Counted from the stretch's first letter, positions 1-64,000 are shown. The stretch is DNA of 64,000 bases from Lysobacteraceae bacterium (GCA_023657465.1 JAGTJX010000001.1:648358-712357); one strand, 5' to 3'. Numbers and translations: made by a program. The notes: generated from the sequence alone by a model not told the origin.

Positions 1-2
1 AG

Positions 3-146
3 AAAGGTAATCAGTTTAAGTCGGCTAAACTCTCTAAAGAAGATGCAGAGCGCGTGATGGCCGAGCTTTTAGGTAAGGAAAAAGATCTCCAAAAGAAAAT
101 CGGTAAAAAACGTGGTAAAGTCAGTGGTAACGGTAAAGATTGGTAA
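3..146 (+). CDS. C-terminal fragment of a Lys-rich protein, probably a Bat-operon gene upstream of batD (partial)
   Basis: Open frame from window start, ...KLSKEDAERVMAELLGKEKDLQKKIGKKRGKVSGNGKDW*, ending 3 nt before batD. Confidence 0.6.
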   Translation, partial: KGNQFKSAKLSKEDAERVMAELLGKEKDLQKKIGKKRGKVSGNGKDW

Positions 147-149
147 TCC

Positions 150-2021
150 ATGCAAGCACTAATTATTTTCTCACTTTTATTCCAAACAGCCATAGCGCAA
201 GTAGCGGATGTAGAACTCAGTGCAAAAGTAGATCAAACCGAGATCTCGCAAGATGAATCTGTTTCACTCAAACTCACTGTCGATGTGAAATCTGGAAATC
301 CAAACTTGGAAGACCCAGACTTCACCGCTCCTGAGTTCGATATCATCAATCAATTTCAAAACACCCAAATTCAATCTGTCTATGAAAATGGTAGATTCCA
401 GATGAAGCACCAGAGGCAGTACACGTTCCTCTTGAGACCTAAGAAGTCAGGACTCTTCTCAATCTCAAATATCTCTATTATTGCAAACGGTAAGAAAATC
501 ACCGCCCCTGCAATCACCATGCGAGTGGACAAAGGAGGTCAAGGGAATGCCGCGTTCTCTCAATCTCCATCAGGAGTGGGAACGGGGTCGTTGAGAGGGA
601 TTCCTAAGTCTGGATCGGGACGTGAGCCGTTTTTCATTAGAGCAGAAACTAATAAAAGCTCTGTATATAAAGGTGAACAAGTCATCGTCAGCTACTACCT
701 CTATCGTAAGACAAGAGTGTTCAATATCCAGGTGGCTCAGTATCCAGTGCTCAATAGCTTTCTCCGTGAAGACCTAGAGATTCCTGTCATGGGTACACAA
801 CTTCAGACAGAGGAAACGATCGTTGGTGGGGTTCCTTATCAAAGGTCTCTTCTCGCTCGTTATGCTGCTTATCCTCTGAAGGAAGGTGAGCAGAAGATTG
901 ATTCGATGGCTATTAAGGCTAACTATTATCCCCTGAGATCCCAGGGTAGTCGCCTCAGTGATGATGACGATACAGATCCGTTTCAAAATTTTTTCGGAGC
1001 ATTCAATGCTTCTCAAATGACCCAACGCTCTCCACAGGTCAACGTGAAGGTGCTTCCACTGCCTACAAACGGTAAGCCTAATGACTTCTCGGGAGCAGTC
1101 GGCAACTTTGAAGTCTCAAGCTCAGTGGATAAATCTACTGTGAAGGTGAACGATGCTCTGAATCTCGTAGTGCGAGTCGAAGGGCGCGGAAACGTAGCTT
1201 CAGTAGAACTTCCTCAGGTCACTTGGCCAAAGGGAGTAGAGATGTACGAGTCCAAGGGCAATGCTAAAACGGGTCGTGGCGGAGTGAGTGAAAAGGTGTT
1301 TGAAGTGCTCCTCATTCCAAGATCTGGAGGCAAACTCATGCTTCCTCAGTTTGAATTCTCGTTCTATGATCCGGAGAAGAAAGAATACGTTTCTAAAAAA
1401 ACTAATCCTCTTGAGATCCAGATCGATGGACCGGTTCTAACGGATGATCAGCTCGCTCCACAAAAACAAACAGTCAATTCTGGAGAAACAAAAGGCGCAG
1501 CTAACGGCGGAGATGCTAAAAACCCTACAGATCTAGTGAAAATTTCGTTTTCCTGGAGAGATCTTTTAAATAAACTCAGTTTCTTAAAATATTTGTTCAT
1601 AGGCCTTCTCGTTGCTGGCTTGGGATGGTTGGGATTGGACTTCTCTCGAAGGATTCGCGCGTATGTTTCTAGAAAACGCTCATCAATTGACGCATCGTTT
1701 CGGACTAGGGTTGCTCGTTTGAGACAGAAGTCTGCTCAAATGAATACGATGTCAGATCAGGAAAAGCGCTTGTTTTTGGATGAATGTGAAGCAGTGTTTT
1801 TGGATGAATTGGAGAGAAAAACTGACCTCTCGGTTCGGGGGTTACCTCGCGCGAACTTGAAATCAATCCTAACCGAAAGAGGGATCGTTCGGGAAGAGAA
1901 TTGGAGTGAAATTCAAAAAATTCTAGACCAGTTAGATCACATCCGATTCTCTGGTGGCCAGGTCAACGCAGACAGTTCTCTCGTATTAGATCAAATCGCA
2001 AAATTCGCTGAAAAATTTTAG
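150..2021 (+). CDS. batD: BatD family protein (aerotolerance/oxygen tolerance)
   Basis: Signal peptide, VELSAKVDQTEISQDESVSLKLTV..., FxxxNQFQNTQIQ, C-terminal TM helix; BatD-like architecture. Confidence 0.85.
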   Translation: MQALIIFSLLFQTAIAQVADVELSAKVDQTEISQDESVSLKLTVDVKSGNPNLEDPDFTAPEFDIINQFQNTQIQSVYENGRFQMKHQRQYTFLLRPKKSGLFSISNISIIANGKKITAPAITMRVDKGGQGNAAFSQSPSGVGTGSLRGIPKSGSGREPFFIRAETNKSSVYKGEQVIVSYYLYRKTRVFNIQVAQYPVLNSFLREDLEIPVMGTQLQTEETIVGGVPYQRSLLARYAAYPLKEGEQKIDSMAIKANYYPLRSQGSRLSDDDDTDPFQNFFGAFNASQMTQRSPQVNVKVLPLPTNGKPNDFSGAVGNFEVSSSVDKSTVKVNDALNLVVRVEGRGNVASVELPQVTWPKGVEMYESKGNAKTGRGGVSEKVFEVLLIPRSGGKLMLPQFEFSFYDPEKKEYVSKKTNPLEIQIDGPVLTDDQLAPQKQTVNSGETKGAANGGDAKNPTDLVKISFSWRDLLNKLSFLKYLFIGLLVAGLGWLGLDFSRRIRAYVSRKRSSIDASFRTRVARLRQKSAQMNTMSDQEKRLFLDECEAVFLDELERKTDLSVRGLPRANLKSILTERGIVREENWSEIQKILDQLDHIRFSGGQVNADSSLVLDQIAKFAEKF

Positions 2022-2086
2022 TGAGTAAGTCCCTTGCATATTTTTTTCAAATACGTACTCTCTAGTCCTGAGAGGAGATCCCGCCT

Positions 2087-4315
2087 ATGCAGACCAATTA
2101 CTTAACTTTCAGAAAAGAAGCCATAAAAGAATCATTTTCGAGAACCCCACGAGTTTTTGATCATCCGAAGGATGAAAAAGGAAACCCACAGAAAGTCTCT
2201 GACTATTTTGGAACTCACGTCTTCGACGTGAGGAAGATGAAGGAAAAACTCCCTAAGGATACCTTCAATCGCCTCATGCAGACGATCCGTCTCGGTAAGA
2301 AATTGGAAAACGATATTGCAGCCACCCTTGCACAAACCATCAAGGAATGGGCAATGAGCAAAGGCGTGTCGCACTACTGTCACTGGTTTCAACCTCAGAC
2401 AGGTCTCACAGCCGAGAAACACGACGCATTTCTAAGCTTCGACGAGCAGAAACGTCCGGTAGAAATTTTCTCAGCGTCTCAGCTCATTCAGTCTGAACCT
2501 GATGCCTCAAGCTTCCCTTCAGGCGGGATGAGGGCGACATTCGAAGCGCGCGGATACACAGCTTGGGATCCATCAAGCCCGATCTTCATCGCAGAGGGTG
2601 CAGGAACCAAGACGCTTTGTATTCCATCCGTATTCATTAGTTACACGGGCGATTGCCTCGATGAGAAGGGTCCACTCCTTCAGTCCATCGAAGTCCTCTC
2701 CAATAAGGCCACAGAACTCCTTACCGTCATGGGTGAGCGTGGTGCACTTCGCGTGATCACGACTCTTGGGCCTGAGCAAGAGTACTTCTTGATCGACCGA
2801 GCATTCTACGCTGCACGCCCTGACCTCATCATGACTGGTAGAACACTCCTAGGTGGCCAGCCTCCTAAGGGTCAGCAGCTGGAAGATCACTATTTCGGAA
2901 GCATTCCTGAGCGAGTAAAGTCCTTCATGGCTGAGTTCGAAATGGAGCTCTACAAGTTAGGTGTTCCTGTGAAGACTCGCCACAACGAGGTGGCTCCTAG
3001 TCAGTTTGAGTCTGCTCCGATCTTCGAAGAAGCAGAAGTCGCAGTCGATCACAATCAACTCACTATGGAGACATTGAAGAGGATTGCACTTCGTCACGGA
3101 TTCCAAGTGCTTCTACACGAAAAACCATTCGCAGGGTTAAACGGAACCGGCAAACACTGTAACTGGTCGATGTCGATCGTTTCAGACACTCCTGATCTCG
3201 ACGGAACAAATCTACTCAATCCAGGCAAGACCCCGAGACAGAATTTGAGATTCCTCACGTTCTTGGTTTCAGTCCTAAAAGGCGTGCACAAACATGCTGG
3301 TCTCTTGAGAGCGGGTATCGCTTCCTCAGGAAACGATCACAGATTAGGTGCGAACGAAGCTCCTCCAGCGATTATCTCAGTGTTCTTGGGTGATCTACTG
3401 AACAAGATCTTAGATGAGATTGCATCCTCTAGTGGTCCAGTGAAGGACGCTGGCGAGCAGATGCTCAAGCTCGGAGTTGCAAAACTTCCTGAGATCATGA
3501 AGGACAACACCGACAGAAATAGAACTAGTCCGTTTGCATTCACAGGGAACAAGTTTGAGTTCCGTGCAGTCGGCGGATCAGCTAACCCAGCATTCCCAGT
3601 GATGTTACTGAACGCCGCTGTATCCGATGGTGTGGGCGATGTGACCGCAAGAATCAAAGCTAAAATTTCAGCTGGCGCTAACCTCGATGACGCTCTACTT
3701 TCAACCATCAAGGAAGTAGTGACTGAGACCAAGGCTGTGAGATTCGAAGGCAATAACTATTCTGATGACTGGGTAAAGGAAGCTGCAGCTCGCGGACTCC
3801 CTAACTTGAGAAAAACTCCAGAAGCGCTTGCACAGATGATCACACCAAGCTCAATGAAACTCCTGACAGAGTTAGATATTTTCTCAGAGCATGAACTGCA
3901 CTCGAGATTCCATGTCAGAGTCGAGCGCTATGTGAAGAATCTCAGTATCGAAGTCGATACTCTGAAGCTCATGGTAGACACCTCTGTACTTCCAGCTGCT
4001 TATGGATATCTCGGTGAGATTGCAACGACTGTGAAAACGATGAAAGAAGCAGGTCGTTCACTCATTCCGCAGACTGAGATCTTAGGAAAATTAGAGACTC
4101 TGACGGATACACTCTTGAAGCGACGTAAAGAGCTAGATTCTGCATACACCAAAGTTGAAAAGACTGAGGACTATGTGAAGAAAGCTGAGCTCTTGGCACG
4201 TGAAGTTGCTCCATCAATGGATGAAGTGAGAGCAGTCTGTGATGAACTCGAAGGAAATATCGCCGATCAGTACTGGCCGTTTCCTAAGTACACAGAGATG
4301 TTGTTCATTTCGTAA
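2087..4315 (+). CDS. glnN: Glutamine synthetase type III
   Basis: 742 aa; GPEQEYFLIDRAFY, RHNEVAPSQFE, GLNGTGKHCNWS, AIISVFLGD; SD-like gagagga upstream. Confidence 0.92.
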   Translation: MQTNYLTFRKEAIKESFSRTPRVFDHPKDEKGNPQKVSDYFGTHVFDVRKMKEKLPKDTFNRLMQTIRLGKKLENDIAATLAQTIKEWAMSKGVSHYCHWFQPQTGLTAEKHDAFLSFDEQKRPVEIFSASQLIQSEPDASSFPSGGMRATFEARGYTAWDPSSPIFIAEGAGTKTLCIPSVFISYTGDCLDEKGPLLQSIEVLSNKATELLTVMGERGALRVITTLGPEQEYFLIDRAFYAARPDLIMTGRTLLGGQPPKGQQLEDHYFGSIPERVKSFMAEFEMELYKLGVPVKTRHNEVAPSQFESAPIFEEAEVAVDHNQLTMETLKRIALRHGFQVLLHEKPFAGLNGTGKHCNWSMSIVSDTPDLDGTNLLNPGKTPRQNLRFLTFLVSVLKGVHKHAGLLRAGIASSGNDHRLGANEAPPAIISVFLGDLLNKILDEIASSSGPVKDAGEQMLKLGVAKLPEIMKDNTDRNRTSPFAFTGNKFEFRAVGGSANPAFPVMLLNAAVSDGVGDVTARIKAKISAGANLDDALLSTIKEVVTETKAVRFEGNNYSDDWVKEAAARGLPNLRKTPEALAQMITPSSMKLLTELDIFSEHELHSRFHVRVERYVKNLSIEVDTLKLMVDTSVLPAAYGYLGEIATTVKTMKEAGRSLIPQTEILGKLETLTDTLLKRRKELDSAYTKVEKTEDYVKKAELLAREVAPSMDEVRAVCDELEGNIADQYWPFPKYTEMLFIS

Positions 4316-4568
4316 GCGTTTGAGCCAGTTTTTCTTGCTCGGCTTCAATGTCATTCTGAAGAGCTTGGATCGCATCTGCTTCTGCGAAGGAGTAGATGGT
4401 CTCTTTGCTACACTGATTGCGAGCAGGGTCGCTGAGATCTGCATTGAGTGCAACGAGTGACTTGTGTTTCTGTTCAAGCTCTTTGTATCTCTCTGCGAAG
4501 GTACAGTCAGACGCTTGAGCTTGTAGTGATAAGAATCCAATTGCGATAGCTGTGATCATGTTTTTCAT
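4305..4568 (-). CDS. Small secreted protein, unknown function
   Basis: 87 aa with signal peptide MKNMITAIAIGFLSLQAQA; tail-to-tail with glnN. Confidence 0.55.
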   Translation of the reverse strand: MKNMITAIAIGFLSLQAQASDCTFAERYKELEQKHKSLVALNADLSDPARNQCSKETIYSFAEADAIQALQNDIEAEQEKLAQTLTK

Positions 4569-4675
4569 AAATTTTCCTTTTTCTTCTTTTTTGCACCGTT
4601 TCTTGGATGACCAAGGTATTGTGCGTTAATTCTTTGCTTTCAAATGCAACGCCTGTGCACTAAACTAGGGATTTG

Positions 4676-5137
4676 TTACTTAATTGCTGCCAGATAATCA
4701 TCTTCAAGCAACACTACCGTACCAACTTTCACACAAGAGTTAGCTGGGACTTCAATCACTTCTGCTTTAATGTACGTAAGAGTGGGTTTGCTTCCTAAGA
4801 CAGGAACGCCTTTTCCGGAACCACTAACATAATCAATTTCATTTGAAGTGACGACATGAAGTTGAATTTTTTCGAAGCTAATCACTCTGAATTTAAATGC
4901 ACCCGGGTCGGCTGTTGGGCAGTTTTTATCGCTCATTCCAAGGTCTTGGTACATTCCAACCATGTCTGCAGAGTAGCCGTTAGTGTAGATCTCGCCAATT
5001 TTGATCCTAGACTTTACAATTTTGGCATGCTCATCACTAAAATAAAAACGACCATCCACAGCAGCTTCCCACGATATTTCTTGTGCGAAGGAGTTGAGCG
5101 AAACAAGACCTGTAATTAACAGAATTATATTCTTCAT
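4676..5137 (-). CDS. Secreted hypothetical protein
   Basis: Internal Met start MKNIILLITGLVSLNSFAQ gives a clean signal peptide; the ORF track extends further upstream. Confidence 0.55.
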   Translation of the reverse strand: MKNIILLITGLVSLNSFAQEISWEAAVDGRFYFSDEHAKIVKSRIKIGEIYTNGYSADMVGMYQDLGMSDKNCPTADPGAFKFRVISFEKIQLHVVTSNEIDYVSGSGKGVPVLGSKPTLTYIKAEVIEVPANSCVKVGTVVLLEDDYLAAIK

Positions 5138-5350
5138 ACTTTCATTTCTTTCTGGTCGCATGACCAATGTTTCCCGAGTAAATTTCGGATCGAAATTCTT
5201 TGATTTAACAATCAAACAAAGAATTCCAGCAACCTTTATAAGCAACTGGTATGCCAGCTCTTCTCGAATATAAGTGATTTAAAGCTGAAATAGCGGCTAA
5301 TAATTAGACAGTTGTAAATAATATATAAAGAAACACTGTTTCCATTTATT

Positions 5351-6493
5351 ATGATAAACAGAAACATGAACTACCGAAGAATTCTTGATATTCAAAAACT
5401 CATTCAAAAGAAGAGTCATTTCCTTTTTGGTGCAAGGAGCACAGGAAAGAGTACATTGATTGAAGTGAGTCATTTTGAAAAACTCTCCTTCGATCTTCTA
5501 GATGATGAAATTTATGACGATCTCTTGCGCAGACCCAAACTGATCGAAGAACGAATCATGAATAAGCATCAAGTCATTGTCATAGATGAAATTCAAAGAA
5601 TTCCTAAACTCCATAACGAAGTACAGAGGCTCATGAAAACAGTTCCAAACCACTTTCTTCTAACAGTTAGTAGTGCAAGGAAACTCAAAAAAGGAGGAGA
5701 GAACTTATTGGGAGGAAGGGCGTGGGAGGCGCAGCTTTATCCACTCGTAAGTCATGAGATTATTGATTTTGACTTGAATAAATACCTCAACAGAGGAGGT
5801 CTACCTCATATCTATCTGAGTGAAGATTATGAAGATGAACTTAAAAACTATGTCAGGCTCTACCTGAGGCAAGAAATCGTTGCAGAGGCGCTCACACGAA
5901 ACACGGAGTCGTTCATTCGTTTCCTAGATGTATTCGCATTAAGTAATGGAGAGGAGCTTCATTATCAGGGGTTATCTAATGATTCAGGAGTGCTCGCTCG
6001 AACCATACAGAACTATGTTGAAATATTGGAAGATACTTTAGTGGGTTTTCAGGTCAAGCCATTCTTAGCTACTGTACAGAGGAAAGCAATTGCACGATCG
6101 AAGTTCTACTTTTTTGATGTAGGCGTGGTGAACTCTCTTTGTAAAAGGGGAAAGATAGTTTCTGGATCAGAGCTATTCGGTAAAGCATTTGAGCACTTCA
6201 TCATCCGTGAAATCAAGTCATGGCTTTCTTACAAAAAATCAAATGAAGAATTATACTATTGGAGAAGCACTTCTCAATTCGAAGTGGATGCTATTATTGG
6301 AAGACAGTGGGCAATTGAGATCAAGTCCACAAGCCAGGTGAACGAGTCTCACTTGAAAGGATTAAAGGCTTTGCGAGAAGAAGGACTCATTAAGCGGTAC
6401 AGCGTTGTGAGTTTAGATTCAGAACCAAGGAAAATACAAGGGATCGAGGTCTTACCTTGGCAGGAGTTTTTAAGACAGTTGTGGCGAACCTAA
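5351..6493 (+). CDS. ATP-binding protein, AAA plus DUF4143 family
   Basis: P-loop GARSTGKS, VIVIDEIQRIP, C-terminal nuclease-like FEHFIIREIKSW...YYWRSTSQFEVDAIIG...AIEIKST. Confidence 0.85.
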   Translation: MINRNMNYRRILDIQKLIQKKSHFLFGARSTGKSTLIEVSHFEKLSFDLLDDEIYDDLLRRPKLIEERIMNKHQVIVIDEIQRIPKLHNEVQRLMKTVPNHFLLTVSSARKLKKGGENLLGGRAWEAQLYPLVSHEIIDFDLNKYLNRGGLPHIYLSEDYEDELKNYVRLYLRQEIVAEALTRNTESFIRFLDVFALSNGEELHYQGLSNDSGVLARTIQNYVEILEDTLVGFQVKPFLATVQRKAIARSKFYFFDVGVVNSLCKRGKIVSGSELFGKAFEHFIIREIKSWLSYKKSNEELYYWRSTSQFEVDAIIGRQWAIEIKSTSQVNESHLKGLKALREEGLIKRYSVVSLDSEPRKIQGIEVLPWQEFLRQLWRT

Positions 6494-6496
6494 TTC

Positions 6497-7114
6497 ATGG
6501 TACAATCTCTAGCCATGATCTCACTACTAATCACACTCATCGTTCCAACATTTGCCCATGCTAAGTGCACCTTCACTGCAGAAACAAAAGCAGTGAACAT
6601 CGAATGGACAGCATTCAAAACCACAGACAAAGCGCCAGTGGTCGGAACTTTTAAGATCGTAGAAGTGAAGGGACTTGAGAACGCAAAGGATTTGAAGAAG
6701 ATGGTTCAAAGCTGGAAAGCGACCATCGATGTGAGCTCACTCGAAACTCAGAATCCAGCTCGTAATGTCACTCTGCTTGATAGCTTTTTTAAGAAACTAA
6801 AACAGCCTGAGATCACAGGGAAAATTAAAAAATTTAAAGGCTCTGAGCAAGGGACTTTTGATTTGGCTCTCACATTCGGTGGGGTGACTCATTCAGTTCC
6901 CATGGAGTTTATTTTCGAAATTGAAAAAGAAACTCGTAAACACAAACTCGTTGCAATGGGAGAGATGCACTTGTCTGACTTCAAAGCGGGTGCGGCACTC
7001 ACTTCACTCAATACTGCGTGCATCGATCTTCATAAAGGCGCAGATGGAAAGTCTAAAACCTGGGAAGATGTGAAATTGAAAATCTCAATACCTCTAGAGA
7101 AAAACTGCGAGTGA
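6497..7114 (+). CDS. YceI-family periplasmic protein
   Basis: Signal peptide; VNIEWTAFKTTDKAPVVGTF..., DVSSLETQNPARNVTLLDSFF, LTFGGVTHSVPM. Confidence 0.8.
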   Translation: MVQSLAMISLLITLIVPTFAHAKCTFTAETKAVNIEWTAFKTTDKAPVVGTFKIVEVKGLENAKDLKKMVQSWKATIDVSSLETQNPARNVTLLDSFFKKLKQPEITGKIKKFKGSEQGTFDLALTFGGVTHSVPMEFIFEIEKETRKHKLVAMGEMHLSDFKAGAALTSLNTACIDLHKGADGKSKTWEDVKLKISIPLEKNCE

Positions 7115-7446
7115 TGATGCGAGCTTGGGTTGATAAACACTTGCCTCGTAGGACGCTCTTAGGGCAGACACTGAGGAAGCTCAGGCGTTTTTACCTCGGA
7201 AATTTAAATAAAGAGTACATCGCTCAGGCAATCAAAGATACTCGTAAGGGCGACTGCAATCGCTGTGGGATGTGCTGCGAATTGATCTATAAATGCCCTT
7301 TTTTAGGACGTGATGCACAAAATCTGCCTTTTTGTAGGATTTACGGAGATTTGAGACCTGCAAATTGCCGGAACTATCCTTTTGATGCGGTAGACTCAGA
7401 AATCGACACTTGTGGCTACAGTTTTACCCCCAAAAGCGGTAAGTAA
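7111..7446 (+). CDS. YkgJ-like cysteine cluster protein
   Basis: CNRCGMCCELIYKCPFLGRD...CRIYGDLRPANCRNYPFD. Confidence 0.75.
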   Translation: MMMRAWVDKHLPRRTLLGQTLRKLRRFYLGNLNKEYIAQAIKDTRKGDCNRCGMCCELIYKCPFLGRDAQNLPFCRIYGDLRPANCRNYPFDAVDSEIDTCGYSFTPKSGK

Positions 7447-7452
7447 TCTTCA

Positions 7453-8346
7453 GTGATTCTCACAATAGGAAATTTTGACGGTGTTCATCTCGGTCACGTA
7501 GAGCTCGTGAAGAGAACGCTCGAACTCGCCCGAGAGAAAAAGCTCAGAGCAGTAGCGCTTACGTTCAACCCTCATCCTAGAGCTGTCCTTAATATCGGTG
7601 TCGCTCTAGAATTGCTTCTGACTTACGCAGAGAAAATCGAACATTTAAAAAAACTTGGGTTTAATGAAGTGATCGAGCAACAGTTTGTACGTGAGTTTTC
7701 AAACTTAAGCGCGCGAGAGTTCTTTCAGAATTATTTGATCAATAAATTCAAAATGTCAGGTCTCGTAGTGGGTTATGATTTCGCATTCGGTAAAGATCGA
7801 GATGGATCAAAACAGGTCTTGGCTTCGCTCTGTGCAGAAAACAAAATTCTACTCGTAACCGTTCCAGCGTTTGAAAAAGAGGGCGCAGTCATCTCTAGTT
7901 CAAAAATCAGGAAAGCCCTCATTGAATCAGATCTCAAGGCGGCAAATCAACTGCTCGGTTATACATTTTATTATCAAGGTGTTGTGGTGAAAGGTGAGCA
8001 GCGCGGAAGGAAAATCGGGTTCCCGACAGCCAATCTTCCTCTTAGAGATAAAATCAAAATCCCTTACGGAGTCTACGCAACTCGTTCGATCATTAAAGAC
8101 TCAATCTTCCCTAGTGTGACTAATATCGGAGTGCGACCTACGTTCAATGGTTTGGAGTCTACGGTGGAAGCCACAATTGAAACTCACTTAATCAATCAAG
8201 ATATCGATCTCTATGGAACGAATATTAGAGTCGAGTTTCTAGGGAAAATTCGTGATGAGAAGAAGTTCTCAGGAATTGAAGAGCTCAAGGCTCAAATTAA
8301 AAATGATGTGACTAGTGCACTGAGACTGATTGAATCAAATCACTGA
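7453..8346 (+). CDS. ribF: Bifunctional riboflavin kinase/FAD synthetase
   Basis: IGNFDGVHLGH, TFNPHPRAVL, SSSKIRKAL, GRKIGFPTANL; GTG start. Confidence 0.93.
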   Translation: MILTIGNFDGVHLGHVELVKRTLELAREKKLRAVALTFNPHPRAVLNIGVALELLLTYAEKIEHLKKLGFNEVIEQQFVREFSNLSAREFFQNYLINKFKMSGLVVGYDFAFGKDRDGSKQVLASLCAENKILLVTVPAFEKEGAVISSSKIRKALIESDLKAANQLLGYTFYYQGVVVKGEQRGRKIGFPTANLPLRDKIKIPYGVYATRSIIKDSIFPSVTNIGVRPTFNGLESTVEATIETHLINQDIDLYGTNIRVEFLGKIRDEKKFSGIEELKAQIKNDVTSALRLIESNH

Positions 8347-9148
8347 CCACACGGCTAGCAGCGAATAATCCAAAACTTCCAGTCACGAAACTAGAGTTAC
8401 CATAGATCAAATTTCTGCTATCGCAATTGAATAGGGTGTTGTCCCCCTGGGGGCAAACACAGCGGAATCCTTTGCCGTTATCATAAGAAAGTTCGTAAGG
8501 TTTCGAAGCGGGTTCTGTGGAATAGATCGCAGCAATTCCATAAGTACCTTCTGTAGGGAATCCGTAATCAGCTCTTAAGATTCTCCTCACGTCACGCGCG
8601 AGTGGATCTCTCTCTGTGAGTGCGAGATCAGTGATTTTAATTTGTGTAGGATCAATTCTTCCTCCGGAACCAGTGGAGGTGATGATCGGGATATTGTTTT
8701 TTCTGCAGAATGCGAGAAGGAAGCACTTGGAAGTGACATGATCAATTGCATCGATCACGTAGTCTGGTTTCTCTGTGAAAATCGCGTCGTGGTTTGCTTG
8801 ATTGTAGAAAAGATCAATGCCAACGATTTTTGCTTGTGGATTGATTTTTGCTAAGCGTTCTTGCATGAGTTTGGACTTCGGAGTGCCAACATTTCCAGTG
8901 AGTGCATGAAGTTGTCGATTGAAGTTAGTGATGCAGACTTCATCGAAGTCTACGACAGTGATCTTGCCAACACCAGATCTTGCGATGGATTCAGCTGCCC
9001 ACGATCCTACTCCGCCGAGACCAATGATCATGATGTGAGAGTTCATGAGTTTCTTCATTCTGTCATCACCCACGAGGCGTCCCATGCGATCGAATCTTCT
9101 ATGGAGTTTGTAGGTTTCCATTTCGGTTTCTGTGAGCTGCTCTAACAC
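8312..9148 (-). CDS. tcdA: tRNA threonylcarbamoyladenosine dehydratase (TcdA/ThiF family)
   Basis: IIGLGGVGSWAAESIARSGVGKITVVDFDEVCITNFNRQ. Confidence 0.9.
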   Translation of the reverse strand: MLEQLTETEMETYKLHRRFDRMGRLVGDDRMKKLMNSHIMIIGLGGVGSWAAESIARSGVGKITVVDFDEVCITNFNRQLHALTGNVGTPKSKLMQERLAKINPQAKIVGIDLFYNQANHDAIFTEKPDYVIDAIDHVTSKCFLLAFCRKNNIPIITSTGSGGRIDPTQIKITDLALTERDPLARDVRRILRADYGFPTEGTYGIAAIYSTEPASKPYELSYDNGKGFRCVCPQGDNTLFNCDSRNLIYGNSSFVTGSFGLFAASRVVSDLIQSVSVH

Positions 9149-9915
9149 TGAAAGACTCTCCTAAAATTCGCTTCGGTTACTTGCAGAATCTCATCCTGAG
9201 TTTCACCGGTAGATTCTGCTTTTAATTCTGAGATGGCCTGAGCAACTTCTAGAATCTGGGTAGGTTTCTTCAGTTGGTCGGGAGCATCTGTTTCTAAAAC
9301 AATATGATTCAGATCCACTTTCCCTATCATCTTTTTTAACGCAAAAAAACCATCACGAGCGATGACCCCCGGACCTACTGAGATGAGGAAGCCTAAGTCT
9401 ATGTATTGATTAGCTATCTCCAGGTTTCCTGAGAAGGAATGAATGAGCCCACGGTAGTGCTTTTGGGTTCTGTTTTTGAGCATTTCTAGCGTCTGGTGGT
9501 GTGCACTCACTATATGGAGGACAAGTGGTTTAGTACTCTCCTGAGCTAGATCGAGTTGTTTGCGGAAATATTCAACTTGCCTGCTCTGATGACTGTGGTC
9601 TGTTTTTCGGCTGTAGTCGAGTCCACATTCTCCCAGCGCATCTGCTTCATGGATTATTTTTTTTAATTTTGAAAATGCGAGTTCACAAATTTCATTTGTT
9701 TGAAGATCTACAAACCAAGGATGAAGACCGAAACTCATTCCGACAGTATTGGGGTACCTCATCTTAATTTCTGTTTGTTTCTGCCAATCATCCGGATCTA
9801 TGCCACCTTGAAAAAAGTATTTACCGCCTTTTTCAATAGATTCAGTCAAAACTTTGTCGATTTCATCATCTGAATCGAAGTGAGTGAGATGTACATGTGA
9901 ATCAATCCAAGACAT
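9142..9915 (-). CDS. TatD family DNase/hydrolase
   Basis: WIDSHVHLTHFDSD, GECGLDYSRK, LHIVSAH, LETDAPDQL. Confidence 0.88.
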   Translation of the reverse strand: MSWIDSHVHLTHFDSDDEIDKVLTESIEKGGKYFFQGGIDPDDWQKQTEIKMRYPNTVGMSFGLHPWFVDLQTNEICELAFSKLKKIIHEADALGECGLDYSRKTDHSHQSRQVEYFRKQLDLAQESTKPLVLHIVSAHHQTLEMLKNRTQKHYRGLIHSFSGNLEIANQYIDLGFLISVGPGVIARDGFFALKKMIGKVDLNHIVLETDAPDQLKKPTQILEVAQAISELKAESTGETQDEILQVTEANFRRVFQC

Positions 9916-9960
9916 ATGTTGAAAAATATCTCCACCTCTCTGAAAATAGATATACGACCG

Positions 9961-11673
9961 ATGTCAAAACGCCTAGCTGAATTATTACTAAAAGATAAGC
10001 TCATTAACGAAACTCAATACAAAGAGGCAGAGCAGAATCACGCCATTCGTGGATATGTCCGTTACTTGATTGAGAAGCAATACATCTCTGATATTAAACT
10101 CTTACAGTATTTGGGACAAAAGTTTGGACTTCCTAGTATTAACTTAGCGAAGTTCGAAGTGAAGCCTGAAGTTTTAAAGCTCATTTCTCCTGATTTAGCT
10201 AAAAAATTTAACGTCATTCCAATTCAATCGAATAAAGGAATCATTGTTATTGCAATAGTGGATCCTACATCTGTGCAGCTTGATGATATTAAGTTTGCAA
10301 CCAAGCTTACTGTTGAACCTGTACTCACAAACTATAATGCGTTTGATGCGGCGATGAGTAAGTACTATGGTGGTATCGCAAGTGCTGCTGGTGCGGCTGA
10401 AGCATACAAAGCAAAAGCAAAAAAAGAATCAGAAGATGCAGGAGATCTCGGTGGTGGTGGCGTTGAACTTGTAGAAGTTCACGACATCGACAGCGGTCAA
10501 ACTGCTTCAGATGCACCTGTAATTGCGCTGGTGAACGGGTTACTCGCTGAAGGCATCAAACGAATGGCTTCAGATATTCACATCGAACCATATGAAAAAA
10601 GAATGCGCGTTCGTATGCGTGTTGATGGAACAATGCTTGAAATCACAGAAATTCCTCTTGAGATGAAACGAGCAGTTCTAGCTCGTATGAAGATCATGTC
10701 GAGGATGGATATTTCTGAAACAAGGATTCCTCAGGATGGACGTATTAAACTGAAGTCAGGTGGAAGAGACATCGACTTCAGGGTGAATAGCATGCCCACT
10801 CTTTTCGGAGAGAAAATCGTTCTGCGTATGCTCTCCAAAGGTAACTTGCAGCTAGATTTAGAAAAACTAGGATTTGAAAGGCCGCAGCTAGATACATTCA
10901 GAAAAGGCGTGAATGCCCCCAACGGTCTCGTGCTAGTTACAGGACCTACTGGTAGCGGCAAAACAACTACTCTGTATTCAGCGCTCATGGAGTTGAATAA
11001 AACATCTGACAACCTCTCCACTGCAGAAGATCCTGTCGAATATAACTTAGAAGGTATTAATCAAGTCCAGATCAACAAGGATGTCGGACTCACATTCGCT
11101 AGCGTTTTAAGAGCACTCCTTCGTCAAGACCCAGATTCCATTCTCGTGGGGGAGATCAGGGACTATGAAACGGCTGAGACTGCAATTCAAGCCGCTCTCA
11201 CAGGTCACTTGGTTTTAAGTACGCTTCACACGAACGATGCTGCAAGTACAATTACACGTCTAATGAATATGGGAATTGAGCCGTTTCTAGTAGTCGCTTC
11301 AGTGAACACAATCGTAGCTCAAAGGCTCCTCAGAACAGTTTGCGCAAAATGTAAGGTTGAAGAACCTATTCCAAAAGAAAAACTCACTCAACTAGGATTC
11401 AGTAAGGAATCTGCAGAAAAAATTAAAACCTATAAAGGCAAAGGCTGCCAAGTGTGTGGAAACAGCGGATACAAGGGTCGTATCGCAATTTATGAAGTAT
11501 TGGATTTTTCGCCTACTCTCAAAGAAATGGTTTTAAAGGGTGCTACTTCTGCAGAAATCAAAAGAACAGCTGCCAAAGAAGGAATGAAAACACTGCGGAT
11601 GTCTGCTCTTACAAAAATGGCTGAGGGATACACTAGTTTAGAAGAAGCTCTCAGTAACACGACGGAGAATTAA
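9961..11673 (+). CDS. pilB: Type IV pilus assembly ATPase PilB
   Basis: MshEN-like N-terminus, GPTGSGKTTTLYSAL, DPVEYNLEGINQVQIN, RALLRQDPDSILVGEIRD, CxxC zinc site; ORF extends upstream to 9916, start uncertain. Confidence 0.93.
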   Translation: MSKRLAELLLKDKLINETQYKEAEQNHAIRGYVRYLIEKQYISDIKLLQYLGQKFGLPSINLAKFEVKPEVLKLISPDLAKKFNVIPIQSNKGIIVIAIVDPTSVQLDDIKFATKLTVEPVLTNYNAFDAAMSKYYGGIASAAGAAEAYKAKAKKESEDAGDLGGGGVELVEVHDIDSGQTASDAPVIALVNGLLAEGIKRMASDIHIEPYEKRMRVRMRVDGTMLEITEIPLEMKRAVLARMKIMSRMDISETRIPQDGRIKLKSGGRDIDFRVNSMPTLFGEKIVLRMLSKGNLQLDLEKLGFERPQLDTFRKGVNAPNGLVLVTGPTGSGKTTTLYSALMELNKTSDNLSTAEDPVEYNLEGINQVQINKDVGLTFASVLRALLRQDPDSILVGEIRDYETAETAIQAALTGHLVLSTLHTNDAASTITRLMNMGIEPFLVVASVNTIVAQRLLRTVCAKCKVEEPIPKEKLTQLGFSKESAEKIKTYKGKGCQVCGNSGYKGRIAIYEVLDFSPTLKEMVLKGATSAEIKRTAAKEGMKTLRMSALTKMAEGYTSLEEALSNTTEN

Positions 11674-11675
11674 TT

Positions 11676-12749
11676 ATGGGAAAAATATCGTTAGCGGCAT
11701 TGCTAAAAGCCATGGTTGATCAAGATGGATCAGACTTGCATATCACTGTCGGTGTACCACCAGAACTTCGTATTCATGGAAAAATGGTAAAAGTAAAATC
11801 TGATCCTCTCACAGCTCAGGATACAAAAGAAATTTGTTATTCAGTTATTACCGACTCTCAAAAAGCTGAATTTGAAAAGCAACTCGAACTCGATTTCTCT
11901 TTCGGGATTAAAGATGTTTCCAGGTTCAGGGGAAACATGTTTTATCAAAAGGGATCTGTAGGCGGTGTGTTCCGGAGGATTCCATTTCAAATCCCTGATT
12001 TCGACAAACTCAAACTTCCTGACATTCTTAAGAAAGTAGTGAAAGCTCCATCAGGTCTCGTGCTAGTCACAGGACCTACGGGATCTGGTAAATCGACTTC
12101 GCTAGCCTCTCTGATTGACTTACTCAATCGTGATGAGTTTGGTCATATCATGACGATCGAAGATCCTATCGAATTCGTTCATCCTCACAAAAACTGCATT
12201 GTGAATCAAAGGGAGATTGGAACTGACTCTCAGAGTTTCGATCAAGCTCTCAAACGAGTGCTTCGTCAAGACCCGGATTTCGTTCTCGTCGGAGAGTTGC
12301 GAGACGTAGAGACGATTGAACTCGCTCTCACTCTCGCAGAAACAGGTCACTTGGTATTTGGAACGCTTCACACTAACAGTGCCGTTCAGTCAATCAACCG
12401 TATAGTAAACGTTTTCCCACCCCACCAGCAGACTCAGATTAGACAGCTTCTAGCGTTCACTCTCCAGGCGATTCTCTCTCAGCAGCTCGTCACTCATTCA
12501 GATGGACATGGCAGATCAATGGTGTGCGAGCTCTTGATACCCAACATGGCGATAAGAAACTTGATGAGAGAAGACAAACTCCATCAAATCTACTCCATGA
12601 TGCAGTCTGGACAAGGAACTTCAGGAATGCAAACCATGAATCAATCGCTTATGAATCTCGTCAAGGGTGGAAAAGTATCTAAACAAGATGCAATCGGTTA
12701 CAGTTCAATGCCTGAAGAGTTAGAGAAGGCATTAGGAGGAATGAAGTAA
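11676..12749 (+). CDS. pilT: Type IV pilus retraction ATPase PilT
   Basis: DGSDLHITVGVPPELRIHGKM, GPTGSGKSTSLASLID, VGELRDVETIELALTLAETGHLVFGTLHT. Confidence 0.94.
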   Translation: MGKISLAALLKAMVDQDGSDLHITVGVPPELRIHGKMVKVKSDPLTAQDTKEICYSVITDSQKAEFEKQLELDFSFGIKDVSRFRGNMFYQKGSVGGVFRRIPFQIPDFDKLKLPDILKKVVKAPSGLVLVTGPTGSGKSTSLASLIDLLNRDEFGHIMTIEDPIEFVHPHKNCIVNQREIGTDSQSFDQALKRVLRQDPDFVLVGELRDVETIELALTLAETGHLVFGTLHTNSAVQSINRIVNVFPPHQQTQIRQLLAFTLQAILSQQLVTHSDGHGRSMVCELLIPNMAIRNLMREDKLHQIYSMMQSGQGTSGMQTMNQSLMNLVKGGKVSKQDAIGYSSMPEELEKALGGMK

Positions 12750-12750
12750 C

Positions 12751-13968
12751 GTGCCACCAGAATTTATTTATGAAGGAATAGATAAGGCCGGCAAGAAAAT
12801 CGACGGCAAAATCGATGCTCCGACTGATGGAGACGCGAGGGTCGCTCTTCGACAACAAGGTATCCGTCCGACCAAGCTCTTAAAGGCAAATGCACTAAAC
12901 ATGGATTTAGGAACACTGTTTGGTGGCGGTGGAACTGTTACTACAGAAAACCTAGTGACCATGACAAGACAGCTTCACGTTCTCATCACTTCTGGTATTC
13001 CACTTGTACAAGGATTAGAAATTCTCGCTGATCAGAGTCCCAAGGGAACTCTGAAGAACATTCTCATCACTGTGAAAGAAAAAGTTTCGGGAGGGATGTT
13101 CTTCTGGGAGTCGCTTGCTGCGTATCCTAAAGCTTTTCCTAAGCTCTACATCTCACTCATTCGTGCCGGTGAATCCTCAGGAGCTATGGACCAAATGTTG
13201 AAGCGTCTCACTCGCTATCTTGATGATGCTGATCGTTTGTCTAAGATGCTAAAAGCAGCAATGATGTACCCCATCATTGTTGTTTCGATTGGAGCTGCTG
13301 TTGTATCTTGTATGCTCATTTTTGTTATCCCGAAATTCGAAGAGCTGCTTGCTTCAGGCGGACAGTCCCTTCCTGGTCCAACTCAATTCGTGATCACGCT
13401 CTCGCATTTTCTAATCAATAATATTGTAGCGATATTAGTAGGTGGCGGAGTTGGTTTTTATTTCTTAAAACGATTCATGGGTACCGAATCTGGCAGAGCA
13501 ATGATGGATCAATTGGCATTTCGGCTGCCTCTTTTCGGTGAGCTTGCTAAAAAAGGTGGCGTTGCACGTTTCTCACGTACGATGTCAACACTCCTTGCTT
13601 CAGGAGTGAACCTTCTTGATGCTATTGATATTTGTATCGCAACAATTGACAACTACGTCCTCGAAGATGCGGTGAAGAAAGTGAAAGCTGAAGTTGAAGG
13701 CGGTAAAACGCTTGGCCAAGTCGTGAGCCGAATCGAAGTCTTCCCAAGGATGGCAGTGCAGATGATCACTGTGGGTGAGACAACTGGAAATCTAGATAAA
13801 ATGTTAGAGCGCGTGGCAGATTTCTATGAACAAGAAGTCGAAACTCTCGTGGGCGGCATAACAAAGCTCATTGAACCTCTAGTTCTGGTGTTCCTAGGTG
13901 GCACAGTCGGTGGAATCATGATCGCAATGTATCTACCAATTTTCAAAATGGCGGGTGGCTCAGAATAG
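12751..13968 (+). CDS. pilC: Type IV pilus inner-membrane platform protein PilC
   Basis: FIYEGIDKAGKKIDGKIDA, TRQLHVLITSGIPLVQGLEIL, GETTGNLDKMLERVADFYEQEVE; GTG start. Confidence 0.93.
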   Translation: MPPEFIYEGIDKAGKKIDGKIDAPTDGDARVALRQQGIRPTKLLKANALNMDLGTLFGGGGTVTTENLVTMTRQLHVLITSGIPLVQGLEILADQSPKGTLKNILITVKEKVSGGMFFWESLAAYPKAFPKLYISLIRAGESSGAMDQMLKRLTRYLDDADRLSKMLKAAMMYPIIVVSIGAAVVSCMLIFVIPKFEELLASGGQSLPGPTQFVITLSHFLINNIVAILVGGGVGFYFLKRFMGTESGRAMMDQLAFRLPLFGELAKKGGVARFSRTMSTLLASGVNLLDAIDICIATIDNYVLEDAVKKVKAEVEGGKTLGQVVSRIEVFPRMAVQMITVGETTGNLDKMLERVADFYEQEVETLVGGITKLIEPLVLVFLGGTVGGIMIAMYLPIFKMAGGSE

Positions 13969-13971
13969 AGA

Positions 13972-15066
13972 ATGACTAACATCTTAGGCGAATCCACTGC
14001 TGTCAATAATCTCATCAAGATCATTAATCAAGTCTCTGGATCTAAAATTAATATTCTGATCATTGGTGAGAGTGGAACAGGTAAAGAACTCGTTGCTAAA
14101 ATGATCCATGAAACAGGCCCATTGAAAAATGAGCCCTTCATTCCTGTAAACTGTGGAGCCATTCCAGAAAATCTCATTGAAAGTGAACTCTTCGGTCATA
14201 AGAAGGGAAGTTTCACTGGTGCAACGTCTGATAAACCCGGTTTATTCGAAGTGGCTAGTGGTGGAACTTTGTTTTTAGACGAAGTGGGCGAGCTTCCACT
14301 CACGATGCAGGTGAAACTCCTGCGTGCTTTGCAAGAGCGCACGATTCGTAAAGTAGGCGGCGTCGATACCATCAAAGTAGATGCGAGAATCATCGCTGCT
14401 ACCAATAGAAATCTAGAAGAAGCGGTGAAGAAGGGTACATTTAGAGAAGATCTCTATTACAGACTCAATGTGGTTTTAATCAAGACCCCTCCACTCAGAG
14501 ACCGTGAGAATGATATTGATATTCTGGCTAAGGCATTTCTAAAAAAGTTCAACGACAAGCAAGGCAAGAAACTCAAAGGTTTCCATCCAGAAGTCATGAG
14601 GACATATTACAAATATCAATGGCCAGGAAATATTAGAGAGTTTGAAAACATTCTGGAAAGAGCAGTCACGCTTGAAAATTCAGATGTGATTACTGCTTCG
14701 ACGTTCCCAATATCTCTGATGAAAGTGTATCAAGAGCTGGGCCCAGAGAGCGCTGATGTGAATGCACCCAAGATCAAGAATCTCCCTGCTATGCCTCCTG
14801 TACATTTCGGTGAAGGACACATTGAGCTTACTAAGCTACTAAAAAGTATTGAGGGAGTTTATTCGGAGTCTGCTTTAGCACTCACGGGTGGAGACATTGC
14901 TCGCGCTGCTGAATGGGTTGGCGATAGTGTGAAGGATTTCCAAAAACGAATGACTAGCTTAGGATTAAAAACCGGCCAAAAATCCAGTGATCATCTTAAA
15001 TCCCAAGACAAGAAAAGCAAAAAAACCAATCAACATCAATCCGCCAACAAAAAGAGCCGGAAATAA
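13972..15066 (+). CDS. Sigma-54-dependent transcriptional activator lacking a receiver domain
   Basis: AAA+ starts at residue 1: IGESGTGKELVAK, ELFGHKKGSFTGAT (GSFTGA variant of GAFTGA), RIIAATNRNLEE, WPGNIREFENILERA; Fis-like C-terminus. Confidence 0.88.
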   Translation: MTNILGESTAVNNLIKIINQVSGSKINILIIGESGTGKELVAKMIHETGPLKNEPFIPVNCGAIPENLIESELFGHKKGSFTGATSDKPGLFEVASGGTLFLDEVGELPLTMQVKLLRALQERTIRKVGGVDTIKVDARIIAATNRNLEEAVKKGTFREDLYYRLNVVLIKTPPLRDRENDIDILAKAFLKKFNDKQGKKLKGFHPEVMRTYYKYQWPGNIREFENILERAVTLENSDVITASTFPISLMKVYQELGPESADVNAPKIKNLPAMPPVHFGEGHIELTKLLKSIEGVYSESALALTGGDIARAAEWVGDSVKDFQKRMTSLGLKTGQKSSDHLKSQDKKSKKTNQHQSANKKSRK

Positions 15067-15672
15067 TACGATTGCAAATGTTCTTGCAGTACTGATGCGA
15101 TAAACAGTCTTAATCGCTTGAACGAGTACAAAGAAACTCCACACAGGAGCTACGAATGCTCCGACTACTGGAACTAAATAGAATACGTAAGGCACGAGAG
15201 AGTAAGAATAGATTTTAACGGTGGTCTCTACGCGATGTTCAGAGGGTGCCCCGTCCTTCCCAGCGTCTACGAAAAGTCTTACGGCGATGTAGATGATCGA
15301 TGCGGAGATCACAATCTTGATCAGAGTCCCAATTGGATCTGCTAGCACAGGCCCAAGCTTCAAAAACAAAATAATATTAGGATCCTTGAGCCTACTTAAG
15401 AGAGCCATGCTGCTTGAGTCTTGAGTGAAGTTGCTAAAGCGCTTGAGAAGTTCTTCTATATTCTGATCGAAGACCTCACTCCAGAAAAACTGAGCAATGA
15501 CACCGATCCAATGAATGATGAGTCCTAGAGTGATGGACTGTCCTAGTCTGCCAGTGTGAGGCATGGCTGTAAAAAATTTGGATGGAGAAAACAAAATGGT
15601 GCCAAGAACGTTTGAGAGATTGACGTACCAAGGAGTCTTAGGTGGAGCAGTGGTTTCAGTTTCTTCGGTCAT
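14965..15672 (-). CDS. YIP1-family membrane protein
   Basis: PWYVNLSNVLGTILFSPSKFF; multiple TM helices. Confidence 0.65.
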   Translation of the reverse strand: MTEETETTAPPKTPWYVNLSNVLGTILFSPSKFFTAMPHTGRLGQSITLGLIIHWIGVIAQFFWSEVFDQNIEELLKRFSNFTQDSSSMALLSRLKDPNIILFLKLGPVLADPIGTLIKIVISASIIYIAVRLFVDAGKDGAPSEHRVETTVKIYSYSLVPYVFYLVPVVGAFVAPVWSFFVLVQAIKTVYRISTARTFAIVLFPALFVGGLMLIGFFAFLVLGFKMITGFLAGF

Positions 15673-17093
15673 TTAATGAGCGTTTCCTTTTTCCAAGGTA
15701 ACGCATCATCTAAAAGGTTGTCGAGTTTAAATGTTTCAGGACGTTTGGAGTTGAGATCACGTGCGTAGAGGGTGTTTTTTGATTTCCAGACCAACAACTT
15801 CCTTACTGGTGGTTGCTTCGCATCATTGAAAAATTCAATCTCCAATGAAGAATCTCCCGTACCTGGCTTCTTTGTTTCGGCAATGAACTCTTGAACGCGG
15901 TTGCCAGAGAGTCTTTCTAGAATCTTATTAATGGAATCTTGAATAGCTTGAGTTTTGACTTCGAAGACACTCCACTTGTCATCGGTCTTAATAGCAGTGA
16001 GTCCGTCTTTTCCGAGATTTCCACCTGTGAATTTGATTTGTTTGAGTTCAAAACGATCAGTAGAAGAGATGAGTTTAGAAAATCTGAGATCCTTCAATCC
16101 TAGATTCATCTTCTCAAACTGCATGCCATCGATTTCATAGACAGGATCAGCTCCAGTTAAAGTCAGAATAGATCGATCTTCTTCTTTTTTGGTCTTAGAG
16201 TTGATTTTTTTAATCTTATAAAGCTTAGCAGTGATCGATTGAGTGGCGTCTTTCTTGATCGTGAGCTCAACAAGTGGAGCAGATAATGGGATCGCAGATT
16301 TCGGTAGGAAATCTTTAGCAGTTACATTCATGGTTGAAGTTAAGAAATTATCAATGTTCTCAATGTCGCCCGAGAACTCAGAGTTAAGAGTCCAAAGACC
16401 ATTCTTACGATCGCCAGAGATTGAGCCTTTTTTGGATTTGAGGTTGAATTGGACAACTTCAAACGTTTGAACTGGGAAAATTTTCTTATTACGCCAATAA
16501 GCGAGATCGTGTTCAAAATTTGCTTTAAAATGCGAGGGAACTAAGAACACAGTGTTTTCATCAAGGCTCGACTTTACGGAGAGTGAGAAGAATGATTCAC
16601 CGATCGGATGAATATTGCCTAAATACAGAATCTGCTTTCCTCCACTTGCTAATGTCACAGTCACTTTTTTGCTTTCGGTGCTGGATCGATCCGAAGGACT
16701 CACGCCGTATTCCTTCAGGAGTCTTGTTTTGGTTTCAGGTGATTCATCCTTAAGTGAGATCATCTCAGGAGCGGAGAGATTCACGATCCCAGAGAGAAGA
16801 GCATTAATATTGGACTCATCACCCGTATGAGTTTCAGGAGAGATGATTTGCCACTTAGAAGAGTCGCCAGCTTTACAGAGTTTCTTGTCTGTATCTAAGC
16901 ATTTGAATGTGAAAGAGCTCTTGCCATCAGTGATTTGGATTTCACTCACGGCTTGCTCCTTCAGTGCAAATGGCATTTTTTTAGATTCTTCAGCGTCTTC
17001 TTGTTTTGGTTTTAATGAAAACTCATGCCAATAGACAACAGTGCTCAAGACTCCTAGCACTGCTGCTAGGATTGCTGTTTTCTTCCACATCAC
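15669..17093 (-). CDS. DUF4340-like protein associated with a Gld-type ABC transporter
   Basis: N-terminal TM; repeated KLYKIKK/VYEIDG-type segments; sits directly after the GldG-like gene. Confidence 0.65.
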   Translation of the reverse strand: MMWKKTAILAAVLGVLSTVVYWHEFSLKPKQEDAEESKKMPFALKEQAVSEIQITDGKSSFTFKCLDTDKKLCKAGDSSKWQIISPETHTGDESNINALLSGIVNLSAPEMISLKDESPETKTRLLKEYGVSPSDRSSTESKKVTVTLASGGKQILYLGNIHPIGESFFSLSVKSSLDENTVFLVPSHFKANFEHDLAYWRNKKIFPVQTFEVVQFNLKSKKGSISGDRKNGLWTLNSEFSGDIENIDNFLTSTMNVTAKDFLPKSAIPLSAPLVELTIKKDATQSITAKLYKIKKINSKTKKEEDRSILTLTGADPVYEIDGMQFEKMNLGLKDLRFSKLISSTDRFELKQIKFTGGNLGKDGLTAIKTDDKWSVFEVKTQAIQDSINKILERLSGNRVQEFIAETKKPGTGDSSLEIEFFNDAKQPPVRKLLVWKSKNTLYARDLNSKRPETFKLDNLLDDALPWKKETLIK

Positions 17094-18610
17094 AGTTTCT
17101 TTCTCCTAATCCAGATCACAATTCCAAGAATTGAGATGAATAGAGGAATAATTACAACTGTCGTCCAGAAGATCACCAGACCTACTGCTGCAGTGAGATT
17201 GACTTGGCCAGCATCGTCTTCCTTAGCGCGGATAGAGATGGAACTTTCGTCTTCAACGAGCCAGCTAATCGAATTTAAGAAAAGATCCATGTTGCCGCCG
17301 TAGCGTGAGTAGTTGTTGGTTGCAAAATGTGCGGAACCAAAAACGACGAGACGGGTGTTGCGTGGCGCTTTGGAGTCCTTGAGTTTTCCGTCGACAGAGA
17401 CCATCGCGTTGACAGGGCCTTTGAGATCCTTGTCAGTGACTTTGAGTTGTCCTTTGGCTAAGTCTTTCAGATCCTTAATAGCCACACTCTTAGGAGTGGT
17501 CTGAGCAAGCCACTTCACTTTCAGTGTGTCTGGAGCGCCTGGCATGATTTCAAGTGGGCGAGCAAACGGGAAGAAGCAATTCGCCTGGAAGTCTTTGGTG
17601 ATGCTCACTTCCTTAGAGAAGGTAGCCAAGATAGGAACAGAAGCATCGACTCCCATCATTCGTGAGAATGGATCCACTACAAGATAGAGGGGGGACTTCA
17701 CGTACCATTTAGCAAGAAGTGTTGTCATCTCCTTGGGTAGGTCTGCACCTTTGAGATCCATATCTAGTGCGATTGCAGCTCTTCCACCGTTTGAGAGATA
17801 GTCATCAAGCGACTTCGCTTCAGAAGCGAAGAGTGCCTTGTTAGTGCCGATCATGACGAGAGCGTCGCAATCAGATGGAACATTGGGTTCTTGGGCGAGA
17901 GTAATAGACTTCACGTTGTAGGATTGATCTTCTAAACCCTTCTTAGCAGCATCAAAACCATCGGGTTGGCCATTAGCGAAGGACTTCTCTCCATGACCTG
18001 TGATGTAGCAGACCGTAGGCTTCTTATCTTTGATAAGTTTCGCTAGTGCGTTTGTGAGTTTCTCCTCTGTAGGTTCTTCGACTTTCTGATTGATCTCACC
18101 GTATTGGAGAATGGCAGTGTCGTACTTATTCACACCCGCTGTTTTTGCGCGAGTAGGTTCCTTATCTGGATCAATGTATTCAATTTTGAATTTAGGGCTC
18201 ATCGATTTGAAATTATCGAAGAGAGGGCGATACTTCTCACGGATGCCGACTTTGGAATAAAAAGAAACTTGAAGATCCTTAGACAAGCTCTTCACAAGCT
18301 TGCTTGATTGATCAGAAACAGTGTTGAGTTTGTTTTTCGTAAGATCGAGCTTACCTGGGTAACGTTGACCTAAAAAGTTTAATACTCCCAAGATCGAGAT
18401 CACGAGTACACCAATCATCACGCTGTTGAACGTGTATGCAGCGGTACGAGAAGTGAGTGCGCGTCTGTTCTCACGAATGAGAAGACCTAGATCGATGAGC
18501 CAGAGTGCAGCAATGACAGCAGTAATCCAGGACTTATCTTCAAGCAAAATAGTGGAGAAGAGAGTCCCAAGAGATAAAACACCAAATCCAATCCAAAGTA
18601 GTTTCGACAT
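17090..18610 (-). CDS. GldG-like ABC transporter auxiliary protein
   Basis: LDLTKNKLNTVSDQSSKLVKSL, VCYITGHGEKSF, NSISWLVEDESSISIR, C-terminal TM. Confidence 0.82.
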   Translation of the reverse strand: MSKLLWIGFGVLSLGTLFSTILLEDKSWITAVIAALWLIDLGLLIRENRRALTSRTAAYTFNSVMIGVLVISILGVLNFLGQRYPGKLDLTKNKLNTVSDQSSKLVKSLSKDLQVSFYSKVGIREKYRPLFDNFKSMSPKFKIEYIDPDKEPTRAKTAGVNKYDTAILQYGEINQKVEEPTEEKLTNALAKLIKDKKPTVCYITGHGEKSFANGQPDGFDAAKKGLEDQSYNVKSITLAQEPNVPSDCDALVMIGTNKALFASEAKSLDDYLSNGGRAAIALDMDLKGADLPKEMTTLLAKWYVKSPLYLVVDPFSRMMGVDASVPILATFSKEVSITKDFQANCFFPFARPLEIMPGAPDTLKVKWLAQTTPKSVAIKDLKDLAKGQLKVTDKDLKGPVNAMVSVDGKLKDSKAPRNTRLVVFGSAHFATNNYSRYGGNMDLFLNSISWLVEDESSISIRAKEDDAGQVNLTAAVGLVIFWTTVVIIPLFISILGIVIWIRRKKL

Positions 18611-18617
18611 GATTCAA

Positions 18618-19382
18618 TTACCTCCAACGATAGGAATCTAAAACTTGATGAGTGAAAAACAATCCTAGTCCAATAAACGAAACGTAGAAAATCACATCTC
18701 CAGACTGAATCATTCCCTGTGAAAAATTATTGTAGTGACCAATGAGCGAGAGATAATTCAGAAACTCTCCCATCACTGGACCTGTAGATTGAGACGCCCA
18801 GCTAATGAGCCAGAGGAATAATCCTGAGGCGAATGTCAGAGCACCTGCGACGATCTGATTTTCCGTCATTGCTGAAAACAAAATTCCAATGGAAAGATAG
18901 CAGCCCGAAAGAAGGAGAGTCCCTAAGATGCTGGTGAACACGACACCGATGTCAGGATTCCCCGTGAGAAATAGAATGACGGGGTAAGTGAATGTGATTC
19001 CAACCATGACCAGAACAAGAAGGAATGCCGAGAGAAACTTCCCTAAGATCGTCTCCATGAGAGTTACAGGAGAAGTCATGAGGAGTTCAATAGTGTGGAG
19101 CTTCTTCTCTTCGGAGAAGAGTCTCATCGTGATGAACGGAGTGAGGAACAAAAGGATAACGTTCATGTTTCCGTAGAGAGGGCGAATGATTCCTTCAGAG
19201 ATACTGACAGACTTACCCATTCCGTAGCTACGGTACTGAAGGTTCATTGAATTGAAGTGAGAGAGATTGAAGAAGAACATCCAGCCCATGATGGTCAGGA
19301 AACCAGCAATCACAATGTAGGCGATCGGCGAGGTGAAGTAAGATCTGAAGTCCTTAGTGGCAATAGTCCAAACTTTTTTCAT
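18618..19382 (-). CDS. ABC transporter permease, GldF-like
   Basis: FRSYFTSPIAYIVIAGFL, PFITMRLFSEEKKLHTIELLMTSPVT. Confidence 0.83.
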   Translation of the reverse strand: MKKVWTIATKDFRSYFTSPIAYIVIAGFLTIMGWMFFFNLSHFNSMNLQYRSYGMGKSVSISEGIIRPLYGNMNVILLFLTPFITMRLFSEEKKLHTIELLMTSPVTLMETILGKFLSAFLLVLVMVGITFTYPVILFLTGNPDIGVVFTSILGTLLLSGCYLSIGILFSAMTENQIVAGALTFASGLFLWLISWASQSTGPVMGEFLNYLSLIGHYNNFSQGMIQSGDVIFYVSFIGLGLFFTHQVLDSYRWR

Positions 19383-20308
19383 GATATTTTCTCCTCAGTA
19401 GTGAGTTGTAAGAAGATGTCCTCTAGGTTGACCTTCTCAGAGCTGAATTCAAGAACGCCAAGTCCCTTGCCAACAGCGGCAGCAACGATCTGATCTCTTG
19501 AATCCATTCCGGATTGGGTGAGTTCAATGATGAGTTTGTTTCCAGCGAGTGAAGCGGACTTCACACCTGAGATTGATTGAATCGATTGTGCAGCATCGCT
19601 TGATGGGTTTTTAATAGTCATGTTGTAGATGAGTCCCTTGCGAAGGCGCGCGGAGATTTGGTCCAGTGTGTCTTGTGCTACGATCTTGCCCTTACTGATG
19701 ACGATGATCCTCTGACAAGTCGCTGTGACCTCAGGAAGAATGTGTGAGCTTAAAATCACAGTGTGATCGCCTGCGAGAGACTTGATGAGCTCTCGGATCT
19801 CAATGATCTGCTTAGGATCAAGACCCACAGTCGGTTCATCGAGGATTAAGACTTTTGGATTATGTACGAGAGCTTGGGCAAGGCCTACGCGTTGACGGTA
19901 ACCCTTAGAGAGATTCCCGATGATCCTTTTCCCCACATCTGTGAGAGAAGTTTTCTCTAAAGCGAGATCGACTGCGGTTTTGAGTTTTGACTTCGGAACA
20001 TCGTGAAGTTTCGCTGCGAACTCGACGTAATCACGTACGACCATATCGAGATAGACTGGTGGTGTTTCGGGGAGGTAGCCAATATTGCGTTTGAGTTCAA
20101 TTGGGTTTTTGAACACTTCGTATCCCGCAACAGTTGCAGAACCTGAAGTTGCAGGCATGAATCCTGTGAGGATTTTCATCGTAGTGGACTTACCGGCACC
20201 GTTAGGTCCTAGGAATCCTACGATTTCACCTGGGTGAATTTCGAAACTTAAATCTTGGATGGCAGAACGAGGACCATATTGTTTGGTCAAATGTGAAACG
20301 TTGATCAT
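19379..20308 (-). CDS. ABC transporter ATP-binding protein, GldA-like
   Basis: GFLGPNGAGKSTTMKILTGF, LSKGYRQRVGLAQAL, LILDEPTVGLDPKQ. Confidence 0.88.
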   Translation of the reverse strand: MINVSHLTKQYGPRSAIQDLSFEIHPGEIVGFLGPNGAGKSTTMKILTGFMPATSGSATVAGYEVFKNPIELKRNIGYLPETPPVYLDMVVRDYVEFAAKLHDVPKSKLKTAVDLALEKTSLTDVGKRIIGNLSKGYRQRVGLAQALVHNPKVLILDEPTVGLDPKQIIEIRELIKSLAGDHTVILSSHILPEVTATCQRIIVISKGKIVAQDTLDQISARLRKGLIYNMTIKNPSSDAAQSIQSISGVKSASLAGNKLIIELTQSGMDSRDQIVAAAVGKGLGVLEFSSEKVNLEDIFLQLTTEEKIS

Positions 20309-20370
20309 AAGTACATGAATGATTTGACCAAACTAGAATACTGTCAAGGTGCTTTATGTAGATTTTGATG

Positions 20371-20397
20371 AAACCTTCCGCGGGAAGGTTTTATTTT
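20371..20397 (+). terminator. Stem-loop with T-rich tail between the divergently named blocks gldA and nrnA
   Basis: AAACCTTCC-GCG-GGAAGGTTT followed by TATTTT; overlaps the nrnA stop codon. Confidence 0.5.
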
Positions 20398-21431
20398 CCG
20401 AACTTCTCAAATTTCTCAATAACGCCGTGCATTTTTTTGGTCGCGTTTTCGACTACCTTCTGGATGGGGCCAGCAAGAGAGAATCCCGCAGCATATTCGT
20501 GACCACCGCCGCCAAGATCCATCGCAAGCTTGTTCACGACTACGCGACCTTTGGATCTGATCGATCCTCTAATCATGCCTTCGTCCTCTTCGCGAAAAAG
20601 CATGACGACTTCTGCGTCTTTGAGAAGGAGGAGTAAGTTCATGAACGATTGAGTGTCATCTGCAGTGGCTCGGTACTTCTTACGTGTCTCAAGATCGAGC
20701 TCCATCCACGCAAGCTTACCGCCGCCTAGGACTTTTACATTCTGAAGGAGATAGCCTAAGAGTTGCAGATGAGAGACTTCCTTGGATGAATAAATGGATT
20801 GGTAAACTTCTTCTGGATTCACTTCGAGCGCAATCATCTCAGCTGCAATGTTGTGAGCTGCAGGAGTGGTCCTGGCGTACCTGAAGCTATTGGTGTCCGT
20901 CATCACAGATACATAGAGTCCGGTGGCTACATCGTGATTGATCTTCGTGAGATTCAGGTCAGTGAAGAGGTGATGGAGGAGTTCTCCGATACTGCTGTAA
21001 CTGGTATCGCAGACCAGAGAAGCATTCGGTGGATATTGAATCTCTTGTCCCATCGTGAGTGTTTCAGGATGGTGATCTAGGAAAACAATTTTCTTAGCTC
21101 TGTATCTAAGATCATTCCAGAGTTTACCTAAGCGTCTAGGGTCATTGGTATCCACGATGATCCAGAGATCGCAATTGTCCCAGAGCTCAGCTTCGTTTGG
21201 ACCATGGAGGAATTGTCCTTTTTCATCTAAGAATCGGTAGCGTTTAGGGAGTGGATCGGGATTATAGACTTTGCAGGTTTTCTTGGAGCGCTTGAGATAA
21301 TGATAGAGTGCGACTTCTGCTCCCAGACCATCACCATCAGGTAAGAGGTGAGTAGAGATTAATATGCGTTTAGCGCTATCAATGGTTTCTTTGAACTTAG
21401 AAAATTCTTTATTTTGGGATAACTCGCTCAA
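20391..21431 (-). CDS. nrnA: DHH-family phosphoesterase, NrnA-like
   Basis: LISTHLLPDGDGLGAEVAL, VFLDHHPE, GGGGHEYAAGFSL. Confidence 0.88.
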   Translation of the reverse strand: MSELSQNKEFSKFKETIDSAKRILISTHLLPDGDGLGAEVALYHYLKRSKKTCKVYNPDPLPKRYRFLDEKGQFLHGPNEAELWDNCDLWIIVDTNDPRRLGKLWNDLRYRAKKIVFLDHHPETLTMGQEIQYPPNASLVCDTSYSSIGELLHHLFTDLNLTKINHDVATGLYVSVMTDTNSFRYARTTPAAHNIAAEMIALEVNPEEVYQSIYSSKEVSHLQLLGYLLQNVKVLGGGKLAWMELDLETRKKYRATADDTQSFMNLLLLLKDAEVVMLFREEDEGMIRGSIRSKGRVVVNKLAMDLGGGGHEYAAGFSLAGPIQKVVENATKKMHGVIEKFEKFGK

Positions 21432-21463
21432 GACTGGGGCTCCAATCGCCGAAAGATGAATGT

Positions 21464-21787
21464 ATGTCTAGTATGCCTGAAAAGATTGATCCACTCTATA
21501 CGATTTTCGAGAATCAGCTCATTGTCGTCCAAGACGAGAAGATGGATCGTCAGACTTTTGTCTTGAAGGTGGTCCAGGAGTACATCAAGTACTTGAGACT
21601 CAATCACATCGCCATTCCTAGGCATCTCGAGCACCATGTAATCGATGAATTAGCGGAGCAGGTCTCAGGGATGTTAACGAAGAAGATGTACGGCCATCTC
21701 ACGATTGATCAATTCCAGAGTCAAGTCTCTGACAAAGAGAAGGCTCGTGCTAAGCGGAAGTATTCTAGAATTAAGAAAACTGCTTAG
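21464..21787 (+). CDS. Conserved-looking small hypothetical protein
   Basis: 107 aa, divergent from nrnA, no recognisable motif. Confidence 0.5.
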   Translation: MSSMPEKIDPLYTIFENQLIVVQDEKMDRQTFVLKVVQEYIKYLRLNHIAIPRHLEHHVIDELAEQVSGMLTKKMYGHLTIDQFQSQVSDKEKARAKRKYSRIKKTA

Positions 21788-21978
21788 CAGGTTTAAAGCG
21801 TTAATTATAAAGCTTTAGGGTCTTTGTTAAGTGCCTCAACTTGAACGGTATTTAGCTTGCTAGCCATTGGACCTGAATCAGAAAAACCTGTTGATCATGC
21901 AGAAGTACTGAGTAAACCAATAGATGGAATCAGACACTTCGATTTTAAATTCATCATCAACTTTTCCTTCTTGGTCAT

Positions 21979-22887
21979 TTATTCAATAGCTTCTCTGTCG
22001 AGTGTAGGCATTTCTCTTCCATCGCCTCTATATACTTTGTTATGCACGAAGATACCATTCGCTCTGTACGAGTGGTCGTTCTCAACTTCTAAGTTATACA
22101 CTTTGACGTTGCTCAATTTTTTGTGAATCTTGGTGACTTCGATTTCACCTGAATCGGAAAGAATGACATCGCCTACTTTAAGTTGGCCGACATCACCACT
22201 GATCTTATGGTTCTCTTCCATCGATTTCTTAGGACTAATTGATTTCCAGCCATCTTTTGTTTTGATAGGATGACCTTCGGTGATGAAGTGCTTGCCTTCG
22301 TTGATAGCAAAGAGAAACTTGTTATCACTGTGGACAAAAGTCTCTGCGACAGCTTGAGCATTGCCTTCAGCAGACAAAACTTTTTCACCTTTTACGATGT
22401 CTTTGATGGCCTTCTTAGATCCATCAGCCATAGTGATCTCAGTTTCAGCTGTGAAGCAACCACCTCTGCCTCCTCTACTAGATGATGGAGTAGTTGTTGT
22501 AACCCTAGGAGCAACATAGATTGATGTTGTTGGAGTTGATGTGGTGCCGCTAGCAATTGAACAATTAAATCCACTGTAACCTGTGTCACATACACATGCA
22601 GAGAAGGTTCCAAGTTTTCCAGAAACACAGGGGCGAGTTCTAGTTCCTTTAAAGCTACATCCACTTTGATCTGCTGAATTCATTGTGCAGCTATCAAAGC
22701 TATTAACTTCACTGTAGCTATTAACTTCACTTAAACTATTTCTACGAACAATTTCAGCATTTTTCATTTGGTTGAGTTTGTTTACAAACTTGGGATTGTA
22801 GTCGGCGAAGCCACCTACTTGAGCTTGAGCACTTGGGCTTGAGATGAGTGCTAAAGCTGTGGTTAAAACCATTAGAGCTGTCTTCAT
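21979..22887 (-). CDS. Secreted EGF-like plus Hint (intein/BIL-like) domain protein
   Basis: Signal peptide ...SSPSAQAQ; CSFKGTRTRPCVSGKLGTFSACVCDTGYSGFNC; CFTAETEITMADGSKKAIKDI...VYNLEVENDHSYRANGIFVHN. Confidence 0.78.
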   Translation of the reverse strand: MKTALMVLTTALALISSPSAQAQVGGFADYNPKFVNKLNQMKNAEIVRRNSLSEVNSYSEVNSFDSCTMNSADQSGCSFKGTRTRPCVSGKLGTFSACVCDTGYSGFNCSIASGTTSTPTTSIYVAPRVTTTTPSSSRGGRGGCFTAETEITMADGSKKAIKDIVKGEKVLSAEGNAQAVAETFVHSDNKFLFAINEGKHFITEGHPIKTKDGWKSISPKKSMEENHKISGDVGQLKVGDVILSDSGEIEVTKIHKKLSNVKVYNLEVENDHSYRANGIFVHNKVYRGDGREMPTLDREAIE

Positions 22888-22982
22888 AATCAGGTATCCC
22901 CTTATAATCTATTTTCGGTATTTTGACTAAATTAATCAAGTATTTCTTTATAATTTTATGAGAGCTTGAATTTATTGATTTT

Positions 22983-24479
22983 TTATATCATTTTTTTACG
23001 GCGGCTGGAGGGGAGAACGCCTAAGACATCTCTATATTTGGCCACTGTACGGCGTGCAATATCGATATTTTGAGACTTGAGTAGCTCCACGATCTTCTGG
23101 TCTGAAAGCGGGCGCTTGGGGTCTTCCTTAGACACAAGCTGCTTGATCTTCTCTTTGACCGCTTCACTCGCTACAGAGTCCGTTCCATCGCCTGAGTTGA
23201 TGCTCGAATTGAAGAAGTACTTAAGCTCGAAAATCCCAATGGGTGTGTGAACGTACTTGTTGGTAGTCACACGAGACACTGTGGATTCGTGCATGCCGAT
23301 GTCTGAGGCAATGTCCTTCAGAATCATAGGCTTCAGATGCTGAGAGCCCTTCTCGAAGAAGTCGCGCTGTCTGCCCACAATCGCTTCAGTCACCTTGTAG
23401 ATCGTCTTCTGTCTATTGTGTATGGATCTAATGAGCCAAAGAGCAGATCTCAACTTATCTTGTACGTATTCCTTCGTGTCGCCCTTCTGTCCTGAGAGAA
23501 TGTTTTTGTAATAAGGAGAGATCTTAAGCTTAGGAAGCCCGTCTTCATTGAGCACGATGACGTAATCTGCGCCTACCTTATGCACATAAATATCAGGAGT
23601 GATGTACTGAGTGTCTGCTGTAGTGAATGCGCGCGCTGGTTTGGGCTCTAGATCCATGATGACTTTGATCGCATTCATCACTTGAGGAAGGGGAGTGCCG
23701 GTAGCACGAGCGACTGCAGGATAGTTCTTCTTCTCTAGTTCGCCTAAGTGTTTATCAATAATATTTTCTACAATCGGCTGTCTAGGATCTAAGAGCTGTG
23801 CTTGGGTGAGGAGACATTCTCTGAGATCCCGCGATGCTACTCCTACAGGATCAAACCTGTGAATCATCTTCAGAAGCTCTTCAGCGTCTTCTAGCTCCAT
23901 CTTCGCAATCTTTGCAAGATCAGCGATATTAGCAGTGAGATATCCATCATCTGAGAGATTGCCGATGATTTCTTCACCGAGCTTCTTCTCTTCATCGGAG
24001 AGTGTGATCATGGAGAGCTGCCAACCTAAGTGGTCTTCGAGAGTTGTAGTCTTCGTGAGAACGCTATCGTAAGTAGGGAGATCACCTAAAACTTCACGGC
24101 TGACCGGTGATTGATAATTTGAGTTGAATTCTTCTACGTAAGACTCCCAATTAAAATCATCTTTGCCTTGTGTGACTTCTTGGACTGGATCTGCGGGTTT
24201 ACTGAAAGCTTCTTCGTCACGGCGCTGTTCGCTCTCTGGATCAGAAGAAGTGGCTTCTCGGTCAGCTACAGGAATATCTTGTCCGTCGATTTCTTGAGAG
24301 TCACCGCTACCGTCTTCACTTGCTGCTTCTTCGAGTACTGGATTCTCTACGAGCTCTTGGTTGATCATCTCGACCAACTCCATGCGATTGAGTTGTAGAA
24401 GCTTGATGGCTTGCTGCAGTTGAGGAGTCATGACCAGTTGCTGACTCAGTCGTAAACTCTGTTTAAGCTCGAGTGCCAA
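22983..24479 (-). CDS. rpoN: RNA polymerase sigma-54 factor
   Basis: LKQSLRLSQQLVMTPQLQQAIKLLQLNRMEL, HESTVSRVTTNKYVHTPIGIFELKYFF, ARRTVAKYRDVLGVLPSSRRKKM. Confidence 0.96.
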   Translation of the reverse strand: MALELKQSLRLSQQLVMTPQLQQAIKLLQLNRMELVEMINQELVENPVLEEAASEDGSGDSQEIDGQDIPVADREATSSDPESEQRRDEEAFSKPADPVQEVTQGKDDFNWESYVEEFNSNYQSPVSREVLGDLPTYDSVLTKTTTLEDHLGWQLSMITLSDEEKKLGEEIIGNLSDDGYLTANIADLAKIAKMELEDAEELLKMIHRFDPVGVASRDLRECLLTQAQLLDPRQPIVENIIDKHLGELEKKNYPAVARATGTPLPQVMNAIKVIMDLEPKPARAFTTADTQYITPDIYVHKVGADYVIVLNEDGLPKLKISPYYKNILSGQKGDTKEYVQDKLRSALWLIRSIHNRQKTIYKVTEAIVGRQRDFFEKGSQHLKPMILKDIASDIGMHESTVSRVTTNKYVHTPIGIFELKYFFNSSINSGDGTDSVASEAVKEKIKQLVSKEDPKRPLSDQKIVELLKSQNIDIARRTVAKYRDVLGVLPSSRRKKMI

Positions 24480-24497
24480 TTTGAAATCTCCTACCGT

Positions 24498-25244
24498 TTA
24501 GAGTTCGAAATTCTCTCCAAGGTATTTCTCTTTTGCTTCTTTGCTGTTTGCAATTGAAGTGGGGTCACCTTGTACAAAAATTGTACCATCGCTTAGCAAA
24601 TATCCATAATCACAGATTGCCAAAGTATCCCGAACGTTATGGTCGGTGATGAGGACGCCAATTCCTCGACTCTTTAGGCTTTGAATGATTTTTTGAATGT
24701 CTGCTACAGCAATAGGATCGATGCCTGCAAACGGTTCATCGAGAAGTAGGAACTTGGGGTACAGTGCCAATGCTCTGGCGACTTCTACACGTCTGCGCTC
24801 ACCACCAGAAAGGGTGTAGGCGCGTTGTTTTGAAATTGAGTTGATGTTGAACTCGTCGAGTAGTTTCTGAAGTTTCTGCTTACGTACGGACTCAGACATC
24901 TTCTGAAGTTCTAAAACAGCGAGAAGATTTTCTTCTACGGTCATTCGTCTGAAGACTGAAGCTTCTTGCGGGAGGTAAGCGATCCCGTTGTTGGCTCTCT
25001 CAAACATAGGAAGAGCAGTGATGTCTTTCCCATCCAGAGTAACTGATCCTTCATCAGCAGGTACAAGGCCAACGACCATGTAGAAGGAGGTCGTCTTGCC
25101 AGCGCCGTTTGGACCAAGGAGTCCCACGATTTGGCCAGCCTTCACTTCGAAGCTCACACCCTTCACTACTGCCTTGTCCTTATAGGATTTTTTCAGGTGG
25201 GTGGCTTTAAGTACGGAAGGATTATTTTCCTTTGCTGAATGCAT
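24498..25244 (-). CDS. lptB: LPS export ABC transporter ATP-binding protein
   Basis: VKGVSFEVKAGQIVGLLGPNGAGKTTSFYM, IAYLPQEASVFRRMTVEENL, LLDEPFAGIDP. Confidence 0.94.
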   Translation of the reverse strand: MHSAKENNPSVLKATHLKKSYKDKAVVKGVSFEVKAGQIVGLLGPNGAGKTTSFYMVVGLVPADEGSVTLDGKDITALPMFERANNGIAYLPQEASVFRRMTVEENLLAVLELQKMSESVRKQKLQKLLDEFNINSISKQRAYTLSGGERRRVEVARALALYPKFLLLDEPFAGIDPIAVADIQKIIQSLKSRGIGVLITDHNVRDTLAICDYGYLLSDGTIFVQGDPTSIANSKEAKEKYLGENFEL

Positions 25245-26298
25245 TGCTCTCCTCGACTTCGATCAAATCAGTGTCTCTATTGATAATGATTCTATCACCA
25301 GTTACGGTGTTTTTGTCCTGATAAACCTGTGGGAACTGCGTCAAGATGATGAGGTTTTCACGATTATCAAACCTTGCATGTTGTGAGGTCGCAGTTTTCG
25401 TAATCTTGTTCTTCTTCTTTTCTTCAATGTAAACGTCATCCCTGGCGACGAGATAATCTACGACCTCAGGGCGATTGGAGTACGAGAGATCCATTTTGCG
25501 AGATTGAACGTAGAGACCAGTTTGATTGAGCTTCACAAACTTATTCTTCCCAGTGGTTGCATTCATCACGAAGAGTGCGGTCTGTGAGTTGCGATCAATG
25601 TGGCTGAAGTCAGATTCGATTTTTGTATTAGGTGGGTCTTTCCCGATTCTCGTCATGTCGAAGATCACGTCACGCTTGAGATCAATCTCATTCTGAACTT
25701 GATCAAACGTCATGCCGCGAGATTTGAAATCAAGCATGCGGTTTTTCTCAGCATTCTTTCCGTATCCATGAACAAACTCAGAAGTAGGTATTTCAAGTGT
25801 GCGCGTGGCGGTGAGGTACTTAAGGTACTCGCTATCGACTTGGAATCCATCGGCAAGTTTGATTTTTACTTTCCCGAAGAGTTCCACTTCCTTCTCATTG
25901 AAGTGATAGGTTGCTTCGTCGCCTGTGACCCAAGTGGTTAGGCCTGAAGAATCGTAGAGCTCAATGACGACATCCTTAGAGTGAACGAGTTTTTCTTTGT
26001 TATAAACGTTTGCGGATTCAGCTTGGAGCTTCCACTGCTTCACTCCACCTTGGAGAGAGAGGTAGCGGTACTGCTGGGTGTGGTAGTCAGGAACCTTGGA
26101 CTTAGGAATGTTCGGAGCCAAGATTCGATCTCCGGGAAGGAGAGCTTCTAGGACTTCGGTTTCTGAAAGGAGGGTCTCTTGGTCTCTTACTTCGGACTCC
26201 TCCTCGAGTTTAGAAGGGGTGAGGGCGATGATTTGGATGAAAATGACAAAAGCAATCAGAAGTAGAGTCCAGGGTCTGGTTAAAGTGACGGTTTTCAT
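25222..26298 (-). CDS. lptC: LptC-like LPS export periplasmic protein with OstA-like region
   Basis: N-terminal TM, KQWKLQAESANVYNKEKLVHSKDVVIELYD, adjacent to lptB. Confidence 0.75.
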   Translation of the reverse strand: MKTVTLTRPWTLLLIAFVIFIQIIALTPSKLEEESEVRDQETLLSETEVLEALLPGDRILAPNIPKSKVPDYHTQQYRYLSLQGGVKQWKLQAESANVYNKEKLVHSKDVVIELYDSSGLTTWVTGDEATYHFNEKEVELFGKVKIKLADGFQVDSEYLKYLTATRTLEIPTSEFVHGYGKNAEKNRMLDFKSRGMTFDQVQNEIDLKRDVIFDMTRIGKDPPNTKIESDFSHIDRNSQTALFVMNATTGKNKFVKLNQTGLYVQSRKMDLSYSNRPEVVDYLVARDDVYIEEKKKNKITKTATSQHARFDNRENLIILTQFPQVYQDKNTVTGDRIIINRDTDLIEVEESNAFSKGK

Positions 26299-26373
26299 GG
26301 CCTACTCATAGGCTAGTCTAAAATGGGTCTGGAATCGAACCTATAAACACGATATGGAGTACTGCGGCATTTT

Positions 26374-27426
26374 ATGACGATTGACATGATGCAATATGAG
26401 GGTAGGAAGCGAGACCACATCAAGTGGGCTCTGGATCACAGATCCCAGGCTAGCCTGGGTACTGGATTCGATCGTATTCATCTTTCACATGATGCTCTGA
26501 CGGAACAAAACCTAAAAGACATCAAGATTCCTTCAGGGACACTCTATGTATCTGGCATGACTGCTGGTCATGAAGCGGCTCGAGAGATCAATGATCGATT
26601 GGCGCTCGCATGTGTAGAGAATCACTGGGCTATGGGAGTGGGGTCACAGCGCAGAGATCTCGTAGGTGAAGAGATGTCTTCTACCTATGAAAACTGGTTA
26701 CGCTTCCGCGATCAGTTTCCTAAGCTTGAACTCTTCGCCAATATTGGAATTTCACAACTCAAGAACTTAAGTGAAGAACGATTAGAAAAACTCTTATTCG
26801 AAATGAATGCGCAAGCGCTTGTCATTCACACGAATCCTTTGCAAGAATCCATTCAGATAGAAGGAACACCTGATTTCCGTGGTGTCGTAGATCAACTTAG
26901 ACTATGGGTTCAGTGGTCGAAGATTCCAGTAGTGCTGAAGGAAACTGGATCAGGGTTTTCTGATCAATCGCTTGCAAAACTAAGCCACTTAAAACCAAAT
27001 CAGCTTCATGCCATTGATGTGAGTGGAAGGGGTGGAACACATTGGGGAAGAGTCGAAGGACTCAGAGCGGGAGAAGGATCAGTGGCGCATAATATTTCAG
27101 ATACGTTCTCACAATGGGGGGAATCAACCCTAGATTCTGTATTTGCTTTCAACCGTTGGAAGACATCGAGCGCATCGACGACACAACTCTGGGTTTCTGG
27201 TGGAGTGCGTACGGGATTAGATGCAGCGAAGTCACTGGCTCTCGGTGCCGCTCGTGTGGGTTATGCAAAACCCGCAATGGACGCTGCACTTCAAGGTGAA
27301 GATTCACTCAATCAATGGATGCAGCAGATGATTCAGGAATTAAAGATCGCGCTTTTTTGTACCGGATGCGGTAACGTGAATGACTTACAAAATAGAGAAG
27401 GGCTATGGAAAATCGTCAACAATTGA
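26374..27426 (+). CDS. fni: Isopentenyl-diphosphate delta-isomerase, type 2
   Basis: KRDHIKWALD, AMGVGSQRR, ALVIHTNPLQE, VSGRGGTHW, SGGVRTGLDAAKSLALGA. Confidence 0.9.
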   Translation: MTIDMMQYEGRKRDHIKWALDHRSQASLGTGFDRIHLSHDALTEQNLKDIKIPSGTLYVSGMTAGHEAAREINDRLALACVENHWAMGVGSQRRDLVGEEMSSTYENWLRFRDQFPKLELFANIGISQLKNLSEERLEKLLFEMNAQALVIHTNPLQESIQIEGTPDFRGVVDQLRLWVQWSKIPVVLKETGSGFSDQSLAKLSHLKPNQLHAIDVSGRGGTHWGRVEGLRAGEGSVAHNISDTFSQWGESTLDSVFAFNRWKTSSASTTQLWVSGGVRTGLDAAKSLALGAARVGYAKPAMDAALQGEDSLNQWMQQMIQELKIALFCTGCGNVNDLQNREGLWKIVNN

Positions 27427-28691
27427 TGGAAGGCTTTCATCGGATGACTAGAGAGCAGCGTCTCTTCCGATTAGCCCAATTCGCAGATTTGAATTCAGAC
27501 GACATCGCTATCTTAAGCGGCAAGAAGCCCATTCCAGATTCAGTAGCAGAACACCTCATTGAAAACGTCGTAGGATATTTCCCGATGCCGATGGGTATCG
27601 CTTCACACTTCAGGATTGATGGACGTGATGTAGCAATCCCTATGGCCGTCGAGGAAACTTCGATCATCGCGGCGGCGAGTGCGGCAGCGAAGTGGATCCG
27701 TAAAGACGGAAGCATTAAGACTTATGCCAAGGGACGCTTGATCATTGGCCAAATTCAGATTCCAACAGTGAAAAACGTTTCTCGTTCCGTGAAGATCCTC
27801 CATGAGAACAGAGATTTCCTCATGGCTTATGCCAATACATTCATTCCAGGTATCGTAAACCGCGGTGGGGGAGTGAGAGACATCGCGCTTCGTGAGCTCA
27901 AGAGACCCGATGACATCGGTCAATCCATGCTCGTGATTCATATTCTTTGTGATCCCTGTGATGCGATGGGTGCGAATCTCATCAACCAAGTCTGCGAAGC
28001 TCTGAAGCCTAAAATCGAAGAGCTAACAGATGAGACAGTAGGTCTCTGTATTCTCTCTAACTTAGTAGATGGAAAACTCTCAGTCGCTGAAGTCGTGATC
28101 AGAAACATCGATCCGATGTTAGGTCATGGGATCAGTGAGGCGACACTTTTTGCTAAAGCTGATCCTTATAGAGCAGCCACTCACAACAAGGGTGTGCTCA
28201 ATGGTATCGATCCAATCTTGATTGCTACAGGTAATGACTGGAGAGCAGTCGAAGCTGGCATCCATACTTATGCCGCTAGATCTGGACAGACTCAGCCTGT
28301 GACGGATTGGTTTATGGATGGCAAGGATCTCATCGGTCGTATCGAAGTTCCTATGGCAGTGGGCACGGTCGGTGGCGTGACGAAGATTCATCCAGTTGCG
28401 CGCGTGGCGCTTAAGATCTTAGGAGTGAATTCCGCTGAAGAGCTTGGACGTATCTGTGCTGCCGTAGGTCTCGTTCAGAACTTAGGAGCGCTCAAGGCTC
28501 TCTCTACTGTAGGTATTGTGAAGGGTCATATGCAGCTTCACGCTGCCAACCTCGCTATTGCAGCAGGTGCTGAGATCCACGAAGTCGCCCAGATGCGAGT
28601 ACGTTTATCTGAGATCCTGACCACAGAGAAGACTATTTCCCTCTCCCGTGCACGCGAAGTCCTAGCAAATCTTCGCGGTGTGACCCTCTAA
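27405..28691 (+). CDS. mvaA: Hydroxymethylglutaryl-CoA reductase, degradative type
   Basis: ENVVGYFPMPMGIA, AVEETSIIAAAS, DPCDAMGANLINQV, AVGTVGGVTKIHP; ATG overlaps fni end. Confidence 0.93.
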   Translation: MENRQQLMEGFHRMTREQRLFRLAQFADLNSDDIAILSGKKPIPDSVAEHLIENVVGYFPMPMGIASHFRIDGRDVAIPMAVEETSIIAAASAAAKWIRKDGSIKTYAKGRLIIGQIQIPTVKNVSRSVKILHENRDFLMAYANTFIPGIVNRGGGVRDIALRELKRPDDIGQSMLVIHILCDPCDAMGANLINQVCEALKPKIEELTDETVGLCILSNLVDGKLSVAEVVIRNIDPMLGHGISEATLFAKADPYRAATHNKGVLNGIDPILIATGNDWRAVEAGIHTYAARSGQTQPVTDWFMDGKDLIGRIEVPMAVGTVGGVTKIHPVARVALKILGVNSAEELGRICAAVGLVQNLGALKALSTVGIVKGHMQLHAANLAIAAGAEIHEVAQMRVRLSEILTTEKTISLSRAREVLANLRGVTL

Positions 28692-28796
28692 ATCCCTGTT
28701 AAAATCGAATACACAAAAAATATTGAAATTGTCACAAGTGACACAATTGTTTTCATAAAATGCCTCTGTAGACTTGAATGAATAGGGGAATATTTT

Positions 28797-29606
28797 ATGA
28801 AAAACGAACGAATTAGATTTTATAGTTTCTTTGTTTTATCAGTTTTAATGTCTACACATGCATTTGCAGAAATGAGACAAAAAAAGAAAGAATTGAAAGC
28901 CCAATCTCGTGGCGCGAGACTAGAAAAAAGAAATATTAAAAAAGAAGCAAGACTAGAGAAAAAAGTTCAAAGAAATATTGCTATGGGCTGGCAGAAGAAT
29001 GAAGATGAATCTTATTTTAAGTCGAAGCAAAGAAAAAATGGAAATATAAAAGTTAAAACATTTTCAAGAGATGAGAGCGGATTTTTTGTTAAAAATAAAA
29101 AAGTTCAGAATTCAAGTGGTGTCACTATCCGCGAAAAAACAAAAGAGCGAAATAAAGATGGCACCAAGTATGTTGAAAGAAAAAAACAAGTCCTCGATGC
29201 AAACGGTGCTCATGCTGGATATAATAAGAGAAGCAAGTCGAAGGATGCTTTAGGCAATAAAGAAGTTTTGGCTTCAAGAGCAATGAAAGATGCAACTGGT
29301 AGACTTGTTGGTTCCAGAGAAATGAGCAAGTACAAAAACGCTAATGGATTAAAGGATGTTTCTCGAGAAAGAGCAATTAGAGATCGCCAGGGAAATATAA
29401 TTGGTACAAAAATTTCTTCTCAGAGGAAAGAGATCAACGGAATAAAAGTGAGAACAGGAACTTATAATTCAGGTGTTGGTGTCTATTCTAAAGAAGTGGG
29501 CTCGTATAAAAGGAGCAAAGTGAAGGGCGGAACTTGGTCAAAAAGAGACGGAGAAATGAGAAACTCTACATTATTTCGTAGATCAGTAACCAGAAATGAA
29601 AGATGA
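28797..29606 (+). CDS. Basic secreted repeat protein, unknown family
   Basis: Signal peptide ...STHAFA; three contiguous 31-aa repeats beginning KYVERKK/KEVLASR/KDVSRER. Confidence 0.7.
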   Translation: MKNERIRFYSFFVLSVLMSTHAFAEMRQKKKELKAQSRGARLEKRNIKKEARLEKKVQRNIAMGWQKNEDESYFKSKQRKNGNIKVKTFSRDESGFFVKNKKVQNSSGVTIREKTKERNKDGTKYVERKKQVLDANGAHAGYNKRSKSKDALGNKEVLASRAMKDATGRLVGSREMSKYKNANGLKDVSRERAIRDRQGNIIGTKISSQRKEINGIKVRTGTYNSGVGVYSKEVGSYKRSKVKGGTWSKRDGEMRNSTLFRRSVTRNER

Positions 29607-30325
29607 TTTTTCCCTCCAAATCCTTTCTTATTGGTGAGTACCTTGCCCTAGCGGGTGGTCCTTCAATAGTCATTACTCACAAACCTGAATTCACTCAAGC
29701 AAAAGACCCTTATAACGGTGCGGGAGGGTTCGGCTTCTCAACAGCTGAGTTTCTTTTCAAGCACTACACGAATCAATCACTAGACGAGATCTTGAAGCTC
29801 TATCTCGGAAACCCCATGCACGGCGATCGCACTCCCTCAGGATTCGATCTCGTTGCGCAGGTTTATGGCAAACCGTGTGTGATCAGAAAATCAGAGAAGC
29901 TCGAAGTCTCAGAATTCAAAATAGCACAAGCACCTCTCATGCTATTCCAAGCATCGCATCTCCCCAATCGCAAAACCAAAACCTACGAGCATCTGAGACA
30001 AGTCTCAATCGACGAAAAGTGGGCTACTCACGCAAGAGTACTCATCGAGGATTTCATCAAAACATTTGAGAGCAAAGAGTGGCATCAAGCAGGAGCCCTC
30101 ATGAACCAGTTCTCAGAAAGCTTGAGGCTTGAGAACTGGGTCGCTCCTGAAGTTCAGAAAGAACGCCTAGAGTTCTTGAAACTTCCAGGAGTCCTAGGCG
30201 TGAAGGGTGCTGGTGCCATGCAGACCGACGCCATGTGGGTGATGACTGATCCTACTCGCCCTGAGTCCAATGAGACTGTGATGCAGATTGCACTTAAGCT
30301 CCAACTGCGTCCTCTCAGTCTTTAG
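29603..30325 (+). CDS. GHMP kinase-like protein, candidate phosphomevalonate kinase
   Basis: SKSFLIGEYLALAGGPSIV; GVKGAGAMQTDAMWV C-terminal GHMP motif; operon context. Confidence 0.7.
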   Translation: MIFPSKSFLIGEYLALAGGPSIVITHKPEFTQAKDPYNGAGGFGFSTAEFLFKHYTNQSLDEILKLYLGNPMHGDRTPSGFDLVAQVYGKPCVIRKSEKLEVSEFKIAQAPLMLFQASHLPNRKTKTYEHLRQVSIDEKWATHARVLIEDFIKTFESKEWHQAGALMNQFSESLRLENWVAPEVQKERLEFLKLPGVLGVKGAGAMQTDAMWVMTDPTRPESNETVMQIALKLQLRPLSL

Positions 30326-30332
30326 AGTGGAC

Positions 30333-30361
30333 TTGAAAAGTAGCTAGAGTGGCTATATAAT
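30333..30361 (+). promoter_or_regulatory. Sigma-70-type promoter of the TA module
   Basis: TTGAAA (30333-30338), 17 nt spacer, TATAAT (30356-30361). Confidence 0.75.
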
Positions 30362-30370
30362 ATAGCCACT
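30348..30370. promoter_or_regulatory. Palindromic operator for antitoxin autoregulation (candidate)
   Basis: AGTGGCTATAT-A-ATATAGCCACT, perfect 11-bp arms, overlaps -10 and abuts the antitoxin ATG. Confidence 0.75.
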
Positions 30371-30667
30371 ATGGCTAGAATGAAAAAATCACAAAATTCC
30401 ATTGGCATCAAAGAGCTGAAAGACCAGGCTTCATCTATTGTTCAATTAGTCAGAGATACAGGTAAGTCAGTGATTATCACCAAGAATAATCTGGCTATTG
30501 CTCGAATTGAACCTCTCCGCAAAACAGATTATTTACAAAGACTTTTGGATTTAGGATTTATTAGTACTACTCCAACCCAAAAATGGAATGAATTGGTTTT
30601 GGAAGGACCTGTATCGGAATCCAGTTTGGCAATGCAAGCAATCATTGATGAGAGAGAATCAGGATGA
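30371..30667 (+). CDS. Phd/YefM-family antitoxin
   Basis: SIGIKELKDQASSIVQLVRDTGKSVIITKNNLAIARIEPL; start overlaps toxin layout. Confidence 0.85.
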   Translation: MARMKKSQNSIGIKELKDQASSIVQLVRDTGKSVIITKNNLAIARIEPLRKTDYLQRLLDLGFISTTPTQKWNELVLEGPVSESSLAMQAIIDERESG

Positions 30668-31113
30668 AGCGATTCCTTTATTTGGATTCATCCATCATTG
30701 CGAGTTTAGCGGTTAGGGATTCTGAGCGTGAAAAGAAGATTTTCAAGAGTATAGAGACGTATGAGCATACTGGATCGAGTGAAATTTCGGTGGTTGAATG
30801 TCAGTCTGGCATCTCCTTTCAATATGCAAAGGATTCAGAGTTACGCTTGTATGCGGAGCAGAATTTGAATCGAATCATTGCAAGTTTGAGTCTATACTCT
30901 GTTAACTCATTGGTGCTAGGGCATGCGAGGTCACTGGTTAAGCAGTACCGTTCTACAATCGGATTAAGAACTTTGGACTCTATTCATCTATCAACTGCCA
31001 ACTTGGTTCAACAATCACTGAAGGAGGATGGTTTAACGATGGAATACTTAACAGGTGATAAAAGGCAGCACGAAGCATTTACCGCAGAAGGTTTTTTAGG
31101 GTACCTTCTTTAA
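30664..31113 (+). CDS. PIN-domain toxin, VapC-like
   Basis: LYLDSSIIASLAV, LRTLDSIHLSTANL, EYLTGDKRQHEAFTAEGF. Confidence 0.85.
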   Translation: MKRFLYLDSSIIASLAVRDSEREKKIFKSIETYEHTGSSEISVVECQSGISFQYAKDSELRLYAEQNLNRIIASLSLYSVNSLVLGHARSLVKQYRSTIGLRTLDSIHLSTANLVQQSLKEDGLTMEYLTGDKRQHEAFTAEGFLGYLL

Positions 31114-31135
31114 AATGTGTTAAATCGTAGGAATT

Positions 31136-32125
31136 GTGAGATTCAAGGTCAAAGCCCCAGCAAATATCGCACTCATCAAGTACATGGGTAAGGTCCATGG
31201 CTCAGCCAACCAGCCAGAGAACTCATCGATCTCCATGACACTCAATAATCTCTGCACCACAGCAGTGATTGAGCCCGCAGAAACTGAGACACGATTATTC
31301 TCTGCAGTCACTCTCGATGAGAAGTCCGTCAACAAAATCAAAACTCATATGAAGCGTCTCGATGCCAAACTTCCATCCCTGATGGAGATCAACACTCATC
31401 CGGTATCACTTCACACTCAGAATTCCTTTCCAGCTGGTACAGGAATTGCGTCTTCAGCTTCAAGTTTCGCAGCTATTACTGTCGCGTACTCACTCTCTCA
31501 GGCTCGGTCTCCTGAGAAGTTCTTTGAGAAGTTTCTAGCGGATGATGAGTTTCGTTCGCGTCTAGCGGATCTATCGCGCGAAGGATCAGGGAGTTCCTGC
31601 AGATCCTTCTTTGGTCCCATTACAGAATGGGATGAGAAAGGTGTGCGAGCGCTGGACTCTAAACTCGAACCCCTCATTGATCTCGTGGTCGTTGTGGATT
31701 CAAAACCCAAAACTGTTTCCTCAAGTGAAGCTCACGAACGAGTGAAGACTTCTCCAATGTGGGAGAAAAGGAAATCATCCGTAACTGAACGATTCTCTCG
31801 AATGAAATCAGCAATCGTAGATGGTGATCTCAAGACCGTGGCAGCGCTCTCATTCGATGATGCAATGGAGATGCACGAGCTCTTCCACACTTCGAAGCCA
31901 GGCTTCAGCTACATGGCTCCGCTCACTCATGCGGTGCTCGATTACATGAGTATGCACAAGACTCCAGAGATGATCATCACGCTTGATGCTGGACCGAACG
32001 TCCACATCATCCTCCCTAAGATGCAGGCGTTACAGCTCAGACAAAAACTCGCATCCGCCTTCCCGATGTTCCACATACTAGACGATAAGGCAGGTACAGG
32101 ACCTACGTTTGAGGTCATGGGATGA
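31136..32125 (+). CDS. mvaD: Diphosphomevalonate decarboxylase
   Basis: VKAPANIALIKYMGK, NSFPAGTGIASSASSFAAI, LSREGSGSSCRSFFGP, TLDAGPNVHIILP. Confidence 0.93.
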   Translation: MRFKVKAPANIALIKYMGKVHGSANQPENSSISMTLNNLCTTAVIEPAETETRLFSAVTLDEKSVNKIKTHMKRLDAKLPSLMEINTHPVSLHTQNSFPAGTGIASSASSFAAITVAYSLSQARSPEKFFEKFLADDEFRSRLADLSREGSGSSCRSFFGPITEWDEKGVRALDSKLEPLIDLVVVVDSKPKTVSSSEAHERVKTSPMWEKRKSSVTERFSRMKSAIVDGDLKTVAALSFDDAMEMHELFHTSKPGFSYMAPLTHAVLDYMSMHKTPEMIITLDAGPNVHIILPKMQALQLRQKLASAFPMFHILDDKAGTGPTFEVMG

Positions 32126-32946
32126 AGGAGTTCACGATCCCAGGTAAGTGGATCTTAATCGGCGAGCATGCTGTTGTGAGAGGCAAACCAGCAATCGCGT
32201 TTCCTCATGAGGATAAGGGGCTTAAGTTCGAATGGACAGAAGACCTCACTCAGAAGAAAGTCGTAATCCAATCGCCCTGGAACGATGCTCTTAAGTCTGC
32301 GCTAGGTAAACTCTCTCAGCTCATCAAACTTGATCTTAATCTGAAGTTGAAAGGCACTCTCAAAGTTTCAGGCAATCTTCCCGCGCGCGCAGGTTTTGGA
32401 TCTTCGGCGGCACTGTGTGTGGGATTAGTGAGACTCTGTAACGAACTCTCCTTCATCCGGGTGAATGACAGTGAGGCAAGGAGCCTTGCAACTGAGCTTG
32501 AGAACATTTTTCACGGAACGAGTAGTGGATTAGACATTGCTACAGTGATGAGTACGAAGCCCATTTGGTTCCAAAAAGGTGCAGAACCTAAGCCCATAGA
32601 ACTCGGCGGAAAATTCAAATTCACCTTTCACGATACCGAGACACGTTCAGAGACTCGCTCTACTGTAGCCCGTGTACAAGAACTCACTGCCCAAGATCCA
32701 ACCCGCGCCTTACAGATCGATAACCGCATGGAAGTGGCCACATTTCATGCGCTTCAGGCGCTTCTCGCAGGCAAGCCTCAAGCACTAGCCCAATGTATGA
32801 ACCAAGCCCAAACCTGCTTCGATGATTGGGGTTTAACGCAGGAAGCTCACAAAACTCAGATCGAGGAGCTCAAAAACCAAGGCGCTTTAGCGGTCAAATA
32901 CACAGGCGCAGGATCCGGGGGGTTTTTGGTGGCCTTGTGGACATAA
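32122..32946 (+). CDS. mvk: Mevalonate kinase
   Basis: GKWILIGEHAVVRGKPAIAFP, LPARAGFGSSAALCVGL, HGTSSGLDIA, VKYTGAGSGGFLVAL. Confidence 0.88.
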   Translation: MKEFTIPGKWILIGEHAVVRGKPAIAFPHEDKGLKFEWTEDLTQKKVVIQSPWNDALKSALGKLSQLIKLDLNLKLKGTLKVSGNLPARAGFGSSAALCVGLVRLCNELSFIRVNDSEARSLATELENIFHGTSSGLDIATVMSTKPIWFQKGAEPKPIELGGKFKFTFHDTETRSETRSTVARVQELTAQDPTRALQIDNRMEVATFHALQALLAGKPQALAQCMNQAQTCFDDWGLTQEAHKTQIEELKNQGALAVKYTGAGSGGFLVALWT

Positions 32947-33018
32947 ATTCGTTATACGGTGAATCACTTTATTTAATTTTTTTGTAACATTTAAATGTAT
33001 TGGGAGGAGGTGAAACTC

Positions 33019-33222
33019 ATGGCAGGAATAACAGTTCGTGAAGGCGACTCTTTTGAGGCAGCCATCAAGAAATTCAAGAAGCACTGTGAAAAAGCAGGAA
33101 CCCTAGCTGAAGTGCGTAAGCGTGAGCATTTTGAAAAACCTTCTGTAAAAAGAAAGAAAAAACAAATCGCAGCCCGCAAGCGTAACGTAAAAAAAGTACG
33201 CGGCCCAAGACGTTCTTACTAA
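33019..33222 (+). CDS. rpsU: 30S ribosomal protein S21
   Basis: [48 protein letters not shown] ggaggaggtg before ATG at 33019. Confidence 0.95.
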
Positions 33223-33240
33223 TTTAATAAGATGAAAGAG

Positions 33241-33272
33241 GGTTCCAAAGTTTTTGGAACCTTCTTTTATTT
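33241..33272 (+). terminator. Intrinsic terminator/attenuator between rpsU and yqeY
   Basis: GGTTCCAAA-GTT-TTTGGAACC then TTCTTTTATTT. Confidence 0.7.
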
Positions 33273-33284
33273 GAAAGGCTACAT

Positions 33285-33734
33285 ATGGCAACTTTAAAAC
33301 AAAGATTATCAGAAACCATTAAGACAGCGATGAAGTCGGGAGACAAAGACACTCTCACTTACGCGCGTACTCTTCACGCAGCGATTCGCAAAAAAGAAAT
33401 TGACGATCGAGTCGATCTCGTCGATGCAGACGTACAAAAACTTGTTTCAACAGCAATGAAGCAACGCCAAGATTCTATTTCACAATTCAAACAAGGCGGT
33501 CGTGAAGACCTCGTTGCTAAAGAAGAAGCAGAACTCAAATTCTTACTCACCTTCATGCCTGCTCAAATGTCAGAGGCAGAAGTCCGCACGATCGTTGAAG
33601 CATCGGTCGCAGAAGCTGGAGCAACAAGCGCTAAGGACATGGGTAAAGTGATGAAAGTCCTCATGCCAAAAGTACAAGGTAAAGCAGACGGCGCTCTCGT
33701 TCAGAGAATCGTTAAAGAGAAGTTAGGATCGTAG
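33285..33734 (+). CDS. yqeY: GatB/YqeY domain protein
   Basis: LKQRLSETIKTAMKSGDKDTLTYARTLHAAIRKKEID, EAELKFLLTFMPAQMSEAEV, GKVMKVLMPKVQGKADG. Confidence 0.9.
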   Translation: MATLKQRLSETIKTAMKSGDKDTLTYARTLHAAIRKKEIDDRVDLVDADVQKLVSTAMKQRQDSISQFKQGGREDLVAKEEAELKFLLTFMPAQMSEAEVRTIVEASVAEAGATSAKDMGKVMKVLMPKVQGKADGALVQRIVKEKLGS

Positions 33735-33752
33735 ATCCTAACTGCTTAATTT

Positions 33753-34349
33753 CTAGGTTTTCTTCTTTTGTCTTTGTTTTACAGAAATTTTCGCGGCAGT
33801 TTTTGGCAGCTGGTTGATCACGTCACGTGCGACTGCTGATTGAGTTTTTACTGCGCGCTTGAGTTCACCTGTTTTTTTGATTTTAATATCAGGACAGAAT
33901 TTTCCGTTCTCGTATCCATTCTTCAGTAACAACCGGACTTGTCGTTCTTCAGAAGCTACTTTTTTAGGCAGAGGTTTGTGCAGAGTCTTTTTGTAGTATT
34001 TTTTTGTGATTTTCTTTACGAATATATTGAGCTCTTGTGAGTCGGGATTAGCGTAGGCAGCTTCGAGATATTTTTTGAGATCTCCGATTTGAGCAGCTGC
34101 TTTTTTACCTTTGGAAGAGGAGTTGATGAGGGCTACGCGGTTTTTGGTTACATTTTTCTTTTCGAAGCTTGAGATCACCAGAAGGCCTGGCGTCCACTTC
34201 TCACCATGCGCTGCGGCTGATTCGTAAGCTTCGCGACATACAGGAACAGTCGTGCTGACTACGATTGGGTTTTCAACTTCGAATTGGGTGATGTACTCAA
34301 TCGGAGGCTGAGAGAGAGCTGAGTGAAATAAAAAGGCGAATAACCACAT
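33753..34349 (-). CDS. Basic secreted hypothetical protein
   Basis: Signal peptide MWLFAFLFHSALS; Lys-rich; opposite strand to flanking yqeY and dnaG. Confidence 0.55.
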   Translation of the reverse strand: MWLFAFLFHSALSQPPIEYITQFEVENPIVVSTTVPVCREAYESAAAHGEKWTPGLLVISSFEKKNVTKNRVALINSSSKGKKAAAQIGDLKKYLEAAYANPDSQELNIFVKKITKKYYKKTLHKPLPKKVASEERQVRLLLKNGYENGKFCPDIKIKKTGELKRAVKTQSAVARDVINQLPKTAAKISVKQRQKKKT

Positions 34350-34450
34350 AGCTCTATTATTTTATCGGGTTTATCAGAATATTGGAACGTGGCATTATTT
34401 TGGCTCTTATTGCGTACCTGAAGGAGATTAGGTAGAGCATAGGCGGGGGA

Positions 34451-36319
34451 TTGGTTTTGAAAATTCCAAATGAGTTTCTCAGCGAAATCCGTAAGACCAT
34501 TAATCTGGTCGATATCGTTTCAGAAACAGTGAGTCTTAAAAAAACGGGACATAACTGGGTGGGGCTCTGTCCCTTCCATTCTGAGCGCTCTCCCTCGTTC
34601 ACCGTTCACGAAACCAAAAACCTTTTCCACTGCCATGGTTGTAAGTCGGGCGGAGATCTCTTCGCCTACGTTCAGAAGCTTCATGGACTTTCATTCATGG
34701 AATCTGTTCTTGATCTTGCTGATCGCGCGAAACTCAAAGTCCCTGCAGGAGTGGGAAGTGATTCCTCAGATCCTAAGGTCGCAGCGGCTCAAGAAGCGTT
34801 CAGGTTCAAGAAGTCTACCGCGCACAAGCTCAATTTGTTTTCTGCTCAATTCTTCAGAAAGCAACTCTCACAGAATAATAAAGTTCAAGATTACCTCACT
34901 ACTCGAGGTGTGAATGCGGAAGAAATTAGAAACTTCCAAATCGGCTACTCACCAAATGAATGGGAAGCGCTCTCTGGTCATCTCGCAAAGTCTAAAGCTC
35001 CGATGGACTTGGCATCTGAGCTCGGTCTTGCAAAGAACTCTACAAAATCCAATTCTCAATCTGGCTACTTCGATCTTTTCCGTGACCGAGTCATGTTTCC
35101 GATCATCAATCTCATGGGACACGTGCAGGCGTTTGGAGGACGAGCACTGGATAAGTCTGAGGGACCTAAGTTCCTCAATTCTCAAGATTCGTTTCTCTAC
35201 AAGAAGTCAGAAACCCTCTTCGGTCTCTTCCAGGCGCAGAAATATATCCGTGTGGAAGATTGCGTGATGGTCGTTGAAGGATACTTCGATGTGGTCACTC
35301 TCCATTCTCATGGGATCAGAAACGTTGTCGCAGTCTGTGGTACAGCACTCACTCCTCAGCATTTGAAACTTCTCCGTAGGCTTGCTTCCCGAGTGATTGT
35401 CCTCTTCGATGCGGATAGAGCGGGTATGGATGGAGCAAACAAGGCGATGTTAGTGGGACTGGAGAGTGGCTTCGTTGTTCAGGGACTCATTCTTCCTACG
35501 AAGCAAGATCCTGATGAATTCGTTATGTCAAGTGGGGCAGAAGCATTGAAGGCTCTCATGGCCACTGCGCCTGCTCTCATTGATCTGGGAATCAAAGAGC
35601 AGCTTGAACTTGCGAAACAAAGTCCTCAGTCAAAAACCGTAGCGATTAAGAAAATCAAATCCTGGCTTGATGTTTACACCGATCATGTCGGAGTCGAAGT
35701 GCGTTGGAAGGAAGTCGAGACCGCTCTTGGAGTTTCAAGGCAGGCGCTATTTGGTAGAAGCTCGCCTCAACAACCAGCTTCAATACCGATCGAAGCCAAG
35801 CTTCCACTCCCTTTACCGATGACGGTGCTCAAAAACAGAGTTTTAGAGCGTTTTGAAACGATCCTCATGACAGCCCTCATTCGCTGGGATGAATTCGGAA
35901 AAGTGGTGCTTGAGTGTCGAAACTTAATACCAAATGAGAAAAAATTATACGATGTCTTTGTCCATTCTGAGGCTAAAGCATTGGCAGAGCAGCTCATTTC
36001 AGAACCAGGGTTCTATAATCAGATTAAACAAGCTCCTGAGTGGGTCCTTGAAAAGCTTACAGATTCAGCACTCATTTCCGTTATAACGCAGGCCTTGGTC
36101 GCGGATCGTTCGCCTGTCAACGCAGACCAAGTGCGTTTAGCAATAAAACAAGGCGTGAAGGGACTTTGGGCACGCTTTTCGCATGAACTAAAAATTGCGA
36201 TCAAGGTTGCAGAGAGCAGCCAAGACCACGATTTGAAAGAGAAATTGCTCAAGGATTATCTTGACGTTCAGCGAAAAATGAAGGAATTTCAGGGAACTTA
36301 TGACCAAAGCTCAGACTAG
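34451..36319 (+). CDS. dnaG: DNA primase
   Basis: Zinc motif [63 protein letters not shown] start. Confidence 0.95.
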
Positions 36320-38114
36320 CTCCATCAAGGAAAACAAGGATATTAAAAAGTTATTAGATCTGGGGGTTCAGCGTGGGTTCCTCACGTTTGAAGAAGTTCA
36401 TGAGCTCATGCCTTCGGACATTCTAGAACCAGCACTCATCGACGAAGTGATGCTGCTATTAGGTGAGAATGAAATTGAAGTCATTGATGTGACTAAGCCT
36501 CGCAAAGAAGATGAAGATCTTGAAGTCGGTGCAGGTGGTACTCCAGCAACAGGTTCAGGATTCTTAGATGAGAGTGCAGAAGCAGAAGACAAGCCTACAC
36601 CAGCAGAAGCAGCAGCAGCTCGTGGCGCAGATCCAGTAAAACTTTATTTGAAAAAAATGGGCAGCGTCTCACTCCTCACTCGTGAAGGCGAAGTCGTTAT
36701 TGCTAAGAGAATCGAAGAAGGCGAAATCGAAATCCTGCGTGCGCTTCTAGCCTCTAAACTTGGAACTCTCGCGATCGTCGATCTCGGCGAGCGCTTAGAG
36801 ACAGCAAAAACTAAAGTGAAAGACGTCATCCGCGGCGTGGAAGAAGAAGTTTCACTAGATGATGAACGCGTTTACTTAGATAAAGTGATGAAAGCCGTCA
36901 CTAAGGTGAAGGCACTTCTTTCTTACCAAGAGAAGATCGATAAGAAGCTTGTAGGACCAGAGTCCAAGCTCACTCCTGCAAAAGAAAAAGAACTCATCCG
37001 TGCTGAAATCAAAAAGCGTGAGCGACACGTTGAGCAAGGTTTCGAGAACATTGCGTTCAACCGTAAGACGATCAACGTACTCTCTGCGAAGATCAAAGAA
37101 TACTGGGGTCGTGGTAAGGAACTCACTGACGAGCAGAACAAAATTTATAAATACCTCCTCTTAAAAGACCCTAAGGAGATGAAAGACATCGTTCGTGAAT
37201 TCAAAAAAGGTGGACCAGGTCTCCCTGAATTCTTGAAGAAGTATGACGTCACAGAACAAAAATTAGCTCAGCTCATTCAGCAAGAAGAAGACATTGATCG
37301 CAAGCTCTCTCGTCTTGAAGAAGAAGCAGGCGTTGATTTCGTTGAGATGAAACGTATTAACGATTCACTTCAGATCGGTGAGCGCAAAGCCGACTATGCG
37401 AAGTCTGAACTTGTTGAAGCGAACTTACGTCTCGTGGTTTCCATCGCTAAGAAATACACCAACCGTGGATTACAATTCTTGGATCTCATTCAAGAAGGTA
37501 ACATCGGTCTCATGAAGGCTGTTGATAAGTTCGAATACCGCCGTGGATACAAATTCTCTACTTACGCTACTTGGTGGATCAGACAGGCGATCACACGTGC
37601 GATTGCCGACCAAGCGCGCACGATCCGTATTCCTGTGCACATGATTGAGACGATCAACAAACTCGTTCGTACCTCTCGTCAGCTCGTTCAGTCACTCGGA
37701 CGCGAAGCAACTCCTGAAGAGATCGCAGTGAAGATGGAGATGCCGGTTGATAAGGTCCGTAAGGTTCTTAAAATTGCAAAAGAGCCGATCTCTCTCGAAA
37801 CACCTATCGGTGAAGAGGAAGATTCGTCATTGGGCGACTTCATTGAAGATAAGAAAATCATCAATCCAAACGAAGCAGTCATCAACGTGGATCTTTCTGA
37901 ACAAACCAGAAAAGTTCTTGCGACATTGACTCCTCGTGAAGAAAAAGTCCTCCGTATGCGTTTTGGTATCGGTGAGAAGTCCGACCACACTTTGGAAGAA
38001 GTGGGACAAGACTTCTTCGTTACTCGTGAACGTATTCGTCAGATCGAAGCTAAGGCGCTTCGCAAACTGCGTCATCCTTCACGCGCGAAACTTCTCAAAT
38101 CGTTCGTTGATTGA
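36300..38114 (+). CDS. rpoD: RNA polymerase sigma factor RpoD
   Basis: [78 protein letters not shown], region 4 [10 protein letters not shown]. Confidence 0.96.
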
Positions 38115-38123
38115 GCAAGCGGG

Positions 38124-38148
38124 AAAAAATGACTAAACGTCATTTTTT
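38124..38148 (+). terminator. rpoD intrinsic terminator
   Basis: AAAAAATGAC-TAAAC-GTCATTTTTT. Confidence 0.75.
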
Positions 38149-38194
38149 CGTGCGAAGCTCCAGGTGTTCGAGGTAATTTACTCTAACAGTCTGT

Positions 38195-38271
38195 AGGCCC
38201 ATAGCTCAGCTGGTTAGAGCAGTCCGCTCATAACGGATTGGTCGGGGGTTCGAGTCCCTCTGGGCCTACCA
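38195..38271 (+). tRNA. tRNA with CAT anticodon, probably tRNA-Ile2 (lysidine-modified) rather than Met
   Basis: Full cloverleaf: acceptor AGGCCCA/TGGGCCT, anticodon loop CTCATAA, T-loop TTCGAGT, encoded CCA; C4-G69 and C5-G68 fit TilS determinants. Confidence 0.85.
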
Positions 38272-38358
38272 ATTTCAAATTTCGGATTTCATGGTTGTCA
38301 CTCTTCATGTACATTGCTCCGGCTCGGGTAGCTTGTGTTTAAATTGTTGGCGCGTCTT

Positions 38359-39258
38359 TTAGTGAATTAATATCTTATTCCAGATCTCTTTGACGGTATT
38401 TTCTGATTCTGTCGGATAAGGAGATTGAAACTCCACTTCGTGAATGAGTTTTGCTGAAAAATGAGTTTTTTCATTGGCTAAATCATTTTGAGATAACTGA
38501 AGTTCGTACGAAATTGGACTATGTTTTTCAATCCAACGAAAAATAAGTTCTGGATCAGGGATCATGAAGAAGTGTCCATCTTGTTCATCGACAGCCCACT
38601 CTTTGCGTCGGTAGATTTTTAAGGGACTTGTGTGTTCGAGTAAATCTTTGGGAAGATAAAGCTCACGCATCCAATCCAAAATCGGGACTTGTGCATTGAG
38701 AGCCCGATTCATAAACCACATTACAAAATCCGCACATCCAGCACCCAATCCTGAGCTTGCGATCTGCCCGCCACGATAGTGTCTAAACGAACCAGCACGA
38801 ATCCAAAGATCCAAAAATATTAACATCTCTTCCATAACAGTATCTGAGACAGGGATTTGTATGCTGGCTAATCGACCGTCTTCAGATGCACGATTAAGAA
38901 AGTTCAGACTGTCTTCTGCTGAGTCGAGATCACCATCAAAATCATAATAAAGTGAACTTAAACCAAGGCCTTTACGGATAGTCGTTGAAAATGTTTGAAG
39001 TTTTCGTGCACTCGTCATGGAGGTCATCCAAGAGTGCTGGCCATGTCTGAGTTCGATCAGGATATGTCCGTTCGGAGCATAGCTACTTTTAACAGAGTTC
39101 AAAATTGTAGAAGTCAGTAGGCTACGAGGAGAAATCCAGTTGGTGGGTCTTGGGGCGGAAATCGCGTAGACGATTAGTTCATCGGCTTGTGATACTAATG
39201 CTAGGCTTCCACAAAAAGAAGCGAACATTAGGCTGAGTTTAATCCCCCTCAAAATCAT
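38359..39258 (-). CDS. Secreted paralog A of a three-member family with conserved His/Cys motifs
   Basis: Signal peptide; YAPNGHILIEL, LYYDFDGDLD, FRHYRGG, GAGCADF, IPDPELIFRW. Confidence 0.7.
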   Translation of the reverse strand: MILRGIKLSLMFASFCGSLALVSQADELIVYAISAPRPTNWISPRSLLTSTILNSVKSSYAPNGHILIELRHGQHSWMTSMTSARKLQTFSTTIRKGLGLSSLYYDFDGDLDSAEDSLNFLNRASEDGRLASIQIPVSDTVMEEMLIFLDLWIRAGSFRHYRGGQIASSGLGAGCADFVMWFMNRALNAQVPILDWMRELYLPKDLLEHTSPLKIYRRKEWAVDEQDGHFFMIPDPELIFRWIEKHSPISYELQLSQNDLANEKTHFSAKLIHEVEFQSPYPTESENTVKEIWNKILIH

Positions 39259-39300
39259 TCGGTAAGAATAGCCTCAAAAGGATAGGGTTTCCAACATTGT

Positions 39301-40251
39301 TTAAAGCTTGATTTTTTTCCAATGGGCAATAATCGTTTGTTCTGACTCTCGAGAGTAAGGGGTTTGAAAGCGAATCATTGAGTCATCTAAGGTTTCCTGT
39401 GGTTGGAATTCATCAGGGAAGATTGTGACCCTTTTGGTAAAAGGAGCACTGTATGTCATAATCCACTTCGTCATTTTCTCTGGGTCTGGAATTGAAAACT
39501 TCAACCCCTCTTTTGCTGACTTAGCCCAAGGAATCGTGCTTTTTAGTATACTCGAAATTGAAACCTTCTTTGATTTTCGACCGGGGGCTTCTTGTAACAA
39601 CTCATAAGGTAAGTGAACTGTTCGCATCCATTGGTCTGAAGGGAGATGTCCTTTCATAGCCAATTCAATAAAATACACAGCAAAATCAGCACATCCAGAT
39701 CCTTCGCCTTTTGGAACATTTTTATTACCGCCATAATGTCGGAACGATCCAAATTCAATCCAGTTACTCATAAACTCCATAAGAAGATCAGCTTTCTCAT
39801 CGGTCAGCTGGACTTGAATAATCGCAAGTCGATTGGCATCGGCCGCTTTTTTGATTTCTTCTTTTGTTGTTATTGAAGAATCTAGATCACCACTGAATTC
39901 GCGAATCATGGCCGAAAGACCATACTCATGATAAAAAGTGTCCCAAAGCGTCTTCATTTTATTAGTACGACCCATTCCTGTCAGAACTTCGCTCACGCCA
40001 TAAGCGTTTGGCCTCCGGGTTTTAACATGCACAGCTAGGTGGCCATTAGGAGCGTAATCCAAACTCAGTCCATTCCATAGAGTGGTTCTAAGTAGACTCT
40101 TGGGACTTGACCAATCCAAGGGTTTCGGAGGATCAATAACAAAAATTTGTAGATAAGGAGTCTGAATTTTTCGCTCTTTGGCTAAAGTTTGATTGGCCAT
40201 TAAAGATAGCATAATCATCACAGCTAGTCGTAACACCATGGCGCCATACAT
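39301..40251 (-). CDS. Secreted paralog B of the same family
   Basis: Signal peptide; YAPNGHLAVHV, FSGDLD, FRHYGG, GSGCADF, IPDPEKMTKW. Confidence 0.7.
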   Translation of the reverse strand: MYGAMVLRLAVMIMLSLMANQTLAKERKIQTPYLQIFVIDPPKPLDWSSPKSLLRTTLWNGLSLDYAPNGHLAVHVKTRRPNAYGVSEVLTGMGRTNKMKTLWDTFYHEYGLSAMIREFSGDLDSSITTKEEIKKAADANRLAIIQVQLTDEKADLLMEFMSNWIEFGSFRHYGGNKNVPKGEGSGCADFAVYFIELAMKGHLPSDQWMRTVHLPYELLQEAPGRKSKKVSISSILKSTIPWAKSAKEGLKFSIPDPEKMTKWIMTYSAPFTKRVTIFPDEFQPQETLDDSMIRFQTPYSRESEQTIIAHWKKIKL

Positions 40252-40335
40252 AGTCTGTTTTTCTTATTTTGTATATTATCTCTATTTATTTTTTTTATTC
40301 AATTCGAACAAGGACTTATTTGCAATCTGTCTACA

Positions 40336-41106
40336 TTAATTAATCGTTTTTAAAAAAGCTTCAGATTCTTTTTTTACTAAATCATCTCCGAACTCAATCT
40401 CTTGCATCGAAGCTATTTCTAGAAGTTGTTTTTTAGCGTCTTGTTTTCTAGTCGCTTTTAAATAAGCCTTTGATAACTCAAGTTTTGATTTCAGCATTTT
40501 AGGATGAAGACTCAGAGAAGTTTCGAGAAGTTTAATTGAATCTTCCAGAGTACCCCAGCCAAGACCCATTGTGTTCCTGACCACTTTTGGAGTCTCTGTT
40601 AGTTTAAGGTGTGTTCTACCTAAGATATAATTTGCTAGAGCCAATGATTCGGCAGTGTCGTTTTTAAGTTCAATCGCTTTCTCAGCATCTTTCTTCACTT
40701 GAAGGACGCTTTCACGGGCTCCTAAAATTCCTTTAAAAAGTGCAAGTTTACCATTAGCAGCTGCTCTTCTAATATAACCATTCATCCCATCCGGACGAGA
40801 TGCAATGGCTTGTTCTGCAAAACTCATAGCTTCGTTATAAATATTAAGCTGCTCTTTTTTGTCAGTTTTGAGATCTGCTAAAAACAACAAGACTCGCGAA
40901 GCTCTACAGAGGAGTTCGTAATCATTGTTTTTATCTTTTAGACCTAATCGAATCTTCTCTTGGGCTTCGTTCAGTTGATGTTTTGTAATTAAAGAGTCAA
41001 TTTCGTTTAGCAGTGAAGGAGCCCCAAAAGTCTGAGCGTCAATGAGTGAACCCAATATGAGGGGCATAAGAAAAAGATAATTTTTTTTGTTTTTTTGACT
41101 ATACAT
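40336..41106 (-). CDS. Secreted TPR-like protein
   Basis: Helical repeats YNEAMSFAEQAIASRPDGMNGYIRRAAANGKLALFKG..., LETSLSLHPKMLKSKLELSKAY. Confidence 0.6.
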   Translation of the reverse strand: MYSQKNKKNYLFLMPLILGSLIDAQTFGAPSLLNEIDSLITKHQLNEAQEKIRLGLKDKNNDYELLCRASRVLLFLADLKTDKKEQLNIYNEAMSFAEQAIASRPDGMNGYIRRAAANGKLALFKGILGARESVLQVKKDAEKAIELKNDTAESLALANYILGRTHLKLTETPKVVRNTMGLGWGTLEDSIKLLETSLSLHPKMLKSKLELSKAYLKATRKQDAKKQLLEIASMQEIEFGDDLVKKESEAFLKTIN

Positions 41107-41134
41107 TGTTTATAAATTGTAATTGATATAAAGA

Positions 41135-41944
41135 ATGAATAAAAGATTATTTATTGTATTATTATTTTGTCTCATTTCTAATTTAAATCTAGCTCATTCT
41201 CAGACACGAGATCGACTCACTCTCAGTGGAGAATCTTTAATGAGTTCACCTGTTTCAAGGCAGAGCGATATTCAGTGGATAGAGCGGTTTTTTTTAGATG
41301 AAGAAGGAAACGGATTACTCGGTGTGGGTTTGCAGTCTCGTATATTAAGTATTGATACGAGAAGTCCTCTTTACATTGTTTCTCCACAGTTCACTTGGCT
41401 GCAGTCATTGAATCAAGACTATTCATTTGTCATCAATTTAAGGCCAGGTTTGTATGGTGATTTGAGAGGGAATCTTTCAGACGATTTTCGATTAGAAGGT
41501 GTATTTTTTGTAGACAGAATTCTTAGTGGAGGTTGGACGCTTGGTCTAGGTGCAGCGAGAGGGTCTAATTTTGGAAGAGTGCTTACTGTTCCTGTTCTTC
41601 ATGCGGTTTATGTAGGTGAATCAAGCCTTTTAGATGCGCTTCTTCCTGTTAAAGCTGAGTACTGGATCATGAATTCAGAGCATTTTGAATATGGGGCGAT
41701 TTTCTCTCTCGTAGGATCTCAATATAGAATTGAAGACTTAACTAATACTGCAGATACTCTTCAGTTCGCTAATGGATTAATAGGACCTTCAGCTAGAATG
41801 AAGATTCAAGATAAGTTTTATATTCAGCTGGATGCACTTTTTACTGTTTTAAGAAGATATGAGGTGGGCTTGGCAGAAAACTTAGCGATACAAAACACAC
41901 AGGCTGGTCCAAACCTTAGGCTAACAATGCAGCTCAGATACTAG
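41135..41944 (+). CDS. Putative outer-membrane beta-barrel protein
   Basis: Signal peptide; alternating aromatic/polar beta pattern; ends LRLTMQLRY (aromatic C-terminus). Confidence 0.55.
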   Translation: MNKRLFIVLLFCLISNLNLAHSQTRDRLTLSGESLMSSPVSRQSDIQWIERFFLDEEGNGLLGVGLQSRILSIDTRSPLYIVSPQFTWLQSLNQDYSFVINLRPGLYGDLRGNLSDDFRLEGVFFVDRILSGGWTLGLGAARGSNFGRVLTVPVLHAVYVGESSLLDALLPVKAEYWIMNSEHFEYGAIFSLVGSQYRIEDLTNTADTLQFANGLIGPSARMKIQDKFYIQLDALFTVLRRYEVGLAENLAIQNTQAGPNLRLTMQLRY

Positions 41945-42717
41945 AGTGAATTCAGTTTCTTGAAGAAGTTAAGTCCAGCTGATTTCACGCCTTCAGATTC
42001 TTGATTTCTGAAATACATACGGAACAGGCCTAATGCATTCATTTCGACGACTTGGTCGCGGCTGAGTTTGGTTGCGTGACGAGCGAGAAGAATTCCCTCG
42101 TTTCTTACGAGTACACCCTGATGAACCACTAGTCCGAGAGAATGGGACTTCACTTTGATCAGATTGAAGAATGTCCCGCTAGGGATCTGATCCAGAAGCT
42201 TGGGATGATCGATGATTTGATCGAGCGGTAAATAGGTGAGGGTGACGGGAATCGGTTTCTCTCCTACTGGTGATGTTTTCTTTTTCTGTTTGTACCAAGA
42301 CCTCTTATCGATTTTGGTGTGAGCAGTTTTTAATATTTTAGAATCGAAAAGCCCCGCAGTCACATCTTCAACTATTCCTTTTTGAATATTCGATGGCATC
42401 CAATCCACTTCGATGAAGTGATTACGTTTGAAGTAGTCTGGTTCGCCAGTGGAGTACCGGATCTCGTTCATGTTCTTAGCGAACTCGTCTTGAGTCTTAG
42501 ATCTTGAGAGAGCGATCACAGTCTCTACATAAGTAGTACAATCAAACTGATCGAATCGATAGAGTGGGTCAGTATCAATAGATCCATGTTTGCCTTCACC
42601 GAGTGGATCAAGAACATAGGGCACTCCCAGAAACTGCTTGCTAATCTCCTCAATACTCTGATGGTATGGCAATTCGGCTGAGTAAGAATTGGAGAGGAGT
42701 ATTAGAAAAATAAACAT
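41941..42717 (-). CDS. DUF1460 (NlpC/P60-superfamily amidase-like) protein
   Basis: QFLGVPYVLDPLGEG...YRFDQFDCTTYVETVIALS, HFIEVDWMP. Confidence 0.75.
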   Translation of the reverse strand: MFIFLILLSNSYSAELPYHQSIEEISKQFLGVPYVLDPLGEGKHGSIDTDPLYRFDQFDCTTYVETVIALSRSKTQDEFAKNMNEIRYSTGEPDYFKRNHFIEVDWMPSNIQKGIVEDVTAGLFDSKILKTAHTKIDKRSWYKQKKKTSPVGEKPIPVTLTYLPLDQIIDHPKLLDQIPSGTFFNLIKVKSHSLGLVVHQGVLVRNEGILLARHATKLSRDQVVEMNALGLFRMYFRNQESEGVKSAGLNFFKKLNSL

Positions 42718-42719
42718 GA

Positions 42720-43208
42720 TCAGTGTCGATCGATCTTGGTCACATCTATTTTTGCAGGGAAGCCGCTCACGCTAAAGCTCATCGTCTGATAAGCACCGTC
42801 ACGGACCTTGATACGAATGACATCTGTCTCAGTAATGGCGTTGAATCCCATCTCTGCTGCTTGGAAAGCGAGACGAAGTAAAATTTCATCTCGGTCTGTA
42901 CACTTAGGAATGCTGAGTTTCTTCTTGGATTGCTCAAACAGTGGAAGATTGCCCTTACGACCGATGTAGAAAATATAAACTTCTCGAGCGAGTTCCATCG
43001 TCTCTTCGTACTTGGTTTGCGCTTCAGTCACGTACTTCTGAAAGCAAGAGGGACAGTATTGGGTATGAGTGAGTTCTTGGGGGATTTTCTGCAGAAAAGA
43101 AAACGATCCTTCCTTTAAAAACTCTATGCAGTTTTTGCAGACAGGCTCATTGCAGCATCCGCATTGAGATGTGGCATTGGATTTACGACAATTTGAACAG
43201 GCGCTCAT
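42720..43208 (-). CDS. Small zinc-finger protein
   Basis: CSNCRKSNATSQCGCCNEPVCKNCIEF...YCPSCFQKY. Confidence 0.6.
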   Translation of the reverse strand: MSACSNCRKSNATSQCGCCNEPVCKNCIEFLKEGSFSFLQKIPQELTHTQYCPSCFQKYVTEAQTKYEETMELAREVYIFYIGRKGNLPLFEQSKKKLSIPKCTDRDEILLRLAFQAAEMGFNAITETDVIRIKVRDGAYQTMSFSVSGFPAKIDVTKIDRH

Positions 43209-43255
43209 ATCTCAATTCTACCATATTGATGGGCGTAATGTTATCGTAAGTCTCC

Positions 43256-44449
43256 ATGGAGTTTAAGATAAGCGAAGTCAAAACCGGTCAGGATGTCCGT
43301 GAGTTTATGGCTCTTTCCTTATCTATTTATCAATCCGATCCTCATTGGATCAGACCTATTGACCGAGACATCGAATCTGTATTCGATCCTAAGAGAAATA
43401 AGACTTACTCCCACGGTAGATTAGTCAGATGGATTGCAAAAGACGAGACAGGTAAGACCGTTGGTAGAATCGCAGCCTTCGTGAACGATCGAACAACCAC
43501 CAAGGGTAACGATCAACCCACGGGTGGGATAGGGTTTTTTGAAACTGTGGAGAATGAGAAGCTTGCGCATGGATTGTTTGAGCAAGCGCAATCGTGGCTT
43601 GCCTCTCAAGGGATGCAGGCTATGGATGGACCCATTAATTTCGGAGAGCGGGATAAATGGTGGGGTCTTCTCATAGAAGGATTCGACCAATCACCTAACT
43701 ATCAAAGCAATTATCATCCCAGCTATTATCAGAAGTTTTTTGAATCTTACGGATTTAAACCTTACTTCTACCAGCTCACGTTTGGCCGTAAAGTCGTAGG
43801 GCCAGTGTCCGATCGTATTGGAGAGAAATCTCGATCCGCACTTCAGAATCCAAGTTTCAAGTTTGCTCCCGCTAGCGGTTTGAAAACAGATGCATTATCG
43901 ACCCTTATTCAGACGGTTTATAACAAGGCTTGGGCCGGGAGAGAAGAGATCCCTGAGATCACTCACGAAGCCGCTCTTCACCTAGTGAAGCAGATGAAGC
44001 CAATATTGGATCCAGAGCTCATGTGGTTTGCTTATGATGGGGAGAGTCCGATAGGGTTCTTCTTGTGTGTGCCAGAAGTGAATCAAATATTTAAGTTTGT
44101 GAATGGTAAGTTAGATCTCTTAGGAAAAATCAAATTTCTCTTTCATAAATATTTTGGAGCCAATCATAAAGCACTAGGACTTCTGTTTGGAGTCGTTCCT
44201 CAGTATCATGGGCAAGGAGTCGATGGCGCACTCATCGAAGCGTTTCGAATTCATCACGAAACTAAGAAAAAATACCAAGAAATCGAGCTCAACTGGGTTG
44301 CTGATTTTAATGGAAAAATGATCAAGCTTTGTGAGCAAATCAATACAAAAGTTGTAAAACGTCATGTCACTTATAGAAAACTTTTTAACGAAAATGCTCC
44401 CTTTAAGAGATTTAGGGAGCCGTATGTTTTTGGAGAGCCTACGCTATGA
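43256..44449 (+). CDS. GNAT-like N-acetyltransferase
   Basis: Tandem GNAT-like segments: GKTVGRIAAFVNDRT..., GLLFGVVPQYHGQGVDGALIEAF. Confidence 0.7.
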   Translation: MEFKISEVKTGQDVREFMALSLSIYQSDPHWIRPIDRDIESVFDPKRNKTYSHGRLVRWIAKDETGKTVGRIAAFVNDRTTTKGNDQPTGGIGFFETVENEKLAHGLFEQAQSWLASQGMQAMDGPINFGERDKWWGLLIEGFDQSPNYQSNYHPSYYQKFFESYGFKPYFYQLTFGRKVVGPVSDRIGEKSRSALQNPSFKFAPASGLKTDALSTLIQTVYNKAWAGREEIPEITHEAALHLVKQMKPILDPELMWFAYDGESPIGFFLCVPEVNQIFKFVNGKLDLLGKIKFLFHKYFGANHKALGLLFGVVPQYHGQGVDGALIEAFRIHHETKKKYQEIELNWVADFNGKMIKLCEQINTKVVKRHVTYRKLFNENAPFKRFREPYVFGEPTL

Positions 44450-45162
44450 ATCCAGTCCCCTCACTTCAACCCGGATGTCCTTGGTATGAAATTAGCCAAT
44501 ACGCTCCGCCTAATTTGAAATGGTGTGAAGCGAGTCTCTGTAGTTGGATCACTGAGCCAGCAAATACTTGGTCGAATCTGGCTTACTTGATTGCAGCTAT
44601 AGTGATCTTCAAGATGAGTGAGAAGATTCAGAGTAAAACTTTGAAACGTGTCGCGAAGTATTCGTTTTGGGTTGGTGTGATGTCGTTCCTGTACCATGCA
44701 TCTTATAATTTCTTCGCTCAGGTTTTAGATTTTTTTGGAATGTATCTGATCACGTTTCTTTGTTTAAACATCAGCTTCATCAGAATGGGGTGGATGAGTA
44801 AAGAACGTGAACCCAAATACTTTTGGTTGAGCATAGTTGGCGCTCTCGGAATGATGTTCTTGCTGAGATACCTTAAGCTTCCCTACCAAGGTATTATTTT
44901 AGTTTTGGTGACATTGAATTTAGGATTGGAGATCTGGCTTAAACGTTTAAACGGGGCGAGAGTCAGTATGAAAAACTTCTGGTGGTGCCAAGGTGCTATG
45001 GTTGTAGCGTTTACCTTCTCTGTTTTGGACGCAAAGCGAATCTTCTGTGATCCTGAGAACCACTTTATTCAAGGTCATGCGTTGTGGCATGTTTTTGCTT
45101 CAGTTTCCTTTGTGTTTTGGGTGCTGCATCTAAAACAGTTTGTTGGCAAATCCATCGAATAA
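44446..45162 (+). CDS. Ceramidase-domain (CREST superfamily) membrane protein
   Basis: CPWYEISQYAPPNLKWCEASLCSWITEPANTWSNLAY, FLYHASYNFFAQVLDFFGMY, IQGHALWHVFASVSF. Confidence 0.75.
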   Translation: MNPVPSLQPGCPWYEISQYAPPNLKWCEASLCSWITEPANTWSNLAYLIAAIVIFKMSEKIQSKTLKRVAKYSFWVGVMSFLYHASYNFFAQVLDFFGMYLITFLCLNISFIRMGWMSKEREPKYFWLSIVGALGMMFLLRYLKLPYQGIILVLVTLNLGLEIWLKRLNGARVSMKNFWWCQGAMVVAFTFSVLDAKRIFCDPENHFIQGHALWHVFASVSFVFWVLHLKQFVGKSIE

Positions 45163-45180
45163 TTGTTACGTTGCCTCCTC

Positions 45181-46446
45181 ATGAAAAAACTGGGGATGGG
45201 ATTAACGGCGGCACTTTGTTTTTTAACTCTACAGGGTTTCGATTGGTACACCGATCAAACTGAAACGAGTCTTGATCGCATTGAACAAGCGATCTCTCCT
45301 GAAGACGGGGCACTGGGCTCAGTCATGGCCTCACCATCTAAGCAGAAACCCAATTATTATTATCACTGGATCAGAGATGCAGCGCTCACGATGCGTGAAG
45401 TGTTTGAATGGAGATCTACTGCTCCGCAGTGGTCAAGAGAGACGCTGCTAGATTACGTAGCTTTCTCAAGACAGAATCAACTCACCAAAAATCCAAGCGG
45501 TACAGTCGCAGACAATGGCTTAGGTGAACCTAAGTTTTATCTCGATGGTGAAGCATATTGGGATTCATGGGGGAGACCTCAGAATGATGGCCCTGCACTG
45601 AGAGCGCTTGTCCTCATTGATCTCGCTTATGAATTACTCAAAGAAGGCAAGTCATCAGTCGTCAGAGAATTACTTTACGATTCGAAGCTCCCTGCTCACA
45701 CTGTGATTAAGAGTGATCTTGAATACATCTCCTATCATTGGAAGGATTTGTCGTTTGATCTTTGGGAAGAAGTATATGCCAATCACTTCTACACAAGACT
45801 TGCTCAGTACCAAGCCTTGAAGCGCGGAGCGAAGTTAGCGATCAAGCTTAAGGATAGTGGAGCCGCCCAGTGGTACGAGACTCAATCGAAGCTTGTGTAT
45901 CAGTCATTGGAAAAATTTTACGACCAAGACCGTGGGATTATTTTGGTTTCAATCAATAATAAGAAAAACAAAAGACCCATGGCGGAGAAGTCTTCTGGCC
46001 TTGATGTCGCTGTGATTCTAGGAGTACTCCATGCGGGTAATCCCGATGGAAAATTTTCTGTTTTTGATCCGAGAGTTTTAAAAACTGCACAAGCAATCGA
46101 AAAAGCTTTTGGGGATCTGTATGCGATCAATAAAACAAAACTCGATCGCGAAGGCCGGGTGATGGCTGCTGCAATCGGAAGATATCCGGAAGATACTTAC
46201 GATGGTTTGGCGACTGATGGCGTAGGCAATCCTTGGTTCCTGGCGACTCATGCTTTAGCTGAGTTCTATGCTAAACGCGGTGAGCTCGATCGAGCAGATC
46301 AATTCATGAGACGCTCTCGATATCACACGGCGAGATACGGACATCAGTCTGAGCAGTTTGACAGATCTAATGGAATGATGAGAGGTGCGAGAGATCTCAC
46401 CTGGAGTTATGCAAGTTTCTTAAGCGTAATGAGGTACATGGACTAA
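45181..46446 (+). CDS. Glycoside hydrolase family 15 (glucoamylase-like), secreted
   Basis: YYYHWIRDAALTMREVFEW, DLWEEVYANHFYTRLAQYQAL; ORF extends to 45163, ATG at 45181 fits a signal peptide. Confidence 0.82.
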   Translation: MKKLGMGLTAALCFLTLQGFDWYTDQTETSLDRIEQAISPEDGALGSVMASPSKQKPNYYYHWIRDAALTMREVFEWRSTAPQWSRETLLDYVAFSRQNQLTKNPSGTVADNGLGEPKFYLDGEAYWDSWGRPQNDGPALRALVLIDLAYELLKEGKSSVVRELLYDSKLPAHTVIKSDLEYISYHWKDLSFDLWEEVYANHFYTRLAQYQALKRGAKLAIKLKDSGAAQWYETQSKLVYQSLEKFYDQDRGIILVSINNKKNKRPMAEKSSGLDVAVILGVLHAGNPDGKFSVFDPRVLKTAQAIEKAFGDLYAINKTKLDREGRVMAAAIGRYPEDTYDGLATDGVGNPWFLATHALAEFYAKRGELDRADQFMRRSRYHTARYGHQSEQFDRSNGMMRGARDLTWSYASFLSVMRYMD

Positions 46447-47660
46447 TGGCAAATCTATCCAGCACAGCGACAGCTCCGCAGTCGGTTTCTTTTAAGAGTG
46501 AAAATGAATTTGGGAAAAAATACGCACTCACTATTCTCACCTCGCTTTTTTTCTCTTGGGGATTTCTCACTTGCCTCAATGATATTTTGATTCCTCATCT
46601 CAAAGCATTTTTTACTTTGAGTTACGCTCAAGCAGTTTTAGTTCAATTTGTATTCTTCTCTTCTTACCTTTTGGTTTCGATTCCAGCTTCATGGTTCTGC
46701 GAGAAAGTGGGCTACAGTAGAGGAATGTCCATCGGGCTCGTGGTTGCAGCAGCTGGAGCGTTTGGGTTCTTGGCAGCGGCTGAGTATCAAATGTATTCCA
46801 TCTTCTTAGGTTCACTCTTTGTTCTCGCGTCTGGAATCACACTGCTTCAAGTGGCTGCGAATCCTTATGTCACTTTGATAGGTGATCCTGCGAAGGCTTC
46901 CAGTAGACTCACTTGGGCGGGAGCATTTAATTCACTCGGCACAACAGTGGCGCCGATTGTGGGTTCTGTGATGATACTCTCATCGATGGAAGTCACCACC
47001 GTTCAGAAACCTTACTTCATCTTGGGTTGCACCCTTGTGCTTCTGTCGGTCGTGATGGCGTGGTTGAAGCTTCCAGAAATTAAAACTGGATCAAAAGCAG
47101 AAGTCACTCTTTGGAAAGACATGCTCACTCAGAGAGAGCTCATGCTGGGCGCTTTGGGGATTTTCACCTATGTCGGAGCGGAAGTTTCGATTGGTAGTTT
47201 CTTAGTGAGTTGGCTAGGTGAGGGGTCTGTTGGTGCAATGATTCCAGAGCAAGCGGGTAAGTATGTAGCGTTCTACTGGGGTGGCGCTATGGTGGGTCGT
47301 TTTATTGGTACCCCTCTCTTGGCTAAGTATGCTGTGAACAAAGTCAGTCGCCTCTTCGTAGCGGGAGCTCTCCTTTGTGTGGTGGTATCGGCACTCACTC
47401 AAGGCTGGGTTTCAGTAGTTGCCATCTTGTCTGTAGGGCTTTTTAACTCGATCTTGTTTCCTGTGATATTTGCAGAGACCCTAAACCGTGTAAAACGAGG
47501 AACGGAGAGAGCTTCTGGCGTGCTCTGTTCAGCTATTATCGGGGGTGCTCTCATCCCTGTAGTCCAAGGCCTGGTTGCAGATGGATTCAGTCTCCGTGTG
47601 TCGTTTGTGACACCCCTCATTTGTTATCTATATTTGATCTGGTTTGTTGGCAGATCCTGA
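46446..47660 (+). CDS. Sugar MFS transporter, FucP/GluP-like
   Basis: FFSWGFLTCLNDILIPHLKAFFTLSYAQAVLVQFVFFSSYL, QVAANPYVTLIG, TFVGAEVSIGSFL-like segment. Confidence 0.88.
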   Translation: MANLSSTATAPQSVSFKSENEFGKKYALTILTSLFFSWGFLTCLNDILIPHLKAFFTLSYAQAVLVQFVFFSSYLLVSIPASWFCEKVGYSRGMSIGLVVAAAGAFGFLAAAEYQMYSIFLGSLFVLASGITLLQVAANPYVTLIGDPAKASSRLTWAGAFNSLGTTVAPIVGSVMILSSMEVTTVQKPYFILGCTLVLLSVVMAWLKLPEIKTGSKAEVTLWKDMLTQRELMLGALGIFTYVGAEVSIGSFLVSWLGEGSVGAMIPEQAGKYVAFYWGGAMVGRFIGTPLLAKYAVNKVSRLFVAGALLCVVVSALTQGWVSVVAILSVGLFNSILFPVIFAETLNRVKRGTERASGVLCSAIIGGALIPVVQGLVADGFSLRVSFVTPLICYLYLIWFVGRS

Positions 47661-47785
47661 TATTTTATAATTCAATACAATCAAGCACATATAAATACCT
47701 GATTTAAATGACTATTTTGGTCAATTAATAACTTGATGTGGTGCATAAATAAAGTTAAGATATATAAAGAATCGGAGACATTTAT

Positions 47786-48934
47786 ATGAGCTCACTTAAT
47801 ATGAAAAAGCTAGGATGGTACTCAAATGCGCTGCTCATGGGATCAATGATGATCACAGGCTGCGAAAATCCTCCTTCGTCCATTTATGTTGGTAACACTG
47901 CAATCGATGTAAACTTGCCTAGCTCGTCTAGTGCACATAACGCCGTTTGCGACCCTTTTGATTCTACTGAAGTAGGACTGCCAGAAAACAAAATTTGGGG
48001 TCGAATCTATTCATGGGACCCTTGGTGGAATCCAGAAACCAATAGCTCATCAAGCACACCTCGTGCAGGTCCAAAAAATGTTGCTGGTTACATCTCAGAA
48101 GGTGTGATGCTGGATGTCGAGTTGTATCTTAATCAACTCAACGTTCCTACTCGACCCTTCGATCAAGGTTTCTCTACTCAGGATGCATTAATCTTAAAAA
48201 CTCCACGTGGGGACACTTTGTATGAATATTTTGCTCTCCAAATGGAAGCAAATATTAAGATCGGAAGCAGTGACACCGCTGGCTATTATCAATTCGCTTT
48301 GATCACTGATGATGGCTCAGTCATGCAAATGGATGACAATGGTGTTTTTAGAAATATTGTTAATAATGATGGTAATCACCCTACAAAAATGGCATGTGCT
48401 AGTGAGGCGGTTTATTTTGATTCAAACACGCGTTTGCCAGTCAAAATTAACTACTATCAAGGACCTCGTTACCATATTGCAATGATGCTCATGTGGAGAA
48501 AAGTAGTGGATGCTTCAGCTGCTTCTCTCGTAGAGTCTCAGTGCGGTAAGTCTGGTAACAGCTTCTTCTTCAACTCGAACGTCAGTCCTCCAGTTCCTTC
48601 TGCTAATTATACTGGTTTGATCGGCCGTGGTTGGAAAGTGTTATCAACGGATAACTTCTTATTGCCAGCAGAACACTCAGATCCCACTCCTTGTACTCAG
48701 AGTTGCTTCTCAGACAACTATCAGGCACCTAACTGGAATACTTTTGTGCTCTCAAAACAGAACGTAGATACAGCTAGTATTAAGGTCTTTGTAGGTGGCT
48801 CACAGCTCAGTTCAAGTGAATTCATCTACGATCCTACATTGAACGCTGTGTTCGTGCCTGGATTCAGATCAGGTGACGTGAAGATCGACTTCTGTGTCAT
48901 CCCTGTCGGTGGAGGAGGCGGAATAGGCGTCTAA
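47786..48934 (+). CDS. Lipoprotein with PA14-like domain
   Basis: Lipobox MMITGC; YYQFALITDDGSVMQMDDNGVFRNIVNND...RLPVKINYYQGPRYHIAMMLMWR. Confidence 0.6.
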   Translation: MSSLNMKKLGWYSNALLMGSMMITGCENPPSSIYVGNTAIDVNLPSSSSAHNAVCDPFDSTEVGLPENKIWGRIYSWDPWWNPETNSSSSTPRAGPKNVAGYISEGVMLDVELYLNQLNVPTRPFDQGFSTQDALILKTPRGDTLYEYFALQMEANIKIGSSDTAGYYQFALITDDGSVMQMDDNGVFRNIVNNDGNHPTKMACASEAVYFDSNTRLPVKINYYQGPRYHIAMMLMWRKVVDASAASLVESQCGKSGNSFFFNSNVSPPVPSANYTGLIGRGWKVLSTDNFLLPAEHSDPTPCTQSCFSDNYQAPNWNTFVLSKQNVDTASIKVFVGGSQLSSSEFIYDPTLNAVFVPGFRSGDVKIDFCVIPVGGGGGIGV

Positions 48935-48961
48935 GTTTAGATCTACAAACGATTCAAACAA

Positions 48962-49007
48962 AAAACCCCCGACTGAGAAACCCTCAGTCGGGGGTTTTGT
49001 TTTTTTA
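48962..49007. terminator. Strong intrinsic terminator
   Basis: 16-bp perfect stem AAAACCCCCGACTGAG/CTCAGTCGGGGGTTTT, loop AAACC, T-rich tail; shared between convergent genes. Confidence 0.9.
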
Positions 49008-49020
49008 GTTGATCTAAATC

Positions 49021-49296
49021 TTAATGAGTTGCTTCATGAGATGGTTCTACAGCGTGTTCTTTTGCTTCACCGGTGTGTTGAACTTTGCCTTTGCAATCTT
49101 CACACTCTGTGCAATCACATTTTTCGCCTTCTTTATGGCCTTCAGCACATTTGCAAGTGTCTTTTTTGTGGTTCTCGCAGTCAGTGCATTTAGTGCCTGC
49201 TTTTTTCGCTGATGCAGCTTTCTTTGCAAGAGCAGGAGTTACAGAGAGCGCCAGAGAGAGAGAGAGTACGGACATAACAGTCATTAAAGATTTCAT
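49021..49296 (-). CDS. Small secreted Cys/His-rich putative metal-binding protein
   Basis: Signal peptide ...SVTPALA; CTDCENHKKDTCKCAEGHKEGEKCDCTECEDCKGK...HTGEAKEHAVEPSHEATH. Confidence 0.7.
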   Translation of the reverse strand: MKSLMTVMSVLSLSLALSVTPALAKKAASAKKAGTKCTDCENHKKDTCKCAEGHKEGEKCDCTECEDCKGKVQHTGEAKEHAVEPSHEATH

Positions 49297-49430
49297 TCGT
49301 TCGGGTTCCTTTCGATTAGATTTCTATTCTACGATAGGCCGCAGAAAATGGTAAAAAATTTTGCATGACAATATTTTGACAGCAAAAGAAGAGTTGCCAT
49401 ATTTTACCTAGTCACTAGATAATTTATTCG

Positions 49431-50912
49431 ATGATGAAACTCGCAGTCATCGCAGTGATTTCACTGACATCTATTGGGTACTCTCATGCCTGGACATCAG
49501 GACATACATGGTTATCAGATCTCGATCAAACTACGCTCAAACAACTGATGGGAGTTCCTGAATCAGATCTTAATCATGATTGGACATTGATAGTCCCTTC
49601 CAAGTTTCAAGCACGAACAGACTCAACTGCAGAAGTCTTCGATTGGCGTAACCGAGGTGGTGTGAATTATGTTTCACCCGTTCGTAGCCAAGGCATCTGT
49701 GGAAGTTGTGTAGCATTCGCGATGACTGGAGCACTTGAAACACAAAACAATATTACTTCCGGAATTCCTTGGCTCAATGCTGTCCTCTCTCCCGAGGCAC
49801 TCTTTGCTTGTGGAGGAGGGAGTTGCCAAGGAGGCATGGGACATATAAGAGCTGTCGATTATATGAAAACACTCGGAGTACCCGATGAATCTTGCGCTCC
49901 TTATACGATGGGAGCTACTGGAGATACGGTCAGTTGTGACAGAATCTGTTCTGACTCACGCTCTAGAAGTCTGGTTGTAGAGAATGCGTTTAGACCTTCT
50001 ACAGGACTGATATCAGACATCGACCAAGTTAAGGCTGCAGTACGCAAGGGTCCTCTGTTCTCTCTTATGAGAGTGTATTCGGATTTTCTTTCGTACAAGT
50101 CTGGAGTCTACAAAAATACATCAAAGAACTTCATAGGTGGACATGCAGTTGTCATTGTTGGCTTCGATGATCGTAAGCAAGCTTGGATTATCAAAAACAG
50201 TTGGGGAGAACAGTGGGGTGAAAGTGGGTTTGCCTATGTAGCATACTCCGATGAAGACACTGCAGTGGGATTGTCAACTTGGGGAATGAATCTGTCTGGG
50301 GGACGAGAGCAGACTTATATTGACCACCCTTCTATCGGAAGCATATTGACAGGTGACTCTAAAGTAAGAATGGGAACCAACGTAGAGTTTGCTAAAAAAA
50401 TAATTTTAAAAATTTATGATGAGCGAACAAGCAATTTAAAAGCATCAAGAGAATGTAATGTAGAAAGTAATAGGAAATGTAAAATCAATCTAGATACAAA
50501 TCAAATTCCCGATGGCAAGTACCTCTGGACGGCAGAGACGGAGTCCCTCAGTGGAACAAGCAGATCTATGGTTGAGTACTTCTATGTGCTGAATCAAAAA
50601 CTAGATACTGAAGTCAAGTGGAAGCCTAGGTTTGATATCACGAAGCCAGTGAAAGGTACGATTGAGTTCACGGTCTCACTTAAGGCTCGTCCGGTTCAGT
50701 TTACAGGACTTGCTTTGAATGTCTCAAACACAGTCGGAACGAGCTTCAGTAAGTACTCAGACTCTACGGCTCCAGAAATGATCATGAGGCTCAATACCAA
50801 GATTATTCCAAACGGAAGTTATTCGGTACAATTAACTGCAAGTATTCAGACGAATAAAAAAACTTATACTGACTCTAGTGACTCACTTAGGATACAAATT
50901 TATAACCCATGA
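49431..50912 (+). CDS. Papain-family (C1) cysteine peptidase, secreted
   Basis: VSPVRSQGICGSCVAFAMTGALE, GGHAVVIVGFDDRKQAWIIKNSWGEQWGESGF. Confidence 0.92.
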   Translation: MMKLAVIAVISLTSIGYSHAWTSGHTWLSDLDQTTLKQLMGVPESDLNHDWTLIVPSKFQARTDSTAEVFDWRNRGGVNYVSPVRSQGICGSCVAFAMTGALETQNNITSGIPWLNAVLSPEALFACGGGSCQGGMGHIRAVDYMKTLGVPDESCAPYTMGATGDTVSCDRICSDSRSRSLVVENAFRPSTGLISDIDQVKAAVRKGPLFSLMRVYSDFLSYKSGVYKNTSKNFIGGHAVVIVGFDDRKQAWIIKNSWGEQWGESGFAYVAYSDEDTAVGLSTWGMNLSGGREQTYIDHPSIGSILTGDSKVRMGTNVEFAKKIILKIYDERTSNLKASRECNVESNRKCKINLDTNQIPDGKYLWTAETESLSGTSRSMVEYFYVLNQKLDTEVKWKPRFDITKPVKGTIEFTVSLKARPVQFTGLALNVSNTVGTSFSKYSDSTAPEMIMRLNTKIIPNGSYSVQLTASIQTNKKTYTDSSDSLRIQIYNP

Positions 50913-51796
50913 AACGAGCAACTCTTGCAGTTCTAATGATGATATTGGGTCTGGCTCATGTCGAAGCTAAACCTTCACCGGGATCTGTAGTTTATATTGT
51001 TGCACACCCAGATGACGAGACACTCTTCGGAGGTACACTTGGTAAGCTTCGCGAGAATGGCTATTCTGTATATGGTATCTATCTCACTCGTGGTGAAGGC
51101 GGCAAAGTTAACAAAGTCACAGGGAACCCTTCTGATAACTACTCCATGCGTCCTCTTGAATTAAAAAAAGCAGCAGAGATTTATGGCGTTAAAGAGTTTC
51201 TTCTTCTCAATCAACCTGATCAACCGATACGAGATAAAGAAACAGGTAAGCCATCTACAAAAGGTGAAGAGTTCTTGAACGCCAAGCTTTGGAATATTCC
51301 TTGGATTAAAGCTCGAGTGAACAGTTACTTAGAAATGATTCGTCCTAAAATCATCCTCACACTTGATCCAAAATCATCCGGGATCACTCACGCTCATCAT
51401 CAAGCGGTAGCACAAATTGTGCTCGAGAGTTTAAAAGAATCGAAATTGTCATCTCAACTATCAGGTGTATATGGAATTTTTGAAGATAACTATTATTTAG
51501 ATAAAAAATTTGGAACTTCTAAGAATACTATCACATTCGATACAAGAACATACTCACCAGCGCTCGGAGTGACCTATAAAAAATTCCAAGCTTTAGGAGC
51601 GGCTGCTCATGCAACTCAGGCGACTGGATACATGGGCGAGTTGCCATTGGGATTTGAAAAGTGGGAGCCCCTGACTCAAGAGAAGAATGGTTTAATTTTT
51701 AGAAAGCTTCTGAGGTCTCCACCTCAGCCAAAGGGTCATGTGGCTACATTGATACCTAGAGAAGTAAGAGTCATTGAAGAGCAGGCTCCGAGGTGA
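50909..51796 (+). CDS. PIG-L family deacetylase, secreted
   Basis: VVYIVAHPDDETLFGGTLGKL, YLTRGEGGKVN, HAHHQAVAQIV. Confidence 0.88.
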   Translation: MKRATLAVLMMILGLAHVEAKPSPGSVVYIVAHPDDETLFGGTLGKLRENGYSVYGIYLTRGEGGKVNKVTGNPSDNYSMRPLELKKAAEIYGVKEFLLLNQPDQPIRDKETGKPSTKGEEFLNAKLWNIPWIKARVNSYLEMIRPKIILTLDPKSSGITHAHHQAVAQIVLESLKESKLSSQLSGVYGIFEDNYYLDKKFGTSKNTITFDTRTYSPALGVTYKKFQALGAAAHATQATGYMGELPLGFEKWEPLTQEKNGLIFRKLLRSPPQPKGHVATLIPREVRVIEEQAPR

Positions 51797-53229
51797 ACTC
51801 CTCATTAAAATTTTTCTACAGTTCTATTTTTACTGCCTTCCTTATTATTGGCTGCAGTAGACCTCAACCGCCGAGAGGATTACCTCTATCTTCTGAATTG
51901 GGGTCGTATGGATCCTTCAGATGGACGAGAGTGATCACTCACATGCACACACCTTATTCTTACGATGCGTGTGATAGCGCGGGAATAACTGGATCTTCTG
52001 CTGAGATTAAAGCGGGAGCGGGAGTAATCAATACTTCTTGCTCTTCTAATTTTAGAGAAGCGATCTGTAAAAACAGAATTGATTATACTTTTACAACAGA
52101 TCACGTTGATAATTTTATTTTTTATGACTTCAGTAGACTCCTTCTTTATCAAGCAGGCGATGTTTTGATCAATAGTGGCTTAGGTACTTCTTACTATAAT
52201 CGTATGGTAGGATGTGATGGAGGAGCGTTTGCTCCAGTTCTAAGTGCAGGATTTGAAACACTCTCCATGATTGGTATTGGATTAAAAGCTCACCTGACGA
52301 GTGATCCAACTGAGTCAGTACGAAGATCCGCCTACGAAGGAACAACAGCTGCAACTCGGGTACTGATTCAGTCAGCTCCTTCTGAAGGGGTCGTCATCAT
52401 TCCTCATACGGAAGACAAGTCAGTTGCTACTATTCAGTCACTTGGACCTGATGCCATTGAGCTCTACAACTTACATGCTAATTTGGATCCAAAAATTAGA
52501 AAGAGATCCTTGGGAGCTGGCGGTTACAGTGTGATAGGTGGAATGATCAATTATATTTTAGATCCTTTTAGTGATCTGGCTCCAGATCTTGCGTTCATCA
52601 CCTTCTTGGAGCAGTTTTCTGTTTATACTTCCAAGTGGGCTCAGATACAGGGAGCAGGACAGAAAATTACAGCAGTGGCTGCAGTAGACTCTCATGAAAA
52701 TGTGTTGGCTATGAAAGTCGCTGATGGTGAACGATTTGATTCTTACCGCAGGACAAGTAAGATTGCTTCTAACCTAGTCGCTGTGACTTCTTCAGATATT
52801 GATCTGGTGAAGACAGCAATTAAGAATAATCGGGTTCTCATTGCTTTTGAGGGATTTGGCTCACCAGTAAATTTTGACTTTTCTGCCACAATCAGTGGCA
52901 CGGCATATCGAATGGGAGACACGGGAACACTGGGAGCGCAGACTGCGACTGTGAGAATTGTTGCTCCGACTCTCCATCCATCGTCTGCACAAGGAAGAAC
53001 AGCTCCCGTGATCAGACTCATCTTAAAACGCATCAATACAGATGGTTCTGAGACTAAACTTTCAGAAACAACCAACAGCACATTGACTGCAAGTGTTTCA
53101 ACCGCTTCAATACTTCGAGCTGAAGTCAAAATAACCCCTTACCATTTAAGAGAATATTTAGGAGGATTCGCAAGTTACGCTAACAATGAAAACATTTGGA
53201 TTATTAGTAACCCTATTTACCTTAATTAG
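51793..53229 (+). CDS. Lipoprotein with PHP-like metal-dependent hydrolase domain
   Basis: Lipobox FLIIGC; ITHMHTPYSYDACD, DYTFTTDHVDN, VVIIPHTED, AVAAVDSHEN. Confidence 0.7.
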   Translation: MNSSLKFFYSSIFTAFLIIGCSRPQPPRGLPLSSELGSYGSFRWTRVITHMHTPYSYDACDSAGITGSSAEIKAGAGVINTSCSSNFREAICKNRIDYTFTTDHVDNFIFYDFSRLLLYQAGDVLINSGLGTSYYNRMVGCDGGAFAPVLSAGFETLSMIGIGLKAHLTSDPTESVRRSAYEGTTAATRVLIQSAPSEGVVIIPHTEDKSVATIQSLGPDAIELYNLHANLDPKIRKRSLGAGGYSVIGGMINYILDPFSDLAPDLAFITFLEQFSVYTSKWAQIQGAGQKITAVAAVDSHENVLAMKVADGERFDSYRRTSKIASNLVAVTSSDIDLVKTAIKNNRVLIAFEGFGSPVNFDFSATISGTAYRMGDTGTLGAQTATVRIVAPTLHPSSAQGRTAPVIRLILKRINTDGSETKLSETTNSTLTASVSTASILRAEVKITPYHLREYLGGFASYANNENIWIISNPIYLN

Positions 53230-53749
53230 TTCTGTGCATGCAGATGTTCCTAAGTGGGAAGCGAGCACGGGATTCCCGCAGATTTTGCGTGCGGGGAAGT
53301 ACGGCTATCAGATTGGTGAGTTTGAAGGTTATTGGAATGCAGGTTTTATGAAGTTTGGAATCAGTCGCATTGGCTTGGAATCTTACGGAATCGAAGTGGG
53401 CATACGTACTCCTGTTTACAAAAAAATATACGCAAGTCTCTCAGCAGGTTGGATGAGTTTCACTGGAGCTGTTGATTTGTCTTCCATTGCTATCGAAACA
53501 GGACCGGTAGCTTCTACAGTTTCGGCACAGCTCTTGGGATTTTATTTCATGCCTGCGATTGGTGGAAGATTCCCTATCAGTGACTCCCTCGAGTATGGAT
53601 TCGACATTGGGCTTCAGATTCCTGTTCTTGCTTGGGGTTTTATGGCCTCAGACTGGATTACTACAAGTGTCACTCAGGGAGCGACGATACAGCGACTGGC
53701 ATATTTACCTGTACCTCACATCACATTAGTGAGAATCAGCTGGAGATGA
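53186..53749 (+). CDS. Putative outer-membrane protein
   Basis: Signal peptide TLFTLISSVHA; beta-rich, ends HITLVRISWR; overlaps preceding gene. Confidence 0.5.
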   Translation: MKTFGLLVTLFTLISSVHADVPKWEASTGFPQILRAGKYGYQIGEFEGYWNAGFMKFGISRIGLESYGIEVGIRTPVYKKIYASLSAGWMSFTGAVDLSSIAIETGPVASTVSAQLLGFYFMPAIGGRFPISDSLEYGFDIGLQIPVLAWGFMASDWITTSVTQGATIQRLAYLPVPHITLVRISWR

Positions 53750-54402
53750 GTTTAAAATACCTCTACCGAGACAAAGATCTCATTGCAGTACATAAACCCG
53801 CAGGATCAGTTGTCTATCGAGATGGTTCTCATGAAAATGTACTTGTTCTCCAAGATCACCTGAAAGAGCAAGTCGCGAGAAGTATCTTCCCCGTGCATAG
53901 ACTTGATAAAGGAACTTGCGGTGTGATCCTCTTCGCTCTGAACGCTGAAGCAGCCGCATTCTTTCAGAAACTCTTCGCAGGACGTGGAATCAAAAAGTAT
54001 TATATTGCACTCGTTGAAGGAGCGATTCCTAAGCAAGGTAAAATTTCTGAGCCTCTCATGGGCAATAAAGACAAAATAAAAAAACCAGCAGTGACGGTAT
54101 TTGAAAGATTAAAAGTTGGAAAAATCAAAGGCAAAGAGGTTTCACTTGTAGAGCTGAGACCTGAGACGGGTCGTTATCACCAGATCAGACGGCACTTGAA
54201 GTTCCTGGGGCATCCAATCTTGGGAGATACACAGTATGGTGGGTCTACTGACATTGCTAACAGAACCATGCTCTCTGCTGTTTGTATTGAGCTCACGATT
54301 CCTAAGACAGGCAAGAAGCTCGTGATCGAAACTCAGCCTGATCAAGATTTTCTTAAGATCAGTAGTGCGCTGCGTGGATTTGAAGAGTCAAACTCTACTT
54401 GA
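53746..54402 (+). CDS. RluA-family pseudouridine synthase
   Basis: VHKPAGSVVYRDG, FPVHRLDKGTCGVILFA, LRPETGRYHQIRRHLKFLGHPILGDTQYG; ATG at 53746 with ggag SD. Confidence 0.9.
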   Translation: MSLKYLYRDKDLIAVHKPAGSVVYRDGSHENVLVLQDHLKEQVARSIFPVHRLDKGTCGVILFALNAEAAAFFQKLFAGRGIKKYYIALVEGAIPKQGKISEPLMGNKDKIKKPAVTVFERLKVGKIKGKEVSLVELRPETGRYHQIRRHLKFLGHPILGDTQYGGSTDIANRTMLSAVCIELTIPKTGKKLVIETQPDQDFLKISSALRGFEESNST

Positions 54403-54422
54403 AAGGCTCCGCTACCAATCAT

Positions 54423-55697
54423 TTATTTCTTATCCAAGCATGCTGCTTGATGCTTGAATTGATATTCTACGGATTGTGGGAAGACGGTTGGGAGTAATGT
54501 TAGATCGAGTTTAATTTCAGGGTCAGTAGAATCCATGCAGAGGTTCTGAATGAAGATCTTGAATGAAGATACGCTAGGACCTACGTGTAAATCTGTCATT
54601 CCTCCATTCTCCAAAGTATAGCTCCGGTAAGTGAGTTGATAGGCAAGGAGGTGAGTCATCATGACTCCTAAGCTTAAAGAAAGCACGGTTTTGAATATTG
54701 GTGACGGATGGCGAAAAGCAAGTACCAGCAAGTTTGAAAACAAAAAAAGTAAAGGAATGAAGAGTGGCATGAAGTAGTGAGTGTGAGATGCGTCTACTTT
54801 GAGTATGAAGAAGTAGATCGAATGAGCCAAGATACAGAGAACAAAGAATTTAATTTTAGAATCGTTTAGGTAGCGAAATGCCATGAATAAGGTAAGTGGC
54901 AGAATTAACCAATAGATATCAAAAGGAATGGTAGAAAAAAAATGAGAAAGACTGCCGCCTGTGAAATACTTCATACACATGACTGAGAGAGACTGCAGGG
55001 AGAAGAGAATGTCTCTTGGAAAATTCCTGAGTGCGTCCAACCAAGGGATAGGGTTTCTGGATCCACCATTCATCATTCCGTTATAGAGCGTAGGCAAGTA
55101 GAGGGCAGTAGGAATCAAAAAGCCAATAGCTCGCTTGAGGAGGTTTTTGATGGATACCTCTCGAATGAGAGCAGAGACAATGATCAGAGATACACTCATG
55201 AGATGGGTCGAGAACAGTAATCCCGAAGCAATTCCTGAGAGGAAATGTCTCTGTTTTTTTTCAGAGAACGTGAACCAAATGAGAAGTGCTGAGAAGAAAA
55301 ACTGAAACGTATTGTCCAAAGGTAATCTTGCATAAAATGAGAGAAGCGGAGAGAGAAGCCCAAAGAGTAAAAACTAAAGATCAGCTCCTCTTTTTAGGTG
55401 GCGCTTGCAAAAATAAAAACCAACCAGAAGTGGAGAAGTAAAAATCAAGTTATGTAAAAGCCCAAGGTCAATGACTTGTGCGGTGAATTGTCTGAAGACG
55501 TAATAGATCCATAGTGGAATAGGTCCATAAGTTGGAATCGTATTGTTTGCCAACGATTGATCAAGGATGAGTTGAAGTTGTGGTTCGTCGAGAAAAAAAG
55601 AAATATCGCCTGGGAAAACAAATCTGAAGACAAAAAGCATGAGAATGCTGATTCCAGCTATTCTTTCCAGAATGATTCGTTTGGAGTCGGTACCCAT
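54423..55697 (-). pseudogene. GT39/ArnT-like polytopic membrane protein interrupted by one in-frame TAG
   Basis: ORFs 55374-55697 and 54423-55319 are in the same frame; the intervening 18 codons (FLLFGLLSPLLSFYARLP) are open, separated from the first ORF only by TAG at 55374-55376. Confidence 0.65.
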
Positions 55698-56524
55698 GTT
55701 CGGTCTACTTTTAGTCCTTTGGCTTTTCCTCTGAAGAATAACTCATAATCGCCTGATGGGGACTTCTTTTCTTGGTTCCAAGTAGTTTTAACCCACCGGT
55801 GCATTTCGTCTGGATCCCAAAAATTAAGTTTTCGCTGAGGTTCGTTCTCTCTAGCCCAACGATCTTTTGCATAGAGTAGTGCAATCTTGAGGAAGGATAC
55901 TTTTCTTCCAGAGTCAGGACCTCCAATGTATTTTTCAGGTATATGGATAGTTTTGTTCCAAGAAGCCACCCACTTGGGATCTAGGACTCCTGCCACATCG
56001 AGGAAGCTTGCGCCGAATGCTGAGCAACCTCCGCCTTCGCGATATCTCGGACGATTGACAAGGCCATAGTGTTGGTCGAATCCGAGTTGCTGATATTCTT
56101 TATGATAGTCGAGCATTCTTCTACAAGTCGTTGGATTAACTTCGATTCGAAGGAGGCTTAAGTTTCCTTTTGCACTACGTCTTTCAAGTTCTGCAGATAG
56201 GTCTTTTTCTGTCTCCATGTAGCCACGGAAGTCATAATAGAGGATTCCGAATCCGTACTTTTGCTTGAAAAGCATATCGGGAAACGAAATATTATTATCA
56301 TCTTGCACCATTCCAGTAATGATTTTCTCTTGTCCGCATTCTACTTCGATGCTGACGTGACCAATCTTGCGACTTTCTTTTGCAAGGCGATTAAGAATCA
56401 CAGTACGGGCTAGTTTCCCTGGAGAATTCCAATTAATGCCATAGGGTGTCGGGTAAAAATTAAGGGTGACGTGATCTGCTAGAGCAAAACGAGTTAGGAT
56501 TTTTAGCCAAAAAAGAACAGCCAT
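55658..56524 (-). CDS. Secreted paralog C of the His/Cys-motif family
   Basis: Start at MAVLFWLKILTRFALA (56524); INWNSPGKLARTVILN, GHVSIEV, LYYDFRGYME, HYG, GGGCSAF, WDPDEMHRW. Confidence 0.65.
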   Translation of the reverse strand: MAVLFWLKILTRFALADHVTLNFYPTPYGINWNSPGKLARTVILNRLAKESRKIGHVSIEVECGQEKIITGMVQDDNNISFPDMLFKQKYGFGILYYDFRGYMETEKDLSAELERRSAKGNLSLLRIEVNPTTCRRMLDYHKEYQQLGFDQHYGLVNRPRYREGGGCSAFGASFLDVAGVLDPKWVASWNKTIHIPEKYIGGPDSGRKVSFLKIALLYAKDRWARENEPQRKLNFWDPDEMHRWVKTTWNQEKKSPSGDYELFFRGKAKGLKVDRTWVPTPNESFWKE

Positions 56525-56615
56525 GCAGATTCTATTTTCGGACCGAAAGTCATTGTGCACAATAGATGGTATTTTGACGGGAATGTGATTATAAATACCC
56601 AGGGAGAACTGATTA

Positions 56616-58757
56616 ATGGAATTACACAAACCTTATGTAAGTGGCGAAATGCAAATGGCGGAATTATCCTGGGGTCCTATTGTGATGGGGATTATTCTGG
56701 GGATCGTCTTTGGAGCCTCTTCCCTTTATCTTGCACTGAAAGTCGGCATGACAGTCAGTGCGTCGATTCCGATCGCAGTGTTATCGATCACTCTCTTCAA
56801 AGGACTCTCTAAACTTTTCAAATGGCGTAAGACCACCATTCTTGAAAACAATATTGTTCAGACCACAGGCTCAGCAGGCGAGTCGATTGCATTCGGTGTA
56901 GCTGTCACGATGCCTGCTCTTTTTATTCTCGGTCACGATATGGGAATCGGCCGAATCATGTTGGTTTCTGTATTAGGCGGATTACTCGGTGTTCTCCTCA
57001 TGATTCCACTTCGTGCTGTACTCATCGTAAAAGAACATGGGAAGTTGATCTATCCTGAAGGCACAGCATGCGCTGAAGTCCTCATCGTGGGAGAAAAAGG
57101 CGGCACCTCTGCAAAGACTGTCTTTGGAGGATTCTTCCTAGGTCTTATTTATAAGTTTTTTAACGTGGGGCTTAAGCTCTTCAAAGATGTCCCTGAGAGA
57201 GCGTTTGGATTCTTCAAAGGTGCTGCAATCAGTGGCGAAATTTCTCCAGAGCTACTCGGTGTCGGTTACATCATTGGTATACGCACCGCATGCATCATGG
57301 TCGCAGGTGGAGTACTCTCCAGTTGGGTTTTGATCCCAATGATTAAACTTTTCGGAGCAGGTCTTGCTGTTCCACTTTTCCCAGCTAAGAAGCTCATTGC
57401 TGATATGGAGATTCACGAAATTTGGAAGAACTATGTTCTCTATATTGGTGCGGGTGCAGTTGCTACGGGCGGAATCATTAGTTTATTCCAGAGTCTTCCC
57501 ACAATCATCAGAGGCGCTGTCAGTGGACTCAAGTCCGTGAGTCAGTCTGTGATTCCAACAGGTGTGGATCGGTCGCGTCTCACTCGTGATCTTCCGATCT
57601 CTGTGGTGTTTATCGGTTGCGCGATTCTTATTTTTGCAATTTGGGCATCTCCCTCACTCCATATGAATCTCATTGGATCGATTCTGATCATCGCGTTTGG
57701 ATTCCTATTTGTGACCGTGAGTTCACGTCTCACAGGTGAGATTGGATCATCCTCTAATCCTATTTCTGGAATGACGGTGGCGACTCTTCTCCTCACCTGT
57801 CTCGTTTTCCTTGCTCTAGGTTGGACTTCCCCTGAGTTTAGAATCGCAGCACTCTCAGTGGCTGCTGTAGTGTGTGTGGCTTCTTCAGTAGGCGGCACGA
57901 CTTCTCAGGACTTGAAGACAGGATACTTAGTGGGTGCAACTCCTTGGAAACAGCAAGTGGGTCTGCTCATTGGAACACTGACTTCCGCTCTTGTGATCGG
58001 CGTCACTCTTCAAGCGCTCAATGATGCTTCGACGATTTATTCTAAGAATATTCCACACGTCCAGCTAACCGATCGCTCGGTACTGAAGTACAAGCAGTTC
58101 GTGAAAGGACCTGAAGGTCATCACGATAAGAATGAATATTCTGTACTCCAGCTCACTGAAGCGATGGCATCTCATAGCGAGCTCTCTAAGCTTCAGCCAG
58201 GTAAGTACTTGGTCGATGATGCTGGAGTGATTCAGTATCTGGTCGATCCAGGTATCAATGGAGCGCTTAATAAGCGTGACGATGGATCGAGCGTGACGAA
58301 GTACGAAGCTCCTAAAGCTCGTCTCATGTCTCTCATCATTGATGGCATTCTCACTCAGAAACTTCCTTGGGGATTAGTGCTTCTCGGAGTTGCGATCAGT
58401 TTAGTGCTCGAACTCTGTGGTATCTCGGCTCTTCCTTTTGCGGTCGGTGTGTATCTTCCGCTCTCCAGTTCTACACCGATTTTCATGGGTGGACTCATAC
58501 GTTGGTGCGCTGAACGATTCTCTAAGGCCAAAAGCTATGACTCTGACAGCTCTCCAGGAGTGCTCTTTAGCTCAGGACTTATTGCGGGTGGATCGATTGC
58601 GGGTATTGGGCTTGCAATCTTAAGCGTGAGTGAAGGCATAGGACAGGCTCTAGACTTCTCTAAGTATGTTCCAGCTCTTGCATCGAGTGATCTAGCAGCA
58701 ACATTGATCTTCTTAGGAATGTCGTTTGTATTATTTAGTGTCGGTAAGAAACGCTGA
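56616..58757 (+). CDS. OPT family oligopeptide transporter
   Basis: AELSWGPIVMGIILGIVFGASSLYLALKVGMTVSASIPIAVLSI, ENNIVQTTGSAGESIAFGV, YPEGTACAEVL. Confidence 0.93.
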   Translation: MELHKPYVSGEMQMAELSWGPIVMGIILGIVFGASSLYLALKVGMTVSASIPIAVLSITLFKGLSKLFKWRKTTILENNIVQTTGSAGESIAFGVAVTMPALFILGHDMGIGRIMLVSVLGGLLGVLLMIPLRAVLIVKEHGKLIYPEGTACAEVLIVGEKGGTSAKTVFGGFFLGLIYKFFNVGLKLFKDVPERAFGFFKGAAISGEISPELLGVGYIIGIRTACIMVAGGVLSSWVLIPMIKLFGAGLAVPLFPAKKLIADMEIHEIWKNYVLYIGAGAVATGGIISLFQSLPTIIRGAVSGLKSVSQSVIPTGVDRSRLTRDLPISVVFIGCAILIFAIWASPSLHMNLIGSILIIAFGFLFVTVSSRLTGEIGSSSNPISGMTVATLLLTCLVFLALGWTSPEFRIAALSVAAVVCVASSVGGTTSQDLKTGYLVGATPWKQQVGLLIGTLTSALVIGVTLQALNDASTIYSKNIPHVQLTDRSVLKYKQFVKGPEGHHDKNEYSVLQLTEAMASHSELSKLQPGKYLVDDAGVIQYLVDPGINGALNKRDDGSSVTKYEAPKARLMSLIIDGILTQKLPWGLVLLGVAISLVLELCGISALPFAVGVYLPLSSSTPIFMGGLIRWCAERFSKAKSYDSDSSPGVLFSSGLIAGGSIAGIGLAILSVSEGIGQALDFSKYVPALASSDLAATLIFLGMSFVLFSVGKKR

Positions 58758-59555
58758 GATCTCGTTAGTGATTCTCTTCCAGGCTACTTCGCCTAGAGAA
58801 TACTCATCGATAATTCGGTGAGAGAAGGTGAGTTCGTCTTTTGGTTTCTGATCAGTAATCGGTCTTAGGCTAGATTTTGTCCATTTCTTAAGAGCTATAA
58901 ATTTCCTAAGACCTTTAATCGAGATCAGCTGATCGTCTTCATTAATATAGATGAGAGTAGGAATATTAATTCTAGCTGAGCTTTTATTTTCTATGAGTTC
59001 ATTCTCCAAAGTAAAGAGCGCCTTGTATGCCGCAATGGAAACACCCTTCTGAGCCTTGTACACTTCAGGGCTTTTGCTATTGACAATAAATTCGGAACCA
59101 AAAATTCCTAATACTTTCACTAAATGTGATCTGCTTCTGATCCCAAGAGCGGGTGCTAGATGAATGATCTTTTCTGGAAGTTGAAGCTCAGGATGGTTTG
59201 CGATGAGTGTTTCTCCGATAAGAGATCCCATGGAAAACCCTAAGTAATAGAGAGGCTGCTTGAGTTCTTGAGCACGAGCTTCGGCGATTTGGTAGCCATC
59301 AAGAGCAGCAGTGAGCCACTTCTCCTTGGTTACTGTCTTCATCTCTGTGATGTCGCCGTAATGTCCTGGTAGGGCTAATCGGTAGACATCATATCCTAAG
59401 GAATTTAAGAAATGTCCAAGTGAGTTCATTTTTTCAGGTTTGGTGTTTAAACCATGAGCGACAATGAACACGCCTTTTGGGTGTTCAAAATCAGAGCGCA
59501 GCCACTGGGGCTGCGCTTGTACTGATTGAATGATGAGTAATAATAAACCGATCAT
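58731..59555 (-). CDS. Alpha/beta hydrolase (lysophospholipase-like), secreted
   Basis: GVFIVAHGLNTKPEKM, YYLGFSMGSLIGETL. Confidence 0.8.
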   Translation of the reverse strand: MIGLLLLIIQSVQAQPQWLRSDFEHPKGVFIVAHGLNTKPEKMNSLGHFLNSLGYDVYRLALPGHYGDITEMKTVTKEKWLTAALDGYQIAEARAQELKQPLYYLGFSMGSLIGETLIANHPELQLPEKIIHLAPALGIRSRSHLVKVLGIFGSEFIVNSKSPEVYKAQKGVSIAAYKALFTLENELIENKSSARINIPTLIYINEDDQLISIKGLRKFIALKKWTKSSLRPITDQKPKDELTFSHRIIDEYSLGEVAWKRITNEISAFLTDTK

Positions 59556-60862
59556 AGATAGAACGTATTCTTCAGGAAGCTTTGAGCATCATGAGAGCGC
59601 TTCTTCTCAAGAGCACGGTAAGGATCATCTGCAAGATCGAGCAAGTAAAGCATCGGCCTTAAGTTTGCTTCGAATACTCCGTCGATGACCTTAGCGCCTG
59701 GATAGAATCCGCCGTCCCACATGTCTCTGGGTGAGAGCTCGAATGTGAATGCGAAAATTCCATACTCGCCATATGCCCAGTCACAGGTCTCGCCACTTGC
59801 GATGTAGAGATCACTGGACTGCTGAGGGGTGTACTTGTTCCACTTCGCCATAGTTTTAGCCATAGCGTCGAAGGTTTTTTGATCTTTTTCGTTTTTGATT
59901 GGATCGTAGCTATAACTCCATGGATAAAGAATCAATTCACTGAAAGTATGTACGGATAAGAGAACTTTAATATTCTCTCTTTCAGATATAAATTTTCTAA
60001 TCGCTTGAGTCTCAGGTTCAGAGAATGGATCTTTGCCCATGTAGACATCACTGTCTGTGTTGGAGCTTGATCCACCTTCATTCCAATGAAAACCATAGTT
60101 GCGGTTGAGATCGACGCCGAATGTTCCGTCTTTATTGTCGCGTCTGTTTTTTCTCCACATTTTGTATTTATTGCCAGTGAGATCGTGTTCCACTCCGTCT
60201 GGGTTCACCATAGGAATGATCCAGATGTCTCTGGTTTCAAGAAGATTCTTAATCGTAGAGTCTTTTCTGTTTGCCATTAAGTATTGAGCAAACATGAGTG
60301 GGATTTCAGCACTCAAGTGTTCTCTTGCGTGGTGGTTTCCGAAAATCACGAAGCCAGGCTTGTTGCTTTTCTTACGTTTCATCGCATCAGCGGAAGTGTT
60401 GATGTGAATGGCGTACATGTCACGGTTCTCGTGAGTTTTGCCTATGGAGTGAATTTTTAGAATGTCGCTGTTGTCTTTCTCAAGTACTGAGAGGGCATCA
60501 CCGATTTCTTTGTAGTCGTGAAAACGTTCGTCACCTTGTGGGAATCCGAAAACCTTGTCATGTCCTCCGCGAGCGGTTGCTGGATTGAAATTTCCAAAAA
60601 TACGGAAACCTGCTTTTCTGATTTCTTTTAATTCTTTTTCATTCACGAATCCCCAGACGCTGTCTGAGTAGAATGCTTCGATGCTCATACCGAGATCAGC
60701 TAGTTCAGTACGGTCATACTTGTCGAAGGCTTCGACTTCGATGAATCGTTTGGTGTCAGCTGCAAAACTGACAGACCCCATCAGTAAAACGAGAGCAGAT
60801 AGTGATAAAATATTTTGCAACTTAGTTTCTCCCCTTGGACAGTTGAATGACTTCAAGCTCAA
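59552..60862 (-). CDS. M14 family zinc carboxypeptidase, secreted
   Basis: FVIFGNHHAREHLSAEIPL, WIIPMVNPDGVEHD, FGVDLNRNYGFHWNEGGSS, AFTFELSP. Confidence 0.9.
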   Translation of the reverse strand: MSLKSFNCPRGETKLQNILSLSALVLLMGSVSFAADTKRFIEVEAFDKYDRTELADLGMSIEAFYSDSVWGFVNEKELKEIRKAGFRIFGNFNPATARGGHDKVFGFPQGDERFHDYKEIGDALSVLEKDNSDILKIHSIGKTHENRDMYAIHINTSADAMKRKKSNKPGFVIFGNHHAREHLSAEIPLMFAQYLMANRKDSTIKNLLETRDIWIIPMVNPDGVEHDLTGNKYKMWRKNRRDNKDGTFGVDLNRNYGFHWNEGGSSSNTDSDVYMGKDPFSEPETQAIRKFISERENIKVLLSVHTFSELILYPWSYSYDPIKNEKDQKTFDAMAKTMAKWNKYTPQQSSDLYIASGETCDWAYGEYGIFAFTFELSPRDMWDGGFYPGAKVIDGVFEANLRPMLYLLDLADDPYRALEKKRSHDAQSFLKNTFYL

Positions 60863-60868
60863 ATTAGA

Positions 60869-62116
60869 CTACAATTTTCGAATTTGGGCTGCAGGAAAAT
60901 ACGTTTTTAAGATGTTTTCTGTGTTCATTCCAGAGCTTGCGAGAGACTTCGCTCCAGTCTGACAGAGGCCTACTCCGTGTCCTTGTCCTTGGCCTTCGAA
61001 GGTGAATCGATTCACTCTAGCAGAGACTGCTCCTGTCGCTACAGTGAAGCGAGTGCTCTTGATCGTATCGAGGCCGATCCAGTTTTTGAAAGTAGATGCT
61101 GTGATATCGAAGTCCATCTTGGCTTCTTCATTGAAAGCGAAAGTAATGGTCATGATTTGCGCACGATTCGACTCATCGCGTTTTTTGATTTCAATTCCCG
61201 TGAGTCGCGCTCTCACGAACCAACGATTCCAGTCTCTGGGCCACTGTGACGGTACGCCCGTATGGTCAATCCCACCTAACATGAGGTTGATGAGCTCACG
61301 CTCTCTGATCTCAGTATTCCAGTTCACAGTGCCTGCAGTGAGGCAAGCAGGGCAGGCGATGGGCTTCTTGTAACCTGGAATAGATCGTCCCCAGGCGTTC
61401 TCGGGAGTGACGGTTTTTCCAGCGCAAGAGGCGTGTGAGTGTGCTTGGAAAATCTCTGGTGCAGCATCGGGTCCTAGAGTGAGCACCGCACTTTCAGTGC
61501 GCTTCAACGAAGCTTGAAGTCTGTAGTCTTCTTTTAAAACTTCACCATTATTGAGCGTGAGGAGTTTTGGGGCATCAATCTCGTAATCGTTTTTTGATTT
61601 TTCTCTTTGCTTGAGAATCGAATAGAGGAGCTGAGATCTCACCATGATGATTTCAGCATCAAGAGCAGAGTCAGGCATGGCTTTTGTAGTTTGCTCAGCC
61701 ATCTTTGCTGTCACGAGTTGTTCAAAAGGAAGTTCAGTCAGAAGATCGCAGAATTTGCCTGAGAGTTTGATCTCTGCGGATTCTCGTATGAGCTGATCGT
61801 TAGCTTGGTAGAATCCAGATTTTGAGACAATCGTGAGAGGTGTCTTCCATTGAATCTCTGCTGCAGAATCAGAGCGTCTTCCTATGATTCCTTTGTCGTT
61901 ACACTCAATTGTCCAGTTAGTAGACCCGCTGTTCTCTAGTTTTAAGTTACTTGAGTCGCTGAGCTTGAGGTCGATGCCGTGGATTTTGATTTGACGAACA
62001 CCATTTGCGATCCGCACACGAAGCTTCTTTGTTGCTGGGTCATTCCAAATATTGAATGGAGCCAGAGAAGCCTGGGCGCTAGTCATAAGTAATAATGAGT
62101 AAGGGATCAAGGACAT
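60869..62116 (-). CDS. SpoIID/LytB domain protein
   Basis: VRIANGVRQIKIHG, QAHSHASCAGKTVTPENAWG, FEGQGQGHGVGLCQTGAKSLA. Confidence 0.85.
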   Translation of the reverse strand: MSLIPYSLLLMTSAQASLAPFNIWNDPATKKLRVRIANGVRQIKIHGIDLKLSDSSNLKLENSGSTNWTIECNDKGIIGRRSDSAAEIQWKTPLTIVSKSGFYQANDQLIRESAEIKLSGKFCDLLTELPFEQLVTAKMAEQTTKAMPDSALDAEIIMVRSQLLYSILKQREKSKNDYEIDAPKLLTLNNGEVLKEDYRLQASLKRTESAVLTLGPDAAPEIFQAHSHASCAGKTVTPENAWGRSIPGYKKPIACPACLTAGTVNWNTEIRERELINLMLGGIDHTGVPSQWPRDWNRWFVRARLTGIEIKKRDESNRAQIMTITFAFNEEAKMDFDITASTFKNWIGLDTIKSTRFTVATGAVSARVNRFTFEGQGQGHGVGLCQTGAKSLASSGMNTENILKTYFPAAQIRKL

Positions 62117-62223
62117 ACCTTTAGGATGGCATGTGTCAGCTTCGACATCAATTACAGACTTATTAACTCAAGTTTTTAATATAGCAAACCGATATGTTAT
62201 ATGAATAAGGGAGATACCAAATT

Positions 62224-62442
62224 ATGGGCAAGAAACCATCGGCTAAAGAAGAAACAGGATTAGAAGTATGCACTGTCACTGGATGCAAAACTAAACCAGC
62301 ACAATTTTCGTTTTGCTTAGAGCATTTCGATCATTACAAGTTCGGACTCATCAATAAGAAGGGTCAACAAGTTCCAGATTTCGAGAAAAAGTTTGATCAA
62401 TACATGAAGAATAAAGATGTAGCGATCAGGAAAGTTGCTTAA
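62224..62442 (+). CDS. Small putative zinc-binding protein
   Basis: 72 aa; CTVTGCKTKPAQFSFCLEHFDHYKFGLINKKG; gagat SD-like upstream. Confidence 0.55.
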   Translation: MGKKPSAKEETGLEVCTVTGCKTKPAQFSFCLEHFDHYKFGLINKKGQQVPDFEKKFDQYMKNKDVAIRKVA

Positions 62443-62493
62443 GTCCTCGTGACTCGCGAGTGCCGCAAAAGCGCTGTACCCACCGCCTCCCTA

Positions 62494-62556
62494 ATCGGGC
62501 CCACTTAAAGCGTAAGCAGAGAGTTCGGGCCCGATCTCTTTTTCAGAGACCGAACT
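62494..62556. other. Candidate structured RNA element with two overlapping inverted repeats
   Basis: ATCGGGCCC (62494-62502) with GGGCCCGAT (62527-62535); AGTTCGG (62522-62528) with CCGAACT (62550-62556) plus TCTCT/AGAGA. Confidence 0.45.
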
Positions 62557-62647
62557 GCCGCTATTTCTTGAAAAGGGCATTATAAGCCTATCTCATTAAT
62601 GAAAGTGCTCTATATTTCCCTTTTTAGGAAATACAGTAGAGTTTTAT

Positions 62648-63397
62648 CTATAGTGAAGTAGGAAACTTCACGCCGAGTTTTTCAAACGTAGCAGCCTGAC
62701 CTTTTTTGAGTTCAGCAATTCCGCCCAAAGCCGCTTCAGTCAGTAGATTCATTTCTTGTTTAGAGAATGCACCACGTTCAGCGGTGCCTTGAATCTCAAC
62801 GAACTTATCATCGCCTGTGACGACGAAGTTCATATCGACTTCACATGTGGAGTCTTCATTGTAATCGAGATCCACGTAAGCTTTCCCGTCATGCAAGCCA
62901 ACGCTCACGGCAGCGACCGTTCCCGCCCAGACTTTCTTGTCACACTTCTTAGCTTCGATGAGTTTGCTGAGCGCAATACCTAGAGCCACACATGCTCCAG
63001 TGATGGACGCAGTACGAGTGCCACCATCTGCTTGAAGGACATCACAATCGATCATGATCGAGCGTTCACCTAGAGCAGCAAGATCTACAACAGATCTCAG
63101 TGCGCGGCCGATTAAGCGTTGGATCTCTTGAGTGCGGCCTGAGATTTTCTCGCGGTCACGTTTCGAGCGAGTATGGGTCGATCTAGGAAGCATCGAGTAC
63201 TCGGCAGTGATCCAGCCCTGGCCTTTGCCCTTCAACCAGCCCGGAACGGAGTCTTCTACTGACGCAGTACACAGAACATGTGTATTCCCTGTTTTGATGA
63301 TCACAGAGCCTTCGGCATAGCGATTCACGTTCGTTTCGATGGTGAGAGGCCTAATTTGGCCTAGAGTTCGTCCGTTAGGTTCTCTTTTGATGCTCAT
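62648..63397 (-). CDS. rph: Ribonuclease PH
   Basis: [64 protein letters not shown]-like motif. Confidence 0.95.
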   Translation of the reverse strand: [249 protein letters not shown]

Positions 63398-63445
63398 TGA
63401 GTGGTGATTCTCCTAAAATTTATGGTAATACCCGTAAGGGTTTAT

Positions 63446-64000
63446 ATGCACGATTCAGCACTGATTTGGAAGCAAGCTTTGAATGACGGACTCCATGAAG
63501 ATGGCGCTGCATTTGACTGGACTGCTTTTGGAGCAGAGCGAAAAATCACGGGCACACTCTGGGCTAAGGCTGATGGCATCTGGGCTGCAACTCCTCTCAT
63601 TCAGTGTGCAAATCAACTTGCTCGCGAGCTGGGTGTTCAACTCTCGATAGAACCTAAAATCTCAGGACTGAAGGATGGTATACTAGTCAAAAAAGGCCAA
63701 GAGCTTCTCGTCTGGTCTGGAGATGCGAAGGCCTGCTTGACGTTTGAGCGTCCGTTCATCAATCTAGCAAGTTACGTTTCAGGGATCGCCACTCAAACAA
63801 ATTTATTAGTTCAGGAAATCTCAAAATCCGATCTCGCGAAAAAACCACGTCTCACCGCAACTCGTAAGACTCTCCCTGGTTATCGTGATCTCGCAATCCA
63901 CGGAGTGTTCGCAGGTGGAGGATTCTCTCATCGTTTGGGTTTGAGCTCTGGAGTTCTCATCAAGGAAAACCACATCTCAGCTTATGGTGGAATTAAAGCT
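63446..64000 (+). CDS. nadC: Nicotinate-nucleotide diphosphorylase (NadC), partial at window end
   Basis: ATG at 63446; FERPFINLASYVSGIATQT, RLTATRKTLPGYRDLAIHGVFAGGGFSHRLGLSSGVLIKENHI; open to window end. Confidence 0.88.
   Translation, partial: MHDSALIWKQALNDGLHEDGAAFDWTAFGAERKITGTLWAKADGIWAATPLIQCANQLARELGVQLSIEPKISGLKDGILVKKGQELLVWSGDAKACLTFERPFINLASYVSGIATQTNLLVQEISKSDLAKKPRLTATRKTLPGYRDLAIHGVFAGGGFSHRLGLSSGVLIKENHISAYGGIKA

Follow-up and report, generated by a model that had tools for sequence, protein, structure and literature searches.

The window, by which we mean the whole stretch of 64,000 nucleotides that was analysed, contains three related genes, and all three open reading frames were found where the original prediction had placed them (Table 1). 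The first two, referred to here as members 1 and 2, form a tandem pair and both begin with ATG on the minus strand; member 3 is given in its ATG form, the same frame having an alternative TTG start at 56629. The three proteins are homologous, as had been proposed, with pairwise BLASTP E values of 3e-52, 6e-20 and 2e-18 and identities of 33, 22 and 28%, respectively. The motifs that had been listed for them are all present in each protein, namely GH at residues 64, 70 and 55 of members 1, 2 and 3, HY at residues 160, 172 and 152, GC[AS][DA]F at residues 174, 186 and 166, and [PW]DP[ED] at residues 234, 255 and 236. Signal peptides had been attributed to all three. They are clear in members 1 and 2, but the start of member 3, a short hydrophobic stretch interrupted by K/R, is doubtful in this respect, and export signals are not universal in the family at large: N-terminal signal sequences occur in most members, and of the 115 compared at least 14 begin nearly at the first strand and, judged by this feature of their sequences, are probably cytoplasmic.

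A gene for a secreted TPR-repeat protein directly precedes the tandem pair and shares its strand. The gaps along this run of genes are 84 and 42 bases, and it is possible that the TPR gene and the pair are co-transcribed. The DUF1460 gene that had been noted nearby is real, but a gene on the opposite strand stands between it and the pair. Member 3 has a divergently oriented OPT oligopeptide transporter gene as its neighbour.

Table 1. Coordinates of the three family members, their predicted active-site residues and neighbouring genes, counted from the first nucleotide of the window.
Feature	Coordinates	Strand	Remarks
Member 1, 299 aa	38359..39258	-	signal peptide; predicted active site H65, Y161, C175
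Member 1 His65, GH motif	39064..39066	-	predicted general base; motif position, His column 113/115
Member 1 Tyr161, HYR/HYG site	38776..38778	-	conserved residue is Tyr; motif position
Member 1 Cys175, GCADF	38734..38736	-	predicted nucleophile; motif position
Member 2, 316 aa	39301..40251	-	signal peptide; predicted active site H71, Y173, C187; AlphaFold pTM 0.82
Member 2 His71	40039..40041	-	motif position
Member 2 Tyr173	39733..39735	-	motif position
Member 2 Cys187	39691..39693	-	motif position
TPR-repeat secreted protein	40336..41106	-	directly upstream of tandem pair
DUF1460 gene	41941-42717		PF07313, E 5e-39
Member 3, 288 aa	55658..56524	-	doubtful N-terminal export signal; predicted active site H56, Y153, C167; AlphaFold pTM 0.73
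OPT oligopeptide transporter	56616..58757	+	divergent neighbour of member 3 (context)

These proteins belong to a family that has no name in the standard databases and is widespread in the Bdellovibrionota, a phylum of predatory bacteria. Members 1-3 match no Pfam or NCBIfam model up to E 10, searches against PDB sequences returned nothing meaningful, and the single match in PHROGs is at chance level. When 33 family members were compared with Pfam and NCBIfam, no consistent match emerged. The genome (2.83 Mb in 4 contigs) encodes six copies: besides the three in the window there are two more on contig 1, and contig 2 carries one. Relatives of this genome have the family in 23 of 58 cases, and across the phylum it was found in 101 of 340 sampled genomes and is absent from approximately 70%. 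Where present, it usually occurs in one to three copies (range 1-6), such that the six copies seen here are the maximum of the sample. Bdellovibrionales and Bacteriovorax records account for the labelled relatives, and a scan of genome contigs with narrow sequence patterns gave matches solely in Bdellovibrionota-type records, from which it seems likely that the family is restricted to this phylum. No relative was detected among the viral contigs and plasmids that were searched.

The arrangement of two tandem genes with a third about 15 kb away had been taken to suggest expansion. This holds for number, as the genome has six paralogues, but not for a recent event. In the phylogenetic tree the six paralogues fall in separate places, and thus the duplications are old. 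Even member 1 pairs with a protein from another genome and not with its tandem neighbour, member 2 (support 100/90), which rules out a recent local expansion and indicates that the tandem pair is itself old.

Conservation across the family is concentrated in a few residues. Four columns, H71, Y173, G186 and C187 (numbering of member 2), are invariant in an alignment of 33 members, and among 115 members from across the phylum the GH histidine and the GC cysteine are each retained in 113. The predicted order of His before Cys, here with a conserved Tyr between them, is therefore borne out in the 115-member alignment, as is the conservation of the Cys in wider homologues. The glycine preceding the histidine is G in 94 members and S in 21, the DP and W positions are strongly kept, and T or S, rather than an acidic residue, stands at approximately His+14, after the GH strand, in 91 of the 115. 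An HY(G) site had been put forward as a further motif. Its Tyr is conserved (Y in 107 members, F in 6) and constitutes the third conserved active-site position, whereas the adjoining His is variable.

The exceptions to this pattern are informative. Two proteins, L172 and L173, which are sisters in the tree, lack both the His and the Cys and have Phe in place of Tyr: the H, Y and C sites read PLGLVAV, RHFG and GGNDM in L172 and PFGAAGA, KNFG and GATDT in L173. On this branch the open frame and the remaining fold signature are retained, and the joint loss of His and Cys is as expected if these two residues act together. The other four of the six Phe-containing members form a basal clade that retains both His and Cys, and the Tyr is therefore not a strict requirement.

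Predicted structures place these residues in a recognizable arrangement. Two AlphaFold models, each built from six sequences, were obtained for two divergent paralogues, member 2 (pLDDT 78.5, pTM 0.82) and member 3 (pLDDT 70.3, pTM 0.73), and both show the same order of elements: strand, helix, GH-strand, strand, helices, strand, helix and Cys-helix. The penultimate helix stops before the Tyr loop and the last helix starts at the Cys, with the loop from Tyr to Cys modelled at low confidence. In both models GH opens a strand and the Cys opens a helix, as had been expected, and the order of elements is, as modelled, that of the permuted core of NlpC/P60-type proteins. A Foldseek search with these two models yielded no match in the PDB (best E values 2.3 and 0.65), and in BFVD the matches were non-significant, a virophage DUF4105 protein ranking fourth (E 0.95). 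The structural diversity of the papain superfamily has been described as beyond the reach of automated comparison (PMC10318531).

What defines circularly permuted NlpC/P60 proteins is, besides hydrophobic S1 pockets, a His/Cys dyad in which the His comes first, together with a signature Tyr and a third polar residue (PMC3142127; also PMC7387801). The H, Y and C of the present family, in that order, correspond to this active-site signature (PMC3142127). As yardsticks we used 20 Peptidase_C92/YiiX and 54 Lnb_N/DUF4105 sequences from the same bacterial order, in all of which H, Y and C are invariant. The distance from Tyr to Cys is 14-15 residues in the family, 13-14 in most YiiX sequences (18-19 in two) and 7 in Lnb_N. 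From His to Tyr the family has 94-126 residues (mostly 94-105), YiiX 65-93 and Lnb_N about 98-105, and a conserved Pro follows the Cys after mostly 29 residues in the family and mostly 25-27 in Lnb_N.

Alignment of profiles with hhalign gave the family a score of 21.0 against Lnb_N, which no column shuffle reached in sets of 60 and of 30; the accepted pair of Lnb_N and YiiX scores 21.8 in the same test. Because its absolute significance is low (E 0.02, P 0.021, probability 2%), we read the Lnb_N match, which spans only the region around the Cys helix, as a direction and not as proof. On single sequences the Lnb_N profile places members slightly above background (AUC about 0.66-0.70), and 0 of 33 members match the Pfam Lnb_N model (PF13387) at E up to 1. 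Nine NlpC/P60 sequences gave 17.3, a score reached by 1 of 30 shuffles. The specific kinship with YiiX that had been envisaged was not supported, its score of 15.4 being reached by 8 of 60 shuffles. Profile comparison thus favours Lnb_N, although weakly, over YiiX, DUF1460 and YkuD as the closest family. Membership of the circularly permuted NlpC/P60 superfamily is probable and falls short of proof, given the weak profile match and the Foldseek search without a solved relative; we regard the family as unnamed within what is probably a known superfamily. The original prediction of circularly permuted papain-like enzymes is in this way partly supported, and as far as tested it is right in kind.

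We favor, with a probability of roughly two in three, the hypothesis that the members are thiol enzymes whose core is papain-like and circularly permuted (NlpC/P60-type), is laid out most nearly as in Lnb_N/DUF4105, and would act on acyl chains. The histidine of the GH motif (H71 in member 2) would activate the cysteine (C187) that opens the central helix, the conserved Tyr (Y173) may help to hold the substrate carbonyl, and the cysteine would take the acyl group as a thioester, from which it would pass to water or an amine. Outside the cytoplasm the substrates are probably acyl chains carried by phospholipids, lipoproteins or lipopeptides, and relatives that have no export signal would act inside the cell. 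Characterised permuted members do act on acyl chains (PMC12994826, PMC7387801): Lnb (DUF4105) is a lipoprotein N-acyltransferase of Bacteroides, and the phospholipase Tox-Act1 depends on its conserved His and Cys (PMC12994826).

The main rival, which we consider unlikely, is that the family comprises cysteine amidases or peptidases that act on peptides, either peptidoglycan stem peptides or other small peptides, and serve nutrient scavenging. Canonical NlpC/P60 enzymes cleave peptidoglycan peptides, and among 40 family loci sampled across the phylum several immediate or second neighbours are concerned with peptides. An M19 membrane dipeptidase adjoins members from two distinct subfamilies and two bacterial families, a gamma-glutamyltranspeptidase adjoins members in a clade of Bacteriovoracaceae type, OPT oligopeptide transporters adjoin member 3 and members in another clade, and dipeptide/oligopeptide (Dpp/Opp-type) ABC transporter genes lie near members in two more lineages. 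The recurrence of such neighbours in several lineages is suggestive only, as the pattern was spotted post hoc and across lineages that are not independent of one another, and peptide-handling neighbours are missing from most of the 40 loci. Furthermore, the permuted NlpC/P60 proteins characterised so far are lipid-directed and have hydrophobic S1 pockets (PMC3142127, PMC12994826).

A further reading, which we hold to be rather doubtful, is that a new family of permuted papain-like acyl-enzymes, intermediate between its two comparators, with a YiiX-like distance from Tyr to Cys and a Lnb_N-like distance from His to Tyr and C-terminal Pro, serves the uptake of lipopeptides or lipoproteins by deacylating them, so that the products of the recurrent neighbouring peptidase and transporter genes can cut and import the peptides. 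It is improbable that these are Cys/His proteins with an unrelated fold, such as a novel hydrolase fold, whose likeness to NlpC/P60 is convergent or fortuitous. Such a fold would be in keeping with the empty PDB searches by Foldseek, the lack of Pfam matches and the weak profile match, but the permuted papain core is matched by H, Y and C in identity, order and spacing and, in the models, by the positions of the His at a strand start and of the Cys at a helix start. Very improbable, finally, is a second lipoprotein N-acyltransferase serving as a working equivalent of Lnb, an idea prompted by Lnb_N being the closest comparator and by the activity reported for DUF4105/Lnb in Bacteroides (PMC12994826): a housekeeping N-acyltransferase role is unlikely because the genome already encodes one true Lnb_N protein as well as Lnt, whose 254 bits exceed the curated cut-off. 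Such a step also fits poorly with one to six divergent copies per genome, with the absence of the family from some 70% of the genomes sampled in the phylum, and with some members that are seemingly cytoplasmic.

Permuted NlpC/P60 proteins thus far include the lipoprotein N-acyltransferases Lnb and LnsA and a phospholipase toxin. A further family, probably of this kind and with a defined H-Y-C site, exists in a predator phylum and was missed by the profile libraries that we tried. The family, together with its natural members that have no H-Y-C site, offers targets for studying how acyl lipids and lipopeptides are handled in these bacteria, and its definition would let databases annotate genes that are now labelled 'hypothetical'.

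Comparison with known systems helps to place the family. The DUF1460/AmiA-like amidase (PF07313) encoded nearby also has an N-terminal export signal, and kinship with it was rejected on the basis of its profile score (13.5, reached by 8 of 30 shuffles). The YkuD L,D-transpeptidases (PF03734; 15.8, reached by 2 of 30 shuffles) were likewise set aside: in YkuD the His shortly precedes the Cys and the Cys lies in S/T-x-GC-x-R, whereas in the present family the His is far from the Cys, approximately 110 residues away. LRAT/HRASLS proteins (PF04970) resemble the family in their permuted order of His then Cys and, going by the literature, presumably in acyl-thioester chemistry; no PDB sequence or fold match linked LRAT structures to the family's proteins or models, and the profile comparison covered the other families named here.

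Peptidase_C92/YiiX (PF05708) is closer in several respects, sharing the H-Y-C signature, a nearly equal distance from Tyr to Cys and a start of strand, helix and GH-strand. It differs in that no profile match rises above the shuffles and in that the segment from His to Tyr is longer in the family. At the third polar position the family has Thr or Ser as opposed to the Glu reported for the YiiX family; in BcPPNE this Glu stands 15 residues after the His, and the T/S of the family approximately 14 after it. A 'GD' motif has been described for this papain cluster (PMC10318531). It is absent from strand 1 of the family, which reads LxLYFYPSP, and also from the Lnb_N sequences compared, and in this YiiX differs from the family.

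Of the families compared, Lnb_N/DUF4105 (PF13387) gives the best profile score and has the most similar layout: a GH histidine on a strand, a conserved Tyr, a Cys and a Pro approximately 27-29 residues later, a similar distance from His to Tyr, and a Gly-containing insertion between the third and fourth strands. The two are nonetheless distinct. Lnb_N has NC with the Tyr 7 residues before the Cys, where the family has GC[AST] with the Tyr 14-15 residues before; Lnb_N proteins comprise approximately 600-700 residues, and the family usually consists of a single protein of approximately 300 residues with a C-terminal part of its own, marked by W and DPxxxxxW motifs.

The main alternative to a reading in which the family acts on acyl chains is that its members are peptide-directed cysteine amidases or peptidases, and some of the gene neighborhoods, recognized after the fact, are suggestive of this alternative. 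Peptide-handling genes recur near family members, both at loci in other genomes of the phylum (L224, L225, L228, L234, L236, and L244-L247) and within the window (see table), and comprise M19 dipeptidases, gamma-glutamyltranspeptidases, and OPT and dipeptide/oligopeptide ABC transporters. At several loci of the tandem-pair subfamily (L007, L012-L017, L020, and L021), the family gene is preceded by a PrmA-like methyltransferase gene, which itself follows an RNase E/G-like gene. At L242 and L263, loci in probable Bdellovibrio genomes, the convergent neighbor is a phosphatidylserine decarboxylase gene and the opposite flank holds a 6-pyruvoyl tetrahydropterin synthase-like gene.

Not all members have an export signal or the conserved active-site residues. 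An N-terminal export signal is absent from L007, L013, L014, L017, L020, L021, L024-L026, and L030. In the sister members L172 (genome G214) and L173 (genome G312), the conserved His and Cys are both missing and Phe replaces Tyr, and the reading frame is still open; judged from their sequences, these two are candidate natural inactive enzymes.

The membrane glycosyltransferase-like gene that overlaps the 3' end of the third family member in the window by 40 bases is split by an in-frame stop near 55374-55376, and represents either a pseudogene or an assembly error.

Features in the window outside the family
Feature	Position	Strand	Remarks
Canonical papain-like protein, secreted	49431-50912	plus	QGICGSC ... 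GGHAV ... NSWG
Membrane glycosyltransferase-like gene	54423-55697	minus	two same-frame pieces
OPT transporter, peptide-handling neighbor of the third family member	56616-58757		

The Peptidase_C92 (YiiX) and NLPC_P60 Pfam models have no matches across the whole genome that contains the window (G000), and the same genome encodes two DUF1460 genes, one Lnb_N (DUF4105) protein, and one lipoprotein N-acyltransferase (Lnt).
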